Origin: Herbidospora cretacea
GTDB lineage: Bacteria > Actinomycetota > Actinomycetes > Streptosporangiales > Streptosporangiaceae
Reading direction: 5' to 3'
DNA length: 64,000 bases
Assembly: GCF_001570605.1 (NCBI RefSeq)
Contig: NZ_BBXG01000026.1
Coordinates: 32,188-96,187, forward strand
Below are positions 1 through 64,000 of this stretch, one piece after another. Under the pieces are notes generated by a model that searched no databases, had not been told where the DNA came from, and saw only the letters and a program-made list of their open reading frames with translations. How positions within the stretch are numbered: the first letter of the stretch is position 1; the number at the start of each line of letters is the position of its first letter. The translations under genes were made by a program, and so were the position numbers.

Positions 1-38
1 GGCCGCCACGGCGATCGAGAGGCGCTGCGCCGCGAACG

Positions 39-59
39 GCTGAGCGCGAGACGCTCAGC
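39..59. terminator. Terminator-like hairpin at the 3' end of the TetR gene
   Basis: Perfect 8-bp stem (GCTGAGCG / CGCTCAGC) with a 5-base loop, containing the stop codon of the minus-strand regulator (55-57). A plus-strand frame entering from the left edge would stop at 41-43, so it may serve convergent genes. No clear T-run. The first 38 bases are too short to assign. Confidence 0.45.
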
Positions 60-669
60 GGGCCCGCAGGCCGTTCAGTACGACGTCGAGATAGTGGCGG
101 CCGGCCGCGGCCTGCCCCTGCGGATCGACGGCGGGATGCATCCTGGCCGAGAAGGCGATGCCGCAGATCAACGGCGTCATGTCGGCGAGTGTGACGCCGG
201 GCGCCAGCCGCCCCGCGTCCGCGGCCCGTTCGAACAGCCGGGTGAACAGCGAGGACAACTGATCGAGCAGCTGCGCCGTGCCGGGCAGGGCGGCCGTGGG
301 TGCCGACAGCACGGGGGGCAGGGCGGCGTCGCTCAGTTGCGCGTCCACGATCCGGACCAGGAAATCACGGAAGGCGGTCCAGGGGTCGTCCTGCTCCACC
401 GCCTGTTCGGCGGCCTGGATCAGCGTCTCCAGTCCCTCCGCGGCCACCGCCTCGATCAACGCCTGGGGCGTCGGGAAGTGCCGGTACACCGTGGCGACGC
501 CGACGCCGGCGGCGCGGGCCACCTCGTTGAGCTGGATCGGGGTGCCTTCCGCGACCAGCTCCCGGCCGATCTCGACGATGCGCTGGCGGTTGCGTGCTGC
601 GTCCTTACGGAGCGCGGGACCGGTCACTTCTCCAGCATAGGCGCGATCCACCGGAATCGGATGACTCAT
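55..669 (-). CDS. TetR-family transcriptional repressor
   Basis: A 204-residue TetR-like regulator, probably repressing itself and the divergent epimerase/hydrolase pair. The N-terminal third carries a TetR helix-turn-helix (around residues 20-65, including GVATVYRHFPTPQALIEAV); the remainder is a helical ligand-binding domain of unknown specificity. I chose the ATG at 669 because an upstream extension would run across the palindromic operators. The start codon lies inside the first of two matching palindromes (658-672), as expected for autorepression. The ligand cannot be predicted. Confidence 0.88.
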   Translation of the reverse strand: MSHPIPVDRAYAGEVTGPALRKDAARNRQRIVEIGRELVAEGTPIQLNEVARAAGVGVATVYRHFPTPQALIEAVAAEGLETLIQAAEQAVEQDDPWTAFRDFLVRIVDAQLSDAALPPVLSAPTAALPGTAQLLDQLSSLFTRLFERAADAGRLAPGVTLADMTPLICGIAFSARMHPAVDPQGQAAAGRHYLDVVLNGLRAR

Positions 670-672
670 CCG
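658..672. promoter_or_regulatory. Probable TetR operator O1
   Basis: CGGATG-ACT-CATCCG palindrome (6-bp arms, 3-bp spacer) overlapping the regulator's start codon. Its core is the same as in the longer palindrome at 692-712, with centres 37 bp apart. This is seen directly; operator function is inferred from the repeat and its place in the divergent promoter. Confidence 0.65.
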
Positions 673-691
673 TTTAATGCTAAGGTGAAGA

Positions 692-712
692 AAACGGATG
701 ATCCATCCGTTT
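692..712. promoter_or_regulatory. Probable TetR operator O2
   Basis: Perfect 21-bp palindrome with 9-bp arms: AAACGGATG-ATC-CATCCGTTT. It sits 18 bases upstream of the chosen start of the epimerase-like gene and shares the CGGATG-N3-CATCCG core with O1. The best candidate binding site for the divergent TetR protein. Confidence 0.72.
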
Positions 713-730
713 CTGGCTTCTGGAGAGAAC

Positions 731-1627
731 GTGAAGATCCTCATCACCGGGGGCACCGGCTATCTGGGCTCGGTGCTCGTCGAACACCTCCTCGGGTCAG
801 GCCACGACGTGGTGGCGCTGACCCGGTCGCCGGAGTCGGCGGCGAAGGCGACCCGGGCGGGCGCGCGTCCGCTGCCCGGCAGCCTGACCGACACCGCGCT
901 CCTGGAAAGGGCCGCGGCGCAGGCCGACGCCGTGGTGCACACCGCCGTCGACTACGCCGGCGGGGATGACGCGGTCACGGCGGAAGCCGCGGCTGTGGAG
1001 GCGCTCACCCGTGGGGCCGGGAAGGCGGGCACCGGCACACCGTTCGTCTACACCAGCACGAACCTGGTCTACGGGCTCGACCCCGCCCATCCCCGCGACG
1101 AGGACGCGGAACTGCCGGTGCCGGGTCTGGTGCCGTCCAAGCTCGCCGGCGAGCGCCTGGTGCGCGAGGCGGCGGGCCTGAACGGCGTCGTCATCCGCGC
1201 GAGCCTGGTCTACGGACGAGGCGGCAGCCCGCTGCTGACCGGCCTGATCGGCGCCGCGACCCGCTCGGGCACCGCCACCTACATCGGCTCCGGCGCCAAC
1301 GCGTGGACCCCGGTGCACGCGGACGATCTCGCCCGCCTGTACCTGAAGGTCCTGGAGCGTCCGGTGACGGGGATCTACAACGCGGCCGGACCGGGGCAGT
1401 TCACCTTCCGCGAGCTCGCCGAGGCGATCGCGGACCTGACCGGGACCACCGCGACCTCGATCACCGCCGAGCAGGCCGAGAGCGCCATGGGGACGATGGC
1501 CGCGCTGCTCCAGGCCTCGGCGCGCACCCCCTCCCGGAAGGCGCGCGAGACGTTCGGGTGGAGCACGAGCGGTCCCGCCCTGCTGGACGACGTGCGCTCC
1601 GGCTCCTACCAGGCGGTGCACCCGTGA
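731..1627 (+). CDS. NAD-dependent epimerase/dehydratase-like SDR protein
   Basis: Extended short-chain dehydrogenase/reductase of 298 residues. The N-terminus has the nucleotide-binding glycine motif (ITGGTGYLGS). The usual YxxxK catalytic pair appears changed: the region reads GLVPSKLAGE, with Leu where Tyr is expected, although SK and the Ser/Thr-rich strand (VYTSTNLVYG) remain. I chose GTG 731 because GGAGAG lies 5 bases upstream; the in-frame ATG at 698 lies inside operator O2 and is less likely. It overlaps the following hydrolase by 4 bp (GTGA), so the two are probably co-translated and TetR-controlled. Substrate unknown. Confidence 0.82.
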   Translation: MKILITGGTGYLGSVLVEHLLGSGHDVVALTRSPESAAKATRAGARPLPGSLTDTALLERAAAQADAVVHTAVDYAGGDDAVTAEAAAVEALTRGAGKAGTGTPFVYTSTNLVYGLDPAHPRDEDAELPVPGLVPSKLAGERLVREAAGLNGVVIRASLVYGRGGSPLLTGLIGAATRSGTATYIGSGANAWTPVHADDLARLYLKVLERPVTGIYNAAGPGQFTFRELAEAIADLTGTTATSITAEQAESAMGTMAALLQASARTPSRKARETFGWSTSGPALLDDVRSGSYQAVHP

Positions 1628-2490
1628 GCCCCAGCTTGCGTAGCCACGCCTTTGCCGGTCTGCTGCGGGTGGCGGGGGTGAAGAAGCGCCAGTTCGAGCC
1701 CGGCCGTTTCCGCACCGAAGTGGCCAGCCCGTCGCCGCCGCGCCTGCCGGGTGTCACCGTCCGGCGGGAGGAGGTCGAAGGCTGGCCGGTCTACCGGCTG
1801 ACGCCCGTCGATCCGGTGCAGCGCCGTGCCCTGTACATCCACGGCGGCGCCTGGGCCGCCCCCATCACCAGGCAGCACTGGCGGCTGGCCGCCCGGATCG
1901 CCGTCGAATCCGGCCGCGACGTCGCCGTGCCCCTCTACCCGCGCCTGCCCGCCGCCACCCACGCCGACGTCCTGCCGGTCATGCTGCGGCTGCTCCAGCG
2001 CGTCCAGGGACAGGGACCGACGTCTCTGATCGGCGACTCCGCGGGGGCGAACATCGCCCTGTCCGTGCTCCAGGCCCTGACCCCGCAGGGCGAGCGCCCG
2101 GACGTCACCGTCCTCATCTCACCCGCCCTCGACCTGACCTTCGCCAATCGGGAGATCGCCGGCATCGCGTCGCACGACCCGTTGCTGAACCTCGATCACA
2201 TCCGCGTTCTCGCGGCCCGCTGGGCGGCCCCGGGCGACCCCTCACACCCTCAGGCCAGTCCTCTGAACGGCCGCCTGGACGACCTCGGACTCGTCCACGT
2301 GTACGCCGGGACCCGCGACGTCCTCTTCCCCGACGCCGTCCTGCTCAGGGACCGGAGCGAGAACACGGCCGGAACCGATCTTCACCTGCACATCGGCGAG
2401 GGAATGATCCATGACTGGCCGATCATGCCGATCCCGGAGGGCCGCCGGGCGGCCGGAGAGATCGTCGCCCTGCTGCGAGACGGCTCCTGA
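1624..2490 (+). CDS. Alpha/beta-hydrolase (hormone-sensitive lipase-like esterase)
   Basis: A 288-residue serine hydrolase of the alpha/beta-hydrolase-3 type. Visible are the oxyanion-hole HGG (HGGAW, about 73-77), the nucleophile elbow GDSAG with Ser139, a candidate acid Asp232 (GTRDVLFPDA) and His263 (MIHDW). No signal peptide is seen, so it is probably cytoplasmic. The GTG start overlaps the preceding stop codon as GTGA. It most likely acts on a small carboxyl ester, perhaps with the epimerase-like protein in detoxification, but the substrate cannot be deduced. Confidence 0.88.
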   Translation: MSPSLRSHAFAGLLRVAGVKKRQFEPGRFRTEVASPSPPRLPGVTVRREEVEGWPVYRLTPVDPVQRRALYIHGGAWAAPITRQHWRLAARIAVESGRDVAVPLYPRLPAATHADVLPVMLRLLQRVQGQGPTSLIGDSAGANIALSVLQALTPQGERPDVTVLISPALDLTFANREIAGIASHDPLLNLDHIRVLAARWAAPGDPSHPQASPLNGRLDDLGLVHVYAGTRDVLFPDAVLLRDRSENTAGTDLHLHIGEGMIHDWPIMPIPEGRRAAGEIVALLRDGS

Positions 2491-2497
2491 CACCGGA

Positions 2498-2533
2498 ACA
2501 GCCCCGTGATCACATCAGTGATCACGGGGCTGT
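2498..2533. terminator. Bidirectional terminator
   Basis: A 16-bp perfect stem with a 4-base loop (ATCA) between two convergent genes, the hydrolase and the binding lipoprotein. The strongest uninterrupted hairpin in this part of the window. Confidence 0.85.
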
Positions 2534-2558
2534 CAGGTCACCAGCTGAGCGGGAGGGC

Positions 2559-3848
2559 TCAGACCTTACCGGCGAGGTAGGTCTCGTTGGTGTACTTGTT
2601 GTCCTTGCCGTACTTGTAGATGCCGATCGTGGCCTCGGACGGGTCGCCCGCGTCGGAGAACTCGACCGGGCCGCTGACGCCGTCGTAGTCGATGTCAGTG
2701 CCGGCCTTCAGCAGGTCGAGGCAGGCCTTGAAGTCGGTGCACTTCGTGCCGCCCTTGCTGACCGCGACCAGGTTCTTCGAGATGCCGGTGCCCGAGTCGT
2801 CCTTGCCGGCCTCGGCGGCCAGGGCGATCAGGATGGTGGCGTCGTAGGACTCCGGCGCGTAGCTGAAGTCACGCAGGTCGGGGTTGGTCTTGAGCAGGTT
2901 CTCCTTGAACTTGCCCTCGGAGGCCGCGCCGGGCAGGGTGCCCTTGACGCCCTCGAGCAGGCCCTCGGGGAAGTCGGCCGAGTAGTCGGCCAGGTTGCCG
3001 TCGACGAAGTAGATCTTGACCTTGTCCGGGCCCAGACCCTGCTTCTCGAGCTCGGGGATGAGCTTCTTGGTCTCGTCGAAGGAGATCAGCGCGATCGCGT
3101 CGGGGTTGGCTTCCTTGATCTTCGCGACGTCCGCCGAGAAGTCGGGAGCGGCCGGGTCGTAGGCGACTTCGCCGGCGATGGTGCCGCCGCCGCCCTCGAC
3201 CGACTTCTTGACCTCGGCCGCGAGGCCGGTGCCGTAGGAGTCCTGACGGTTCAGGATCGCGACGTTCTCGCCACCGTCCTGGATCATCAGGTCACCGAGG
3301 ACGCGGCCCTGAAGGACGTCCGACGGGGCGGTGCGGAAGTAGAAGCCCTTGTCGTTGTAGGTCGTGAACTCGGGCGAGGTGTTCGCCGGCGAGAACTGGA
3401 CCACACCGGCGTTGACGATCTTGTCGATCACGGTGAGGGACACACCCGAGGAAGCGGCACCGATGATCGCGTCGGCCTTCTGCTGCAGCAGGTTGTCCAC
3501 GGACTGCGAAGCGATGTCCGTCTTCGCGTCACCGGAGTCGGCGTGGATCTTGGTCACCGGCTTCCCGAGGACGCCACCGGCAGCGTTGATCTCTTCCACG
3601 GCGAGGTCGACGCCCGCGAACTCCGGCGGGCCGAGGAAGGCCAGGTCACCGGTCTGGGGAAGAATCGAGCCGATGGTGAGAGTGCCGTCGCCCGCGGTCG
3701 CCGCCGTCGTGGCGGGAGCGGCTGCGGTCGTCGCCGGCGCCGAGGCGGCCGGCGCGGCGGTCTCCTCGCCACCACCACAGGCGGTCAGGGCAAGGCTGGC
3801 GGCCGCGGCGACTGCCAGCACCCGCCCCATGGGGGCAATGCGGATCAT
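2559..3848 (-). CDS. Branched-chain amino acid type ABC transporter substrate-binding lipoprotein
   Basis: A 429-residue periplasmic-binding-type protein of the LivK/Peripla_BP_6 class. The N-terminus is a lipoprotein signal with lipobox LTAC (Cys24), then an Ala/Thr/Pro-rich linker (about 28-50) that would tether it to the outer membrane face. The mature domain opens with a typical TIGSILPQTGDLAFLG stretch. No permease or ATPase genes lie beside it, so it is an orphan binding protein here or works with components elsewhere. It is flanked by its own terminator and by about 200 bp upstream carrying no other gene. The ligand (branched-chain amino acid, amide or related) is inferred from family only. 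Confidence 0.9.
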   Translation of the reverse strand: MIRIAPMGRVLAVAAAASLALTACGGGEETAAPAASAPATTAAAPATTAATAGDGTLTIGSILPQTGDLAFLGPPEFAGVDLAVEEINAAGGVLGKPVTKIHADSGDAKTDIASQSVDNLLQQKADAIIGAASSGVSLTVIDKIVNAGVVQFSPANTSPEFTTYNDKGFYFRTAPSDVLQGRVLGDLMIQDGGENVAILNRQDSYGTGLAAEVKKSVEGGGGTIAGEVAYDPAAPDFSADVAKIKEANPDAIALISFDETKKLIPELEKQGLGPDKVKIYFVDGNLADYSADFPEGLLEGVKGTLPGAASEGKFKENLLKTNPDLRDFSYAPESYDATILIALAAEAGKDDSGTGISKNLVAVSKGGTKCTDFKACLDLLKAGTDIDYDGVSGPVEFSDAGDPSEATIGIYKYGKDNKYTNETYLAGKV

Positions 3849-4005
3849 GAAGTGTCTCCTTCATCCATGCAACGAGGCGCCGGGTTCAACCAGACACGGC
3901 CCCGTTCGAATGCTGGAAACGTACATAACTCCCGGGCCCAAGAACAGGAAAGCGTCTGAACTGTGGACACTTGGATGCTGAGTCGTAATAAGTCCTCAAC
4001 ACAAA

Positions 4006-4043
4006 CCCTCCGGCTCTGACCTGCGCGGTCGCGAGCCGGAGGG
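4006..4043 (-). terminator. Rho-independent terminator of the response regulator gene
   Basis: An 11-bp perfect stem (CCCTCCGGCTC / GAGCCGGAGGG) around a 16-base loop. On the minus strand it is followed by a T-rich run (TTTGTGTTG), and it lies just downstream of the ANTAR regulator stop. The stretch 4044-4055 holds nothing else; 3849-4005 should contain the promoter of the binding lipoprotein, but I see no clear consensus. Confidence 0.8.
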
Positions 4044-4055
4044 CTCAAGGCCCGT

Positions 4056-4655
4056 TCAGGCGGGTGGATCGGCGGGCCCGGCCGCCTCCGCCACCACGAT
4101 CTGGGCCACCTGGCGCATGCTCAGCCGCCGGTCCATCGAGGCCTTCTGGATCCACCGGAAGGCCTGCGGCTCGGTCCAGCCGTGCTGGGCCATGAGCAGG
4201 CCTTTCGCCCGCTCGACCAGCTTGCGGGTCTCCAGCCGGTCGGACAGGGTGGTGACCTCCTTCTCCAGTGCGGCGATCTCCTCGTGGCGGCTGACCGCCA
4301 TCTCGATCGCCGGCACCAGGTCACCCTTGGTGAACGGCTTCACCAGGTAGGCCATCGCCCCGGCGTCGCGGGCCCGCTCCACCAGGTCTCGCTGCGAGAA
4401 GGCCGTCAGGATCAGGCACGGCGCGATGCGCTCGGACACGATCCGCTCGGCGGCCGAGATGCCGTCGAGGACGGGCATCTTCACATCGAGGATCACCAGG
4501 TCCGGCCGGAGCTCGGTGGCGAGCTTCACGGCGCTCTCCCCGTCACCGGCCTCGCCGACGACGGCGTAACCGTCTTCTTCCAGCATCTCCTTCAGGTCGA
4601 GGCGAATCAGAGCCTCGTCTTCCGCGATCACCACTCGCCGCTGCGTTCCACTCAC
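4056..4655 (-). CDS. ANTAR-domain response regulator (putative RNA-binding antiterminator)
   Basis: About 199 residues: a CheY-like receiver (phospho-acceptor Asp57 in LVILDVKMP, with conserved acidic and Thr/Lys positions, e.g. LVKPF) followed by a short coiled linker and a C-terminal ANTAR domain (ERAKGLLMAQHGW...SMRQVAQIV). ANTAR domains bind paired hairpins in nascent RNA to prevent termination. No cognate histidine kinase is adjacent. An upstream in-frame ATG at 4733 falls inside the divergent tRNA gene, so I use GTG 4655; its ribosome binding site is weak and the exact start is uncertain. The regulator-tRNA-pyk neighbourhood is also familiar from Streptomyces genomes. Confidence 0.88.
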   Translation of the reverse strand: MSGTQRRVVIAEDEALIRLDLKEMLEEDGYAVVGEAGDGESAVKLATELRPDLVILDVKMPVLDGISAAERIVSERIAPCLILTAFSQRDLVERARDAGAMAYLVKPFTKGDLVPAIEMAVSRHEEIAALEKEVTTLSDRLETRKLVERAKGLLMAQHGWTEPQAFRWIQKASMDRRLSMRQVAQIVVAEAAGPADPPA

Positions 4656-4697
4656 GCACAAGAGGTTACCGACGTCCGCTAGATTGGGACCACGCAC

Positions 4698-4770
4698 GCC
4701 CCGATAGACCAACGGCAGAGTCAATGGCCTCAAAATCCATCAAGTGTGGGTTCGAATCCCACTCGGGGCA
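4698..4770 (+). tRNA. tRNA with CAA anticodon (leucine), class-I shape
   Basis: A cloverleaf can be folded: 7-bp acceptor stem (GCCCCGA / TCGGGGC), D-arm reduced to 3 bp (GAC/GTC), anticodon loop CTCAAAA giving CAA after U33, a 5-base variable region, and T-arm GTGGG-TTCGAAT-CCCAC. CCA is not encoded. The lowest anticodon-stem pair is C-T, a mismatch. Total length is 73 nt, whereas bacterial leucine tRNAs normally have a long variable arm and are about 85 nt. The tRNA call is secure; the amino-acid identity rests on the anticodon alone. Confidence 0.85.
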
Positions 4771-4773
4771 CCC

Positions 4774-5574
4774 CTAAGTCATGCCCTGAAGCCCGCGGGT
4801 GATCACGGCCAGGCGTGCGGCGTCGGCCGGATCCAGCGTACGCAGCGTGAGCGGCAGCCTCCTCCCCCGGTCGACGGCGGTCAGCGGCGCCTTCGGCGGA
4901 TCGTCGATGAAGTCGTGCACGGCCGCCACCGACTCCTCCACGGGGCGCGCCGCCAGCCGCCCGGCCACCTTCAGGGCCACCCTGACCGGCGCGGGCATCC
5001 CCGACGCGTCGCCGCTGCGCGTGAACCCGGGATGGTAGAGGACGTAGGGCAGGTCCGCGCCGTGTTCGGCGGCGTGGGCGACGCCGAGCAGGTCGTTGGC
5101 GCGGCCGGCCTGGAGCTGCGCCCGGACCATGCCGTAGCGGCGGGTGAGCTGGAGGTCGTCCCAGGTGATCGCGCCCTTGGTGGTGCCGACCCCGGCGACG
5201 TTGACGATGACGGGCCGTTCGCTCGCCGACAGCAGCGGCGTCAGCCCCTCGCCGAGCAAACGGCGGCTCAGGTAGTAGAGCGCGAACGTCGACTCCAGCC
5301 CGTCGACGGTCTCCACGCGCCGGCGCGCCAGCCGGTTGGCGAACAGCGCCAGCGCGTCGACCACCGGCGTCGCGGCGGTGACCGCCTCGACGGCGGCCCG
5401 GTTCCCCGCCAGGGTGCTCAGGTCGGCGTGCACGAACTCGATCCCTCCACCGAGCCGGGCGCCCTTGGCCGGATTGCTGCCGATCGCGAACACGCGGTCC
5501 CCGCGGGCGGCCCGGCCGAGCGCGAGCGCGCGCCCCATGCCGTCGGTGCCGCCACTGATCACTATGACTGCCAT
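4774..5574 (-). CDS. SDR-family protein with altered catalytic residues
   Basis: A 266-residue short-chain dehydrogenase-like protein. The cofactor loop is clear (ISGGTDGMGRA, N-terminus), and the order of elements matches retinol-dehydrogenase-like SDRs. However, the position expected to carry YxxSK reads RAQLQAGRAN, so the catalytic Tyr and Lys are apparently Gln and Gly. Its stop codon lies 3 bp from the 3' end of the tRNA gene. It is divergent from an HxlR regulator (48 bp apart) that probably controls it; a short ATAG-N5-CTAT dyad spans the start codon. It may be a non-catalytic or differently catalytic binding protein. Confidence 0.8.
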   Translation of the reverse strand: MAVIVISGGTDGMGRALALGRAARGDRVFAIGSNPAKGARLGGGIEFVHADLSTLAGNRAAVEAVTAATPVVDALALFANRLARRRVETVDGLESTFALYYLSRRLLGEGLTPLLSASERPVIVNVAGVGTTKGAITWDDLQLTRRYGMVRAQLQAGRANDLLGVAHAAEHGADLPYVLYHPGFTRSGDASGMPAPVRVALKVAGRLAARPVEESVAAVHDFIDDPPKAPLTAVDRGRRLPLTLRTLDPADAARLAVITRGLQGMT

Positions 5575-5622
5575 AGCCTCACTATCGGGACCCGCCCGGA
5601 ACAGCGACAAGAAGGCACTTTC

Positions 5623-6039
5623 ATGTCCGATACGCACACGCAGGTGCCCTCCGTACTCGCCGTCGACCTGCCCTCGCCGGTGCCGGGGGCCGAATACGAG
5701 GACTGTCCCGTCACCGACGTCCTGCGCCGGATCGGCGACAAGTGGATCGTGCTGGTCATCGTCCTGCTGGGCCGGCGGCCCCACCGGTTCAACGAGCTGC
5801 ACCGCGCCGTCGAGGGCATCAGCCAGCGCATGCTCACCCGCACACTGCGGACGCTGGAGGGCAACGGGCTGGTGCGCCGGGAGGTGCTGCCCACCGTGCC
5901 GCCCTCTGTGGAGTACAGCCTGACCGGCCTCGGGGCGTCCCTGCTCACGCCGCTGTCGGCGCTGGCCGACTGGGCGGTGGCCCACCGGAGCGAGATGGCC
6001 GCCGCCCGGACAGCCGAAAGGCCGCCACGTCGTACGTGA
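5623..6039 (+). CDS. HxlR-family winged-helix regulator
   Basis: A 138-residue MarR-like HxlR/DUF24 regulator. It has the typical N-terminal cysteine context EDCPVTDVLRRIGDKW, which in redox-sensing members (HypR, YodB) responds to electrophiles or oxidants, then the winged helix (RFNELHRAVEGISQRMLTR). The single conserved Cys is compatible with redox sensing, an inference. Divergent from the SDR gene, its probable target. Confidence 0.88.
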   Translation: MSDTHTQVPSVLAVDLPSPVPGAEYEDCPVTDVLRRIGDKWIVLVIVLLGRRPHRFNELHRAVEGISQRMLTRTLRTLEGNGLVRREVLPTVPPSVEYSLTGLGASLLTPLSALADWAVAHRSEMAAARTAERPPRRT

Positions 6040-6050
6040 CGGCCCTTTCG
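6015..6050. terminator. Terminator between convergent HxlR and pyk genes
   Basis: Long imperfect hairpin (CGAAAGG... / ...CCCTTTCG) overlapping the stop codon of the HxlR gene and just downstream of pyk on the other strand. One bulged base in the stem. Confidence 0.7.
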
Positions 6051-6058
6051 AATGAAGG

Positions 6059-7495
6059 TCAGCCGAGGTTCGGGTGGGCCACGGCCGAGCCGAGGATGTG
6101 CACGCGCAGCGCGTTGGTCGACCCGTGGTTGCCGGGAGGCGAACCCGCCACGACGACGATCTTGTCACCCTTCTCGAACGTGCCGAGGGCGAGCAGGGAC
6201 GCCTCCACCTGACGGACCATGTCGTCGGTGTGGTGCACGAACGGCACCTCGAAGGTCTCCACGCCCCAGGTCAGCGCGAGCTGGCCGCGGACCACCGGGT
6301 TGGAGGTGAACGCGATCAGCGGGATCGGGCTGCGATAGCGGGCCAGGCGGCGCGCGGTCTCACCGGACATGGTGAAGGCCACCAGGGCCTTGGCCCCCAC
6401 GATGGCGCCGACCTCGGCGGCGGCGCGGGCGATGGCGCCACCGGTCGACTCGGGACGCCGGTCGAAGTGGTGGGTGGCGTGGAGGGTCGCGCCCTCGGCG
6501 GCGGCGGCGATGCGGGCCATCGTCGAGACGGACTCGATCGGGTAGTTGCCGACCGACGTCTCGCCCGACAGCATGACCGCGTCGGCGCCGTCCATGACCG
6601 CGTAGGCCACGTCGGAGGTCTCGGCCCGGGTCGGCCGGGGTGCGGCCATCATCGAGTCGAGCATCTGGGTCGCCACGATGACCGGGTGGGCCTTCTCGCG
6701 GCAGAGTTCGATGATCCGGCGCTGGACGATGGGGACCTGCTCCAGCGGCAGCTCGACGCCCAGGTCGCCGCGGGCGACCATGACGCCGTCGAACCGGTCG
6801 ACGATCGCCTCCAGGGCGTCGACGGCCTGCGGCTTCTCGATCTTGGCGATGAGAGGCAGGCGCACGCCCTCCTCGTCCATGATGCGGTGGACGATGTCGG
6901 CGTCCTCCGGCGACCGCACGAACGACAGCGCGATCATGTCGAAGCCGGTCCGGAGGGCCCAGCGGAGGTCCTCTTCGTCCTTCTCGGTCAGGGCCGGGGC
7001 GCTGACGGCCACGCCCGGCAGGTTCAGGCCCTTGTTGTCGGAGATCATGCCGCCGACGACGACCCGGGTGGTCACCCGGGGGCCCTCGACCTTGTCGACC
7101 TCCAGGTGGAGACGGCCGTCGTCGACGAGGATGGTGTCGCCCGGCTTCACGTCGCCGGGCAGGCCCTCGTAGGTGGTGGAGACCATGTCGCGGTCTCCGG
7201 GGACGTCCTCGGTGGTGATCGTGATGATGTCACCGACGCCGAGGCGGACCGGCCCGGAGGCGAACTTGCCCACCCGGATCTTGGGTCCCTGGAGGTCGGC
7301 CAGCACGCCTACCGCGCGGCCAAGCTCCTCGGCGGCCTCCCGCACCCGGTCGAAGACCTCTTTGTGCAGCTCATGGCTGCCGTGGGAGAGGTTGAAGCGG
7401 GCGACGTCCATGCCCGCGCTGATCAGCTCCCGCAGCCGTTCCGGAGACGAGGTGGCGGGGCCTAGGGTACAGACGATCTTTGCTCGACGGCTCAC
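6059..7495 (-). CDS. pyk: Pyruvate kinase
   Basis: Converts phosphoenolpyruvate and ADP to pyruvate and ATP in glycolysis. 478 residues, a normal length. The N-terminus SRRAKIVCTLGPATSS is the family start, IAKIEKPQAV carries the active-site Lys/Glu region, and MVARGDLGVELP the Mg2+/substrate loop. The C-terminal domain is present (allosteric, small region). The GTG at 7495 was chosen because homologues begin within a few residues of this motif; longer upstream frames have no family match. Transcribed toward the HxlR terminator. Confidence 0.95.
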   Translation of the reverse strand: MSRRAKIVCTLGPATSSPERLRELISAGMDVARFNLSHGSHELHKEVFDRVREAAEELGRAVGVLADLQGPKIRVGKFASGPVRLGVGDIITITTEDVPGDRDMVSTTYEGLPGDVKPGDTILVDDGRLHLEVDKVEGPRVTTRVVVGGMISDNKGLNLPGVAVSAPALTEKDEEDLRWALRTGFDMIALSFVRSPEDADIVHRIMDEEGVRLPLIAKIEKPQAVDALEAIVDRFDGVMVARGDLGVELPLEQVPIVQRRIIELCREKAHPVIVATQMLDSMMAAPRPTRAETSDVAYAVMDGADAVMLSGETSVGNYPIESVSTMARIAAAAEGATLHATHHFDRRPESTGGAIARAAAEVGAIVGAKALVAFTMSGETARRLARYRSPIPLIAFTSNPVVRGQLALTWGVETFEVPFVHHTDDMVRQVEASLLALGTFEKGDKIVVVAGSPPGNHGSTNALRVHILGSAVAHPNLG

Positions 7496-7562
7496 GAGAC
7501 CTAGCCTAATTGGTCCAGACCACTTGAATGTGACGGCTCCCATAGCTGTGGCCAAATTGTCA

Positions 7563-8438
7563 ATGACTTCACGCGATAGCCGACGTGTCCTAACGTTGCC
7601 CGTTGTGGGATGTTTCAGAAGGTTGGCTGCCGTCTCGACGCTGATGAGCGTCCTCGCGTGCGGTGGACAGGCTACCGAATCAACCACGCCCCCTACCGGC
7701 GTTTCGGTCGCGTTGCAGCAGTGGCGTTCGGATGTCGCGGCCCACCGGATCCAGGTCTCGGTCACCAACGCCGGCGACACCCCCCTCCACATCGCCGACC
7801 TGCGGCTCGACTCCGGATCGTTCGAGCCGTCGGCCCCGGTGAAGGTGGACACCACGCTGGGCCGGACGCCCCGGACCGACTTCCCGATCACCTACGGCAG
7901 GGCCCGGTGCGACGCCACCGCGATCCCGCCGGTCAGGCGGACGGACATCGTCGCCACGGTGGCCGTGGGCGGCGCGCCGCCGAGGGAGGTCCGCTTCCCG
8001 ATCCCGGTCACCGACGGCCTGCTCAAGCAGCTCGTGAAGTACGAGTGCGGCGAGCACATCCTCAGGCAGTCGGCCACGATCGCCTTCGGCCCCGGCTTCA
8101 CCAGGAAGGGTGACGACCTCCAGGGCGCCCTCGTGGTCAGCACCACCCGTCCCGTGACGATCGACGACATCGACGGCACGACCCACTACGTGCTGGAGCC
8201 CGAGAAGAGGCGGCCCGTCGCGGTCGTGGAGCCGGGCACGGTGGACGTCCCCGTCACGATCCGGCCCACCCGCTGCGACCCGCACGCCTTCGCCGAGGCC
8301 AAGCAGGCCTACCTGTTCCAGGTCTGGGGGCACACCGAGGGCGGGGAGACCTACCGGATGATCGTCACCCCGCCCAAGGACGTCCAGGAGAGACTGCTCG
8401 ACTACGCCATCGAGGTCTGCGACTTCCCGGCCACGTGA
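7563..8438 (+). CDS. Putative secreted lipoprotein of unknown function
   Basis: 291 residues with an N-terminal hydrophobic segment ending in VLACGG, a plausible lipobox with Cys at about residue 32. The exported part looks all-beta, with two similar-sized halves, conserved Cys residues (GRARCDA, KYECGEH, PTRCDPH, EVCDFP) and no catalytic motif I recognise. An ATG start at 7563 is used; a downstream GTG (near 7605) would shorten the signal. It is divergent from pyk and its last 37 bp overlap the convergent DUF2784 gene. Confidence 0.7.
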   Translation: MTSRDSRRVLTLPVVGCFRRLAAVSTLMSVLACGGQATESTTPPTGVSVALQQWRSDVAAHRIQVSVTNAGDTPLHIADLRLDSGSFEPSAPVKVDTTLGRTPRTDFPITYGRARCDATAIPPVRRTDIVATVAVGGAPPREVRFPIPVTDGLLKQLVKYECGEHILRQSATIAFGPGFTRKGDDLQGALVVSTTRPVTIDDIDGTTHYVLEPEKRRPVAVVEPGTVDVPVTIRPTRCDPHAFAEAKQAYLFQVWGHTEGGETYRMIVTPPKDVQERLLDYAIEVCDFPAT

Positions 8439-8791
8439 CGGCGGTACCGGATGAGCGCGAACCCGGCCCAGGAGATCACGATCACCGTGATGATCCCGAC
8501 GCGGACCTCCGTGAGGTACCGCGTCGGATAGACCACGCCGGTGATGTAGGTGTCGATGAAGCCGCTGGGCTTGAGCCGCGCCGCGCCCGCCTCGGCGCGG
8601 GCCCAGTTCTCCAGCGCCGTGAGCGGGCACTCGACCAGCCCGCCGAGCTGGATCGCGCCCCAGGTCGCGAACCCCAGGCTGGGCCAGATCAGCCGGGGCC
8701 ACCGCCACGCCAGGAATCCGCCCAGGGCGATGTACGCGATGACGATGAAATGCACGACCATCACGGTTTGCCACAAAACGTGATAAATCAT
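8402..8791 (-). CDS. DUF2784-family small membrane protein
   Basis: 129 residues with about four hydrophobic segments. It matches the DUF2784 pattern: MIYHVLWQTVMVVHFIVIAY at the N-terminus, ALGGFLAWRWPRL, and the conserved CPLTALEN motif in the middle. Function unknown in the family. The 3' end overlaps the convergent lipoprotein gene. Confidence 0.82.
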   Translation of the reverse strand: MIYHVLWQTVMVVHFIVIAYIALGGFLAWRWPRLIWPSLGFATWGAIQLGGLVECPLTALENWARAEAGAARLKPSGFIDTYITGVVYPTRYLTEVRVGIITVIVISWAGFALIRYRRHVAGKSQTSMA

Positions 8792-8849
8792 TTCTCGAAC
8801 CTAGAGACAGGACGGACGGCCGGAATCCGTCCGGCTACTCATCTCTTTT

Positions 8850-10427
8850 CTAAGTACCCGAAATCGTGACGGCCTTCAGGGCGCTGACGATGCCGTGCCC
8901 GTAGAAGCCGTTCCGCGAGGCGCTCCCCTCGCAGGTGTGGGTCGTCTTGGCCGAGTAGCGGTAGTTGCCCGAGGCCGGGCAGCTCCGGTCGTAGGTGGAT
9001 GCGTAGAGCAGGCTCTCCAGCCGGGCCGGGTCGAGGTGCAGGCCGCCCTTGCCGGGCTTGCCGAACCGGGCCACCAGCAGCGCCGCGACCCCGGTGACGT
9101 GCGGCGCGGCCATCGAGGTGCCTTCGAGGTACTGGTAGTAGGAGCAGCCGCCGAGCCTGCACTCCCGGATCACGGAGGAGTCGAACGGCTCGCCCTTGGC
9201 GTCGATCATCCCCGCGGCCTTGAGCGCGTGGCGCGGCGCGGCGGCCAGGATCTGGCGGGCCGCCCCCTTCAGCGAGGTGCCGGTGTCCTGGCCGTCGCCG
9301 CCCGGGGCGGCCACGTCGGCCTGCTCGGCGCCGTAGTCGGAGTAGACCGCCTTGCGCTTGCTCGGGCCGACCGAGGTCACCGCGATCACGCCGGGCAGCT
9401 CGGCCGGGATGTTCAGGCACGTGTTGTCGATCGTGCGGGACTTGGCGGCGCCCACCGGGTAGTCGGGGCTGACGGTGTCCTTGGACGGCCTGCCCAGGTC
9501 GATCGAGCCGTTGCCGATGGCGCTGATCAGGGTCACGCCGTGGGCGCGGGCGTAGTTCACCGCGCGGGTCATGCCCGCGATGATCGCCTTCTGCTCCGAC
9601 TGCTGGGCGGCGGTGTCGGCCGGGTTGGCCGGGCAGTTGAAGTTCCACGGGTCGACGTAGAACGACATGTTGACCACGTCGATGCCGTGGTCGCCGGCGT
9701 ACTTGAGGGCGTCCATGGTCGGCTTGAGGAAGAAGTAGCCCGAGTCGGTGCCCGCCCGCAGGTTGACCAGCGACACGCCCGGGGCGACGCCGCCGATGCC
9801 GATGCCGTTCAGCGGCGAGGCGATCGTGCTGGCCACGTGGGTGCCGTGGCCGTCGTCGTCGACGTCGGCCGGGTCCTTGCAGCCCTTCCACTCACACGGG
9901 CCGTCGAGGGTCTTGCCCTCGGGGTCCTTCGGCCGGTCAGTGACGAAGTTGCGCGACAGGGCGCGGTTGAAGTTGGGCGCGATGTCCGGGTGCTTGCCGT
10001 CGATCCCGGTGTCGATGACGCCGACCAGCACCTTGTGGTTGCCGATCTCCTTCTTGTACGACCCCGCCGGCGTCGCCCCGATCATCCGCATGTCCCACTG
10101 GCGGGAGGCGAGCGGCTCGTTCCGCACCGCCCGGCGCGGCCCTGCCACGGGCTTGACCCGGGCCACCTCGCCGACGGGCTTGTCGGACAGCACGCCGACG
10201 ATGGCCGGGCTCGACGGGATCCGGGCCGCCCTCGCGACCAGATAGCCGAGGTCCGCGTCGTCCGACAGGACGTCGCCGCCGGTCGCCTCGACCGCGTCGG
10301 TCGCGGCGCCGCCCTGGCCGGGTGTGTAGAAGACCAGGTAGTCCTCCGTCGCGGCGGCGCTCAGGGGGGCCGCGCAGGCCGTGGTCAGCAGGGTCAACGT
10401 CAGACCCGCGATTACTGCCTTGCCCAC
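8850..10427 (-). CDS. Secreted subtilisin-like serine protease (S8)
   Basis: 525 residues with a signal peptide (hydrophobic stretch about 5-25), a short I9-like propeptide (about 28-105), then a subtilase domain. The catalytic triad is visible: Asp139 (GVIDTGIDGKHPD), His194 (DDDGHGTHVAS) and Ser438 (EGTSMAAPHVTG); oxyanion Asn306 (AIGNGS). Cys pairs in a surface loop (GPCEWKGC, RECRLGGC) suggest disulfides outside the cell. The GTG start at 10427 has an AGGAGG 4-5 bases upstream. Preceded by an AT-rich patch (about 10456-10480) that likely holds its promoter. Probably an extracellular or wall-associated protease. Confidence 0.92.
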   Translation of the reverse strand: MGKAVIAGLTLTLLTTACAAPLSAAATEDYLVFYTPGQGGAATDAVEATGGDVLSDDADLGYLVARAARIPSSPAIVGVLSDKPVGEVARVKPVAGPRRAVRNEPLASRQWDMRMIGATPAGSYKKEIGNHKVLVGVIDTGIDGKHPDIAPNFNRALSRNFVTDRPKDPEGKTLDGPCEWKGCKDPADVDDDGHGTHVASTIASPLNGIGIGGVAPGVSLVNLRAGTDSGYFFLKPTMDALKYAGDHGIDVVNMSFYVDPWNFNCPANPADTAAQQSEQKAIIAGMTRAVNYARAHGVTLISAIGNGSIDLGRPSKDTVSPDYPVGAAKSRTIDNTCLNIPAELPGVIAVTSVGPSKRKAVYSDYGAEQADVAAPGGDGQDTGTSLKGAARQILAAAPRHALKAAGMIDAKGEPFDSSVIRECRLGGCSYYQYLEGTSMAAPHVTGVAALLVARFGKPGKGGLHLDPARLESLLYASTYDRSCPASGNYRYSAKTTHTCEGSASRNGFYGHGIVSALKAVTISGT

Positions 10428-10504
10428 GCGTCCTCCTTCGCTTGGAACGTCCAGATCATATAGATATTTCGGAATTGCCCCTGCGTCTGAGCGAGAAAAC
10501 AAAG

Positions 10505-10540
10505 AAACGGTGCCCCCGGGAATACCGGGGGGCACCGTTT
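10505..10540 (-). terminator. Rho-independent terminator of gltBD
   Basis: Long stem (AAACGGTGCCCCC... / ...GGGGGGCACCGTTT, one bulge) with a T-rich 3' side on the minus strand, placed directly after the gltD stop. Confidence 0.85.
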
Positions 10541-10558
10541 TGACGTACTAGACCAGTG

Positions 10559-12025
<1,467 letters not shown>

Positions 12026-12038
12026 GTCGTTACCCCCC

Positions 12039-15000
12039 TTATCCGTGCACCGCGGCCATGATGGCCTCGTCGATGTCGCGGCCCTCGGCCTCGGCCGTGG
12101 CCCTGGCGGTGAGCACCCGCTTGTAGTCGATCGGCATGATCTTGCCGAAACGCCCGAGAGCCGATTCCCAGTCGGCGAGCAGGCCCTTGGCGACCGGCGA
12201 ACCGGTCTCCGCGAGGTGCTTCTCGACCAGCTCGCGCAGGATCTCGGAGTCCTCGTCGCCGAGGGCCTCCAGCTCGACCATGTCGCGGTTGATCCGCTCC
12301 GGCTTGAGGTCCAGCACGTAGGCGACGCCGCCGGACATGCCGGCCGCGAAGTTGCGCCCGGTCGGCCCGAGGACGACGGCCCTGCCGCCGGTCATGTACT
12401 CGCACCCGTGGTCGCCGACGCCCTCGACCACGGCCGTGGCGCCGGAGTTGCGGACGCAGAACCGCTCGCCCACCACACCCCGGATGAACGCCTCACCGGA
12501 GGTAGCGCCGTAGAGGCCGACGTTGCCGGCGATGATCTGGCCGTCGAGCAGGTCGCTCGGCGGGGTGACCGTGATCCGGCCGCCCGACAGGCCCTTGCCG
12601 ACGTAGTCGTTGGCGTCGCCGGTCAGCCGCAGCGTGATGCCCTTCGGCACGAACGCGCCGAAGGAGTTGCCCGCCGAACCGGTGAAGCTCACGTCGATCG
12701 TGTTCTCCGGCAGGCCCGCCCCGCCCCACTTCTTGGTGACGTGGTGGCCGAGCATCGTGCCGACGGTCCGGTTGACGTTGCGGATCGGGAGTTCGAGCGT
12801 GACCTGCTGGCCGAACTCGATCGCGCCCTCGGCGAGCTGGATCAGCGTGTTGTCGAGCGCCTGCGCCAGGCCGTGGTCCTGCTCGACGACCTGCTGGCGC
12901 GGGGTGCCCGCGGGCAGGTCGGGCTGGTAGAGGATCGGCGACAGGTCCAGGCCCTGCGCCTTCCAGTGGGTCACGGCGGCCTCGGTGTCGAGCAGTTCGC
13001 TGCGGCCGATGACCTCGTCCAGCGAGCGGTAGCCCAGCTCGGCCAGGTACTCCCTGACCTCCTCGGCGATGAACTCGAAGAAGTTGACCACGAACTCCGG
13101 CTTGCCGGTGAAGCGCTTGCGCAGTTCGGGGTTCTGGGTGGCCACGCCCACCGGGCAGGTGTCGAGGTGGCAGACGCGCATCATCACGCAGCCCGAGACC
13201 ACCAGCGGAGCGGTGGCGAAGCCGTACTCCTCCGCGCCGAGCAGGGCGGCGATGATGACGTCGCGGCCGGTCTTGAGCTGGCCGTCGGCCTGCACCACGA
13301 TCCGGTCGCGCAGGCCGTTGAGCAGCAGGGTCTGCTGGGTCTCGGCCAGGCCGAGCTCCCAGGGGGTGCCCGCGTGCTTCAGCGACGTCAGCGGGGACGC
13401 GCCGGTGCCGCCGTCGTGACCGGAGATCAGCACGACGTCGGCGTGGGCCTTGGAGACGCCCGCCGCGACCGTGCCGACGCCGACCTCGGAGACCAGCTTC
13501 ACGTGGATGCGGGCCTGCGGGTTGGCGTTCTTCAGGTCGTGGATGAGCTGCGCCAGGTCCTCGATCGAGTAGATGTCGTGGTGCGGCGGCGGCGAGATGA
13601 GGCCGACGCCCGGCGTGGAGTGACGGGTCTTGGCGATCCACGGGTAGACCTTGTGGCCGGGCAGCTGGCCGCCCTCGCCGGGCTTGGCGCCCTGGGCCAT
13701 CTTGATCTGCACGTCGTCGGCGTTGACCAGGTATTCGGAGGTCACGCCGAAGCGGCCGGAGGCCACCTGCTTGATCGCCGAGCGGCGGTTGGGGTCGTAG
13801 AGGCGCTCGGGGTCCTCGCCGCCCTCACCGGTGTTCGACTTGGCGCCGAGCCGGTTCATCGCGATCGCGAGGGTCTCGTGGGCCTCCATCGAGATGGAGC
13901 CGTAGGACATCGCGCCGGTGGAGAACCTGCGCACGATCTCCGAAGCGGGCTCGACCTCGTCGATCGGGATCGGGCCGCCGGGCGCCGGGCGCAGCCTGAA
14001 CAGCCCGCGCAGCGTCATCAGGGACTCGGCCTGACCGTCGATCAGGTCGGTGTACTCCTTGAAGATCTCGTAACGCCGGGTGCGGGTGGCGTGCTGGAGC
14101 TTGAAGACGGTCGTCGGGTTGAACAGGTGGGGCTCGCCCTCGCGCCGCCACTGGTATTCGCCGCCGACCTCCAGGCGCCGGTGGGCGTTCTCGGCCCTCG
14201 GGTAGGCCTTGGTGTGGCGCTGGAGCGCCTCCTTGGCCAGCACGTCGAAGCCGACGCCGCCCAGGCGCGAGGTGGTGCCGGTGAAGCACTCGTCGATGAC
14301 CTCGGCCCCGAGGCCGAGGGCCTCGAAGATCTGGGCGCCCGTGTACGACGCCACCGTGGACACGCCCATCTTGGACATGACCTTGAGGACGCCCTTGCCG
14401 TACGCCTTGATGAGGTTCCGGACCGCCTTGCGGCTGTCGGGGAACAGCTCCTCGACGGTCTCGATCGCCAGGTAGGGGTTGATGGCGCTGGCGCCGTAGC
14501 CGACGAGCAGGGCCATGTGGTGGCACTCGCGCGCCTCGCCGGTCTCGATGACCAGGCCCACCCGGGTCCGGGACTTCTCCCGGATCAGGTGGTGGTGCAC
14601 CGCGCCGGTCAGCAGCAGCGACGGGATCGGCGCCTTCTCGGCGTTCGAACCGCGGTCGGACAGCACGATGATGCGCGCGCCGTCGGCGATCGCCTGCGAG
14701 ACCTCCTCGCGGATCTCCTGCAGCCGCCGGGTCAGCGCGTCGCCGCCCCCGCCGACGTGGAACAGGCCGGAGACGACGTGGGGCTGGAAGCCGGGCAGCG
14801 CGCCCTCGTCGTTGATGTGGACGATCTTCGCGAGCTCGTCGTTGTCGATCACCGGGTAGGGCAGCACCAGCCGGCGGCACGACACGGCGGTCGGGTCGAG
14901 CAGGTTGCCCTCGGGGCCGATGGTCGACTGCAGCGAGGTGACGAGCTCCTCGCGGATGGCGTCCAGCGGCGGGTTGGTGACCTGGGCGAACAGCTGGCTG

Positions 15001-16538
15001 AAGTAGTCGAACAGCAGCCGGGGCTTGTCGCTCAGGGCGGCCACCGGGCTGTCGGTGCCCATCGACCCGATCGGCTCGGCGCCGGTCGCGGCCATCGGGG
15101 TGAGGATGATCCGCAGCTCTTCCTCGGTGTAGCCGAAGGTCTGCTGGCGCTTGACGAGGGCCTCGTGGGTGGGGTGCTCGTGGTCGCGCTCGGGCAGTTC
15201 CTCGAACCGGACCAGGCCGGCGTGCAGCCACTCCTCGTAGGGCTCGGCGGCGGCGAGCTCGGCCTTGATCTCGTCGTCCTCGATGATGCGGCCCCGGGCG
15301 GTGTCGACCAGGAACATCTTGCCCGGCTGGAGACGGCCCTTGCGGACGATCCGCTCCTGCGGGATGTCGGACAGCACGCCCGCCTCGGAGCCCAGGATGA
15401 CCAGGCCGTCGTCGGTGACGTAGAAGCGGCCGGGGCGCAGGCCGTTGCGGTCGAGCACCGCGCCGACGACGGTGCCGTCGGAGAAGGAGATCGACGCGGG
15501 GCCGTCCCAGGCCTCCATCAGCGTGGAGTGGAACTCGTAGAAGGCCCGGCGGGCCGGGTCCATCTCCGTGTGGTTCTCCCACGCCTCCGGGATCATCATC
15601 AGCACGGCGTGCGGCAGCGACCGGCCGCCGAGGTGGAGCAGCTCCAGCGTCTCGTCGAAGGAGGCGGTGTCGGAGCCGTCGGGGTCGCAGATCGGGAACA
15701 GCCGCTCCAGGTCACCGGGGATCAGGTCGGTGTCGAGCATCGTCTCGCGGGCGCGCATCCAGTTGCGGTTGCCCTTGACGGTGTTGATCTCGCCGTTGTG
15801 GGCCACGTAGCGGTAGGGGTGCGACAGCGGCCACGACGGGAAGGTGTTGGTGGAGAAGCGCGAGTGCACCAGCGCGATGGCCGAGACGTAGCGCTCGTCC
15901 GACAGGTCGGGGAAGAACGGCTCGACCTGCTGCGGGGTGAGCATGCCCTTGTAGACCGTGGTCCGGCTGGACAGCGAGGCGAAGTAGACGTCGGCCTCGT
16001 GCTCGGCGCGCTTGCGGAAGGCGAAGGCGGCCCGGTCGAGGTCGATGCCCGACAGGTCGCCGGAGCTCACGAACAGCTGCATGAAGTGGGGCATCACGGC
16101 GCGGGCGGAGGGCCCGGCGTGCCGCGCGTCGACGGGCACGTCGCGCCAGCCGAGCACGGTGACGTTCTCCTCGGCGGCGATCTCGTCGATCATGCGCAGG
16201 GCGATCGCGCGGGCCTGGGAGTCGACCGGCAGGAACGCGATGCCCGCGGCGTACTTCCCGGCCTCCGGGAGGTCGAAGGGAACGACCGCGCGGAAGAACG
16301 CGTCGGGGATCTGCGTCAGGATGCCGGCGCCGTCACCGGTGTCCGGTTCGCTCCCCCGAGCACCCCGGTGGTCGAGGTTGATGAGCGCGGTCAGAGCCTT
16401 CTCGACGATGTCGTAGCTACGGCGGCCGTGGACGTCGGCCACCATGGCGACACCACAGGCGTCATGCTCGTACGAGGGGTCGTAAAGGCCCTGAGGCTCG
16501 GGAAGGTCCCCAGGACGGCCATGGCGGGCAGCAGGCAT
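12039..16538 (-). CDS. gltB: Glutamate synthase large subunit
   Basis: 1499-residue alpha subunit: an N-terminal class-II glutamine amidotransferase domain whose nucleophile Cys28 (HDACGVAMV) becomes N-terminal after removal of a 27-residue propeptide; a central domain; the FMN-binding synthase domain ([10 protein letters not shown]); the 3Fe-4S cysteines ([15 protein letters not shown]); and the C-terminal beta-helix. Converts glutamine and 2-oxoglutarate to two glutamates. Full family length, no break. The start at 16538 has a GGGAG element upstream. Confidence 0.97.
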
Positions 16539-16667
16539 GAAATCACTCCCGTCGTCTTCTTCTGCGTGGTGACAGAGGGACGACGCTGGCCCTGCTGCAG
16601 TTGTGGTGAGTAGAGATTACCCCACGGTTTCCGAATGGCACCCGCCGGGCCCACTAGGGTTTCGCGT

Positions 16668-18104
16668 ATGTCGATCGAGGAGCTCTACGCGCGTGCCGGT
16701 GTGGACGGATGGCGGTTGCGCAAGGCCGTCTCTCTCCTGTCGGACGGTCAGTGGTGGACGCTCGCCGATGTGGTCAGGGAGACGGCGACGTCCCGGAGGA
16801 CGATCGAGGCGCTGATGCGGGTGCTCCCCCTTGAGCATCGCGACCAGCACGTCCGAATCCCAACTGAACAGGTCAAACTCTACAACATTTCGATATCGTC
16901 CTCTATTTCGGACCCGGTGTCTCATCTGGTGGACACTTCGGTGGTCGAGAGGATGGCCTCGCTCATCGCCGGGGCCCCCCGTGGCCGGTCGGCCCTCGAC
17001 CACGTGTCGGCGACCCCGGAGACCGTGGTCAGGCGGGCCCTGCTGCTGGGCGAGCGGTTCTGGCTGCCCGGTTCGCGGCTGCTCTGCGTGGGCGACCACG
17101 ACCTGACCTCGCTGGCGGTCCGGCTCATCCATCCCGAGACCGAGGTCATGGTCGTCGACATCGACGACCGCATCCTGGCCTACATCGACGAGCAGGACCT
17201 CGGGGTGACCACCCGCTGGACCGACCTGCGGCTCGGCCTGCCGCCGTCGGCCCGGGGCTGGGGCGACCTGGCGATCACCGACCCGCCCTACACCCCCGAC
17301 GGCGTCGGCCTGTTCGTGGCGCGGGGCCTGGAGGGCCTCCGGGACCGGGACGAGGGCCGGGTGCTGCTGGCCTACGGCGCGTCCGAGCGCACTCCGATGC
17401 TGGCGCTGAAGGTCCAGCACGCCCTCGCCGATCTGCAGCTGCTCAACGAGGCGATCTATCCCGACTTCAACCGCTACGACGGCGCCGAGGCGATCGGCAG
17501 CGCCGCCGACCTCTACGTCCTGCGCCCCACCACCAAGACCTGGCCCGCCGTCGCCTCCCGCGTCGACCGCCTGGCCACCGCGATCTACACCCAGGGCCCC
17601 CAGGCGGTCGAGTCCGCCGAGGCCGCTCCCCCCGACCTGGGCGACTACGCCCCCGACCTGCTCGTCGGCGACTGGCCCCGCGACCTGCTGCCGGGCGTCC
17701 CGAGGGTGCGCCTGTCGACCTGGCTCGCCAAGCCCTACGCCGCGCGCGTCTCCCGGGTGGCCATCCACGCCCCGGCCGGTCTGGAGGCGGCCCTCCCGCG
17801 CCTGGTCCTCGCCGCCCGCGACGCCGAGGTCCGCGTCTTCGGAACCCCGGGTTCCGTACGGCTCCCGCCCGCCCCCGACGCCATCACCCGCCGCATCCTC
17901 GCCGGCAGCCACGGCAAGGTCGCCAACACCTGGCGCGAGGGCCTCGTCCAGGAACTCGGGCTGACCAAGAACCAGGCCAGGGCCCGCATCCCCGCCTGGG
18001 CCGCCGCGACCGCGCTGGAACTCCCGATGCACCGCCTGACCGGCCTCGCGGCCGACGTCGCGCGCAGCCTAGAGAGCCAGGATCCGGGCCTGGACGAAGC
18101 GTGA
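16668..18104 (+). CDS. BpsA-like aminopropyltransferase (branched-chain polyamine synthase family)
   Basis: 478 residues. The first ~85 residues resemble a winged helix (RLRKAVSLLSDGQWWTL...SRRTIEALM). The central domain looks like a Rossmann methyltransferase-type fold with GDHD (142-145), DIDD (164-167) and DPPYTPDG (205-212). These match the motif order of the archaeal BpsA family (DUF43), which adds aminopropyl groups from decarboxylated S-adenosylmethionine to spermidine. A C-terminal region of about 150 residues looks actinobacterial-specific. Divergent from gltB with 129 bp between them; the ATG at 16668 has only a weak binding site. Its last 36 bp overlap the convergent gene. Confidence 0.72.
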   Translation: MSIEELYARAGVDGWRLRKAVSLLSDGQWWTLADVVRETATSRRTIEALMRVLPLEHRDQHVRIPTEQVKLYNISISSSISDPVSHLVDTSVVERMASLIAGAPRGRSALDHVSATPETVVRRALLLGERFWLPGSRLLCVGDHDLTSLAVRLIHPETEVMVVDIDDRILAYIDEQDLGVTTRWTDLRLGLPPSARGWGDLAITDPPYTPDGVGLFVARGLEGLRDRDEGRVLLAYGASERTPMLALKVQHALADLQLLNEAIYPDFNRYDGAEAIGSAADLYVLRPTTKTWPAVASRVDRLATAIYTQGPQAVESAEAAPPDLGDYAPDLLVGDWPRDLLPGVPRVRLSTWLAKPYAARVSRVAIHAPAGLEAALPRLVLAARDAEVRVFGTPGSVRLPPAPDAITRRILAGSHGKVANTWREGLVQELGLTKNQARARIPAWAAATALELPMHRLTGLAADVARSLESQDPGLDEA

Positions 18105-18653
18105 GGCCTGATCGAGGGCGGCCAGCGGCTCGGCCAGATCGGGCCCGTCGGCGCGCCGGGCGTCGCCCTCGGCCGACACCCAGCTCACCGACACGAAGTG
18201 ACCCATCGCCCTGACCATGGCGGTCCCGGCGTCCTCCGTCGCCAGCGGCGTCAGGAACAGCTCCTGCTTGAACCGCTGGACCAGCGCGTCCGCCCCGGCC
18301 ACGTCGGCCAGGTTGAACACCGCCACCTGCCCGACCACCTCAGGCCCCCGGAACAGCGCCCGGACGACCTGGGAGCACCCCTCGACGTCGGCCCCCACCA
18401 CGGCGGCACAGTCGGCGGTCAGGGCGACCGACTCCTTCTTCATCGCCCCGAGGGCGGCCGCCGGGAAGACCTCCTGCTCGGTCAGCGGGGCGGCGTCGGC
18501 CCGCGCCTGCGCGATCGGCGCGTAGATCGCCGAGCTGACCTCCGCCCGCACCGTCGCCGGCCGGTGGCCGTCGCCCGTTCCGGCACACCCGGCGCTCGCG
18601 GCGCTCGCGGCCAGCAGCACCGCCAAGGCCATCACCCGCATCATGCGTCCCAT
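18069..18653 (-). CDS. Putative envelope protein, related to the 18787-19593 protein
   Basis: 194 residues with an N-terminal signal-like segment (MRVMALAVLLAASAASAGCAG); the Cys may be lipidated, although the lipobox is not ideal. The rest shows two conserved Cys (TADCAAV, EGCSQVVRALF) and the stretch GHFVSVSWVSAEGD. The same features occur in order in the neighbouring 268-residue protein, so the two are diverged paralogues. I start at the ATG at 18653. No function recognised. Confidence 0.72.
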   Translation of the reverse strand: MGRMMRVMALAVLLAASAASAGCAGTGDGHRPATVRAEVSSAIYAPIAQARADAAPLTEQEVFPAAALGAMKKESVALTADCAAVVGADVEGCSQVVRALFRGPEVVGQVAVFNLADVAGADALVQRFKQELFLTPLATEDAGTAMVRAMGHFVSVSWVSAEGDARRADGPDLAEPLAALDQASRFVQARILAL

Positions 18654-18715
18654 GATGACGCGGAACGAGGCGCGGGAGGGCGGACATCTCACATCGCGGT
18701 CACCTCGCGAGCACC

Positions 18716-18770
18716 CACAGTGCGCATCACAGTGCGCATCACAGTGCGCATCACAGTGCGCATCACAGTG
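18716..18770. repeat. Tandem 12-bp repeat
   Basis: Four exact head-to-tail copies of CACAGTGCGCAT plus a 7-base partial copy, in the 133-bp gap between the two related envelope-protein genes. It could be read in frame as a Cys-Ala-Ser-Gln repeat, but no start or codon context supports translation. Confidence 0.9.
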
Positions 18771-18786
18771 GGCACTCTCGGACGAT

Positions 18787-19593
18787 TCAGTTCGCCGGGA
18801 CCCCGGTCACCGCGACGACCCGGCGGTAGACGACCTTCTCGGCCTCACGCACCGCCAGGCTCAGGGTCACCATGTCGTCGGTGTCCTCGGGCTGCGCGCC
18901 GTCGGCGCGGCCGATCCAGACCAGGCCCGCGTAGTGGCCCATGGCGTGGCCGCTGGACTCGGTGAACCCGGTCAGCGCCGGGGTGCCCGCCGGGAGCGGC
19001 AGCACCCACCCGCCCCGGTAGAGGCTGGCGAGCTTGCCGACCAGCTCGTCGGCGGCGGCCGCCGAGGCGAGGTTGTAGAGGGTGTACTGAGCGACGTAGC
19101 GCCCGTCGGCGCTGGTGAACAGGGCGCGGGCGGCCTGGGTGCAGCCGGCGGTCTCCAGGGCGTCGGTCAGGTCGCCGCCCCAGACGGTCGAGCCGCAGTC
19201 GGCGTCGAGCTGCCGCTCGCCCAGCTTCAGGCTGATCTTGCCGGCCTTGAGGGTCTTGCTGCCGAAGACCTCCTCGACGGTCAGCGGCTTGGCGTCGGCG
19301 GCGCGGTCGGCGATCGGCGCGAACTGCTTCAGCGACGGCCACGCCCGGTAGGCGGCCGGCCGGGCCTGGCCCAGCGGCGAGCTCGACTGCTGCTCGGCCA
19401 CCGGGTCGTCGCCGAACGCCTCGACCACGAAGACCAGCACGAACGCCATCACCAGGATGCCGACGACCGAGGCCAGCACGGCGAGGATCTTCTGCTGGCC
19501 GCCGGTGAGCCCCATCTCCGCCAGGCGGACGCTGCCCCACGTCTCATCGGGCGCCGGGCGGCGTTTGGCGCGGCCCGGCTTGGCGGAGGTCAC
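18787..19593 (-). CDS. Membrane-anchored extracytoplasmic protein, unknown function
   Basis: 268 residues: a basic cytosolic N-terminus, one membrane segment (about 37-59), and an external domain with the same conserved Cys pair and GH(Y/F)xGLVWIGRADG-like segment as the 18069-18653 protein. The GTG start overlaps the stop of the VIT-family gene by 4 bp (GTGA), so it is translationally coupled and co-expressed with it. Function unknown; an envelope or membrane accessory role is inferred only from topology. Confidence 0.78.
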   Translation of the reverse strand: MTSAKPGRAKRRPAPDETWGSVRLAEMGLTGGQQKILAVLASVVGILVMAFVLVFVVEAFGDDPVAEQQSSSPLGQARPAAYRAWPSLKQFAPIADRAADAKPLTVEEVFGSKTLKAGKISLKLGERQLDADCGSTVWGGDLTDALETAGCTQAARALFTSADGRYVAQYTLYNLASAAAADELVGKLASLYRGGWVLPLPAGTPALTGFTESSGHAMGHYAGLVWIGRADGAQPEDTDDMVTLSLAVREAEKVVYRRVVAVTGVPAN

Positions 19594-20306
19594 AGGAGGT
19601 TCGCCCCGATCAGCGAGCCCAGCCCCCAGGTCAGCGCGGCGGCGACCGCGCCGACCGCGAGCTGGCGCAGGCCGGTGAACCACCAGCGCCGCGCGGTCAG
19701 CCGGGCGACCAGCGCGCCCGCGCCGAACAGCGCGAGCATGGACAGCCCCGCCGACAGCCACAGGTGGGTCACCCCGGCCAGATAGGGGATCAGCGGGATC
19801 AGCGCGCCGACGGCGAACGACAGGAACGACGACAGCGCGGCGGTCACCGGCGACGGCAGGTCGCCGGGCTTCACGCCGAGCTCGTTGAGGGTGTGCACTT
19901 CCAGCGCCTGTTCGGGGTTGCGGGAGATCTGCCGGGCCACCTCGGCGGCCAGTTCGGGGTCGACGCCGCGGCTCTCGTAGAGGGCGGCCAGCTCGGCCTG
20001 CTCCTCTTCGGGGTGGATGGCCATCTCGCGGCGTTCGACGGCGATCTCGGCCTGGGCCAGCTCACTCTGGCTCGCCACCGAGACGTATTCGCCCCCGGCC
20101 ATCGAGAACGCCCCGGCGGCCAGCCCCGCGATGCCCGCGAGGGAGATCACGCGGGTGTCGGCGGTGCCGCCGGCCACCCCGGCGATGAGCGCGAAGTTCG
20201 ACACCAGGCCGTCCATCGCGCCGAACACCGCCGGGCGCAGCCAGCCTCCCGTGACGTCGCGGTGGCTGTGGTGGTGGGGAAGTTCCGGGCCGGGGGCGCC
20301 GGTCAT
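19590..20306 (-). CDS. VIT1/CCC1-family iron/manganese transporter
   Basis: 238 residues of the vacuolar iron transporter family: an N-terminal His-rich tail (HHHSHRD), transmembrane segments at both ends (FGAMDGLVSNFALIAG, an early motif of the family, and SFLSFAVGALIPLIPYL), and the acidic metal-binding-like central region with Glu-rich helices (VERREMAIHPEEEQAELA). Likely moves Fe2+ or Mn2+ across the cytoplasmic membrane. Overlaps lgt upstream and the membrane-anchored gene downstream by 4 bp each (ATGA and GTGA), making a tight operon. Confidence 0.88.
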   Translation of the reverse strand: MTGAPGPELPHHHSHRDVTGGWLRPAVFGAMDGLVSNFALIAGVAGGTADTRVISLAGIAGLAAGAFSMAGGEYVSVASQSELAQAEIAVERREMAIHPEEEQAELAALYESRGVDPELAAEVARQISRNPEQALEVHTLNELGVKPGDLPSPVTAALSSFLSFAVGALIPLIPYLAGVTHLWLSAGLSMLALFGAGALVARLTARRWWFTGLRQLAVGAVAAALTWGLGSLIGANLL

Positions 20307-21283
20307 CTCTGACCGGCCTCCTCGGCTTTCTCCGTCCCCGTGCCGTCTTCTTGGTCTCGCTCTTCCCGGTCTCGCTCGGGCACGACCTGCTCGTGGTCGT
20401 CGGCCTGGTCGTGGAGGTGGGCCGGGTCGGCCTCCTCGCCCTCGGCGACCGGCGGGAGCTCACCGGGCGGGACGACGACCTCTTCGGTGGTCTTGTTCCG
20501 CATCAGCCAGAAGTAGGCCAGCGCGCCGAGGAACAGCACGATGGAGGTCCACTGGTTGAGGCGCATGCCGAGGATCTCGTGGGCCGGGTCGACGCGCAGG
20601 CCCTCGATCCAGAACCGGCCCAGGGTGTAGCCCATGACGTAGAGCGCGAACAGGCGGCCGTGGCGCAGCTGGAACCGCGAGCCGGCCCAGATGAGCAGCA
20701 GGCCCACCACGAGGGTCCAGACGAACTCGTAGAAGAACGCCGGGTGGTAGGTCAGCGCGCCGGGCACCGTGCCGGGACGGCCGGGCTCGATCTCCAGGCA
20801 CCACGCGTAGTCGCAGGGGCCGCCGAAGAGCTCCTGGTTGAAGTAGTTGCCCCACCGGCCGATGCCCTGCGCGATCACGATCCCGGGCGCGACGACGTCG
20901 GCGACGGCCGTCAGCGAGATGCCCCGGCGGCGGCAGGCGATCGCGACCCCGACGCCGCCGAGCACCACCGCGCCCCAGATGCCGAGGCCGCCCTTCCAGA
21001 TGAAGAACACGTGATACCACGGGTTCTGGGCGTCGGCTCCGAAGTAGAGCTGCCAGTCGGTGATCACATGGTAGAGCCGGCCGCCGACCAGGCCGAAGGG
21101 GACCGCCCAGACGGCCAGGTCGGTCATCGTGCCGGGCAGACCGCCACGGGCACGCCAGCGGCGCTCGCTGAGCCAGACGGCGAAGACGACGCCCAGCACG
21201 ATGCAGAGCGCATAGGCCCGGATGGGAAGGGGTCCGAGGTACCAGACCCCCTGCGACGGGCTCGGGATCGAGGCGAGGGGCAT
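20303..21283 (-). CDS. lgt: Prolipoprotein diacylglyceryl transferase
   Basis: 326-residue polytopic membrane enzyme that transfers diacylglycerol from phosphatidylglycerol to the lipobox Cys of prolipoproteins. The signature GRWGNYFNQELFGGP and the H-xxx-YE element (YHPAFFYEF) are both present. A charged C-terminal tail of about 60 residues follows the last helix, as in other actinomycetes. ATG 21283 was chosen over a longer frame because MPLASIPSP precedes the first hydrophobic segment directly. Several lipoproteins in this window (2559, 7563) are possible clients. Confidence 0.95.
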   Translation of the reverse strand: MPLASIPSPSQGVWYLGPLPIRAYALCIVLGVVFAVWLSERRWRARGGLPGTMTDLAVWAVPFGLVGGRLYHVITDWQLYFGADAQNPWYHVFFIWKGGLGIWGAVVLGGVGVAIACRRRGISLTAVADVVAPGIVIAQGIGRWGNYFNQELFGGPCDYAWCLEIEPGRPGTVPGALTYHPAFFYEFVWTLVVGLLLIWAGSRFQLRHGRLFALYVMGYTLGRFWIEGLRVDPAHEILGMRLNQWTSIVLFLGALAYFWLMRNKTTEEVVVPPGELPPVAEGEEADPAHLHDQADDHEQVVPERDREERDQEDGTGTEKAEEAGQR

Positions 21284-21384
21284 GTCACAGGACGTTACCG
21301 CCTCCGAGGCGCACTCGCGCACGCTCGTCACCAATGAGCCCGTCTCAGGTTGATCACCCCATCATCAAGCGGGCCGCGGCGCGT

Positions 21385-22143
21385 TCACTTGGCCGCGGCG
21401 AGCACGGCCTGACGCAGCTTGCCCGGGACGAACGCGATGTTCGTGTCGAGGTCCTTGCCGTTCAGCTTGATCGTCGGGGTGCCGTCGATCTTCTCCGTGC
21501 GGATGATCTTGTCGGACTGGGTGAGCTGGGTCTGGGCGTACTTCTGGGAGGTCACGCACTTCTCCCAGTCGGGCGACGTGATGCCCGCCTCCTTGCCCCA
21601 GGCGACCAGGTCGGTCAGCGAGAAGCCCTCGACGGTCTCCGACGGCTGCTCGGCGAACAGCTTGTCGTGGAAGGCCGGCCACTGGGCCCCGTTGGTGACG
21701 CAGCGGGACGCCGCCCCGGCGCGGACCGAGTTGGACTTGGTCGGCTCCATCGAGAAGATCGTGATCGGGTGGAAAACGACCTTGGCCTTGCCCTCGGCCG
21801 CCAGGTTCTTGATCGTCGGGCCCGACGACTCCTCCAGCGCCTTGCACGCCGGGCACTGGAAGTCCTCGTAGACGTCGAGCACCGGCTTGGTCACGCCCGC
21901 CTGGGCCATGGTGACCGACCCGTCGGGGTTGACCGTGGTCGGCGCGAGCTCGGCCGCCGCCGTCTGCTTCTCGGCGGTGTCGCGGGCGGCGGCGTACCAG
22001 GCGCCGCCGCCGATGGCCAGGACGGCGACCGTCCCGATGGTGACCATCGTGGCGAGGCGGCGGTTGCGGTCCTTCTTCCGGTCGGCCTGCCGCAGCTGCG
22101 CGATCCGCTCGCGGGCCGTCGCCTCGCGTGCGCCTTTGCCCAT
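21385..22143 (-). CDS. DsbA-like membrane-tethered thiol-disulfide oxidoreductase
   Basis: 252 residues: a cytosolic N-terminus, one membrane anchor (about 32-52), then an external thioredoxin-fold domain with CPAC (Cys97-Cys100) and a cis-Pro loop (GTPT). Likely oxidises or isomerises cysteines in exported proteins. Its ATG shares one base with the stop of the MauE-like gene upstream (TGATG), so the two are coupled and probably form an oxidase-partner pair. Confidence 0.9.
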   Translation of the reverse strand: MGKGAREATARERIAQLRQADRKKDRNRRLATMVTIGTVAVLAIGGGAWYAAARDTAEKQTAAAELAPTTVNPDGSVTMAQAGVTKPVLDVYEDFQCPACKALEESSGPTIKNLAAEGKAKVVFHPITIFSMEPTKSNSVRAGAASRCVTNGAQWPAFHDKLFAEQPSETVEGFSLTDLVAWGKEAGITSPDWEKCVTSQKYAQTQLTQSDKIIRTEKIDGTPTIKLNGKDLDTNIAFVPGKLRQAVLAAAK

Positions 22144-22727
22144 CAGTGGTTCTCCTTCACTTCTTCCTGGTGATCACTAGCGCCGGGCTCGTGATCGCCG
22201 GCTTCCTCCTCGGCGTCAGGGCGGGGGGCCAGACCCAGGGGCGTGTCGAGCGCGTACCGGCCTGGCGCGAACCAGGCGATCCAGCCCGCCAGCACCACCA
22301 GCCCGAAGTCCCGCAGCAGCTCCCAGAAGTACGAGGGCTCCTGTCCCTCGGCGAGCGGTCCGCCGCCGCCGAAGCAGCCGCAGTCGATGCGCAGCCCCCG
22401 CGCCCACGCCGAGGCGATGCCGATGACGAAGGCGACCATGAGCAGCCCCGCGCCGACCGCCGACAGGCGGGTGAGCAGGCCAAGGACAAGGAGCACTCCG
22501 ACGACGATCTCCAGCACGGGCAGGCCGTATCCGACGGCCGTGGCGACCCGGTCCGGCAGCAGTTCGTAGGCGCGCACGGCCTGCACCGACAGAGCGGGGG
22601 CGCCGACCTTCAGCCACCCCGCGACGATGAGCACGCCGGCGAGCACCAGCCGGGCGACAGTCGTCACCCAGGGTACAGCCACGGATGCGCTGAGTGACGA
22701 ACTCGGCCCGCGACGATGCGATGACAC
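22143..22727 (-). CDS. MauE/DoxX-like membrane protein, probable redox partner
   Basis: 194 residues with four hydrophobic segments. The MauE-type signature DCGCFGG (Cys116, Cys118) lies at the outer end of the third. MauE proteins work with thiol-disulfide proteins, a role that fits the DsbA-like gene downstream (1-bp overlap). GTG start with a GGGAGGAG site 5 bases upstream. The C-terminal acidic/His tail is unconserved. A VKOR-like oxidising role is an inference. Confidence 0.85.
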   Translation of the reverse strand: MSSHRRGPSSSLSASVAVPWVTTVARLVLAGVLIVAGWLKVGAPALSVQAVRAYELLPDRVATAVGYGLPVLEIVVGVLLVLGLLTRLSAVGAGLLMVAFVIGIASAWARGLRIDCGCFGGGGPLAEGQEPSYFWELLRDFGLVVLAGWIAWFAPGRYALDTPLGLAPRPDAEEEAGDHEPGASDHQEEVKENH

Positions 22728-23042
22728 GGAGACTCCTCCCAGGTCCCGGGGCCGTCCACACGGCCACCGGTCCCGAACGTATTGGAGTCCACCTCACCAT
22801 GACCTCGATAAACACCCGGTAAGCCGAAACCTGGCGTCGGGTATGGGTAGACCTGACCGGGTAAACAACGGCTTCTTTTCTCCGTTACGGCTCCGCCCAC
22901 GCGGCCCCGACCGCCGCCGCGGCCCACCCGCCGTATCCGGCGCCGACCGGCCGCGGCCGCGCGCCGACCAACGACCACCCGGCCCCGAACCGACCGCCCT
23001 GGCCTACGGGCCGGCCGCCACCAGCCTTTCGGGACAGCGAAA
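22728..23042. other. Gene-poor interval upstream of the MauE-like gene
   Basis: 315 bp without a supportable gene. It should contain the promoter of the MauE/DsbA operon on the minus strand. A run with TTCTTTTCT flanked by AACGG/CCGTT (about 22868-22886) might be a weak hairpin. I see no RNA gene or repeat. Confidence 0.5.
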
Positions 23043-23070
23043 AGGCCGACCACCTTTCGGTGGTCGGCCT
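23043..23070 (-). terminator. Terminator of trpCBA
   Basis: 12-bp perfect stem (AGGCCGACCACC / GGTGGTCGGCCT) with a 4-base loop TTTC, 16 bp after the trpA stop. On the minus strand it is followed by three Ts. Confidence 0.88.
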
Positions 23071-23086
23071 CGTGGCTGGTGCGGGA

Positions 23087-23884
23087 CTAGCGGCGGCGGA
23101 CTCCGTCGGCCAGTTCGGCGGCGAGTTCGCGGACCGACTGGAGACCCTCGCGCTCGTTCGGCGCGTCGAGCAGGCGGCGGATGAAGGCCGAGCCGACGAT
23201 GACGCCGTCGGCGTAGGCGGCGACCTCGGCCGCCTGGGCGCCGGTGCCGACGCCCAGACCCACGCAGACCGGGAGCTTGGTGTGCGGCCGGGTCCGCTCG
23301 ACCAGGCCCTCGGCGGCCGCGCCGACCGACGACCGGGCGCCCGTCACGCCCATCAGCGAGGCGGCGTAGACGAAGCCGGTGCAGCACTGCGCGACCACGC
23401 CGATGCGCTCCTCGGTGGAGCTCGGCGCGACCAGGAAGACGGTGTCGATCCCGGCCGAGGCGCTGGCCTCGATCCAGGGAGCGGCCTCCTCGGGGGTCAG
23501 GTCGGGCGTGATGGTGCCCACTCCCCCGGCGTCGGCCAGATCCCGGGCGAACCGCTCGGCGCCGTAGCGGTCGATGGGGTTCCAGTAGGTCATGACGAGG
23601 GTCGCCGCGCCCGACTTGGCCACGCCCTCGACCGTGCGCATCACGTCGCCGATACGGGTGCCGTTCTCCAGCGCGCGGTGGACGGCGTCCTGGATGGTGG
23701 GGCCGTCCATGAGCGGATCGGAGTAGGGCAGGCCGATCTCGATCACGTCGCAGCCGGCCTCGACCATGGCGGTCGCGGCGGCGATGGCGCCGTCGATCGT
23801 GGGAAAGCCGGCGGGCAGGTAGCCCACCAGCGCTGCGCGGTTCTCCGCGCGGGCCTTCTCGAAGACCGTGGCAAGTGTCGTCAT
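23087..23884 (-). CDS. trpA: Tryptophan synthase alpha subunit
   Basis: 265 residues. Cleaves indole-3-glycerol phosphate to indole, which passes by tunnel to the beta subunit. The signature AGCDVIEIGLPYSDPLMDGP carries the catalytic Glu. Thirteen bp from trpB, same operon. Confidence 0.95.
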   Translation of the reverse strand: MTTLATVFEKARAENRAALVGYLPAGFPTIDGAIAAATAMVEAGCDVIEIGLPYSDPLMDGPTIQDAVHRALENGTRIGDVMRTVEGVAKSGAATLVMTYWNPIDRYGAERFARDLADAGGVGTITPDLTPEEAAPWIEASASAGIDTVFLVAPSSTEERIGVVAQCCTGFVYAASLMGVTGARSSVGAAAEGLVERTRPHTKLPVCVGLGVGTGAQAAEVAAYADGVIVGSAFIRRLLDAPNEREGLQSVRELAAELADGVRRR

Positions 23885-23897
23885 GGCTGGCTTCCGG

Positions 23898-25139
<1,242 letters not shown>

Positions 25140-25150
25140 GGACTCTCCGG

Positions 25151-25963
25151 TCACGACTGCCGTTCTTGGCGAGACGATGGGTGGGCGCCCGCGGTGACCA
25201 GGTCGTTCACCGCCGAACGCGGGTCTTTTCCGGTGACCAGGCTCTCGCCGACCAGCACCGCGTCGGCGCCGGCGCGGGCGTAGGCGAGCAGGTCGTGGGG
25301 GCCGCGGACGCCCGACTCGGCGATCCGGACGATGCCCTCGGGCACCTTCGGGGCGAGCCTGGCGAAGACCTCACGGTCGACCTCGAGCGTGCGCAGGTCG
25401 CGGGCGTTGATGCCGATGAGCTTGGCGCCCGCGTCGACGGCGCGCTCCAGCTCCTCTTCGGTGTGGACCTCGACCAGCGGGACCAGGCCGATCGACTCGG
25501 CCCGCTCGATCAGGGACACCAGCGCGTTCTGGTCGAGCGACACGACCATCAGCAGGGCCAGGTCGGCGCCGTAGGCGCGGGCCTCCCAGAGCTGGTAGGC
25601 GGTGACGATGAAGTCCTTGCGCAGGATCGGGATGTCGACCGCGGCGCGCACGGCGGCCAGGTCGTCGAGGCTGCCCCCGAAACGGCGGCGTTCGGTCAGC
25701 ACGCTGATGACGTGTGCCCCGCCCGCCTCGTAGTCGACGGCGAGCGCGGCCGGGTCGGCGATGGCCGCCAGCGCGCCCTTGGACGGGCTGGACCGCTTGA
25801 CCTCGGCGATGACCGAGACGCGGTCGGCTTTCAGTGCGCCGTGGACGTCACGAGGGGTGGGTGCGCGCCGGGCGCGTTCCTTGAGCTCATCGATCGACAC
25901 GGCCTTCTGCCGCTCGGCCAGGTCTTCGCGGACGCCCTCGAGAATGTCGTCGAGAACCGTCAT
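25151..25963 (-). CDS. trpC: Indole-3-glycerol phosphate synthase
   Basis: 270 residues, TIM barrel. Ring closure of the carboxyphenylaminodeoxyribulose phosphate. Motifs: [13 protein letters not shown] (catalytic Glu/Lys), ILRKDFI (Lys), and the IGINARDL loop. First trp enzyme gene of this cluster. The gap to the next gene upstream (25964-26078) contains no convincing leader peptide or attenuator. Confidence 0.95.
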
Positions 25964-26078
25964 CGGACCTCACCGCCCTTGCTGGCTCGTTCGCTCACGT
26001 GCTCCGGGTCCCTCCAGGTCGACTGCGTCCTGCCGATGGTATCGGCCTTACCGGCGTCGGCCCGCCATCGGGTGCCGG

Positions 26079-26483
26079 TCACGGAGCGAGAAAAGCCCCG
26101 TACGGCGTATTGCGTACAACCCCGAACAACAAGGCCAGCGCGGCGAACGACCAGACGACCGCGGGCGCCGTCAGACGGGTCCGCAGCGGCCTCTCCCGCC
26201 AGGCGGACACGATCCACTTCGCCCACAGGTACACCAGGAACGGGGCCACCGCAACGAACAGCGGGTTGAACGACAACGCGCCGCCGACGTCGAGCCGGGT
26301 CAGCGCGTGGACCGCGCGCAGTCCGCCGCACCCCGGGCAGTAGAAACCGCTGACCAGCAGGAACGGGCAAGGCGGGAAGTGGCCGGGCCGCGACGGGTCG
26401 ACGGCCGCGACGAACACGGTCGCCGCCGCGAGCGCGCCGCCGACGGCGGCGGGCAGCGCGACGGCGGCGGTCCTGGAGCTCAT
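26079..26483 (-). CDS. DUF2752-family small membrane protein
   Basis: 134 residues with about three hydrophobic segments and the family motif FYCPGCGGLRAVHAL. The Cys pair (CPGCGG) is the hallmark of DUF2752. Placed between the DUF4190 gene and trpC. Function unknown. Confidence 0.88.
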   Translation of the reverse strand: MSSRTAAVALPAAVGGALAAATVFVAAVDPSRPGHFPPCPFLLVSGFYCPGCGGLRAVHALTRLDVGGALSFNPLFVAVAPFLVYLWAKWIVSAWRERPLRTRLTAPAVVWSFAALALLFGVVRNTPYGAFLAP

Positions 26484-26492
26484 CGCCCCAAG

Positions 26493-27092
26493 TTAGTACG
26501 TGGGGACGTCCGTGATGAGGTCGTCGGGGATCATGTTGCCGTACTCCGCGCTCTCGGCGATGCCGACGAGGGCCAGCATGGCCGCGCCGAAGATCAGCCA
26601 GAGGATCACCCACAGGCCGATGGTGATGTAGGAGATCACCAGGCCCGCGACCGCGAGGCCGTGGCCCTCCTCGCCGCTGGTCTTGATGCGGCTCAGCGCC
26701 ATGTGCCCGAAGATCACGCCCAGGATCGCGGTGAGACCGCAGAGCACGAGGCCGATCAGGCCCATCACGAGCGAGGCGACCGCCAGGCCGTTGGTGGGCC
26801 GGGGGGCGGCGTAGCCGTAGCCGGGCTGGGCGTAGGGGTCGTAGCCGGGCTGCCCGTACGACTGCTGGTACGGCTGCTGGTAGGACTGCTGGTAGCCGTA
26901 GTCGGGCTGCTCGTAGCCGCCGCCCGAGGGCTGGGTGTTCTGCGTCCCATAACCGGGCTGACCGTAGCCGGGCTGCTGGGGGTAGCCGGGCTGCTGCTGA
27001 TAGCCGCCCTGGCCGTAGTCCGGCTGCTGACCGTAACCCGGGTAGTTGTTACCCGGGTCCCCCGTGTCGCCGGGCTGGTTCCCGTAAGTCAT
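26493..27092 (-). CDS. DUF4190 membrane protein with Gly/Tyr/Gln/Pro-rich head
   Basis: 199 residues. The first ~95 are a low-complexity tail of GYxQPxYGQ-like repeats; the second half is the DUF4190 domain with two membrane helices around a conserved HMALSRIK segment. The disordered head would face the cytosol. Nine bp before DUF2752, so likely co-transcribed. Confidence 0.88.
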   Translation of the reverse strand: MTYGNQPGDTGDPGNNYPGYGQQPDYGQGGYQQQPGYPQQPGYGQPGYGTQNTQPSGGGYEQPDYGYQQSYQQPYQQSYGQPGYDPYAQPGYGYAAPRPTNGLAVASLVMGLIGLVLCGLTAILGVIFGHMALSRIKTSGEEGHGLAVAGLVISYITIGLWVILWLIFGAAMLALVGIAESAEYGNMIPDDLITDVPTY

Positions 27093-27158
27093 GCGAAGAC
27101 TGTAGCGACGAGCGCCGACATCCCCGTCGAATCAGGGCAACCTGAGGACAAGTTGTAA

Positions 27159-27701
27159 TCAGGTGGGATCATCGCCGCGATCGATGGCGTCCCACATCGA
27201 CCGCTCCGTGGGTGGCCCGTCGCGGCCGTCGCGGCCGGTGCGGTCGTAGCGGGAGGACATCCCCGGCCAGCGCCCGCCCGCGACCGCCGCCCACAGCCCG
27301 CCGCCGATCAGCAGCACGCCTCCGGCGCCGGTGAGCCACGGCCAGACGGTGACCTGCACGGCGGCCCCGGTCAGGTCGGCGCTCTCCAGCAGCAGGACGT
27401 CGTCGAACACCCGCATCATCGCGATGACGACGGCTCCGCCGCAGATCGCGACCAGCGCGCCGATCACCTGCCGCCACACGCCCTTGGTGGCCAGCACCGC
27501 GACGCAGCCGGCCAGCGCCGCCAGCGTGACCGGCGTGACGACCGGCGCCACCTCCGGTCCGGTGACGTCGTGGAGGGCCTCGGGGTTGGTCAGGCCGGTG
27601 GGCGCGAGCAGCTGAGCCCACACCTGCCCGGCCGAGAGCAGGGCCAGCGCCCCGCCGGCCGCGCAGACGACCAGCCAGGCGTAGACCGCGCGGCGGTTCA
27701 T
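27159..27701 (-). CDS. TIGR02234-like Trp-associated membrane protein
   Basis: 180 residues with four hydrophobic segments, matching the pattern of the tryptophan-operon-associated membrane protein of actinobacteria (short N-terminus, [21 protein letters not shown] in the loop/helix 2). The ATG overlaps the hisI stop by 4 bp (ATGA). Function unknown. In other actinomycetes trpE usually lies next to it; it is absent here. Confidence 0.8.
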
Positions 27702-28048
27702 GAACCCTCGATCACCGGAAGCACGTCGTCATCGAAGCAGGTGCGGGTGCCGGTGTGGCAGGCGGGGCCGCGCTGGTCGACCTTGAGCAGGATGGTGTCG
27801 CCGTCGCAGTCGAGCGCGACATGGTGGACGAACTGCACGTTTCCCGAGGTCTCACCCTTGACCCAGTATTGGTTGCGGCTGCGCGACCAATAGGTGGCCC
27901 GGCCGGTGGTGAGCGAGCGGTGCAGCGCCTCGTCGTCCATCCAGGCGAGCATGAGCACCTCGCCCGTGTCGTGTTGCTGGACGACGGCGGGCACCAGCCC
28001 GTCACCGGTCCGCTTGAGCCGGTCTGCGATCTTCGGGTCCAAGGGCAT
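27698..28048 (-). CDS. hisI: Phosphoribosyl-AMP cyclohydrolase
   Basis: 116 residues, step three of histidine biosynthesis. Motifs: [10 protein letters not shown] and the zinc ligands in [20 protein letters not shown]...C. No HisE domain is fused. Separated by about 13 kb from the remaining his genes. The ABC gene upstream ends 36 bp away. Confidence 0.94.
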
Positions 28049-28084
28049 AAGCCCATTCTGCCGCAGCGACCAGCCAGAACGTGC

Positions 28085-29881
28085 CTAGCTGCGGGTCGCG
28101 GTGGCCCAGGAGGCGTGGAGGTCGGCGTAGACGCCCGGCTCGCGGACCAGGTCGGCGTGGGCGCCGCGCTGGACGATCTCGCCCCGGTCGAAGACGATCA
28201 CCTCGTCGGCCGCCTCCGCCGTCGACAGGCGGTGGGCGATCGAGACGGCCGTGCGGCCCCGGGTGACGCTGTCGAGGGCGCGGGCGATGCGGACCTCCGT
28301 CGCCGGGTCGACCGCCGAGGTCGCCTCGTCGAGCAGGAGCAGGTCGGGGTCGGCGAGGTAGGCGCGGGCCAGCGCCACGAGCTGGCGCTCCCCCGCCGAC
28401 AGCGACTCGCCGCGCTGCCCGACCGCCGTCTCCAGGCCGTTGGGGAGGCCCTCCAGCCAGTCGGCCAGGCCGAGCTCGGTCACCGCCTCGGCGATCTCCT
28501 CGTCGGTGGCGCCGGGGCGGCCGAAGCGGATGTTCTCGGCCAGGGTCGAGTCGAAGAGGAAGCCGTCCTGCGGGACCATCACGATCCGTTCGCGCAGCGA
28601 GGCGAAACGGACGTCGCGCAGGTCGACGCCGTCGACCGAGACGCGGCCCTCGACCGGGTCCATCAGGCGGGTGAGCAGCTTGGCGAAGGTGGTCTTGCCC
28701 GAGCCGGTCTCGCCCACCACGGCGACCCGGCGGCGGGGCGGGATGACGACGTTCACGTCACGCAGCACGGCCGGGCCGTCGGGGTAGGCGTAGCGCACGC
28801 CTTCGAACGCCACCGTGATCGCGCCGCGCGGCAGCGTGACGCCCTCTTCGGCCGGGTCGGCGACGTCGGCCGGGGTGTCGAGCACGCTCAGCACGCGCCG
28901 CCAGCCCGCGATGGCGTTCTGCGCCTCGTTGAGCACCTCGGTCGCGGTCTGGAGCGGCGCGATGAACAGGGTGATGAGGAACAGGAACGCCAGCAGGCGG
29001 CCGGGGGTGATCGACCCGCCCACGCCGAGCAGCACGCCGACCACGACCACCGCGGCGATCGCCAGCGAGGCGACCAGCTCGGTGATGGGGAAGGTGAAAC
29101 CGATCATCTTCTGGGCGCGGGTCTGGGCGGCCCGCTGGGCGTCGACGGCGGCGTCGATCCGGACGGCCGTGCGCTCCTCGGCGCCGTGGGCCCGGATGAC
29201 CGCGCTGCCGACGACCGACTCGCTGATCGCCGACAGGGTGTCGCCGGTGCGCTCGCGCACGGTCAGGTAGTTCCGCGCGACCAGCCGCTGGAACTTCGGC
29301 AGCGCGAAGACCAGCGGCAGGAACAGCCCCCACACGATCAGGGTGAGCTGCCAGGAGTAGAAGGCCATCAGCGCCGTCGCGATCACGAGCTGGCCGCTCG
29401 CGACGATGATCAGCATGCCGCCCCACTGCATGAAGGTGCTGATCTGGTCGACGTCGCCGGTCACCCGCGACACCAGGGCGCCCCGGCGCTCGGTGTTCTG
29501 GGTCAGCACCGACAGGTCGTGGACGTGGCGGAACGCCTTGCCGCGCAGCGAGGCCAGGCCCGACTCGGTGGCCCGGTAGAGCCGCACGTTCATGGCGTAG
29601 CCCGCCGCGGCGGTCAGCAGGATCGCCGCCGCGCAGGCCAGCACGGCGTTGCGGATGAACGGCAGGTCGGGCGTCGCGCCGCTGAGCCCCCGGTCGATGA
29701 CCTGCTGGATGGCGACGGGGACGATCACCTTGCCGAGGGTGGCCAGGATCGCCAGGGCGACGGTGATCCCGAGGCCCTGGCGGAACTCCGGCGACAGCCG
29801 CAGGCCGTGGCGGATGGTCTCGACCGCCCCGCGCTCGACGGTCTGAAGGCTTTGCGTGGTCGCGGTGGTGGTGGTCGTCAC
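28085..29881 (-). CDS. ABC exporter half-transporter, NBD with canonical catalytic residues
   Basis: 598 residues: a six-helix type-IV ABC transmembrane domain, then an ATPase domain with Walker A GETGSGKTT, signature LSAGERQ, Walker B LLLLDEATS and H-loop IAHRLST. Works most likely as a heterodimer with the preceding gene, which has altered ATP-site residues, and supplies the catalytic Glu. Export substrate unknown (lipid, drug or peptide). GTG start overlaps the partner's stop (GTGA). Confidence 0.93.
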   Translation of the reverse strand: MTTTTTATTQSLQTVERGAVETIRHGLRLSPEFRQGLGITVALAILATLGKVIVPVAIQQVIDRGLSGATPDLPFIRNAVLACAAAILLTAAAGYAMNVRLYRATESGLASLRGKAFRHVHDLSVLTQNTERRGALVSRVTGDVDQISTFMQWGGMLIIVASGQLVIATALMAFYSWQLTLIVWGLFLPLVFALPKFQRLVARNYLTVRERTGDTLSAISESVVGSAVIRAHGAEERTAVRIDAAVDAQRAAQTRAQKMIGFTFPITELVASLAIAAVVVVGVLLGVGGSITPGRLLAFLFLITLFIAPLQTATEVLNEAQNAIAGWRRVLSVLDTPADVADPAEEGVTLPRGAITVAFEGVRYAYPDGPAVLRDVNVVIPPRRRVAVVGETGSGKTTFAKLLTRLMDPVEGRVSVDGVDLRDVRFASLRERIVMVPQDGFLFDSTLAENIRFGRPGATDEEIAEAVTELGLADWLEGLPNGLETAVGQRGESLSAGERQLVALARAYLADPDLLLLDEATSAVDPATEVRIARALDSVTRGRTAVSIAHRLSTAEAADEVIVFDRGEIVQRGAHADLVREPGVYADLHASWATATRS

Positions 29882-31674
29882 GGGGCGACGCTCTCCTCTT
29901 CGAGGGCCGAGTTCTCGGCCTCCTGGCGTTCGTAGGCCGTCACGAGATCGCGGTAGCCGGCGCAGCGGGCCAGCAGGGTCTCGTGGGGGCCGTGGTCGGC
30001 GACGGTGCCGTTCTCGACGTAGACGACGTCGTCGGCCAGGGAGATCGTGGCCATCCGGTAGGCGATCACGATGACGGTGGCGTGCTGGTCGCGCAGGCCG
30101 AACAGGATGCGCTTCTCGACCTGGGGGTCGACGCTGGAGGTGGCGTCGTCGAGGATCAACATCCTCGGCTCGCGGGCCAGCGCCCTGGCCAGGGCGAGCC
30201 GCTGGCGCTGGCCGCCCGACAGGGTGGTGCCGCGTTCGCCGATTCTGGTGTCGAGGGCGTCGGGCAGCGCGCTGACGAACCCGTCGGCCTGGGCGAGCCG
30301 GAGCGCGGCCCAGACCTTCTCGTCGCTGATCTCGGCGCCGAGCGTGATGTTGCCCCGGACGGTGTCGTCGAACAGGAACGTCTGCTGGGGAACCAGCGAG
30401 ACCGCCCCGCTCACGCCGTCGCGCTCGACCTCCCGCACGTCGACGCCGTCGATCGCGACCACGCCCTCGTCGGGGTCGACCAGGCGGGCCAGGAGCTGGG
30501 TCAGCGTGGACTTGCCGGAACCGGTGGGCCCGACCACGGCGACCGTGCGGCCCGGCTCGACGGTGAAGGCGACGTCGCGCAGCACCGGGACGCCGGGCTC
30601 GTAGGCGAAGGAGACGCCGGTGACGGCCAGCTCCGCGGGCCGGTCGGCCGGCAGGGAGGCGGAGCCGTAAACCATGGACCCCTCCGCGCGCAGCACCTCC
30701 TGCACCCGCGTCCAGCCCACGACGGAGCGGGGCAGTTCCCCCAGCACCCACCCGAGCGCCCGCACGGGGAAGGCGAGCAGCGTGAACAGGTAGGACACCT
30801 GCACCAGCTCACCGGCGGTGACGTCGCCGGAGGCGAGGCGGTAGGAGCCGAACAGCAGCACGGCGAGCACGCCGAGCGTCGGCAGCGCCTCCAGCAGCGG
30901 ATCGAACAGGCCGCGCACCCGCCCGGCCGCGATGTTCGCGTCGCGCAGCGCGTCGGCGCGGGCCCGGAAGCGGACCGCCTCGGCGTCTTCGCGGCCGAGG
31001 GTCTTGACCACGAGCGCGCCCTCGAAGCTCTCGTGGGCGACCTCGGAGACAGCGGCCCGCAGCTCCTGCGCCCGGGTGGCGAGCGGGGTGAGCCGACGCT
31101 GGTAGACGAGGTTGAGCAGGGCGATCGCCGGGAAGATCAGGAAGCCGACCAGGGCCAGCACCGGGTCGGTCAGCACGATCGCCACCGCCGACGCGACCAG
31201 CATGACCACGACGCCGACCGCCATCGGCAGCGGCGCGAGCGGCCCCCACGCGGCCTCGGCGTCGGAGCTGGCGTTCGACAGCAGCTGCCCCGTCGGGTGG
31301 CGGTGGTGCCAGGCCAGCGGGAGCCGCAGGAACTGCCGCCCCAGCGAGCGCCGGAAATGCGCCTGCATGCGGTATTGGTGGATGCCCGCCATGATGCGGC
31401 GGCCCATGATCCCGGCCGCTTTGAACACCGCGACCCCGACGATCAGCGTGGCCGCCAGCGCCAGCGTCCCGGCGGTCGCCCGGCCGTCGCGGAAGGCCGG
31501 CAGGACGGCGTTCTCGGTCGCCCAGCCGAGCGCCCACGAGGACAGCACGGTGGTGACGCCGTAGAGGGCGCTGGCCAGGACGGCGCCGGTGAAGATCCTC
31601 GGCTCGGTCCTGACGGCGTGGCCGATGACGCGGAACCCCTGGCGCATGACGGCGGATGAGACCTTGTCGGGCAC
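29878..31674 (-). CDS. ABC exporter half-transporter, degenerate ATP site
   Basis: 598 residues, the same architecture and length as its partner. Walker A GPTGSGKST and signature LSGGQRQ are intact, but Walker B reads LILDDATSS (Asp where catalytic Glu is expected) and the H-loop IAYRMAT (Tyr for His). This pairing of one consensus and one degenerate site is typical of heterodimeric exporters such as BmrCD or TM287/288. GTG 31674 gives the natural start. Substrate unknown. Confidence 0.9.
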   Translation of the reverse strand: MPDKVSSAVMRQGFRVIGHAVRTEPRIFTGAVLASALYGVTTVLSSWALGWATENAVLPAFRDGRATAGTLALAATLIVGVAVFKAAGIMGRRIMAGIHQYRMQAHFRRSLGRQFLRLPLAWHHRHPTGQLLSNASSDAEAAWGPLAPLPMAVGVVVMLVASAVAIVLTDPVLALVGFLIFPAIALLNLVYQRRLTPLATRAQELRAAVSEVAHESFEGALVVKTLGREDAEAVRFRARADALRDANIAAGRVRGLFDPLLEALPTLGVLAVLLFGSYRLASGDVTAGELVQVSYLFTLLAFPVRALGWVLGELPRSVVGWTRVQEVLRAEGSMVYGSASLPADRPAELAVTGVSFAYEPGVPVLRDVAFTVEPGRTVAVVGPTGSGKSTLTQLLARLVDPDEGVVAIDGVDVREVERDGVSGAVSLVPQQTFLFDDTVRGNITLGAEISDEKVWAALRLAQADGFVSALPDALDTRIGERGTTLSGGQRQRLALARALAREPRMLILDDATSSVDPQVEKRILFGLRDQHATVIVIAYRMATISLADDVVYVENGTVADHGPHETLLARCAGYRDLVTAYERQEAENSALEEESVAP

Positions 31675-31860
31675 GCGGGGCGTCCTTCCGTTGGAGCGGT
31701 GGTTCGGGTCCGACCCTACAAACCTCGACCGACAGTTCGGATCGGGCCAAGGGCTGACCATGACGCGGGGCCATGGACCTAGGGCCGGGAAAGCCCAGTG
31801 GGGGAAATCACGACGATCACCGCTCTTATTCCCGGCCGTCAGGGTGCTTAGGGTTGACCC

Positions 31861-32496
31861 ATGAGCTACGCCCGCGCGGAACGTGCCGCCATCACCGACC
31901 TGCTCGACGATCTGGGCCCCTTCGCGCCCACGCTGTGCGAGGGCTGGGAGACCGCCGACCTCGCCGCCCACCTCGTCGTCCGGGAGCGCCGCATCGACGC
32001 CGCCGCCGGGATCGCCGTGAAGTTCCTCGCGCCGTACACGCGGAACGTGCAGGCCCAGGTCCGGGCCCGGCCCTACGCGGAGCTGGTGAACGAGGTCCGG
32101 CAGGGCCCGCCCCGCTGGACCCCCTACGGGCTGATCCCCGGCCTCGACACGGCGGTGAACACGGTCGAGTTCTTCATCCACCACGAGGACGTGCGCCGCG
32201 CCCAGGCGGGCTGGGAACCCCGCGAGCTCCCCGCCGACCTCGACGACCTGCTGTGGAAGCGCGTCTCGGCGGGCTCGCGGATCTTCTTCCGCAACTCGCC
32301 GGTGGGCGTGGTCCTGCGCCGCGCCGGCACCGGCCAGAAGGCCGGCGCCAAGATGAAGGACCCCGCCGTGGTGGTGACCGGCCCCTCCCAGGAACTGCTG
32401 CTGTTCGCCTTCGGCCGCCAGGACCACGCCCGGGTCGCGCTCGACGGGGACGCGGCGGCGGTGGAGCAGCTGATGGGCGCCCGCCTGGGCATGTGA
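31861..32496 (+). CDS. TIGR03085/DinB-like (maleylpyruvate isomerase N-terminal) protein
   Basis: 211 residues with the DinB-like four-helix bundle of the mycothiol-dependent isomerase class: LCEGWETADLAAHLVVRERR early on, and the conserved HHEDVRRA motif (putative metal ligands). TIGR03085 members are common in actinomycetes; their reaction is not established. Divergent from the ABC genes by 186 bp. Confidence 0.85.
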   Translation: MSYARAERAAITDLLDDLGPFAPTLCEGWETADLAAHLVVRERRIDAAAGIAVKFLAPYTRNVQAQVRARPYAELVNEVRQGPPRWTPYGLIPGLDTAVNTVEFFIHHEDVRRAQAGWEPRELPADLDDLLWKRVSAGSRIFFRNSPVGVVLRRAGTGQKAGAKMKDPAVVVTGPSQELLLFAFGRQDHARVALDGDAAAVEQLMGARLGM

Positions 32497-32511
32497 GCCG
32501 ACCGGTCACGG

Positions 32512-32997
32512 TCACCCGGCGTCGAGCCAGTGACGGAAGAACTCGGTCGTCGACTTGACGACGACGGGCTCCCGATAGGCCTCGGGCCAGATCTGCAGGA
32601 AGTAGTGCTCCTCCGCCATCTCGTCGTCCATGCCGAGGACGTGATAGCGCAGGCGATAAGCGCCGGGCCCGGCGGTCAGCGCGGGCAGCGGGTGAGAGGT
32701 CCCCTCGTTCCACTCCTCCAGCGTGAGCCGCCCCGACGGCGCGTCGAAGGCGATCTCCACGATGTCCTCGTAACCGTCGAGGTCGGCCCCCGGATCGACG
32801 TCGGCCACGGCCACGGTGAGCGGCACCGTCCCATATTGGATCCCGAAGATCAGCTGGGCGGTGCCTTTCCCGGCCAGGACCACCCCGACACCCGAGGGCC
32901 CGTCGAAGTCGAAAGGGCGTTCGCACTTCTCGTCGACCAGGTATGCCTGGCTGTAGTCGACGTCCAGTTCCACGCTCACGGTACGCACGGCTGACAT
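32512..32997 (-). CDS. Conserved hypothetical protein, beta-rich
   Basis: 161 residues, acidic, no signal peptide or membrane segment. The pattern suggests an all-beta domain with a C-terminal amphipathic tail (YFLQIWPEAYREP). I do not recognise a family. Its start (ATG 32997) follows no strong binding site. Adjacent to the cyclopropane-synthase operon (61 bp downstream of it, same strand) and therefore possibly its last member. Confidence 0.6.
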   Translation of the reverse strand: MSAVRTVSVELDVDYSQAYLVDEKCERPFDFDGPSGVGVVLAGKGTAQLIFGIQYGTVPLTVAVADVDPGADLDGYEDIVEIAFDAPSGRLTLEEWNEGTSHPLPALTAGPGAYRLRYHVLGMDDEMAEEHYFLQIWPEAYREPVVVKSTTEFFRHWLDAG

Positions 32998-33058
32998 GGC
33001 CGGCAGCCTAACCAGACCGACCGACGAGATCGGCGGGACGCCGGGGGCGATCCGGTGG

Positions 33059-34231
33059 TCACACGGGCCGCTCCAAGGTGATCTGGTGGACCGACATCCG
33101 GCCCGACTCGAAGGCCAGCCCGCCCCCGACCAGGTACAGCCGCCAGACCCGCGCCACCTCCTCGCCGACCAGGGCCACGGCCTGGTCCCAGTGGGACTCG
33201 AAGGTCTCGTACCAGGCCTGGACGGTCTTCGCGTAGTCCTCCCGCATGCCCTCCACGTGCAGCACCTCGAAGCCGGCCTCCTCGAACATGGCGACCGTCC
33301 GCCCGACCGGGCGCATGTGCATGTCGGGGGCGATGTACCGCTCGATGAACGGGCCGCCGCCGGGCGCGTTGGCCCCGCGTGACATCTGCTGGATGACGAC
33401 GCGGCCACCGGGGCGCACCAGGCCGAAGAGGGTGGAGGCGTAGACGGGGTAGTTCTCCTCGCCGACGTGTTCGCCCATCTCGATGGAGGAGATCGCGTCG
33501 TAGGGGCCGTCGGAGACGTCCCGGTAGTCCTGGAGCCTGACCTCGCCGCCGCGGGCCCGGACGAAGGCCTGCTGCTCGGCGGCGATCGTCACGCCGACCG
33601 ACTTGGCGCCGTATTCGGCGGCGTGGAGCACCATCGACCCCCAGCCGCAGCCCACGTCGAGGTGGCGCGTCCCGGGCTGGAGGCCGAGTTTGGCGCAGAC
33701 CAGGTCGAGCTTGCGCCGCTGGGCGGCGGCGAGGTCGTCGCCGGGCGCCCACTTGGCGCAGGAGTAGGCCATCGAGGGGTCGAGGATCAGCGAGTAGAAG
33801 TCGTTGGACAGGTCGTAGTGGTGGGAGATCGCGTCCCGGTCGCGGACGCGCGTGTGGAGGCGGCCGCGCAGGCGGGCCTCGCTGGCGGGGATCGGCGGGC
33901 GGGGTCCGGCGACGCCGAGGCCGAGGAGGGTCCGCGCGCCGCGCGCCATCTCGGCCATCCCCGGCCCGCCCGTGCCCGCGGCCCACACGCGGCGGAACCC
34001 GTCGGCGAGATCGCCCTCGACGTCGAGGTGGCCGCTGACGTAGGCGCGGGCGAGGCCGAGCTCCCCGGGCGCCCAGAGCAGGTGCCGCAGCGCCAGCGGC
34101 GACCTCAGCACCACGACGGGCGCGTCGGCGGGCCCGGCGAAACCGCCGTCCCAGGTGCGCAGTCCCACGGGCAGCGAGCCCCCGAAAAGCCCCGCGACCG
34201 TATCGGCCAAGCGGGTGGCGACGACAGTCAC
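33059..34231 (-). CDS. Cyclopropane-fatty-acid synthase-like SAM methyltransferase 2
   Basis: 390 residues of the CFA synthase family. Visible: HHYDLSNDFYSLILD (substrate/lipid loop), SAM motif HLDVGCGWGS, IEMGEHVG, and a C-terminal helix with MWIF-like core replaced by VWRLYLVG. Methylates unsaturated acyl chains of phospholipids. Starts at GTG overlapping the stop of a second such gene (GTGA). Confidence 0.88.
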   Translation of the reverse strand: MTVVATRLADTVAGLFGGSLPVGLRTWDGGFAGPADAPVVVLRSPLALRHLLWAPGELGLARAYVSGHLDVEGDLADGFRRVWAAGTGGPGMAEMARGARTLLGLGVAGPRPPIPASEARLRGRLHTRVRDRDAISHHYDLSNDFYSLILDPSMAYSCAKWAPGDDLAAAQRRKLDLVCAKLGLQPGTRHLDVGCGWGSMVLHAAEYGAKSVGVTIAAEQQAFVRARGGEVRLQDYRDVSDGPYDAISSIEMGEHVGEENYPVYASTLFGLVRPGGRVVIQQMSRGANAPGGGPFIERYIAPDMHMRPVGRTVAMFEEAGFEVLHVEGMREDYAKTVQAWYETFESHWDQAVALVGEEVARVWRLYLVGGGLAFESGRMSVHQITLERPV

Positions 34232-35424
34232 GACCGGCCCCTCTCCAGAATGAACTGACGGACGTTCAGATATCCCGACCGGAATCCGGCTTCCGAATAG
34301 GCCAGGTAGAAGATCCACATGCGATGGAAGATCTCGTCGAATCCGAGCCGCGAGATGTCGGCCCGCCGCGAGCAGTAGCGTTCACGCCACAACCGGAGCG
34401 TCTCGGCGTAGTCGCCGCCCATTTCGTGATGGCCGGAGATCCGCAACGCGCCGAGATTCTCCTCGATGGCCGGGACGCTCGGGAGCAGCCCGCCCGGGAA
34501 GATGTATTTCTGGATCCACGTGTACGTGTACCGCGACGCCACCATCCGGTCGTGCGGCATCGTGATGGCCTGCAGGCCCACCCGCCCGCCGGGGGCCAGC
34601 AACCGATCGAGCGTCGCGAAGAAAACGGGCCAATAGCGCTCCCCGACCGCTTCGATCATTTCCACACTGAGCACCGCGTCATAGGAGCCGTGCGCCTCCC
34701 GGTAGTCGCAGAGTTCCACCGAGACCCGGTCGGAGAGGCCCGCGGCGGCCACCCGTTCCAGCGCGAAGGCCCGCTGTTCGGCGGAGAGGGTGATCGTCCT
34801 GACCTCCGCCCCCCGGGCCGCGGCGCGGATGGCGAGGGCTCCCCATCCGGTGCCGATCTCCATGACTTTCGACCCCGGGCCGACGCCGGTCCCGTCGAGC
34901 AGCCGGTCGATCTTGGCGTGCTGGGCCTGCTCCAGGTTCTCCCACGTGGCCTCGCCCCAGAAGAGCGCCGACGAATACGTCATCGACGGGTCGAGGAACT
35001 CCGCGAAGAGGTCGTTCGACAGGTCGTAGTGCCGCTGGATGTTGCGCCGGGCATTCTCGACCGTCCCCTCCTCCGACCGGGGATGCCGCCGCGCCCACAC
35101 ACCCCGCAACCGCTGGAGGGGGGCCGGCACCAGGGACGCCAGTTCGCGCGCCATCACGGTGAGCACACCCGCGAGGTCGTCGGCCTCCCAGTCACCGGCC
35201 ATGTAGGCCTCACCGAATCCGATCAGCCCGTCGGCGCCCACCCGCGAGAAGAAGTCCTCCGCGCGCACCACCCGCATGAGCGGGCCCGCGGGATCGCCGA
35301 GCATCTCCCCGTCGGGCATCTGGACGCGCAGCGGCAACCGGGCCACGGCGTTGCGGAAAAGCTGCCGCACGACCCGGACGCGCAGTGGCGATCTCGCGGG
35401 GGTGACGGCGATGGCGTGCGTCAT
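34228..35424 (-). CDS. Cyclopropane-fatty-acid synthase-like SAM methyltransferase 1
   Basis: 398 residues; same family as its neighbour but clearly diverged (RHYDLSNDLFAEFLD, VMEIGTGWGAL, SVEMIEAVG, RMWIFYLAYSEAGF). N-terminal domain (LGDPAGPLMRV...GFGEAYMAGDW) resembles the lipid-binding head of CFA synthases. Middle of a four-gene operon: amine-oxidase-type flavoprotein, DUF1365, this gene, second CFA gene, each overlapping by 4 bp. Confidence 0.92.
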   Translation of the reverse strand: MTHAIAVTPARSPLRVRVVRQLFRNAVARLPLRVQMPDGEMLGDPAGPLMRVVRAEDFFSRVGADGLIGFGEAYMAGDWEADDLAGVLTVMARELASLVPAPLQRLRGVWARRHPRSEEGTVENARRNIQRHYDLSNDLFAEFLDPSMTYSSALFWGEATWENLEQAQHAKIDRLLDGTGVGPGSKVMEIGTGWGALAIRAAARGAEVRTITLSAEQRAFALERVAAAGLSDRVSVELCDYREAHGSYDAVLSVEMIEAVGERYWPVFFATLDRLLAPGGRVGLQAITMPHDRMVASRYTYTWIQKYIFPGGLLPSVPAIEENLGALRISGHHEMGGDYAETLRLWRERYCSRRADISRLGFDEIFHRMWIFYLAYSEAGFRSGYLNVRQFILERGRS

Positions 35425-36038
35425 GAGGTCTCTCTCTTTCGGGGTACGACGGGCAGCCCGCGCAGATACAGCGCGACGCCCTGGCGCCGGATGCGCGCCC
35501 CCACGAGGAGCGGGGCGATCCGGAGCCGGTTGCGCAACGTCGGGGGCACCCGGCGCCCGCGCAGCGTCGCCACGAACGGCCGCCCCTCGGGACGGTGCAG
35601 GATCACCGCGAGGTCGAGCCGGTCGGACGGCGGCGGCAGCCGGAGCGTGTAGTGGCCGTCGACGGGGTTGAAGGGCGACACGTAGAACTCCTTGCTCGTC
35701 TCGGCGCGGCCGTGGGCGTCGGGACGGAGCAGGTAGCGGTGGCGTCCGCCGTAGGTGTTGCGGACCTCGGCGACCACGACGCCGGTGTCGCACCAGTAGA
35801 CGGTCAGGGGGTTGAAGACGTATCCGAGGGTGCGCCGCCCGGCCAGCATCGTGACCCGGCCCGCGCGTTCGCCGTGTTCGGCCAGGAAGGCGTCGAGGGA
35901 GGCGCGGGCGCCGGGGTCGAACCCCTTCGGCAGGTCGTCGAGGTCGACGAGCCACAGGTAGCCGTCGTAGGTGAAGGCGTTGCGCAGCGGCGTGGACCGC
36001 ACGTGGGTGATGACGCAGCGGTAGAGGGCCGGTGTCAC
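35421..36038 (-). CDS. DUF1365-family protein
   Basis: 205 residues. N-terminus ALYRCVITHVRSTPLRNAFTY and the middle FNPLTVYWCD are the DUF1365 hallmarks. In bacteria, DUF1365 genes regularly sit between an amine-oxidase-type flavoprotein and a CFA synthase, as here. Role in lipid modification is inferred. GTG start overlaps the flavoprotein stop, ATGA overlap downstream. Confidence 0.92.
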   Translation of the reverse strand: MTPALYRCVITHVRSTPLRNAFTYDGYLWLVDLDDLPKGFDPGARASLDAFLAEHGERAGRVTMLAGRRTLGYVFNPLTVYWCDTGVVVAEVRNTYGGRHRYLLRPDAHGRAETSKEFYVSPFNPVDGHYTLRLPPPSDRLDLAVILHRPEGRPFVATLRGRRVPPTLRNRLRIAPLLVGARIRRQGVALYLRGLPVVPRKRETS

Positions 36039-37252
36039 CAGCGTGCCCCCAGGGTCTCGGCGGCCTTGAGCCCGGACCGGCAGCCGTCCTCGTGGAAACC
36101 CCATCCGTGGTACGCCCCCGCGTAGGCCACCCGGCCGTCCGACAGTCCCGGCAGCAGCCTCTGCAGCGCGACCGTCTCAGGGGTGTAGACGGGGTGCTCG
36201 TAGTCCATCCGGGCGATGACATGTTCCTCCGGCACCTCGTCGCCGAGGGTGACCAGATAGCGGGTTGCGGTGGGGAGCCGCTGGAGGCGGGTCATGTCGT
36301 AGGAGACGCGTACAGAAGAAGGTTCGGCGCCGCAGCCGGACATGCGGTAGTTCCACGACGCCCGCGCTCCCCCGGCGCGGGGCAGCGCGCTCGTGTCGGT
36401 GTGCAGCAGCGCCGGGTTGCGGGAGTAGGGGAAGCCGCCCAGGACGCGCCTCTCCAGGTCCGTGGGGGCCGCCAGGAGGGCCAGCGCCTGCCCGGGGTGG
36501 GTGGCGACCACGGCGGCGTCGTAGACGGCGGTCTCGTCGCCGTCGTCGCGGATCTCGACCGCGTCGGCGCGCCTCCTCAGTTCCCGTACGGGGGTCGCGG
36601 TGCGCACCGCCGTGAGCCCCTTGGCGACCTTCTCCACGTAGCTGCGGCTGCCGCCGGTGACCGTGCGCCACATCGGGCTGCCCGACACGCTGAGCATCCC
36701 GTGGTTGGCCAGGAACGTGAACAGGTAGCGGGCCGGGTAGCGCAGCGCCACCGAGGGCGCGCACGACCAGACGGCCGCCACCAGGGGGGTCAGGAAGTGC
36801 CGGGTGAAGTAGGGGGAGAACCGGGCCGCGACCTCGCCGAGGGTGCGGTCGTCGTCGGTGGCGAGGATCCGGCGGGCCGCGCGGTGGAACCTCGGCACGT
36901 CGGCCAGCATCCGCAGGTAGCGGGCGGTGGGCCGCTGGGCGAGGAGCCCGGCCGGGCCCTTGCCTCCGGCGTATTCGAGACCGCAGCCGTCGCACCGCAC
37001 CGACAGGCTCATCTCCGACTCCTGGGTGGACACCCCCAGTTCGCGGAACAGCCGCGTCAGATGCGGATAGGTGCGGTCGTTGTGGACGATGAACCCCGTG
37101 TCGATCGCGAGCCCCGCGACGTCGTGGGTGTGGGCGTGACCGCCGAGGCGGTCGTCGGCCTCGTAGAGGGTCACCTCGTGTGTGGAACGCAGCACATACG
37201 CCGCGGTGAGCCCCGCCACGCCGCTGCCGATGACGGCCACCGTCGGACGCAC
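36035..37252 (-). CDS. FAD-dependent amine-oxidase-type oxidoreductase
   Basis: 405 residues. FAD motif VAVIGSGVAGLTAAYVL at the N-terminus, followed by the LYEADDRLGGHAHT element and the C-terminal FAD signature RVAYAGAYHGWGFHEDG. Typical first gene of the flavoprotein-DUF1365-CFA set; it may oxidise or desaturate the methylated acyl chain. GTG start with GGAGGT upstream. Confidence 0.9.
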   Translation of the reverse strand: MRPTVAVIGSGVAGLTAAYVLRSTHEVTLYEADDRLGGHAHTHDVAGLAIDTGFIVHNDRTYPHLTRLFRELGVSTQESEMSLSVRCDGCGLEYAGGKGPAGLLAQRPTARYLRMLADVPRFHRAARRILATDDDRTLGEVAARFSPYFTRHFLTPLVAAVWSCAPSVALRYPARYLFTFLANHGMLSVSGSPMWRTVTGGSRSYVEKVAKGLTAVRTATPVRELRRRADAVEIRDDGDETAVYDAAVVATHPGQALALLAAPTDLERRVLGGFPYSRNPALLHTDTSALPRAGGARASWNYRMSGCGAEPSSVRVSYDMTRLQRLPTATRYLVTLGDEVPEEHVIARMDYEHPVYTPETVALQRLLPGLSDGRVAYAGAYHGWGFHEDGCRSGLKAAETLGARW

Positions 37253-37324
37253 CCGACCTCCTCGAACTCCTCCGACCAGTCTTTATGGGTTCCTTCGGAG
37301 CGGAGAGCCGTTCGGTTTGGCCGT

Positions 37325-37343
37325 GCCGGGGTTTTTCCCCGGC
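37325..37343. other. Hairpin GCCGGGG-TTTTT-CCCCGGC
   Basis: Perfect 7-bp stem, 5-T loop, in the 194-bp interval between the flavoprotein gene and the small-protein gene. No T-run follows, so termination is uncertain. Confidence 0.5.
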
Positions 37344-37366
37344 CGGCCGGGGGCAGCGCGGCAGTC

Positions 37367-37377
37367 TTACGATCGTG
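37367..37377 (+). promoter_or_regulatory. Candidate -10 region of small-protein gene 1
   Basis: TTACGATCGTG, 80 bases before the start codon. A near-identical 11-mer lies upstream of the second copy (37647), which is why I flag it. No good -35 box. Confidence 0.35.
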
Positions 37378-37383
37378 CCAATT

Positions 37384-37403
37384 CCGCTACGTCTCCGTGG
37401 CGG
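37384..37403 (+). other. Leader hairpin upstream of small-protein gene 1
   Basis: CCGCTACG-TCTC-CGTGGCGG, 8-bp stem with one T-G pair, in the probable 5' leader. The second copy of the gene also has a leader hairpin (37660-37686). Confidence 0.4.
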
Positions 37404-37446
37404 ATGGGGCAGAGTGATGGCAGCACAAGACGGTTGGAGCCCCCTG

Positions 37447-37608
37447 ATGAACACCAAGAAAGTCCTCACGTACGTGGCCATCGCGTTCGTGATCTTCTAC
37501 TTATTCACCCAGCCCCAGGGGGCTGCGGGGGCCGTTCGAGGCGCCTTCGACGCCATCGGGAACGGCGCCGACGCGCTGGCCCAGTTCTTCACCGAGCTGT
37601 TCGCCTGA
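37447..37608 (+). CDS. Small single-pass membrane protein, copy 1
   Basis: 53 residues: KK, then one hydrophobic segment (VLTYVAIAFVIFYLF), TQP, and an amphipathic tail (AAGAVRGAFDAIGNGADALAQFF). About 34 of 53 positions are identical to the next gene, which fixes this start over an in-frame ATG 30 bases upstream. Conservation of two copies argues it is translated. Function unknown; no similarity I recognise. Confidence 0.8.
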   Translation: MNTKKVLTYVAIAFVIFYLFTQPQGAAGAVRGAFDAIGNGADALAQFFTELFA

Positions 37609-37646
37609 GCGATGGTGCCGGAAGGTCCTCCTCTCTTCCCGGCTAG

Positions 37647-37657
37647 TTATGATCATG
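37647..37657 (+). promoter_or_regulatory. Candidate -10 region of small-protein gene 2
   Basis: TTATGATCATG, 61 bases before the second start codon; differs from the 37367 element at two positions only. Confidence 0.35.
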
Positions 37658-37659
37658 GG

Positions 37660-37686
37660 TGTCGCCGGGTAGAAAAACCCGGGACA
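37660..37686 (+). other. Leader hairpin upstream of small-protein gene 2
   Basis: TGTC-g-CCGGGT-AGAAAA-ACCCGG-GACA, a 10-bp stem with one bulge, ending 8 bases before the GCAGGAGG ribosome binding site. Could regulate translation or terminate the first transcript. Confidence 0.45.
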
Positions 37687-37707
37687 CATACCGCAGGAGG
37701 CCCCCCA

Positions 37708-37872
37708 ATGCAGGTCAAGAAGGTGCTTACGTACGCAGCGATTGCGTTCGTGGTCTTCTACCTCTACACGCAGCCGAACGCGGCGGCCGGCGCTGTAAGG
37801 GGAGTGTTTGACGGTATCAACACCGGCGCCTCGCAACTGGCGACGTTCTTCAACGGCGTTCTCAACCAGTAG
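37708..37872 (+). CDS. Small single-pass membrane protein, copy 2
   Basis: 54 residues, paralogue of the previous gene (shared KKVLTYxAIAFVxFYL, then TQPxxAAGAVRGxFD). Strong binding site AGGAGG 7 bases upstream. Likely membrane inserted with a short N-in tail and an amphipathic exterior or cytosolic helix. Function unknown. Terminator follows directly. Confidence 0.85.
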   Translation: MQVKKVLTYAAIAFVVFYLYTQPNAAAGAVRGVFDGINTGASQLATFFNGVLNQ

Positions 37873-37878
37873 CTGACC

Positions 37879-37898
37879 AGCCCGCGGCGACGCGGGCT
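37879..37898 (+). terminator. Terminator after small-protein gene 2
   Basis: AGCCCGCG-GCGA-CGCGGGCT, 8-bp perfect stem followed by TCTTCGTTT. Confidence 0.8.
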
Positions 37899-37988
37899 TC
37901 TTCGTTTCCGGCGCCCACGGATGATCGTCCGGGTGGCTCCGGCGCCCACTGACCGGGCGCCCGGAACCTCCCATGCGAAACTGGTCTG

Positions 37989-38825
37989 ATGAGTGACCTG
38001 ATCGCGGTGACGGGGGCGACCGGCGGGCTCGGCGGCCGCATCGCGCGCCGCCTGGCCCAATCCGGAGCACGACAGCGGCTGGTCGTCCGGGACCCCTCCC
38101 GGGCTCCCCGGCTCGACGGCGTGGAAGTCGCCCAGGCGCCCTATGAGGATCCCGCCGCCTTCGCGGCGGCCCTCGACGGCGCCGGGGTCCTCATGTTGAT
38201 CTCGGCGTCCGAACACCCCGACCGGGTGGCCCTCCACTCGGCGGCGGTCGACGCGGCCGTGGCGGCAGGGGTTCCGCGCATCGTCTACACCTCGTTCCTC
38301 GGAGCGGGGCCCGAGTGCACGTTCACCTTCGGCCGGGACCACTGGCACACCGAACGGCACATCGAGGAGACCGGAGTAGGTTTCACCTTCCTCCGGGACA
38401 GCCTCTACCTCGACTTCATGGCGAACATGGTCGGCGACGACGGCGTGATCCGGGGCCCGGCGGGCGAAGGGCGCTTCGCCCCCGTGGCCCGCGACGACGT
38501 CGCGGCGGTGGCCGCCTCGGTCCTCCAGGACCCGTCCGCCCACGAGGGCGCGACCTACGACCTCACCGGCCCCGAGCTGCTGACGATGGCCGACGTCGCC
38601 TCCGTGCTCTCCGAGGTGCGCGGTTCGCCGGTCACCTTCGAGAACGAGACCCTCGACGAGGCCTACGCGTCCCGGGCGAAATACGACGCGCCCGACTGGG
38701 CGGTGGCGGGGTGGGTGACGTCCTACGCGGCGATCGGGGCGGGCGAGCTCGACGTGGTGACCGACCACGTGATGAAGGTCACCGGGCATCCTCCCCTTTC
38801 CCTGGCCCAGGTTCTGCGGGCCTGA
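37989..38825 (+). CDS. NmrA-like/NAD(P)H:quinone oxidoreductase-type SDR
   Basis: 278 residues. NAD(P) motif VTGATGGLGGRIARRL, no YxxxK pair, as in the atypical SDR subfamily containing NmrA and QOR2. Middle segment VYTSFLGAGPECTFTFGRDH and NxG-type HTERHIEETG match that group. Function likely redox sensing or quinone reduction. Confidence 0.82.
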   Translation: MSDLIAVTGATGGLGGRIARRLAQSGARQRLVVRDPSRAPRLDGVEVAQAPYEDPAAFAAALDGAGVLMLISASEHPDRVALHSAAVDAAVAAGVPRIVYTSFLGAGPECTFTFGRDHWHTERHIEETGVGFTFLRDSLYLDFMANMVGDDGVIRGPAGEGRFAPVARDDVAAVAASVLQDPSAHEGATYDLTGPELLTMADVASVLSEVRGSPVTFENETLDEAYASRAKYDAPDWAVAGWVTSYAAIGAGELDVVTDHVMKVTGHPPLSLAQVLRA

Positions 38826-38881
38826 GTCGATTTTCGGGCTCCCCGTTCGTGTAGGGGGTGAGACCGAAAGGGGCTGCCGCG

Positions 38882-39469
38882 ATGGGCAGGATCGTAGTGA
38901 CCGAGAACGTGACGCTCGACGGCGTCATGCAGGCGCCGGGCCGGGCCGGGGAGGACACCCGGGACGGGTTCCGGCACGGCGGCTGGGCCGGGCCCTACGC
39001 CGATCCGGTGATGATGCGGGTGATGGGCGCGGGCATGGCCGCGACCGGGGCGCTGCTGTTCGGCCGCCGGACCTATGAGGACTTCTTCGCCGTCTGGCAC
39101 GGGCGGACCGACGGCAACCCGTTCACCGCGAAACTCGACGCCACCCGGAAGTACGTCGTCTCCCGGACCCTGGCCGAACCGCTGAGCTGGCCGAACTCCA
39201 CTCTCCTCGCCGGTGAGGCCACGGCGGCCGTCGAGACGCTCAAGAAGGAGACCGACCAGGACATCGCGGTGCTCGGCAGCGGCGAGCTGGTCCGGTCGCT
39301 GCTCGCCCGCGGGCTCGTCGACCGGCTGGTGCTGTCGGTCCACCCGCTGGTGCTCGGGGCGGGGCGGCGGCTGTTCGCCGCGGACGGGCCGCCGGCGGCG
39401 TTCCGGCTGGTGGAGAGCGTGCCGACCGGGACCGGTGTGGTGATCGCGACGTACGAGGTGGAGAAGTGA
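38882..39469 (+). CDS. RibD C-terminal/dihydrofolate-reductase-like reductase
   Basis: 195 residues. MGRIVVTENVTLDGVMQAPG and the LLFGRRTYEDF motif mark the DHFR-like RibD_C family. Substrate unknown; folate or flavin role not implied. First gene of a three-gene set with YCII and ECF sigma, overlapping the next by 4 bp (GTGA). Confidence 0.88.
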   Translation: MGRIVVTENVTLDGVMQAPGRAGEDTRDGFRHGGWAGPYADPVMMRVMGAGMAATGALLFGRRTYEDFFAVWHGRTDGNPFTAKLDATRKYVVSRTLAEPLSWPNSTLLAGEATAAVETLKKETDQDIAVLGSGELVRSLLARGLVDRLVLSVHPLVLGAGRRLFAADGPPAAFRLVESVPTGTGVVIATYEVEK

Positions 39470-39819
39470 AGCACTACCTGATCGCCCTGTACCAGCCGCA
39501 GGGCCCGGCCCCTGAGCCGGAGGCGCTCCAGACGATCATGGACGAGCTCGGCGTGCTGCGCCGGGAGCTGGAGTCGAGCGGCTCGTGGGTGTTCGGCGAC
39601 GGCCTGCACGACCCGTCCACCGCCACGGTGCTGCGGCCCTCGGAGGGCAGGGTGCTGATGACCGACGGGCCGTTCGCCGAGGGCAAGGAGCACCTGGGCG
39701 GCTTCGTGATCCTCCGGGCGCCCGACCTCGACGCGGCGCTGGAGTGGGGCCGCCGCTACGCCCTGGCCACCACGCTGCCCGTCGAGGTGCGCCCCTTCGC
39801 GACCGAGGGGGGCCGCTGA
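39466..39819 (+). CDS. YCII-related (DGPF-type) protein
   Basis: 117 residues. [16 protein letters not shown] is the DGPF/YCII signature. Such proteins are the regular partners of ECF42-type sigma factors and may act on them or on a shared substrate. Start GTG overlaps the reductase stop; its own stop overlaps the sigma start as CTGA. Confidence 0.9.
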
Positions 39820-41012
39820 ACGAGATCGAGCGGGCCTTCCGCCGGGAGTACGGCCGCGCGGTGGCCGTGCTCACCCGGCTGGCCGGGGACATCGGCGCCG
39901 CCGAGGAGGCGGTCCAGGAGGCGTTCACGGTCGCCGCCGAGCGGTGGCCGCGCGACGGGATCCCGCCCGGCCCGGCCGGGTGGATCATCACCACGGCCCG
40001 CAACAAGCTGATCGACCGCGAGCGCCGCGAGGCGACCCGCCGGGGCCGGCACGCCGAGGCGCTCCTCCTGCACGCCCCCGCTGACGCTCCCGAGGAGGGG
40101 CCCGTGCCGGACGACCGGCTGCGCCTGATCTTCACCTGCTGCCATCCCGCCCTGGCCGAGCCCGCCCGGATCGCGCTGACGTTGCGGCTGCTCGGCGGCC
40201 TGACCACCGGGGAGATCGCCCGCGCGTTCCTGGTGAGCGAGGCCACGGTGGCCCAGCGCGTGGTCCGGGCCAAGGGCAAGATCCGGGACGCCCGGATCCC
40301 CTACCGGGTGCCCTCGGACGCCGACCTGCCGGAGCGGCTGGGCTCGGTCCTCGCCGTGGTGCACCTGATCTTCAACGAGGGCTACCTGGCCGGTTGCGGC
40401 GAGCCGGTGCGCGACGAGCTGTGCGCGGAGGCCATCCGGCTGGGGCGGCTGCTGGCCGAGCTGATGCCGGACGAACCCGAGGTCCTGGGTCTGCTGGCGC
40501 TGATGCTGCTGATCCACTCCCGCCGCGCCGCCCGCGTCACTCCCGAGGGGAGGCTGGTTTTGCTGGCCGACCAGGACCGCGCTCTGTGGGACCGCGACCT
40601 GATCGCCGAGGGGCAGGACCTGGTCCGCCGCTGCCTGCGCCGCGACCGGCCGGGGCCGTATCAGATCCAGGCGGCGATCAACGCCGTCCACAGCGACCCG
40701 CCCACCGACTGGCGGCAGGTGGTGCGCCTCTACGACCTCCAGATGACCCTGGCCCCGACCCCCGTGGTGGCCCTGCACCGCGCCGTCGCGGTGGCCGAGA
40801 CCGACGGCCCCGCCGTGGCCCTGGCCCTGGTCGACGCCCTGGCTCTGGACGGCCATCACCTGTTCCACGCCGTCCGCGCCGACCTACTCCGCCGCCTGGG
40901 GCGCACCGCCGACGCCGCGCCGGCATACGAGGCGGCCCTCACCCGAACGGAGAACCGGGCGGAACAGGACCTACTGCGACGCCGACTGACCCAGGTCAGA
41001 CCTCCGGAGTGA
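39816..41012 (+). CDS. ECF42-type RNA polymerase sigma factor with C-terminal TPR-like extension
   Basis: 398 residues. Region 2 ([19 protein letters not shown]...[18 protein letters not shown]), region 4 ([37 protein letters not shown]), then a long C-terminal helical domain ([14 protein letters not shown]) typical of the ECF42 class, which lacks an anti-sigma partner. No ATG/GTG/TTG lies near the family start; a CTG at 39816, after GAGGGGGG and overlapping the YCII stop, is the natural start. Likely a stress regulator; the C-terminal extension is needed for activity in the family. Confidence 0.9.
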
Positions 41013-41345
41013 CCCAGACCCCCGCGCTTTCACGAGACCACCCACGCTTTCAAGAGACCGCCCACCCGTGCCTTCGCCAGGCCACCCCCGCTTCACGATG
41101 TCGCCGCGCTTCACGGGTCACCCCCGCTTCACGGGGTCACCCCCGCTTCACGGTGCCGCCTCCTACGCCTTCACCCTGCCGCTTACCCGCGCCTTCAAGA
41201 AGCAGCCCACCCGAGCCTTCACGAGGCCACCGCTTCACGATGCCACCGCCCTGCATGAGGCCACCGCGCTGCACGAGGCCACTCTCGCTTCATGGTGCTG
41301 CCACCCGCGGCTTCACCTTGCCGCTCGCATGCGAACGGTGAAACG
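41013..41345. repeat. Degenerate ~18-20 bp tandem repeat array
   Basis: About 330 bp of imperfect repeats of roughly GCTTCACGAGGCCACCCC. The clearest copies of CGCTTCACGG start at 41107, 41125 and 41144 (spacing 18 and 19). Diverged copies (CTTCAAGA, CTTCATGG, CTGCACGAGG) fill the rest. Several frames are open by chance but lack codon bias or start signals. No CRISPR-like spacers. Function unknown; occupies the gap between the sigma gene and the hisF terminator. Confidence 0.8.
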
Positions 41346-41425
41346 GTGGCCCCGCTCGTCATGACGATCCGGCCCTCATGCGGGAGCGGCCCGAAATTTC
41401 GTGACATCGGTCGTACAAAGAAGAA

Positions 41426-41456
41426 GGGCCGGGATCGCTTTCGCGGTGCCCGGCCC
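41426..41456 (-). terminator. Rho-independent terminator of the his operon
   Basis: Outer stem GGGCCGGG / CCCGGCCC with an inner ATCGC/GCGGT stem and TTTC loop; TTCTTCTTT follows on the minus strand. Lies 12 bp after the hisF stop. Confidence 0.88.
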
Positions 41457-41468
41457 TCCACATAAGAG

Positions 41469-42239
41469 CTACCTGACGGGGTGGCCCGCTTCGCGGATGG
41501 TCTTCTTGACTTCGCCGATCTTGAGTTCGCCGAAGTGGAAGACGCTGGCGGCCAGGACCGCGTCGGCCCCCGCGTCGATGGCCGGTGGGAAGTCCTCGAG
41601 CCTCCCTGCCCCGCCCGAGGCGATCACCGGCACCGTCACGGCGGCGCGGACGGCTTTGATCATCTCGATGTCGTAGCCGTCTTTGGTGCCGTCGCCGTCC
41701 ATCGAGTTCAGCAGGATCTCGCCGACGCCGAGCTCCTGGCCCCGGGCGGCCCATTCGACCGCGTCGATGCCGGTGCCCTTGCGGCCGCCGTGGGTGGTCA
41801 CCTCGAAGCCCGACGGGGTCGGCGGGCCGTCGACGACGCGGCGGGCGTCGACCGACAGCACGATGCACTGGCTGCCGAACCGCCACGCCGCCTCGCGCAG
41901 GAACTCCGGGCGCGCGATGGCGGCGGTGTTGATGCCGACCTTGTCGGCGCCCGCGCGCAGCAGGCGGTCGACGTCGTCGTTGGTGCGGACTCCCCCGCCG
42001 ACGGTCAGCGGGATGAAGACCTGCTCGGCGGTCCGCCGGACCACGTCGTACATGGTCGAGCGGTCGGAGCTGGAGGCGGTGATGTCGAGGAAGGTCAGCT
42101 CGTCGGCGCCCTCGGCGTCGTAGCGCCTGGCCAGTTCGACCGGGTCGCCGGCGTCGCGCAGGTTCTCGAAGTTCACGCCCTTGACGACCCGCCCCGCGTC
42201 GACGTCCAGGCAGGGGATCACGCGCACGGCCACGGTCAT
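41469..42239 (-). CDS. hisF: Imidazole glycerol phosphate synthase cyclase subunit
   Basis: 256 residues, TIM barrel. Motif [15 protein letters not shown] (catalytic Asp11 region) and [13 protein letters not shown] near the end. With HisH converts PRFAR and glutamine-derived ammonia to IGP and AICAR. ATGA overlap with the RidA gene upstream. Confidence 0.96.
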
Positions 42240-42625
42240 GACCGGTAGGCCTCCACTTCCACCTCGACCAGCATGCGCGGGTCGATCAGGCCGGCCACGC
42301 GCACGGAGGTGCAGGCCGGGCGGACCTGGCCGAACAGCTCTCCGTGGGCCTCGCCGACGGCGTCGAAGTCGTCCTGGCTGACCACGAACAGTCTCGTCCG
42401 GACCACGTCGGTGACGGCGGCGCCGGCCTTCTCCAGGGCGTCGAGCGCCACGCCGAAGGCGGTCAGGGTCTGCTGGTAGGCGTCGCCGACGTGCTGGACC
42501 TCACCGCCGATGGTGGCGGTGCAGCCGGAGACCAAGACGTGGTTACCGGCGATGACGGCGCGCGAATAGCCGTAGCGCTCCTCCCACGGACCGCCGGAGG
42601 AGATACGCGTCAGGGGCTGGGTCAT
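42236..42625 (-). CDS. RidA-family enamine/imine deaminase
   Basis: 129 residues. Core motif [20 protein letters not shown] and the C-terminal [23 protein letters not shown] with conserved Arg. RidA hydrolyses reactive 2-aminoacrylate-type intermediates. Inserted between hisA and hisF with overlapping start and stop codons (ATGA both sides), hence co-translated with histidine enzymes. Confidence 0.9.
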
Positions 42626-43344
42626 GCCCTCACCGCCGCGAGCGCCTCTTCCAGGGTGAACGCCTGGGCGTAGAGGGCCTTGCCGACGATGGCGCCCTCG
42701 ACGCCGATGCCGACCAGGCCGTTGAGGGCGCGCAGGTCGTCGAGGCTGGAGACGCCGCCGCTGGCGATGACCGGCTTGTCGGTACGGGCGCAGACCTCAC
42801 GCAGCAGGTCGAGGTTGGGGCCGCGCAGGGTGCCGTCCTTGGTCACGTCGGTGAGGACGTAGCGGGGGCAGCCGTCGGACTCCAGGCGGTCGAGGACCTC
42901 CCAGAGGTCGCCGCCCTCCTGGGTCCAGCCCCGGGCGGCCAGGGTGGTGCCCCGGACGTCGAGGCCGACGGCGATGCGGTCGCCGTGCTCGGCGATGATC
43001 TTGGAGCACCAGGCGGGGTTCTCCAGCGCGGCGGTGCCGATGTTGACGCGGCGGCAGCCGGTCGCGAGGGCGGCCTCCAGCGAGGCGTCGTCGCGGATGC
43101 CGCCCGACAGCTCGACCTGCACGTCGAGCTTGGCGGTGACCTCCGCCAGCAGTTCACGGTTGGAGCCACGGCCGAAGGCCGCGTCGAGGTCGACGAGGTG
43201 GATCCATTCGGCCCCGGCGTCCTGCCAGGCGAGGGCGGCGGCGAGCGGGTCGCCGTACGAGGTCTCCGAGCCCGCCTCGCCTTGCACCAGGCGGACCGCC
43301 TGGCCGTCTGCCACGTCCACGGCGGGGAGCAACACGAGTGACAT
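42622..43344 (-). CDS. hisA: Phosphoribosyl isomerase A (HisA, probable HisA/TrpF bifunctional PriA)
   Basis: 240 residues, TIM barrel with [21 protein letters not shown] and [11 protein letters not shown]. In many actinobacteria this enzyme also performs the TrpF step; no trpF gene is present in this window, consistent with PriA function, but dual activity is inferred. Confidence 0.94.
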
Positions 43345-43348
43345 AAGT

Positions 43349-43687
43349 TCAGGACCTCCGGTCGAAGAGAACGGTGACGAGCACCGGGACGATCAGGATG
43401 GACACGCCCAGCACGGCGAGCCTGGCCATCACGGTGCCGAGTGTCAGCCAGGCGATGACCTGGACCAGCACGAACAGCACGGCCATGACCGCGTTCTGGG
43501 CGCGGCGGCGCCGGGCCAGCACTCCGCCCTGCCGGGCCACTCTGACCGGCTTGGGCAGCACGGCCGTGATCCGGCCGCGCAGTTCCCGCCGCCGGGCCGC
43601 CTTGGCCTCGCGGCGGGCCCGTTCCTCCGCCAGGCGGGCCTTCTCGGCCTCCCTCTCGGCCCGGCGGATGGCCCGCTCCTTGCTCAT
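43349..43687 (-). CDS. Small basic membrane protein between hisH and hisA
   Basis: 112 residues: a strongly charged N-terminal 45 residues ([20 protein letters not shown]) and two hydrophobic helices near the C-terminus. Its ATG overlaps the hisH stop (ATGA) and it ends 4 bp before hisA. Conserved location in actinobacterial his operons seems likely; function unknown. Confidence 0.8.
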
Positions 43688-44328
43688 GAGAGGGTGTTCA
43701 GCCAATTGGCGAGCAGGGTGGCCCCCGCGTCGCCCGACTTCTCGGGGTGGAACTGGGTGGCCATGAGCGGGCCGTTCTCGGCCGCGGCGACGAACGAGAC
43801 CCCGTGGGTGGCCCAGGTGACCAGCGGCGCCTTGAAGCCGTCGCCGGGCACGAGTTCCCACTCGCGCACGCCGTAGGAGTGGACGAAGTAGAAGCGGGTG
43901 TCGGCGTCGAGACCGGCGAACAGGACCGAGTCGCCGGGCGCGCTGACCGTGTTCCACCCCATGTGGGGCAGCACGGGCGCGTCGAGGCGCTCGACCGTGC
44001 CGGGCCACTCGCCGCAGCCCTCGGTGTGGACGCCGTGCTCGACGCCCTTCTCGAACAGGATCTGCATGCCGACGCAGATGCCGAGCACCGGACGGCCGCC
44101 GGACAGGCGGCGCGCCACGATCTGCTCACCGCGCACCGCCCGCAGCCCGGTCATGCAGGCCGCGAAGGCGCCCACGCCGGGCACCACGAGGCCGTCGCAG
44201 TCCAGCGCCTCGTCGAAGTCGGCGGTCACCGTGACGTCGGCCCCGGTCCGGGCCAGCGCCCGTTCGGCCGACCGCAGGTTGCCCGACCCGTAGTCGAGGA
44301 CGACGACTTTCTTCTTCACTGCCACCAC
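43684..44328 (-). CDS. hisH: Imidazole glycerol phosphate synthase glutaminase subunit
   Basis: 214 residues, class-I glutamine amidotransferase. Nucleophile Cys in GICVGMQ, His-Glu in QFHPEKSG. Supplies ammonia to HisF. GTG start overlapped by the end of a small upstream gene. Confidence 0.96.
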
Positions 44329-44464
44329 ATCACTCCCGCCGTCAAGGCCAGCGCGGACAGAGCGCCGGTCACCGCCGCGGCCAGCTTCATCTTTTGGCGG
44401 GCGAACGACCAGACCCCGCCGATCAGGAAGAGGCCGATGAAGATCATGGCACTGGCGGAGAAGT

Positions 44465-44468
<4 letters not shown>
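44316..44468 (-). CDS. Very small membrane protein between hisB and hisH
   Basis: About 50 residues with two hydrophobic segments ([31 protein letters not shown]) and a WWQ end. Reads from GTG 44468, which overlaps the hisB stop (GTGA), to a stop at 44316 inside the start of hisH (13-bp overlap). Found by filling the gap between hisB and hisH. Coding is supported by the overlaps and composition; function unknown. Confidence 0.65.
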
Positions 44469-47432
<2,964 letters not shown>

Positions 47433-47549
47433 CCGAACAGTCTACGGACGACAGGTCCGGAATCCCGCGATGTCCATCATGCGGACATTCGGGGCACCCC
47501 ATACAAAAGCATATCTACTGGACCGATCCCATCCTTTGTCCTCAATAAG

Positions 47550-49133
47550 ATGACCCGGGTGACCACCATCTCCCCGCCCCTCCCGGCTCCGGCACGCGAC
47601 CGGCTCGTGCCGCCGCAGCCCGGCAGCGCGCTGTGGGGATGGCTCGGGCCGCTGATCGTGACGGTGTTCGGGGGGATCCTGCGGTTCTGGCACCTCGGCA
47701 GGCCCCACGAGGTGATGTTCGACGAGACCTACTACGCCAAGGAAGCGCTGTCGCTGCTGCGCTTCGGCGTGGAGACCAAGAGCGTCGAGAAGCCCGACGT
47801 CCCGCTGCTGGCCGGGGGCGACGGGGTGTTCCAGACCTGCGCGAGGGTCGCCGACTGCGCCGACTACGTGGTCCACCCGCCGCTGGGCAAGTGGACGATC
47901 GCGCTCGGCGAGTGGATGTGGGGCGTCGACCCGTTCGGCTGGCGCTTCACGGCGGCCGTGGCCGGGACGCTGTCGATCCTCGTGCTGGCCCGCACGGCCC
48001 GCCGGATGACCCGGTCGACGCTGCTGGGCTGCTTCGCCGGGCTGCTGCTGGCGGTCGACGGCATGCACCTGGTCATGTCGCGGGCCGCGCTGCTCGACAT
48101 CTTCCTGTCGTTCTGGCTGGTGGCGGCGTTCGCCTGCCTGGTCACCGACCGCGACCACATGCGGGCCAAGCTGGCCGGATGGCACGCGCGGGCGATCCCC
48201 GGCGACCTGGGGCCCTCGCTCGGGTGGCGGCCGTGGCGGCTGCTGGCCGGGGTCTGCCTGGGGGCGGCCACGGCGACCAAGTGGACGGGCGCGTTCTTCC
48301 TGATCGCCTTCCTGATCCTGTCGCTGCTCTGGGACGCGGGGGCGCGGCGGTCGATCGGGCTGCGCAGGCCGTACCAGGGGAGCTTCAAAAAGGACCTTCC
48401 GCTCGGCGTGGCCTGGTTGTGGGCGGTTCCGGTGATGCTCTATCTGGTGTCGTACACGGGATGGTTCGCGAGCGAGCGGGGCTGGGGGCGCAACTGGGCG
48501 CAGGCGACCGACCACGGATGGGCGTTCTTCGTCTTCGACTCGATCAGGTCGCTGGTCCGCTACCAGTTGCAGGCGCTGTCGTTCCACACCGGGCTGGCCT
48601 CGGGGCACAGTTACGCCACCGAGCCGTGGCAGTGGCCGCTGCAGTTCCGGCCGGTGCTGCTCCACTACAGCTCGCCGAAGGGGTGCGGGGCCGACTCGTG
48701 CTCGTCGGCGATCTACGCGGCGGGCACCCCGATCCTGTGGTTCGCGGCGCTGGCGGCGATGGTCGCGATGCTGTCGTGGTACACCGCGACGCGCGACTGG
48801 CGGGCGGGCGCGGTGCTGCTCGGCTACGCCGCCGGCTGGCTCCCCTGGTTCTACTACGCCATCGTCGACAACCGGACGATGTACCAGTTCTACGCGCTGC
48901 CGATGGTGCCGTTCATGATCCTGGCGCTGACCCTGGTCGCCGGGCTGGCCCTCGGGAAACGGGACGCGAGCCCGGCGCGCCGGTCGCGGGGCGCGGTCGC
49001 CGTCGGCGTGTTCACGCTGCTGGTGCTGGCCAACTTCGCCTGGCTGCAGCCGATCCTGACCGGCGACACGATCACCTACGACGGCTGGCGGTCGCGCCTG
49101 CTCTACTCGTCGTGGGTGCCGCCCCAGAAGTAG
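47550..49133 (+). CDS. Protein O-mannosyltransferase (GT39 type)
   Basis: 527 residues with about ten membrane segments. The acidic motif MFDETYYAKEA in the first external loop is the catalytic DE pair of protein O-mannosyltransferases; DCADYVVHPPLGKW and RLLYSSWVPPQ at the end also fit the bacterial family. Adds mannose from polyprenyl phosphate mannose to exported proteins at the membrane. ATG 47550 chosen; a GTG 9 bases later is possible. Confidence 0.92.
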   Translation: MTRVTTISPPLPAPARDRLVPPQPGSALWGWLGPLIVTVFGGILRFWHLGRPHEVMFDETYYAKEALSLLRFGVETKSVEKPDVPLLAGGDGVFQTCARVADCADYVVHPPLGKWTIALGEWMWGVDPFGWRFTAAVAGTLSILVLARTARRMTRSTLLGCFAGLLLAVDGMHLVMSRAALLDIFLSFWLVAAFACLVTDRDHMRAKLAGWHARAIPGDLGPSLGWRPWRLLAGVCLGAATATKWTGAFFLIAFLILSLLWDAGARRSIGLRRPYQGSFKKDLPLGVAWLWAVPVMLYLVSYTGWFASERGWGRNWAQATDHGWAFFVFDSIRSLVRYQLQALSFHTGLASGHSYATEPWQWPLQFRPVLLHYSSPKGCGADSCSSAIYAAGTPILWFAALAAMVAMLSWYTATRDWRAGAVLLGYAAGWLPWFYYAIVDNRTMYQFYALPMVPFMILALTLVAGLALGKRDASPARRSRGAVAVGVFTLLVLANFAWLQPILTGDTITYDGWRSRLLYSSWVPPQK

Positions 49134-49136
49134 CGG

Positions 49137-49595
49137 TCAGCCCAGGGTGATCGGGCTGGTCACCACGTTGACCCCCGCGGCCCCCGCGCCCCGGAAGTGG
49201 AGCCGGAACCGGCCGCGCGGGATCGGGCGGATGGTGAACCCGCCCACCTCGTCGACCGGGACGCCGGGACCGGGCCCGGCGCCGGTGACGACGTGGATCT
49301 CCCCCTCGACCGGCGGGTCGAACTGGCCCTGGAGCGCGTCGCCGGTCACGCCGAGCTCGATCAGCAGCCCCGAACCGGTCTGGAACGCCAGGTCGCGCAG
49401 CGCGGCCACCTCCTCGGCCCGCACCAGCGGCCCCGGCGCGCCGGCCTCGGCGGAGTCGTAGCTGAGCTCGGCCAGCTCGGCGTCGACCAGCCGCCAGGTG
49501 TAGATCGCCCTGCCCATCTCGACCAGCCCGGGAGGCGCCGCGTCGGCGGCCCGCAGCACCGCCGCGAGCTCCTCCATGAGGGCGTCGTCACGCAT
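49137..49595 (-). CDS. Accessory protein of the CHAT/subtilase locus
   Basis: 152 residues, no signal peptide. The first half is helical (LMEELAAVLRAADAAPPG, then AIYTWRLVDAELAELSYDS), the second looks like a beta-sandwich (IRPIPRGRFRLHFRGAG) comparable to carboxypeptidase-regulatory domains. Similar small proteins neighbour CHAT or sigma-factor genes in other actinomycetes, as I recall, with no known role. Encoded 55 bp after the subtilase, likely in the same transcript. Could be an inhibitor, substrate or adaptor. Confidence 0.7.
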   Translation of the reverse strand: MRDDALMEELAAVLRAADAAPPGLVEMGRAIYTWRLVDAELAELSYDSAEAGAPGPLVRAEEVAALRDLAFQTGSGLLIELGVTGDALQGQFDPPVEGEIHVVTGAGPGPGVPVDEVGGFTIRPIPRGRFRLHFRGAGAAGVNVVTSPITLG

Positions 49596-49650
49596 GGCCG
49601 TCTCCTCCCTCGTGCCATGAGGGGCCGCAGGCGGGCGGCCCGTCTGGACA

Positions 49651-50901
49651 CTACAGGCTGAGCTCGGCGAGGACCTCGTCGGCCGCGTCGGCGACGATCA
49701 GCTCGGCGGCCACGCGGGGGGAGATCTCCTGGGCGGCCGCGCGGGCGGCGATCTCGCCGACCACGGCCGCGCAGGCGAAGGAGGTGCCGCTCCAGGTGGC
49801 GTACCCGGCGAACTCCTGTTTGTCCTCCACCTCCACGACGCCGTTCAGGTTCCGCTCGTACGTCTCCACCTCGCCCGACAGGTAGGTGCTGGTCACCGCG
49901 AGGCCGTCGGCCAGCACGTTGACCCACGGGACCTTCGGGCTGAACTCGGCGTCCCGGGCGCCCACGGCGATCACGTCGGCGCAGGCGGCCGGCCAGACCG
50001 GCGTGACCTCGGTGATCCCCGCTCCCCTGCGGTTCTGCGAGGGCCTGCCGTGGTTCCCGGCCGCCGCGACCAGCACGATCGACGGCGCGAGCCGCTGCAC
50101 CGCCCGCTCCAGCACGGTCGGCGGCCGGTTGTCGTGGGTGGTGCAGCCGAACGACATGTTGATCACGCGCACGTCCGTCTTGAGGAACTCCACCATGGCC
50201 TTGGCCACGGCCCACGAGGAGACCTCGACGCCCCTGTTGTCGAGGATCGACCGCATGACGAGGACCGCGTTCGGGGCGTGCTTGAGGATGATCCCGGCGA
50301 CGAAGGTGGCGTGGCCGACCGGCGCGGGGTGCGGGGCCGTCCCGGTGTAGATGTCGGCGGCCGAGGCGAGGAAGCGGCCCTCCAGGTCGGGGTGGGGCAC
50401 GATCTTGGAGTCGAGGATGCCGACGTGGACGCCGGTGCCCGGCGCGGTCAGGCGGGCCAGGTCGGCGTGGACGGCCGGGTGGAGCTCGTCGGGACGGCCG
50501 CCGCCCGTGTAGGGCGAGCCCTGGACGCCGTCGAGCAGCCGGTTCTTGGCCATCGGGGGCGACCAGCCGTCGTACTTCTCCTCGAAGGAGGTGCGGAGGG
50601 CGTACAGGACCAGATCGAGGGCCGGGATCGGGTCGGCGGGGTCGTAGTGGCCCTCCCGGGACCGGCGCACGCCCGTCAGATAGCCGTCGACCAGGGCCTG
50701 CTCGATGGCGGCCAGCTGGGGAAGCTCGCAGAGGACCAGGCCGAGCTCGGGGCTGGCGTCGAGCTCCCGCCAGGTGTGGCCGGTCAGCTCGGTGAGGCTC
50801 TGCTGGACGAGCGTCCGGTAGCGCAGGTCGACCACGAGCTGGTCGACCTTCCAGGCCTCGGTGTCGCTGCGGAACACGCCGCCCGAGTCGGTGAAAGGCA
50901 T
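49651..50901 (-). CDS. Cytosolic subtilisin-like protease of the CHAT locus
   Basis: 416 residues without signal peptide. Residues 1-150 form an unrecognised N-terminal domain; the S8 domain follows with Asp164 (GILDSKIVPHPDLEG), His197 (VGHATFVAG), oxyanion Asn283 (AGNHG) and Ser374 (SGTSFACAA). Asp-Ser-Lys replaces the usual Asp-Ser/Thr-Gly motif and His-Ala-Thr-Phe the His-Gly-Thr-His. Divergent from a TPR-CHAT gene (95 bp), hence likely an activator or substrate of it. Confidence 0.85.
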   Translation of the reverse strand: MPFTDSGGVFRSDTEAWKVDQLVVDLRYRTLVQQSLTELTGHTWRELDASPELGLVLCELPQLAAIEQALVDGYLTGVRRSREGHYDPADPIPALDLVLYALRTSFEEKYDGWSPPMAKNRLLDGVQGSPYTGGGRPDELHPAVHADLARLTAPGTGVHVGILDSKIVPHPDLEGRFLASAADIYTGTAPHPAPVGHATFVAGIILKHAPNAVLVMRSILDNRGVEVSSWAVAKAMVEFLKTDVRVINMSFGCTTHDNRPPTVLERAVQRLAPSIVLVAAAGNHGRPSQNRRGAGITEVTPVWPAACADVIAVGARDAEFSPKVPWVNVLADGLAVTSTYLSGEVETYERNLNGVVEVEDKQEFAGYATWSGTSFACAAVVGEIAARAAAQEISPRVAAELIVADAADEVLAELSL

Positions 50902-50921
50902 GGGATCTCCCTCGCAGATGT

Positions 50922-50940
50922 GCTCTTCCGATTGAAGAGC
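50922..50940. promoter_or_regulatory. Dyad in the divergent promoter of the CHAT locus
   Basis: GCTCTTC-CGATT-GAAGAGC, 7-bp perfect arms. Lies in the only 95-bp spacer that must hold both promoters. A possible operator, or a hairpin in the subtilase leader. A candidate promoter TTGAAG (50932) / GATACA (50957) with 19-bp spacing points toward the CHAT gene. Confidence 0.45.
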
Positions 50941-50996
50941 GGGCACTCACCGGTTTGATACATCCCCGGCGGAAATCGGATGAGAAACTGCGACGG

Positions 50997-53621
50997 GTGA
51001 CGACCACCCAGGACCCGGCCCGGGCCGCTCTCATGCTCGCCGAGGCCGATCCGGGCCGCGCGGTCGAGGTCGCCGCGTCGGTCGCCGCCACGGCCAGGGA
51101 CCACCACGACCTGGTCGCGCTGTCGCGCGCCGAACGGGCGCTCGGCATCGCCGCCGTCCACCTCGACGACCTGGCGACGGCGGCGCGGCACCTGCGGGCG
51201 GCCATCCGGACCGCCGGGCGGGCGGGCTCCTTCGAGCTGGCGGCCGAGGCGCGCATCCGGATGGCGTTCGTGACCAGCATGCGCGGGCGGCCCCGGCAGG
51301 CCCTCGCCGACCTGGAGGCGCTGCTCCCCCGCCTGCACGGCGAGCTCCGGGGCCGGGCCGAGGCCCAGCGGGCCGCGATCTTCAACCACCTGGGGCGGCA
51401 CGCCGACGCGCTGGCGTCCTACCGCCAGGCCATCCCGGTGCTGCGGCGAGCCCAGGACCACGTCTGGCTCCAGCGGGTGCTCTCCAACCGCGGGATCGTG
51501 TACGGCTACCGCCAGGAGTTCGCCCTGGCCGAGGCCGACTTCCACGAGGCCGAGGAGCTGTGCGCCGATCTCGGGCTGGACCTGTCGCTCGCGGTGGTGC
51601 GGCTGAACCTGGGATGGGTGCGGGGGGTGCGCGGCGACGTGCCGGGGGCGCTGCGCTATCTCGACCTGGCCGAGACGCGCTTCCGCGAGCTGGGCACCCA
51701 CCAGCTCGGATGGCTGCTGAGCGACCGCTCCGAGCTGCTGCTGTCGGTGGGGCTGACCGCCGAGGCGCGGGCCGCCGCCGAGGAGGCGGTCGGCGAACTG
51801 CGGCGGCGCAGGCGCGCGATCGTCCTCCCGGAGGTGCGTCTCCTGCTCGCCCGCACCGCCACCCTCGACGGCGACCACGAGCGGGCGGTCGAGGCGGCCC
51901 GCCGGGCGGCCCGCGAGTTCGGCGCCCAGCAGCGGCCGGAGTGGCGGGTGCTGGCCTCCTTCGTGGTGCTGCAGTCGCGCCTGGCGGCGGGGCATCCGGG
52001 GGTGACGGCGGCCCGCTTCGAGACGGTCGCCAGGGAGCTGCTGGACGCGGGCTGGACCGCCGCGTCGGTGGAGGCCCGGCTCCTGGGGGCCCGCCTGGCG
52101 ATGGCCCCGGGATCGGACACCCGGACCGCGCTCGACCTGCTGTCCGTCGCGGCCGGGTTCCGGCAGCGGGGGCCGGCGCTGCTCCGGGTGCGGGGCTGGC
52201 AGGCCGAGGCCTTGCGCCGGTTGGCCGTCGGGGACGCGGCCGGCGCCTCGGCGGCGGTGCGGCGGGGGATCCGGGTGCTGGACGAGCATCGGGCCGCGCT
52301 CGGGGCGACCGACCTTCGGGCCCATTCGGCCGGGTTCCGGGTCGAGCTGGCCGAGCTCGGGCTGCGGATGGCCCTCGACCGGGGCGGTCCGGCGCACGTG
52401 CTCGGGTGGGCCGAGCAGGGGCGGGCCAGCCACCTGCTGATGCGCAGGGTCCGGCCGCCCGACGACCCTTGGCTGGCCGAGAAGCTGACCGAGCTGCGCG
52501 CGGTGGCCACCGACGCGCGGACGTCCCGCGATCCCGCCGTCACGGACCGGCAGGCGCTGCTGGAGCGCCACATCCGCGACTACGTCCGGGCCCAGGCCGG
52601 AGTGCCCCACGGCCCGGAGGCCCGGCGGGACGCCGGGGTGATCCGGGCACTGGCCCCTCTGCTGGCCGATCGGGCGCTGGTCGAGTTCGTGCTGCTCGAC
52701 GGGGTGTTGCACGCCGTCACCGTGATCGGCGGCCGGGCCCGCCTCACCAACCTGGGAGCGGTGGGACCGGTGCGGGATCTGATCGAGCGGGTGCCGTTCG
52801 CGCTGCGGCGGCTGTCCCGGTCGGGCGACACGCGGGGCGGTTCTTCGGCGGCGGCCCGGATGCTGCGGCACGCCGCCGCCCGGCTCGACGCGCTGCTGCT
52901 GGCGCCGCTGGGTCTGGGCGACCGGCCACTGGTGATCGTGCCGACCGGGCCGTTGCAGGGGCTCCCCTGGCCGGTGCTGCCGTCGTGCGAGGGGCGTCCG
53001 GTGGCGGTCTCGCCGTCGGCCGCGTTGTGGCGGGCCGCGGTCTCCCGGACCCGCTCCGGGGAGGGCGGACGGGTGGTGGTGGCCGCCGGGCCGGGTCTGC
53101 CGGACGCGGCGGCGGAGGTGGCCGAGGTCGCCGCCATCCATCGGACCGTGCCCGTCGAGGGCGGCGCAGTGGAGATCCTGGCCGCGCTCGACGGCGCGCG
53201 GCTGGCCCATCTGGCCGCCCACGGCCGGGTGAACACGGCCAACCCGCTCTTCTCCTCACTGCACCTGGCCGACGGCCCCCTGACGGTCTACGACCTCGAA
53301 CGCCTCCGCACCCCGCCGGAGCTGGTCGTGCTGGCCGCGTGTGAGAGCGGCCGGTCGGTGGTGCGGGCGGGCGACGAACTCCTCGGCCTCAGCACGACCT
53401 TCCTGTCACTGGGGACGCGGTGCGTGGTCGCGTCGATGGTGCCGGTGCCGGACGCCCGTACCCGGCCCCTGATGACCGCCCTCCACGAACGGCTCTCCGC
53501 GGGAGTGCCCGCCGCCACCGCGCTGGCCGAGACCCAGCGGGAGGCGGGCGACGACACCACGGCGGCCGGCTTCGTCTGCATCGGCGCCGACATCGCCGGA
53601 CACCGTTCAGGCGGCATGTGA
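50997..53621 (+). CDS. TPR-CHAT caspase-like cysteine protease
   Basis: About 874 residues. The N-terminal two-thirds is a long helical TPR-like array (repeated Ala/Leu-rich pairs from 20 to about 480); the C-terminal third is a CHAT domain with His742 (LAAHGRVNTANPL) and Cys782 (VLAACESGRS), the caspase-like dyad. The last part (VVASMVPVPD) fits CHAT. Divergent from the subtilase. GTG start chosen; the binding site is weak and a start a few codons away is possible. Likely a regulated protease whose TPRs sense a partner. Confidence 0.88.
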   Translation: MTTTQDPARAALMLAEADPGRAVEVAASVAATARDHHDLVALSRAERALGIAAVHLDDLATAARHLRAAIRTAGRAGSFELAAEARIRMAFVTSMRGRPRQALADLEALLPRLHGELRGRAEAQRAAIFNHLGRHADALASYRQAIPVLRRAQDHVWLQRVLSNRGIVYGYRQEFALAEADFHEAEELCADLGLDLSLAVVRLNLGWVRGVRGDVPGALRYLDLAETRFRELGTHQLGWLLSDRSELLLSVGLTAEARAAAEEAVGELRRRRRAIVLPEVRLLLARTATLDGDHERAVEAARRAAREFGAQQRPEWRVLASFVVLQSRLAAGHPGVTAARFETVARELLDAGWTAASVEARLLGARLAMAPGSDTRTALDLLSVAAGFRQRGPALLRVRGWQAEALRRLAVGDAAGASAAVRRGIRVLDEHRAALGATDLRAHSAGFRVELAELGLRMALDRGGPAHVLGWAEQGRASHLLMRRVRPPDDPWLAEKLTELRAVATDARTSRDPAVTDRQALLERHIRDYVRAQAGVPHGPEARRDAGVIRALAPLLADRALVEFVLLDGVLHAVTVIGGRARLTNLGAVGPVRDLIERVPFALRRLSRSGDTRGGSSAAARMLRHAAARLDALLLAPLGLGDRPLVIVPTGPLQGLPWPVLPSCEGRPVAVSPSAALWRAAVSRTRSGEGGRVVVAAGPGLPDAAAEVAEVAAIHRTVPVEGGAVEILAALDGARLAHLAAHGRVNTANPLFSSLHLADGPLTVYDLERLRTPPELVVLAACESGRSVVRAGDELLGLSTTFLSLGTRCVVASMVPVPDARTRPLMTALHERLSAGVPAATALAETQREAGDDTTAAGFVCIGADIAGHRSGGM

Positions 53622-53880
53622 GTACTCGTGGCGGGCCCCGCTTGGTGGGCGGGTGGGCGGAGCCGTAACGGAAGAAGGGCTTTGACGAGCGAAGCGAGAG
53701 CAGCCCGAGCGAAGCGAGGCTCCACCAGGGAGCGCGAGGGGCGGAGCCCTTCGCCCGGAGCGGCAGCGACTCGGAGCGAAAGCGACGTAGGGACCGCGAA
53801 AGCGGGCCGGGGGGAGCGTGAGGGGGCGTGGCCCCCTGACAGCGGGGGGTTCGGGGGGTCGTCTCCCCGTAATCTAGGCG
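53622..53880. repeat. Intergenic repeat cassette with GAGCGAAGCGAG motifs
   Basis: A 259-bp non-coding stretch with the 13-mer CGAGCGAAGCGAG at 53686 and 53706, related GGAGCGAAAGCGAC further on, and GC-rich short dyads (GGGGCGTGGCCCCC). No start codon context. Resembles dispersed REP-like cassettes of actinomycetes rather than a gene. Confidence 0.65.
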
Positions 53881-53881
53881 G

Positions 53882-54373
53882 GTGGCGAAGACGAAAGGCG
53901 GGCAGGGAACCCCCGCGACGGTGGCGCTGACCAAGGCCGGCGCCGAGTTCACCCTCCACCCCTACGAGCACGACGCGAACGCGCAGGCCTACGGCGAGGA
54001 GGCGGCCGACGCGCTCGGCGTGCCCCACGAGCGGATCTTCAAGACCCTCGTCGCCGAGACCGAGGGCGGCCTGGCGGTCGCGGTGGTGCCGGTGGCCGGG
54101 AAGCTCGACCTCAAGGCGTTCGCGGCGGCGCTCAAGGGCAAGAAGGCCGCGATGGCCGAGGCGGCCAAGGTCGAGCGGGTGACGGGTTACGTGGTGGGCG
54201 GGATCAGCCCGCTCGGCCAGCGCCGGGCGCTGCCGACCGTGGTCGACGCGTCCGCGCTGGCCTTCGAGACGATCTACTTCTCGGCAGGTCGCCGGGGGCT
54301 CCAGATCGAGACGGCCCCGTCGAACCTCGTGACGCTCACGGGCGCCGTCACCGCGGAGATCGCCAAGCTCTAG
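53882..54373 (+). CDS. YbaK-type Cys-tRNA(Pro)/Cys-tRNA(Cys) deacylase
   Basis: 163 residues. Motif HERIFKTLVAE and VGGISPLGQRRALPTVVD identify the YbaK/EbsC family that hydrolyses misacylated tRNA. GTG start at 53882. Its stop overlaps that of the convergent membrane protein by 4 bp. Confidence 0.93.
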   Translation: MAKTKGGQGTPATVALTKAGAEFTLHPYEHDANAQAYGEEAADALGVPHERIFKTLVAETEGGLAVAVVPVAGKLDLKAFAAALKGKKAAMAEAAKVERVTGYVVGGISPLGQRRALPTVVDASALAFETIYFSAGRRGLQIETAPSNLVTLTGAVTAEIAKL

Positions 54374-55233
54374 CCGGTCTCCTCGACCAGCGTCCCGCAG
54401 GTGAAGTCGGCCTCGCGCTCGGGGTCGAGCTGCACCTGCGTGAGGACCGCCGACTCCATGGGACGGCGGATCGTCTCCATCTTGTCGCAGTCGTAGATCA
54501 GGTAGGTGCCCTCGCGCTCGCCGAGGAGCATCATCCAGCGGCCGTCGTAGAGGGGGGTGCCCTTCTCCTTGTCCTCCAGGATCGCCCACTGGTCCTGGAA
54601 GCCGACGGTGCTGAGCAGGAAGTTCGCCTGACCGGTCTCGCGCATGTCCTGCGCCGCCGAGGCCAGGTTCAGGATGAGCAGGAAGCCCAGTCCGAGGCCG
54701 GTCAGGGCGCCGATGAGCACCTTCAGCCCGGCCCGGCCGACGGGCCTGCGGCGCAGCAGCTGGAAGGGCACCAGGAAGGTCACCAGGCCCAGGCCGACGG
54801 CGATGACGACCATGACCGTCAGGTCGAGGTCGGCGAAGAAGTTGTAGAAGCCCCAGTAGGTCGCCCCGCACCACAGCGCGGCGATCAGCCCGGCCACCCA
54901 CGGCCGCGACCTGATCCAGGCCACCGCGCGCCCGGCCGCGCCGAAGGTCACGACGTTCACCAGCCAGCCGAGCCCGACGAGCAGGCCGATCAGCGGGATG
55001 CCGAGCAGCACCACCAGCACGAGAGTGCTCATGAGGCGGCTGAACAGGACCGACTGGTCGATGCCGGCCTGCTGGGGGTTGATGCCGAAGGTGGCGTAGA
55101 TCTCCTCGACGCCGAGGTAGAGCACGGCGTACAGGGCGACGCCGATCGGGAGGATGACCGAGGCGATGCGTTCGAGCAGGCTGATGACGCTGCCGCGATC
55201 GTCGTTCTCCTCGGTCTGCCGTATAACCGGCAT
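54370..55233 (-). CDS. Predicted multi-pass membrane protein, unknown family
   Basis: 287 residues with five or six hydrophobic segments (from about 22 to 180), then an external or cytosolic domain of about 90 residues containing YLIYDCDKMETIRR and FTCGTL, a possible Cys pair. An upstream TTG (55284) would extend it by 17 residues through AT-rich sequence that looks like promoter (TTGACC); I prefer ATG 55233. Not recognised. Confidence 0.72.
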   Translation of the reverse strand: MPVIRQTEENDDRGSVISLLERIASVILPIGVALYAVLYLGVEEIYATFGINPQQAGIDQSVLFSRLMSTLVLVVLLGIPLIGLLVGLGWLVNVVTFGAAGRAVAWIRSRPWVAGLIAALWCGATYWGFYNFFADLDLTVMVVIAVGLGLVTFLVPFQLLRRRPVGRAGLKVLIGALTGLGLGFLLILNLASAAQDMRETGQANFLLSTVGFQDQWAILEDKEKGTPLYDGRWMMLLGEREGTYLIYDCDKMETIRRPMESAVLTQVQLDPEREADFTCGTLVEETG

Positions 55234-55327
55234 ATCCCGATTTCTATTTTCGTCTAGTGGAATATCTTGATCGATCACGGTCAAGGAGGGTACTGAACAC
55301 TGACTTCCCGGGTGACTGAAACTTCAA

Positions 55328-56083
55328 TTATTTGTTCGCGTGCGGGTCTGTGGCGTTGAGCACAGTCACGACGTGGTCGTAGTCCCCTCGCTGGACGGCC
55401 TCGCGCAGGAACTTCACCCGCTCGACGAGGATCTCCTTGGCGTCGGGCTGCGACTCCAGGAGCGCGACGGTCTCGGCGACGAACTCGTCCAGGGGCATGG
55501 CCCGCTCGTTGTCGCGCTGGCCGGGCATCAGGTCGGTCTGGACCGACGGCGGGACCAGCTCGACGACCCGGACGTCCGGGTACTGGAGGCGGATCGACTC
55601 GCTGAGCATGTGGATGGCCGCCTTCGAGGCGTTGTAGCTCGGCGTGACCTTCAGGGGGACGAAGGCCAGGCCGGAGGAGACGGTGATGATCGTGGCGTCC
55701 TTCCGGCTCCGCAGGTGCTCGATGAACGCGGCGATCAGCCGGATCGGCCCGAGGACGTTGGTCGTGATGACCGTCTCGGCCGTGGCCAGGAAGTCGCCGG
55801 GCCGGGTCCAGTCCTCGGCCCGCATGATCCCGGCCATGGTCATCAGCACGTTCAGGTCGGGATACCGCCGCAGCACGTCCCGGGCGGCCTGCTCGATGCT
55901 CGCCGCGTCGGCGGTGTCGACGCGGACGGTGCCGAACCCCTCGGCCGCCAGCTCGCCGAGCAGCTCGGTCCGGCGTCCGCCCACGACGACGGTGTTGCCC
56001 TTCTCACGCAGGGCCCTGGCCAGGGCCAGGCCGATGCCGCTCGTGGCGCCGGGGATGAAGATCGTGTTTCCGGAGATGTCCAT
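55328..56083 (-). CDS. SDR-family oxidoreductase (DltE-like)
   Basis: 251 residues. Cofactor motif PGATSGIGLALARAL, catalytic YxxxK in SYNASKAAIHML, NNAG-like MTMAGI. Resembles the DltE/short-chain oxidoreductase group. Divergent from an XRE regulator likely to control it. ATG chosen with GGAGGAC upstream; GTG 56092 is an alternative. Confidence 0.9.
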   Translation of the reverse strand: MDISGNTIFIPGATSGIGLALARALREKGNTVVVGGRRTELLGELAAEGFGTVRVDTADAASIEQAARDVLRRYPDLNVLMTMAGIMRAEDWTRPGDFLATAETVITTNVLGPIRLIAAFIEHLRSRKDATIITVSSGLAFVPLKVTPSYNASKAAIHMLSESIRLQYPDVRVVELVPPSVQTDLMPGQRDNERAMPLDEFVAETVALLESQPDAKEILVERVKFLREAVQRGDYDHVVTVLNATDPHANK

Positions 56084-56106
56084 GTCCTCCACCCTTCCCC
56101 CGGGTC

Positions 56107-56120
56107 CTGCACGGGTGCAG
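56107..56120. promoter_or_regulatory. Dyad between the SDR and XRE genes
   Basis: CTGCAC-GG-GTGCAG, 6-bp perfect arms in the 102-bp divergent spacer. A likely operator for the regulator; function inferred from position. Confidence 0.45.
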
Positions 56121-56185
56121 AGACCGCTTGTCGGGGGATCGGCGGTCCCTGGTTGGCGGCCGGGCCCCTGCGTAGGTTGGGGTAC

Positions 56186-57022
56186 GTGGACCGCTCAGCG
56201 CTCGCCGACTTCCTCCGCCGCCACCGGGAGGCCCTGCGCCCCCAGGACGTGGGCCTGCCCGAGGGCGCCCGCCGCCGGGCGCCGGGGCTGCGGCGCGAGG
56301 AGGTGGCCGTCCTGGCGCTGATGTCGACCGACTACTACACCCGGCTCGAACAGCGCCGCGGCCCGCAGCCGAGCGAGCAGATGCTCGCCGCCCTGGCCCG
56401 CGCGCTGCGGCTGACCGGCGACGAGCGCGACTACCTCTTCCGGGTGGCCGGCCGCACCGCCCCGGAGATCCTGACGGCCCCCACCCACGTCGCGCCCGCG
56501 CTGCTGCGCGTCCTCGACCGCCTCGACGACACCCCGGCGCTGATCCTGTCGAACCTGGGCGAGACGCTCGTGGCCAACCGGATGGCCCAGGCGCTGCTCG
56601 GCGACCGCTCCCACCACACCGGGCTCGCCCGCAGCGAGGTCTACCGCTGGTTCACCGACCCGGAGGAGGAGCGCCGCCTCTACCCCGACGACGACCGCCC
56701 CCGCCAGAGCCGGGCCATGGTGGCGAACCTGCGGGCGGCGTACGCGGCGATGGGCCCGAAGTCCCGCGCGGGCGAGCTGGTCAGGGCCCTCCAGAAGGCC
56801 AGCCCCGAGTTCACCGAGCTCTGGGACCGCCACGAGGTGGCCCGCCGGTTCGAGGACCACAAGATCCTCATCCATCCCCAGCTCGGCCCGATCGAGCTCG
56901 ACTGCCAGGTCCTGTTCACCGAGGACCAGTCACAGACGCTGCTGGTGCTGACCGCTCCCCCGCGCAGCGAGGGCGACGAGAAGCTCAAGCTCCTGGCTGT
57001 CGTGGGCAGCGAGCGCTTCTAG
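56186..57022 (+). CDS. XRE-family regulator with MmyB-like ligand domain
   Basis: 278 residues. N-terminal HTH (GLRREEVAVLALMSTDYYTRLEQRRGPQPSEQ) followed by an MmyB-like domain (ILSNLGETLVANRMAQALLGD, VYRWFTDPEEERRLYP). Usually sits beside an SDR gene, as here, and represses it until a fatty-acid-like ligand binds. GTG start. Convergent overlap of 4 bp with the SEC-C gene. Confidence 0.92.
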   Translation: MDRSALADFLRRHREALRPQDVGLPEGARRRAPGLRREEVAVLALMSTDYYTRLEQRRGPQPSEQMLAALARALRLTGDERDYLFRVAGRTAPEILTAPTHVAPALLRVLDRLDDTPALILSNLGETLVANRMAQALLGDRSHHTGLARSEVYRWFTDPEEERRLYPDDDRPRQSRAMVANLRAAYAAMGPKSRAGELVRALQKASPEFTELWDRHEVARRFEDHKILIHPQLGPIELDCQVLFTEDQSQTLLVLTAPPRSEGDEKLKLLAVVGSERF

Positions 57023-57882
57023 ACCGGCGAGCCGCAGCACTTCTTGTACTTGCGCTCCGACCCGCACCAGCACCCGTCGTTGCGGCCGGGCGGCCAGGCG
57101 ACATCGCCCGCCGGGTCGGCCAGCGCGACCAGGGCCAGGCGCTCCTCCTCCGAAGGGGGCGCGCCCTCCTCCAGCCGGACGACGGCGACCCTGGTCTCCA
57201 GGTCGGCCTTCCTGAACCGGGCCTCCAGCGCCTGGAGGTCGTCGCCGGGCGCGTAGGGCAGCCGCACGGTCGGCTTCTTCTCGATCACCGGCTGGGTCGC
57301 CCTGGGCGGGGCCGGTTCGGCCTCGACGTGGGCCTCGACCCGGCCGGACAGCGGGCCGGGACCGCCGAAGCGGCGGCGCAGCAGGTCGAGGTAGCGGACC
57401 GTCGCGGGCGGGCGGCCCAGGTCGAGCGCCAGCTTCAGCCCCTCGTCGAGCAGGTCGGCGGCGAAGGCGGGGTCGAACGGCCCGGCGATCATCGCGGCGG
57501 CCGGGTAGAACTCCTCGTCGCGCTCGCCCTCCGGCAGGCGGGCGAGCTCGGTCCGCCGGGTGCGCAGCAGCCGCAGCGCCGTCGCGGCGTCGCCGAGCTG
57601 GCCGTGGAGCTCGGCCATCGGGGTGCGCAGCGGGCCGCTCAGGGCGGGCTCGACGCCGATGAGGTCGTGGAGGAGGTCGAGGGTGTCCTGCTCCCAGCCG
57701 TCGAGCGTGTAGTCGTCGATGAGCTCGACGACGTAGGCGGGGATCCGCCGGTCGCCCCGGGCCCTGGGGTCCATCAGGGCGTCGGCGAGGAGTTCCCAGG
57801 CGGCGCGTTCCTCACCCCGGTCGTAGGCGCGCTCCAGCGCGGCGTCGAGGTCGAGAGGGCCGAAGAGATGGTCCGGAAGCAC
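57019..57882 (-). CDS. SEC-C motif protein with TPR-like helices
   Basis: 287 residues: helical N-terminal two-thirds and a C-terminal zinc-binding SEC-C motif (GCWCGSERKYKKCC). SEC-C domains occur in SecA and many small proteins and bind zinc and nucleic acid or ribosomes. Function here unknown. GTG start. Confidence 0.85.
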   Translation of the reverse strand: MLPDHLFGPLDLDAALERAYDRGEERAAWELLADALMDPRARGDRRIPAYVVELIDDYTLDGWEQDTLDLLHDLIGVEPALSGPLRTPMAELHGQLGDAATALRLLRTRRTELARLPEGERDEEFYPAAAMIAGPFDPAFAADLLDEGLKLALDLGRPPATVRYLDLLRRRFGGPGPLSGRVEAHVEAEPAPPRATQPVIEKKPTVRLPYAPGDDLQALEARFRKADLETRVAVVRLEEGAPPSEEERLALVALADPAGDVAWPPGRNDGCWCGSERKYKKCCGSPV

Positions 57883-58022
57883 CAGGGCACCCTACCGAGG
57901 GTGTAGGCGAGGTTCACCTTCCCGGAGGACGAAACGGGCATACCGCCGGGCGTAGCGTGGAACCAATGGTCGGCGGCGGCGCGGGGGCCCGCCGTCCGGC
58001 CGCTCGTACATGCCGCTCGTAT

Positions 58023-59429
58023 ATGGTGACGCCGGTGACGGAACTGCACTATCTCACCGCGTCGGAGACCTCGGCCCTGCTGCGCGCGAGGGAGATCAGC
58101 GCGGCCGAGGTCACCCAGGCCCATCTCGACCGCATCGAGGCGGTCAATCCCCAGGTCAACGCCATCGTGACGGTCACCGCCGAGCGGGCCCTCGACCGGG
58201 CGCGGGAGCTCGACGGCGGGCCGTGGCAGGGGCCGCTCCACGGTCTCCCGGTCGCCCACAAGGACCTGGTGTCGACCAAGGGGGTCCGGACCACGTTCGG
58301 GTCGAAGATCTTCGCCGACCACGTGCCGACCACCGACGACCTGGTGGTCAGGCGGGTCCGCGACGCCGGCGGCGTGATGATCGGCAAGACCAACACCCCC
58401 GAGTTCGGCACCGGCTCCCACACCGTCAACGAGGTCTTCGGCGCCACCCGCAACCCCTACGACCTGACCAAGTCGGCGGGCGGGTCGAGCGGCGGCGCGG
58501 CGGCGGCCCTGGCGACGGGGATGACCCCGCTGGCAGACGGCTCGGACATGGGCGGCTCGCTGCGCAACCCGGCGTCGTTCTGCAACGTCGCGGGCCTGCG
58601 CCCGACGCCCGGCCGGGTGCCGTCGAAGTCGACGACCGCCGCGTGGTTCACGCTGGGGGTGTCGGGGCCGATGGCGCGGACCGTACAGGACCTGGCGCTG
58701 TTCCTGACCGCCGTCGCGGGCCCCGACCCGAGCTCCCCGCTGTCGATCCAGCAGGACCCGGCGATCTTCGGGGGTTCCCTGGAGACCGACGTGAGCGGGC
58801 TGCGGATCGCCTGGTCGCCCACGCTCGGCGGGCTGCCCGTCGACCGGGAGACCGCCAGGGTCACCGCCCAGGCGGCGGAGGCCTTCCAGCGGCTCGGTGC
58901 GACCGTCGAGCACGCCGACCTCAACCTGGCGGGGGCCGACGAGGCGTTCCGCACCTACCGGGCGTGGTGGTACGCCGCCCACTACGACGACCTGGAGGGC
59001 GTCGGCGAGAACGTGCGCTGGAACGTCGAGCGCGGGCGCGAGGTCACCGGCGCCGACCTGGCCAGGGCCGAGAAGCTGCGCAGCCGCCTCTGGCACCGCG
59101 TCACCGGCTTCTTCGGCACCTGGGACTACCTGATCGCGCCGGTCAGCCAGGTCCCGCCGTTTCCGGTCGAGGACCCCTTCGTCCGCGAGGTCGACGGAAT
59201 CGCGATGCCCGACTACCTGGCGTGGATGCGCTCCTGCTACCTGATCAGCGTGCTCGGCGTGCCGGCCCTGTCGGTGCCGTGCGGCTTCACCGCCGACGGG
59301 CTGCCCGTGGGCGTGCAGATCATCGGCCGCCCCTGGGACGACCTCGGAGTGCTCCGGGTCGGCCACGCGTTCGAGCAGGTCACAAAGGCAGGGGCGGTCC
59401 GTCCTCCGCTTTCCGCTCCCGGTAGGTGA
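58023..59429 (+). CDS. Amidase-signature family hydrolase
   Basis: 468 residues. Catalytic Ser-cisSer-Lys: Lys in VAHKDLV, cis-Ser and nucleophile in GGSSGGAAAALA and GSDMGGSLRNPASFC. Hydrolyses a carboxamide; substrate not predictable (GatA-like but too divergent, and no gatB/C nearby). ATG 58023 chosen; a GTG 12 bases later is possible. Its 3' end overlaps the convergent gene by 50 bp. Confidence 0.93.
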   Translation: MVTPVTELHYLTASETSALLRAREISAAEVTQAHLDRIEAVNPQVNAIVTVTAERALDRARELDGGPWQGPLHGLPVAHKDLVSTKGVRTTFGSKIFADHVPTTDDLVVRRVRDAGGVMIGKTNTPEFGTGSHTVNEVFGATRNPYDLTKSAGGSSGGAAAALATGMTPLADGSDMGGSLRNPASFCNVAGLRPTPGRVPSKSTTAAWFTLGVSGPMARTVQDLALFLTAVAGPDPSSPLSIQQDPAIFGGSLETDVSGLRIAWSPTLGGLPVDRETARVTAQAAEAFQRLGATVEHADLNLAGADEAFRTYRAWWYAAHYDDLEGVGENVRWNVERGREVTGADLARAEKLRSRLWHRVTGFFGTWDYLIAPVSQVPPFPVEDPFVREVDGIAMPDYLAWMRSCYLISVLGVPALSVPCGFTADGLPVGVQIIGRPWDDLGVLRVGHAFEQVTKAGAVRPPLSAPGR

Positions 59430-59883
59430 CGGCGAACTCGCGCGCCCAGAACACCCCGGCCGCGAGGACCGCCCAGAACACCAGCACGCCCTTGGCCGTC
59501 ACCCCGATGAGGTCCCGGGTCGCGAACTCGCCCGCCGACGTCGCGGCCCGGACGATCTCGCCCCCCATGGACGCCCCGATGAGATAGGCCAGGAACGACC
59601 CGGCCAGGCCGCCGGCCCCGAGCCCGAGCACGATCGGCAGCCCGTCGTCACCCGCCCGCCGGTAGGCGACCAGCCCGGCCACCAGCCCCAGCGTCGCGGT
59701 GATCAGGGCGAAATATCCGTCGGCCGCGATGAGCGCCTGGGTGTTGGGGTCGGCCACCCGCCACACGCCCTCGTAGAGGACGTATCGGGTGCGTGGCGCC
59801 AGGGCCGACCACAGGAATCCCGCGGGCACGCCCAGCACCGCCAGGATCAGGACCGTCCCACCGAAGTACTTCACAGGCCGCAC
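59380..59883 (-). CDS. DUF2567-like membrane protein
   Basis: 167 residues with four hydrophobic segments and external loops LWSALAPRTRYVLYEG, ALIAADGYFALITATLGLVAGLV, typical of the DUF2567 group in actinobacteria. GTG start. Function unknown. Confidence 0.7.
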   Translation of the reverse strand: MRPVKYFGGTVLILAVLGVPAGFLWSALAPRTRYVLYEGVWRVADPNTQALIAADGYFALITATLGLVAGLVAYRRAGDDGLPIVLGLGAGGLAGSFLAYLIGASMGGEIVRAATSAGEFATRDLIGVTAKGVLVFWAVLAAGVFWAREFAVTYRERKAEDGPPLPL

Positions 59884-59936
59884 CGTCCCGATGGTACCTA
59901 CCTAGACCAGGGCAGCCACGCCGTTAGCATTGGCGG

Positions 59937-61244
59937 GTGAACGAACAAGCGTGGCTCATCGAACCCTCCGGCCCGCTGCGGGGGGACGTCGAGGTCCGAG
60001 GGTCCAAGAACGCCGTATCCAAGCACATGGTCGCGGCCATGCTCGGCGACGGCCCGAGCACCCTCCACAACGCCCCCGAGGTCGGCGAGGTCCACCTGAC
60101 CGCCGCCATGCTGGAGGCACTGGGCATCCACGTCGAGATCGGCGACGGCGAGATCGTCATCGAGCGCGGCGCCGTGATCGAGCCGAGGGTCCCGGAGAAG
60201 TACACCGGGCTCAACCGCATCCCGATCCTGATGCTCGGCCCGCTCCTCCACCTGGCCGGCGAGGCGTTCGTGCCGATGGTCGGCGGCGACCCGATCGGCC
60301 GCCGCCCGGTCAACTTCCACCTCGAGGCGCTGCGCCAGATGGGCGCGGAGATCATCGAGGACGAGAGCGGCATCACCGCCAAGGCCTCCCGCCTCCACGG
60401 CACCCGCATCACGCTCCCCTACCCGAGCGTCGGCGCGACCGAGACCATCCTGATGACCGCCGTCCTGGCCGAGGGCAAGACGGTCATCAAGGGCGCGGCC
60501 ATGGAGCCCGAGGTCGTCGAGCTCGCGCTGTTCCTCCAGCGCATGGGCGCGATGATCGAGCTGTCCCCCGACCGCCGCATCGTCATCGAGGGCGTCGAGA
60601 AGCTGCGCGGCGCGGCGACCTGGCTGGCCGGCGACCGCATCGAGGCCTTCTCCTACCTGGTGGCGGGCCTGGTCACCGGCGGCGAGGTGCGCGTCCACGG
60701 CTGCCCGCAGGACCGGCTCGTCACGGCGATCACGACGCTGGCCCGCATGGGCGCGCGGTTCGACATCACCGACGACTGGCTGACCGCCTCGGCCCCCGAC
60801 GGCCTGCGCGCCGCGGCCGTGCAGACCGACACCCACCCCGGCTTCATGACCGACTGGCAGACGCCGCTCATGGTCCTGTTCACCCGGGCCGAGGGCATGT
60901 CGGTTCTTCACGAGACGGTCTTCGAGAACCGTCTGGTGTACGTCCCGGCGCTCCAGAAGATGGGCTGTGAGATCGAGGTCTTCGCCCAGTGCCTCGGCGG
61001 CCCGGCCTGCCGCTACCACGACACCAACGCCAAGCACTCGGCGGTCGTGCGCGGCGTGTCCAAGCTGCGCGGCGCCGACGTGACCCTGCCCGACATCCGG
61101 GCGGGCTTCTCGGCGGTGCTGGCGGCGGCGGTGGCCGAGGGCACCTCCACGCTGCGCGGCGTCAACCACATCGAGCGCGGCTACCACCACCCGTTCGACC
61201 AGTTCACCTCGCTCGGCCTGAAGATCAGCCGAACCGACGTCTAG
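59937..61244 (+). CDS. murA: UDP-N-acetylglucosamine 1-carboxyvinyltransferase, Asp variant
   Basis: 435 residues of the EPSP-synthase fold. Catalyses enolpyruvyl transfer, the first committed step to UDP-MurNAc. Lys24-Asn25 (GSKNAV) and GPLLHLAGEAFVPMVGGDPIGR are present. The residue matching Cys115 of E. coli is Asp118 (GGD instead of GGC), as in Mycobacterium and Chlamydia MurA. GTG start, no operon partner; PBP gene follows convergently. Confidence 0.93.
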   Translation: MNEQAWLIEPSGPLRGDVEVRGSKNAVSKHMVAAMLGDGPSTLHNAPEVGEVHLTAAMLEALGIHVEIGDGEIVIERGAVIEPRVPEKYTGLNRIPILMLGPLLHLAGEAFVPMVGGDPIGRRPVNFHLEALRQMGAEIIEDESGITAKASRLHGTRITLPYPSVGATETILMTAVLAEGKTVIKGAAMEPEVVELALFLQRMGAMIELSPDRRIVIEGVEKLRGAATWLAGDRIEAFSYLVAGLVTGGEVRVHGCPQDRLVTAITTLARMGARFDITDDWLTASAPDGLRAAAVQTDTHPGFMTDWQTPLMVLFTRAEGMSVLHETVFENRLVYVPALQKMGCEIEVFAQCLGGPACRYHDTNAKHSAVVRGVSKLRGADVTLPDIRAGFSAVLAAAVAEGTSTLRGVNHIERGYHHPFDQFTSLGLKISRTDV

Positions 61245-61255
61245 CCCGGCGCGGC

Positions 61256-61282
61256 GGCCGTGACCTGCCCGGGGTCACGGCC
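61256..61282. terminator. Bidirectional hairpin between murA and the PBP gene
   Basis: GGCCGTGACC / GGTCACGGCC, 10-bp perfect stem with a 7-base loop between convergent genes. Confidence 0.78.
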
Positions 61283-61296
61283 ACCGGTCGCGGCCG

Positions 61297-63516
61297 TCAG
61301 TCGCGGCGGCGCCTACCCTCGCCCTCCCGGCGGGGGTCGCCCCGGTAGTAGTCCTCGTCCTCCGGGTAGAGGTTGCCGTTCTCGTCCTCGTACCAGTACT
61401 CGTACTCGACGCGGCGGCCCCGCTCGGCGTCCATGGCCTCGCGGAGGCCGGGGGTGAACCCGCCGCCGAAGCGGCTCTTGTCGGGCGCGGTGAAGTCGTC
61501 GGCCGGGGTGTCGCGCAGGGCGGCCTGCATCGAGTCGACCCAGATCGGCCCCGGCAGCGACGCGCCCTGGACCGACCCGTAGGTCTGGTCGCCGATCTTC
61601 ACCCCGTTCAGGGGATATTTGTACGACCCCCGGATGTCCCCCACGCTCACCGCCGCGGCCAGGTTCGGGGTCCACCCGGCGAACCACGCCGACGTGTAGT
61701 TGTTGTTGGTGCCCGTCTTCCCGGCGGCGGGCCGCCCGATCGACTGGCCCTTCATGGTCCCCTGCGTGAACACCCCCGAGAGCACCTCGTTGACCGCGTC
61801 GGCGACCCCCGCGTCGACGGTGGCCGAGCAGCTGCCGGGGATCTCCACCCGCCGCCCGTCACGCTCCACGATCTCGGTGATGGCCATCGGCTTGCAGTAC
61901 TTGCCGCGCGCCCCGAACGTCGCGATGGCCGCCGCCACCGTCACCGGGTCCATCTCGTTGACCCCGAGCGTGAAGGTCGGCACCTCCGACAGCTTGCCGC
62001 CGTCGGCCCGCCGGATGCCCAGCGCCTTGGCGGTCCGGACGACCTCGCAGAGCCCGACCTCCTTCTCCAGCATCATGAAGAAGATGTTGGACGACTTCCA
62101 CGTCCCCAGCTCCAGGCTGTAGGGGCCGCCCGAGCCCTCGCCGGAGGCGTTGTAGATCTTCGCGTTCGGGTCGTTGACCGCCTTCCCGCTGCAGTCGGTG
62201 AAGCCCGACGACGGCACGAACACCCCGGGCGTGTTGAAGCCCTGGCCGAACCGCCAGCCCTTGGCCAGCGCGGTCGCCAGTGTGAAGATCTTGAAGGTCG
62301 AACCGGCCTGGAAGCCCATGCCGCCGCCGTGGGCGGTGTCGGCGGGCAGGTTGAACGTGGTGTTGGGGCCGGTCACCTTGCCGCCGGGGTTGCTGCCGTA
62401 GCGCTTGCTGGCCGCCAGCGCCCGGATCCGGCCGGTGCCGGGCTCGACCATGGCCTCGGCGGCCACCTCGGTGTCCTCGGCCGCGACGCGCCGCTGGATG
62501 GCCTTGTCGGCGGCCTCCTGGGCGGTGGCGTCGAGCGTGGTCTTCAGGGTCAGGCCGCCGCGCTGGAGCCGCCGCTCCCGGTCGAGGCGGGAGTGGCCGA
62601 AGGCGGGGTTGGCGAGGATCTCGTGCTGGACGTACACGCAGAAGAAGGGGTAGGCCGACTCGGCGCAGCCGCCGGGCTCCGACCGCATGTTGAGGCCGAG
62701 ACCCTGCGCCTTCGCGGCGGCGGCCTCGGCCGGGGTGATCTTGCCGAGCTCGGCCATCCGGTCGAGCACCAGGTCGCGCCGCTGCTGGAGCTTCTCCCGC
62801 TGCTCCTCGCCGCGCGCCGGGTCGGTCGAGTAGGGCGTCCGGACGGCCCCCGCCAGCGCGGCGGCCTGGCCCAGCGTCAGGTCCTTGGCAGGCACCCCGA
62901 AGAACCGGCGGGCGGCGGCCTGGACGCCGAACGCGCCGCCGCCGAAGTAGGCGATGTTGAGGTAGCGCTCCAGGATCTGGTCCTTGGAGTACTTCTCCTC
63001 CAGGGCCAGCGCGTAGCGCATCTCGGCGAACTTGCGGCGCAGGCTCCGCACCTGGGCCGAGTCGCGTTCCTTCTCCGACTCGGCCCGGTTGACCAGGATG
63101 TTCTTCACCAGCTGCTGGGTCAGCGACGAGCCGCCCTGCCGGATCCCGCCCGCCTGGGTGTTGGCGATCAGCGCCCGGATCGTGCCCCGCACGTCGAGGC
63201 CCGCGTGTTCGTAGAAGCGGGCGTCCTCGATGGCGACGATCGCCTCGCGCATCGGCTTGGAGACCTCGTCGATGCTGACCGACTGGCGGTTCTGGGAGTA
63301 GAACTGGGCGAACTGGCGGCCGTCCTTGTCGACCAGCCGGGTCACCTCGGGCAGCGGGTCCTCGCGCGGCGGGGGCGGCAGTTTGGTGACCATCCCGGCC
63401 GCCGTGTTGCCCGCCACCCCGCCTCCGGCGACGATCGGCGCGACCAGCGCCGCCGCCAGGACTCCGCCGAGCGCACCGCACACCGCCAGACCGCCGGCAG
63501 TCGTGAGCCGCGTCAT
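61297..63516 (-). CDS. Bifunctional transglycosylase/transpeptidase (class A penicillin-binding protein)
   Basis: 739 residues. N-terminal membrane anchor (7-40), GT51 domain with catalytic Glu97 (IEDARFYEHAG) and QGGSSLTQQLVKN, linker, and transpeptidase with Ser406 (GSTFK), SSN and KTGTNNN motifs. The C-terminal tail is strongly acidic then basic (YEDENGNLYPEDEDYYRG) and disordered. Builds cell-wall glycan at the outer membrane face. No close operon partner. Confidence 0.95.
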   Translation of the reverse strand: MTRLTTAGGLAVCGALGGVLAAALVAPIVAGGGVAGNTAAGMVTKLPPPPREDPLPEVTRLVDKDGRQFAQFYSQNRQSVSIDEVSKPMREAIVAIEDARFYEHAGLDVRGTIRALIANTQAGGIRQGGSSLTQQLVKNILVNRAESEKERDSAQVRSLRRKFAEMRYALALEEKYSKDQILERYLNIAYFGGGAFGVQAAARRFFGVPAKDLTLGQAAALAGAVRTPYSTDPARGEEQREKLQQRRDLVLDRMAELGKITPAEAAAAKAQGLGLNMRSEPGGCAESAYPFFCVYVQHEILANPAFGHSRLDRERRLQRGGLTLKTTLDATAQEAADKAIQRRVAAEDTEVAAEAMVEPGTGRIRALAASKRYGSNPGGKVTGPNTTFNLPADTAHGGGMGFQAGSTFKIFTLATALAKGWRFGQGFNTPGVFVPSSGFTDCSGKAVNDPNAKIYNASGEGSGGPYSLELGTWKSSNIFFMMLEKEVGLCEVVRTAKALGIRRADGGKLSEVPTFTLGVNEMDPVTVAAAIATFGARGKYCKPMAITEIVERDGRRVEIPGSCSATVDAGVADAVNEVLSGVFTQGTMKGQSIGRPAAGKTGTNNNYTSAWFAGWTPNLAAAVSVGDIRGSYKYPLNGVKIGDQTYGSVQGASLPGPIWVDSMQAALRDTPADDFTAPDKSRFGGGFTPGLREAMDAERGRRVEYEYWYEDENGNLYPEDEDYYRGDPRREGEGRRRRD

Positions 63517-63579
63517 GCCGTTCCCCCCTGCTCGGTTCTGGACAGGGGGAATCCAGCGTCAACCTAACACAGAGTAACG

Positions 63580-63999
63580 CTACGCTCCCAGACAGGCAGG
63601 CCCGAGGAGCTGTTTGAGGTCGCCCATCAGGGCCGGGCTCGGGGTCACCCGCAGCCGGTCGTCGAGGCGCATCACGGTCGTGCGGGGGCCGTTGTGGACC
63701 TGAAGGTGCACCTCGGTCGTGCCGGGATGGGTGGTGAGGACCTCTTTCAGGCGGCCGACGACCGGCGGGGTGACCCGGGCCATGGCCAGGCTGACGACCA
63801 GGGGGCCGCCCGACTCGACGGTGAGGTCGGGCTGGGTGACCTCCATCGCGATGATCTTGGCGACGTCCTCGCGCTTGTCGATGCGCCCCTTCACGAAGAC
63901 GATCGCGTCCTCGGCCAGGATCGTGGCGCAGAGCTGGTAGGCCGACGGGAAGATCATCACCTCGATCGAGCCGCCGAGGTCCTCCAGCTGGGTGAGGAC
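63580..63999 (-). CDS. dnaE: DNA polymerase III alpha subunit, C-terminal end (partial)
   Basis: Only the last ~140 residues are inside the window; the gene continues beyond position 64000. The sequence VMIFPSAYQLCATILAEDAIVFVKGRIDKRED is the OB-fold of DnaE, followed by the usual C-terminal beta-binding region with short acidic/hydrophobic stretches. The frame is open to the right edge. Replicative polymerase. Confidence 0.85.
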   Translation of the reverse strand, partial: VLTQLEDLGGSIEVMIFPSAYQLCATILAEDAIVFVKGRIDKREDVAKIIAMEVTQPDLTVESGGPLVVSLAMARVTPPVVGRLKEVLTTHPGTTEVHLQVHNGPRTTVMRLDDRLRVTPSPALMGDLKQLLGPACLGA

Positions 64000-64000
64000 C

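Follow-up and report, generated by a model that had tools for sequence, protein, structure and literature searches.

A TPR-CHAT protease, a subtilase and a small partner protein of Herbidospora cretacea as the putative protease half of an ECF54-type sigma switch

The three-gene locus and its products

The window, that is, the whole 64,000-nucleotide stretch of Herbidospora cretacea DNA that was analysed (from a genome of 8.28 Mb), carries three open reading frames at the places and with the extents given in the original prediction, and a codon-usage gene caller returned the same three starts. The first, on the forward strand (50997..53621), encodes a TPR-CHAT caspase-like protease of 874 residues with a GTG start, as assigned by Pfam, alignment and PDB matches. 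The other two lie on the reverse strand and encode a subtilase (S8) of 416 residues (49651..50901; Pfam, alignment and hydropathy) and a small partner of 152 residues, here called SM (49137..49595; open reading frame and family profile). The CHAT and S8 genes diverge from a spacer of 95 bp, and 55 bp separate S8 from SM. The arrangement of two proteases facing each other, to which attention had already been drawn, is a recurrent layout, with 32 divergent pairs among the 41 loci in which both genes were called. A search with S8 returned six named loci, all from Herbidospora and with 83-89% identity. According to Pfam, the trio is flanked by histidine-biosynthesis and mannosyltransferase genes on one side and by a gene for a tRNA-editing domain on the other. 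The same gene neighbours (histidinol dehydrogenase, aminotransferase, mannosyltransferase, tRNA-editing) surround the trio in five of the named Herbidospora loci as well as in G173 and G220, two genomes from another genus, and the locus is for this reason unlike an island. The window holds a second subtilase gene outside the module (8850-10427, reverse strand, 525 residues, Peptidase_S8 at 1.9e-40).

The CHAT protein matches the Pfam CHAT (2.5e-35) and TPR families, and the predicted catalytic dyad His742/Cys782 is correct, being conserved in all 39 family members compared. It thus shares with the Craspase protease Csx29 the combination of TPRs and a CHAT domain with a His/Cys dyad. Among PDB chains its CHAT part matched 8rot_B at 1.7e-12 and Csx29 (7y9x_B) at 7.7e-7, and the Csx29 family model gave the protein 28.9 bits, below the curated cut-off of 300. 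In two Herbidospora species the CHAT gene is split over two frames (L008, 4719-8026; L009, 4808-7960), which may reflect sequencing error or decay.

The S8 protein matches Peptidase_S8 at 7.8e-22 and has the residues of an active subtilase, since the triad Asp164/His197/Ser374 and the oxyanion Asn283 are conserved in 48 of 48 rows (a set including one unrelated S8, the product of window 8850-10427) and are invariant also in a 35-row alignment. The description of its catalytic contexts as altered was overstated: the DSK and HATF motifs are indeed present, but the triad is intact, the former motif occurring in seven of the 48 rows, every one from Herbidospora, and the Phe of the latter in 42. 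In line with the reported lack of a signal peptide, no signal-like stretch was seen, hydropathy over 19-residue spans of the first 40 residues reaching at most 0.23, and because the N-terminus has no hydrophobic stretch the enzyme is most likely cytosolic. The best NCBIfam model for S8 was that of the type VII secretion mycosin subtilases (71.8 bits); however, this score is far below the cut-off of 278.75, and S8 has no signal-like N-terminus.

The SM proteins are made up of a conserved N-terminal part and a carboxypeptidase-regulatory-like domain. Matches to CarboxypepD_reg (E<=0.01) were obtained for 15 of 48 family members, with a best value of 5e-5; the window SM is not among these and had no Pfam match. 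When the SM profile was compared with the PDB, no Csx30 chain was retrieved, and a match to 7dm0 (3.6e-4) led nowhere.

Co-occurrence with an ECF sigma family and loss of the adjacent sigma gene

In many related loci the trio is accompanied by a gene for an ECF sigma factor of one particular family. A profile search of 148 class-wide genomes found all four families in 49, none in 92 and only some in seven (sigma in 52, SM in 54, CHAT in 52, S8 in 50). These genomes are not independent of one another, and the survey, less biased than the locus set described below, used models (A1-A4) built from loci chosen by SM or S8 and an S8 limit of 1e-50, set after a gap between 5.2e-51 and 3.0e-41 had appeared in a run at 1e-30. 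A query with SM alone gave matches in 41 of the 148 class genomes and in 45 of 100 family genomes. The association of the trio is thus not due to chance: the original proposal that these genes belong together holds, and an independent distribution is refuted. Neither does the tie between the four families stem from linkage alone, because in several genomes they are dispersed; in family f19, for example, sigma and SM lie together but apart from CHAT, which mostly has S8 beside it.

At the level of single loci, a six-frame view of 49 (the window, the six named Herbidospora loci, 40 fetched stretches and two short repeats, L109 and L110, of the window and the L006 locus) found all four families in 29, the trio without sigma in nine, sigma and SM in six, S8 and SM in four and SM only in one. 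The loci were picked by SM or S8 similarity, the fetched stretches deriving from 105 SM match rows, four of them present in both lists, so that 29 of 49 is a biased rate; several of the incomplete loci are moreover clipped by contig or stretch ends. Genes in the loci were called with our own codon-usage caller, and the alignments comprised 28 of the 32 ECF genes available at that stage, with 48 of 56 SM, 36 of 39 CHAT and 35 of 48 S8. SM is immediately preceded by the sigma gene, and 13 of 32 such pairs overlap by four bases. One unusual locus (L128, 8051-11126, from G292) has two facing sigma-SM pairs, one of the sigmas being short (114 residues), with S8 behind one pair.

This gene association has a precedent, and the earlier statement that the trio matches no described system was in this respect wrong. 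The ECF54 section of PMC8999054, which cites Huang 2015 and a 2021 study, gives carboxypeptidase, subtilase and CHAT proteins as the genomic context of this actinobacterial group, and proposes control by proteolysis. The module considered here likewise encodes CHAT, subtilase and carboxypeptidase-regulatory-like proteins together, the last by virtue of matches in the SM proteins of relatives only; given the 15 of 48 members with that domain, SM fits the carboxypeptidase item of the list. The ECF54 label used here for the sigma family rests on this neighbourhood match and not on the official ECF54 model. The window copy differs from the published context in having no adjoining sigma gene. Literature searches retrieved no functional study of an ECF54 module and no test of proteolytic control; the accessible text of papers on conflict systems, one of which describes caspase and ECF sigma neighbourhoods of another kind, and of PMC7730460 led nowhere for the module.

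The missing sigma gene was sought in all six frames, and neither window positions 40000-60000 nor the trio stretches of other Herbidospora gave an ECF match. Outside Herbidospora, the same sigma-less trio is present in G173 and G220. In the CHAT tree, the six sigma-less rows form one clade (100/100) that joins five sigma-bearing rows at 99/98 (the label "nosig" carried by L092 and L105 reflects a gene-caller miss, ECF having been found in both), and in the SM tree the sigma-less rows are likewise nested among sigma-bearing ones. Judged from these trees, the window trio represents a derived form that has lost its adjacent sigma gene, a result that is new here. The three genes have since been retained under purifying selection (dN/dS 0.23-0.52 between the window and sister species), and at the SM N-terminus no clear difference in constraint appeared in the sigma-less clade. 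On gene order and co-occurrence, SM is at most a candidate for a dedicated anti-sigma factor, because it persists after sigma loss and the sigma also occurs without SM.

A candidate ECF-type promoter and sigma supply in trans

The spacer between the two protease genes contains the element TGTATCA-N16-CTC (50937..50962, reverse strand), recognised from spacer alignment and motif counts and directed toward S8-SM, with 35 nt separating its CTC from the S8 start downstream. The core, read on the opposite strand as TGATAC, is present in 27 of the 32 S8/CHAT spacers; five divergent spacers lack it, that of L093 only through the gene call. A GAG stands 19-20 bases before 69 of 96 intergenic TGATAC sequences, against 3.8% of all intergenic positions and five of 29 genic TGATAC sequences, and no other hexamer in the loci was paired with GAG as often. 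When the motif is read as TGTATCA-N16/17-CTC, a gene start follows within 150 nt at 58 of the 69 intergenic sites, as opposed to 32 of 69 on the opposite side. The next gene within 400 nt downstream of these 69 sites is S8 in 31 cases, ECF in 10, SM in one and another gene in 23, with none in four. Counted by gene, 32 of 65 S8, seven of 56 ECF, one of 63 SM, none of 62 CHAT and 23 of 774 other genes have a site no more than 180 nt upstream, all these counts including near-identical Herbidospora loci. The reverse reading (GAG-N-TGATAC) as a CHAT promoter was rejected, both the start-codon distances and the loci in which no CHAT gene diverges speaking for the opposite direction. These distributions identify the motif as a conserved, putative ECF-type promoter of the S8/sigma operons and not of CHAT, which is also new, and its pattern resembles that expected where an ECF operon is autoregulated. 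It persists before S8 in the sigma-less clade.

The perfect 7-bp dyad of the original prediction (GCTCTTC-N5-GAAGAGC, 50922..50940, without strand) does exist in the sequence and overlaps the CTC element of this promoter, but an alignment with five further Herbidospora spacers showed that it is not conserved there. As an operator it was rejected on this lack of conservation in sister species, and it was judged to be a chance occurrence.

Among the products of other genes preceded by the site are regulators of the AAA-LuxR type, small proteins without matches and a protein weakly similar to C1 peptidases. Proteins of AAA-LuxR type were seen beside these sigma genes or four-gene sets in 11 loci (L081, L103, L104, L123, L125, L127, L129, L130, L141, L142 and L147), nine of which, L127 and L129 being the exceptions, show the full site before the gene; six were examined with Pfam (LuxR domain in 6/6, AAA_16 in 5/6), the rest being judged from sequence. 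The protein resembling C1 (papain-like) peptidases has the site in front and a Pfam value of 0.017 (L072, 8528-9238), and a look-alike with no Pfam match is encoded in L128 (2639-3349). Small proteins of 112-141 residues, with their own site near the four-gene set and no Pfam match, occur in L097 (13350-13688), L098 (13403-13828) and L093 (423-836) and are possible outputs.

The genome containing the window has two sigma genes of the module family that score far above the rest, at position 113777 of contig 8 (222 bits) and position 63485 of contig 3 (160 bits). The contig 8 gene (113777-114328) adjoins an AAA-LuxR (LAL) gene bearing the same promoter, and no SM, S8 or CHAT gene was found within reach of sigmas of this type (L123, L125, L130, L141, L142). 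An SM and a CHAT gene of its own accompany the contig 3 sigma, whose stretch contains no full site. This sigma belongs to a second, divergent module of sigma, SM and CHAT with no S8 called (L124, 6558-10034, within 54000-72000 of contig 3), a type also seen in another Herbidospora (L126).

Motif matches number 7-14 in each of six Herbidospora genomes, which is not above a reversed control (6-20), and most single matches are therefore chance. A comparison of the listed sequences showed only two sites common to all six: the S8 promoter of the trio and the LAL promoter directly behind the contig 8 sigma, the latter only 9 nt before the called AAA-LuxR start. Both are present in G173 and G220 as well. 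A third match, GAGAGAGAAGGAACCCCCGTGATAC, is shared by four of the six (G287, G179, G224 and G294) and is missing from the lists for G292 and for the genome of the window. Because the only other site common to the six genomes sits behind an unlinked sigma of the same family, the S8-SM promoter is likely to be under the control of such a sigma in trans.

Comparable splits occur elsewhere. A search of G093 at E<=1e-25 gave a single family sigma, which stands alone, and the trio of this genome is without sigma, with a site at both places: one followed by a 47-codon open reading frame and then the sigma gene, the other before S8. The split in G028 is similar, and each of its parts has a site nearby. 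In genomes where the genes are dispersed, 15 separate S8/CHAT stretches were examined (L179-L193), and the full site precedes S8 only in L190, from G028; L191 has it before another open reading frame, and the nine stretches from f19 have no full site. The contig 8 sigma groups with that of L104 (93/87), apart from those belonging to the closest relatives of the trio, and the idea that it is merely the relocated, vertically inherited partner of the trio was rejected on this grouping. In the segment that we take to be the recognition helix, the contig 8 sigma reads GSIGPTRARC, as in many motif-bearing loci, and the contig 3 sigma GSVGPTKKRC; this comparison is a weak one, the contig 3 counterpart in G224 reading GSVGPTRSRC and the f19 sigmas of site-less loci looking ordinary.

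Possible roles of the two proteases

Relays in which a protease acts on a sigma pathway are known from CRISPR-linked systems. In type III-E, Csx29 cleaves Csx30, an inhibitor of CASP-sigma (PMC10028731), and in the type III CRISPR system CalpL-CalpT-CalpS, a protease cuts an anti-sigma factor and the sigma is freed (PMC11229360). The module described here shares with the former a TPR-CHAT protease, a partner protein and an ECF sigma, but differs from it in its second protease, in the lack of a Csx30 match and in the low Csx29 score given above; in the latter, the protease is Lon-SAVED and responds to a CRISPR signal, CHAT and subtilase being unmentioned in the available text of PMC11229360. 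The parallel would thus be one of working parts and not of family membership, CHAT being only distantly Csx29-like.

By this analogy, we tentatively regard the trio as the protease half of an ECF54-type sigma switch in split form, a relay of two proteases that would control an ECF sigma in a manner similar to Csx29-Csx30-CASP-sigma; we find this reading about as easy to credit as to doubt. In the usual form, S8, sigma and SM would be transcribed in one direction from TGTATCA-N16/17-CTC, with TPR-CHAT, often divergent, outside that promoter. CHAT would accordingly be made independently of the sigma and might sense a signal through its TPR array. CHAT and S8 would cut SM and/or each other, the proteolytic cascade of the original prediction being possible in this sense, and SM would serve as adaptor or inhibitor of the sigma, which its cutting would release. 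The freed sigma would then increase expression of the operon that encodes it and, in many genomes, of the AAA-LuxR (LAL) regulator. In Herbidospora, where the local sigma was lost, the S8-SM promoter would be served in trans by the contig 8 sigma beside the LAL gene.

Two other explanations are both rather unlikely, and to a similar degree. In the first, S8 and CHAT degrade the sigma itself and keep its level low, SM being an adaptor only. This is the view stated for ECF54, without an anti-sigma factor, in section 3.3 of PMC8999054, and it agrees with the neighbouring, co-directional S8 and sigma genes of many loci. However, it leaves unexplained the two pairings of SM, which accompanies sigma without the proteases in six of the 49 loci (including three from contigs shorter than 6 kb) and the proteases without sigma in nine. 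In the second, the module is a plain stress operon whose sigma only transcribes S8-SM, the proteases hitting other targets and sigma activity not being set by proteolysis. In its favour are the position of the motif, in front of LAL genes and S8/sigma operons and not of CHAT, and the survival of the trio under purifying selection once its sigma is lost; against it, the four families are coupled almost one to one, and CHAT shares in this despite its lack of the motif.

The original suggestion of a module for defence or cell suicide, set off by phage or stress, is a very improbable explanation, and the analysis yielded no evidence for such a role. CHAT proteases do act in CRISPR-linked systems, and weak profile similarity to Csx29 and BovA exists, but the metabolic flanks are unchanged across Herbidospora and the two genomes of another genus. 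A PADLOC search with the trio gave no confident match to a known defence protein, the best being weak ones to BovA (9.3e-6) and to a generic subtilase (3.2e-8). Borvo, to whose BovA the CHAT part shows this weak similarity, is a single-gene CHAT defence system that is not known to have such partners. Slighter still is the chance that the sigma-less Herbidospora trio is a decaying relic, to which the two-frame CHAT genes of L008 and L009 might point, but against which stand the dN/dS values between sister species and the retention of catalytic residues and promoter.

If the trio is indeed half of a sigma switch, a broader and more doubtful generalisation may be drawn, namely that a CRISPR-free relay is widespread in actinobacteria, in which a TPR-CHAT protease and a subtilase would cut a small inhibitor and thereby free an ECF sigma, supplied in trans in the present case. 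Such a relay could be the stand-alone counterpart, and perhaps the forerunner, of the CRISPR-linked modules. Neither an ECF54 promoter nor a trans arrangement is described in the available text of PMC8999054. The candidate promoter, the near one-to-one list of four parts and the natural split forms together offer a direct handle on a possible control of transcription by caspase-like proteases outside CRISPR.
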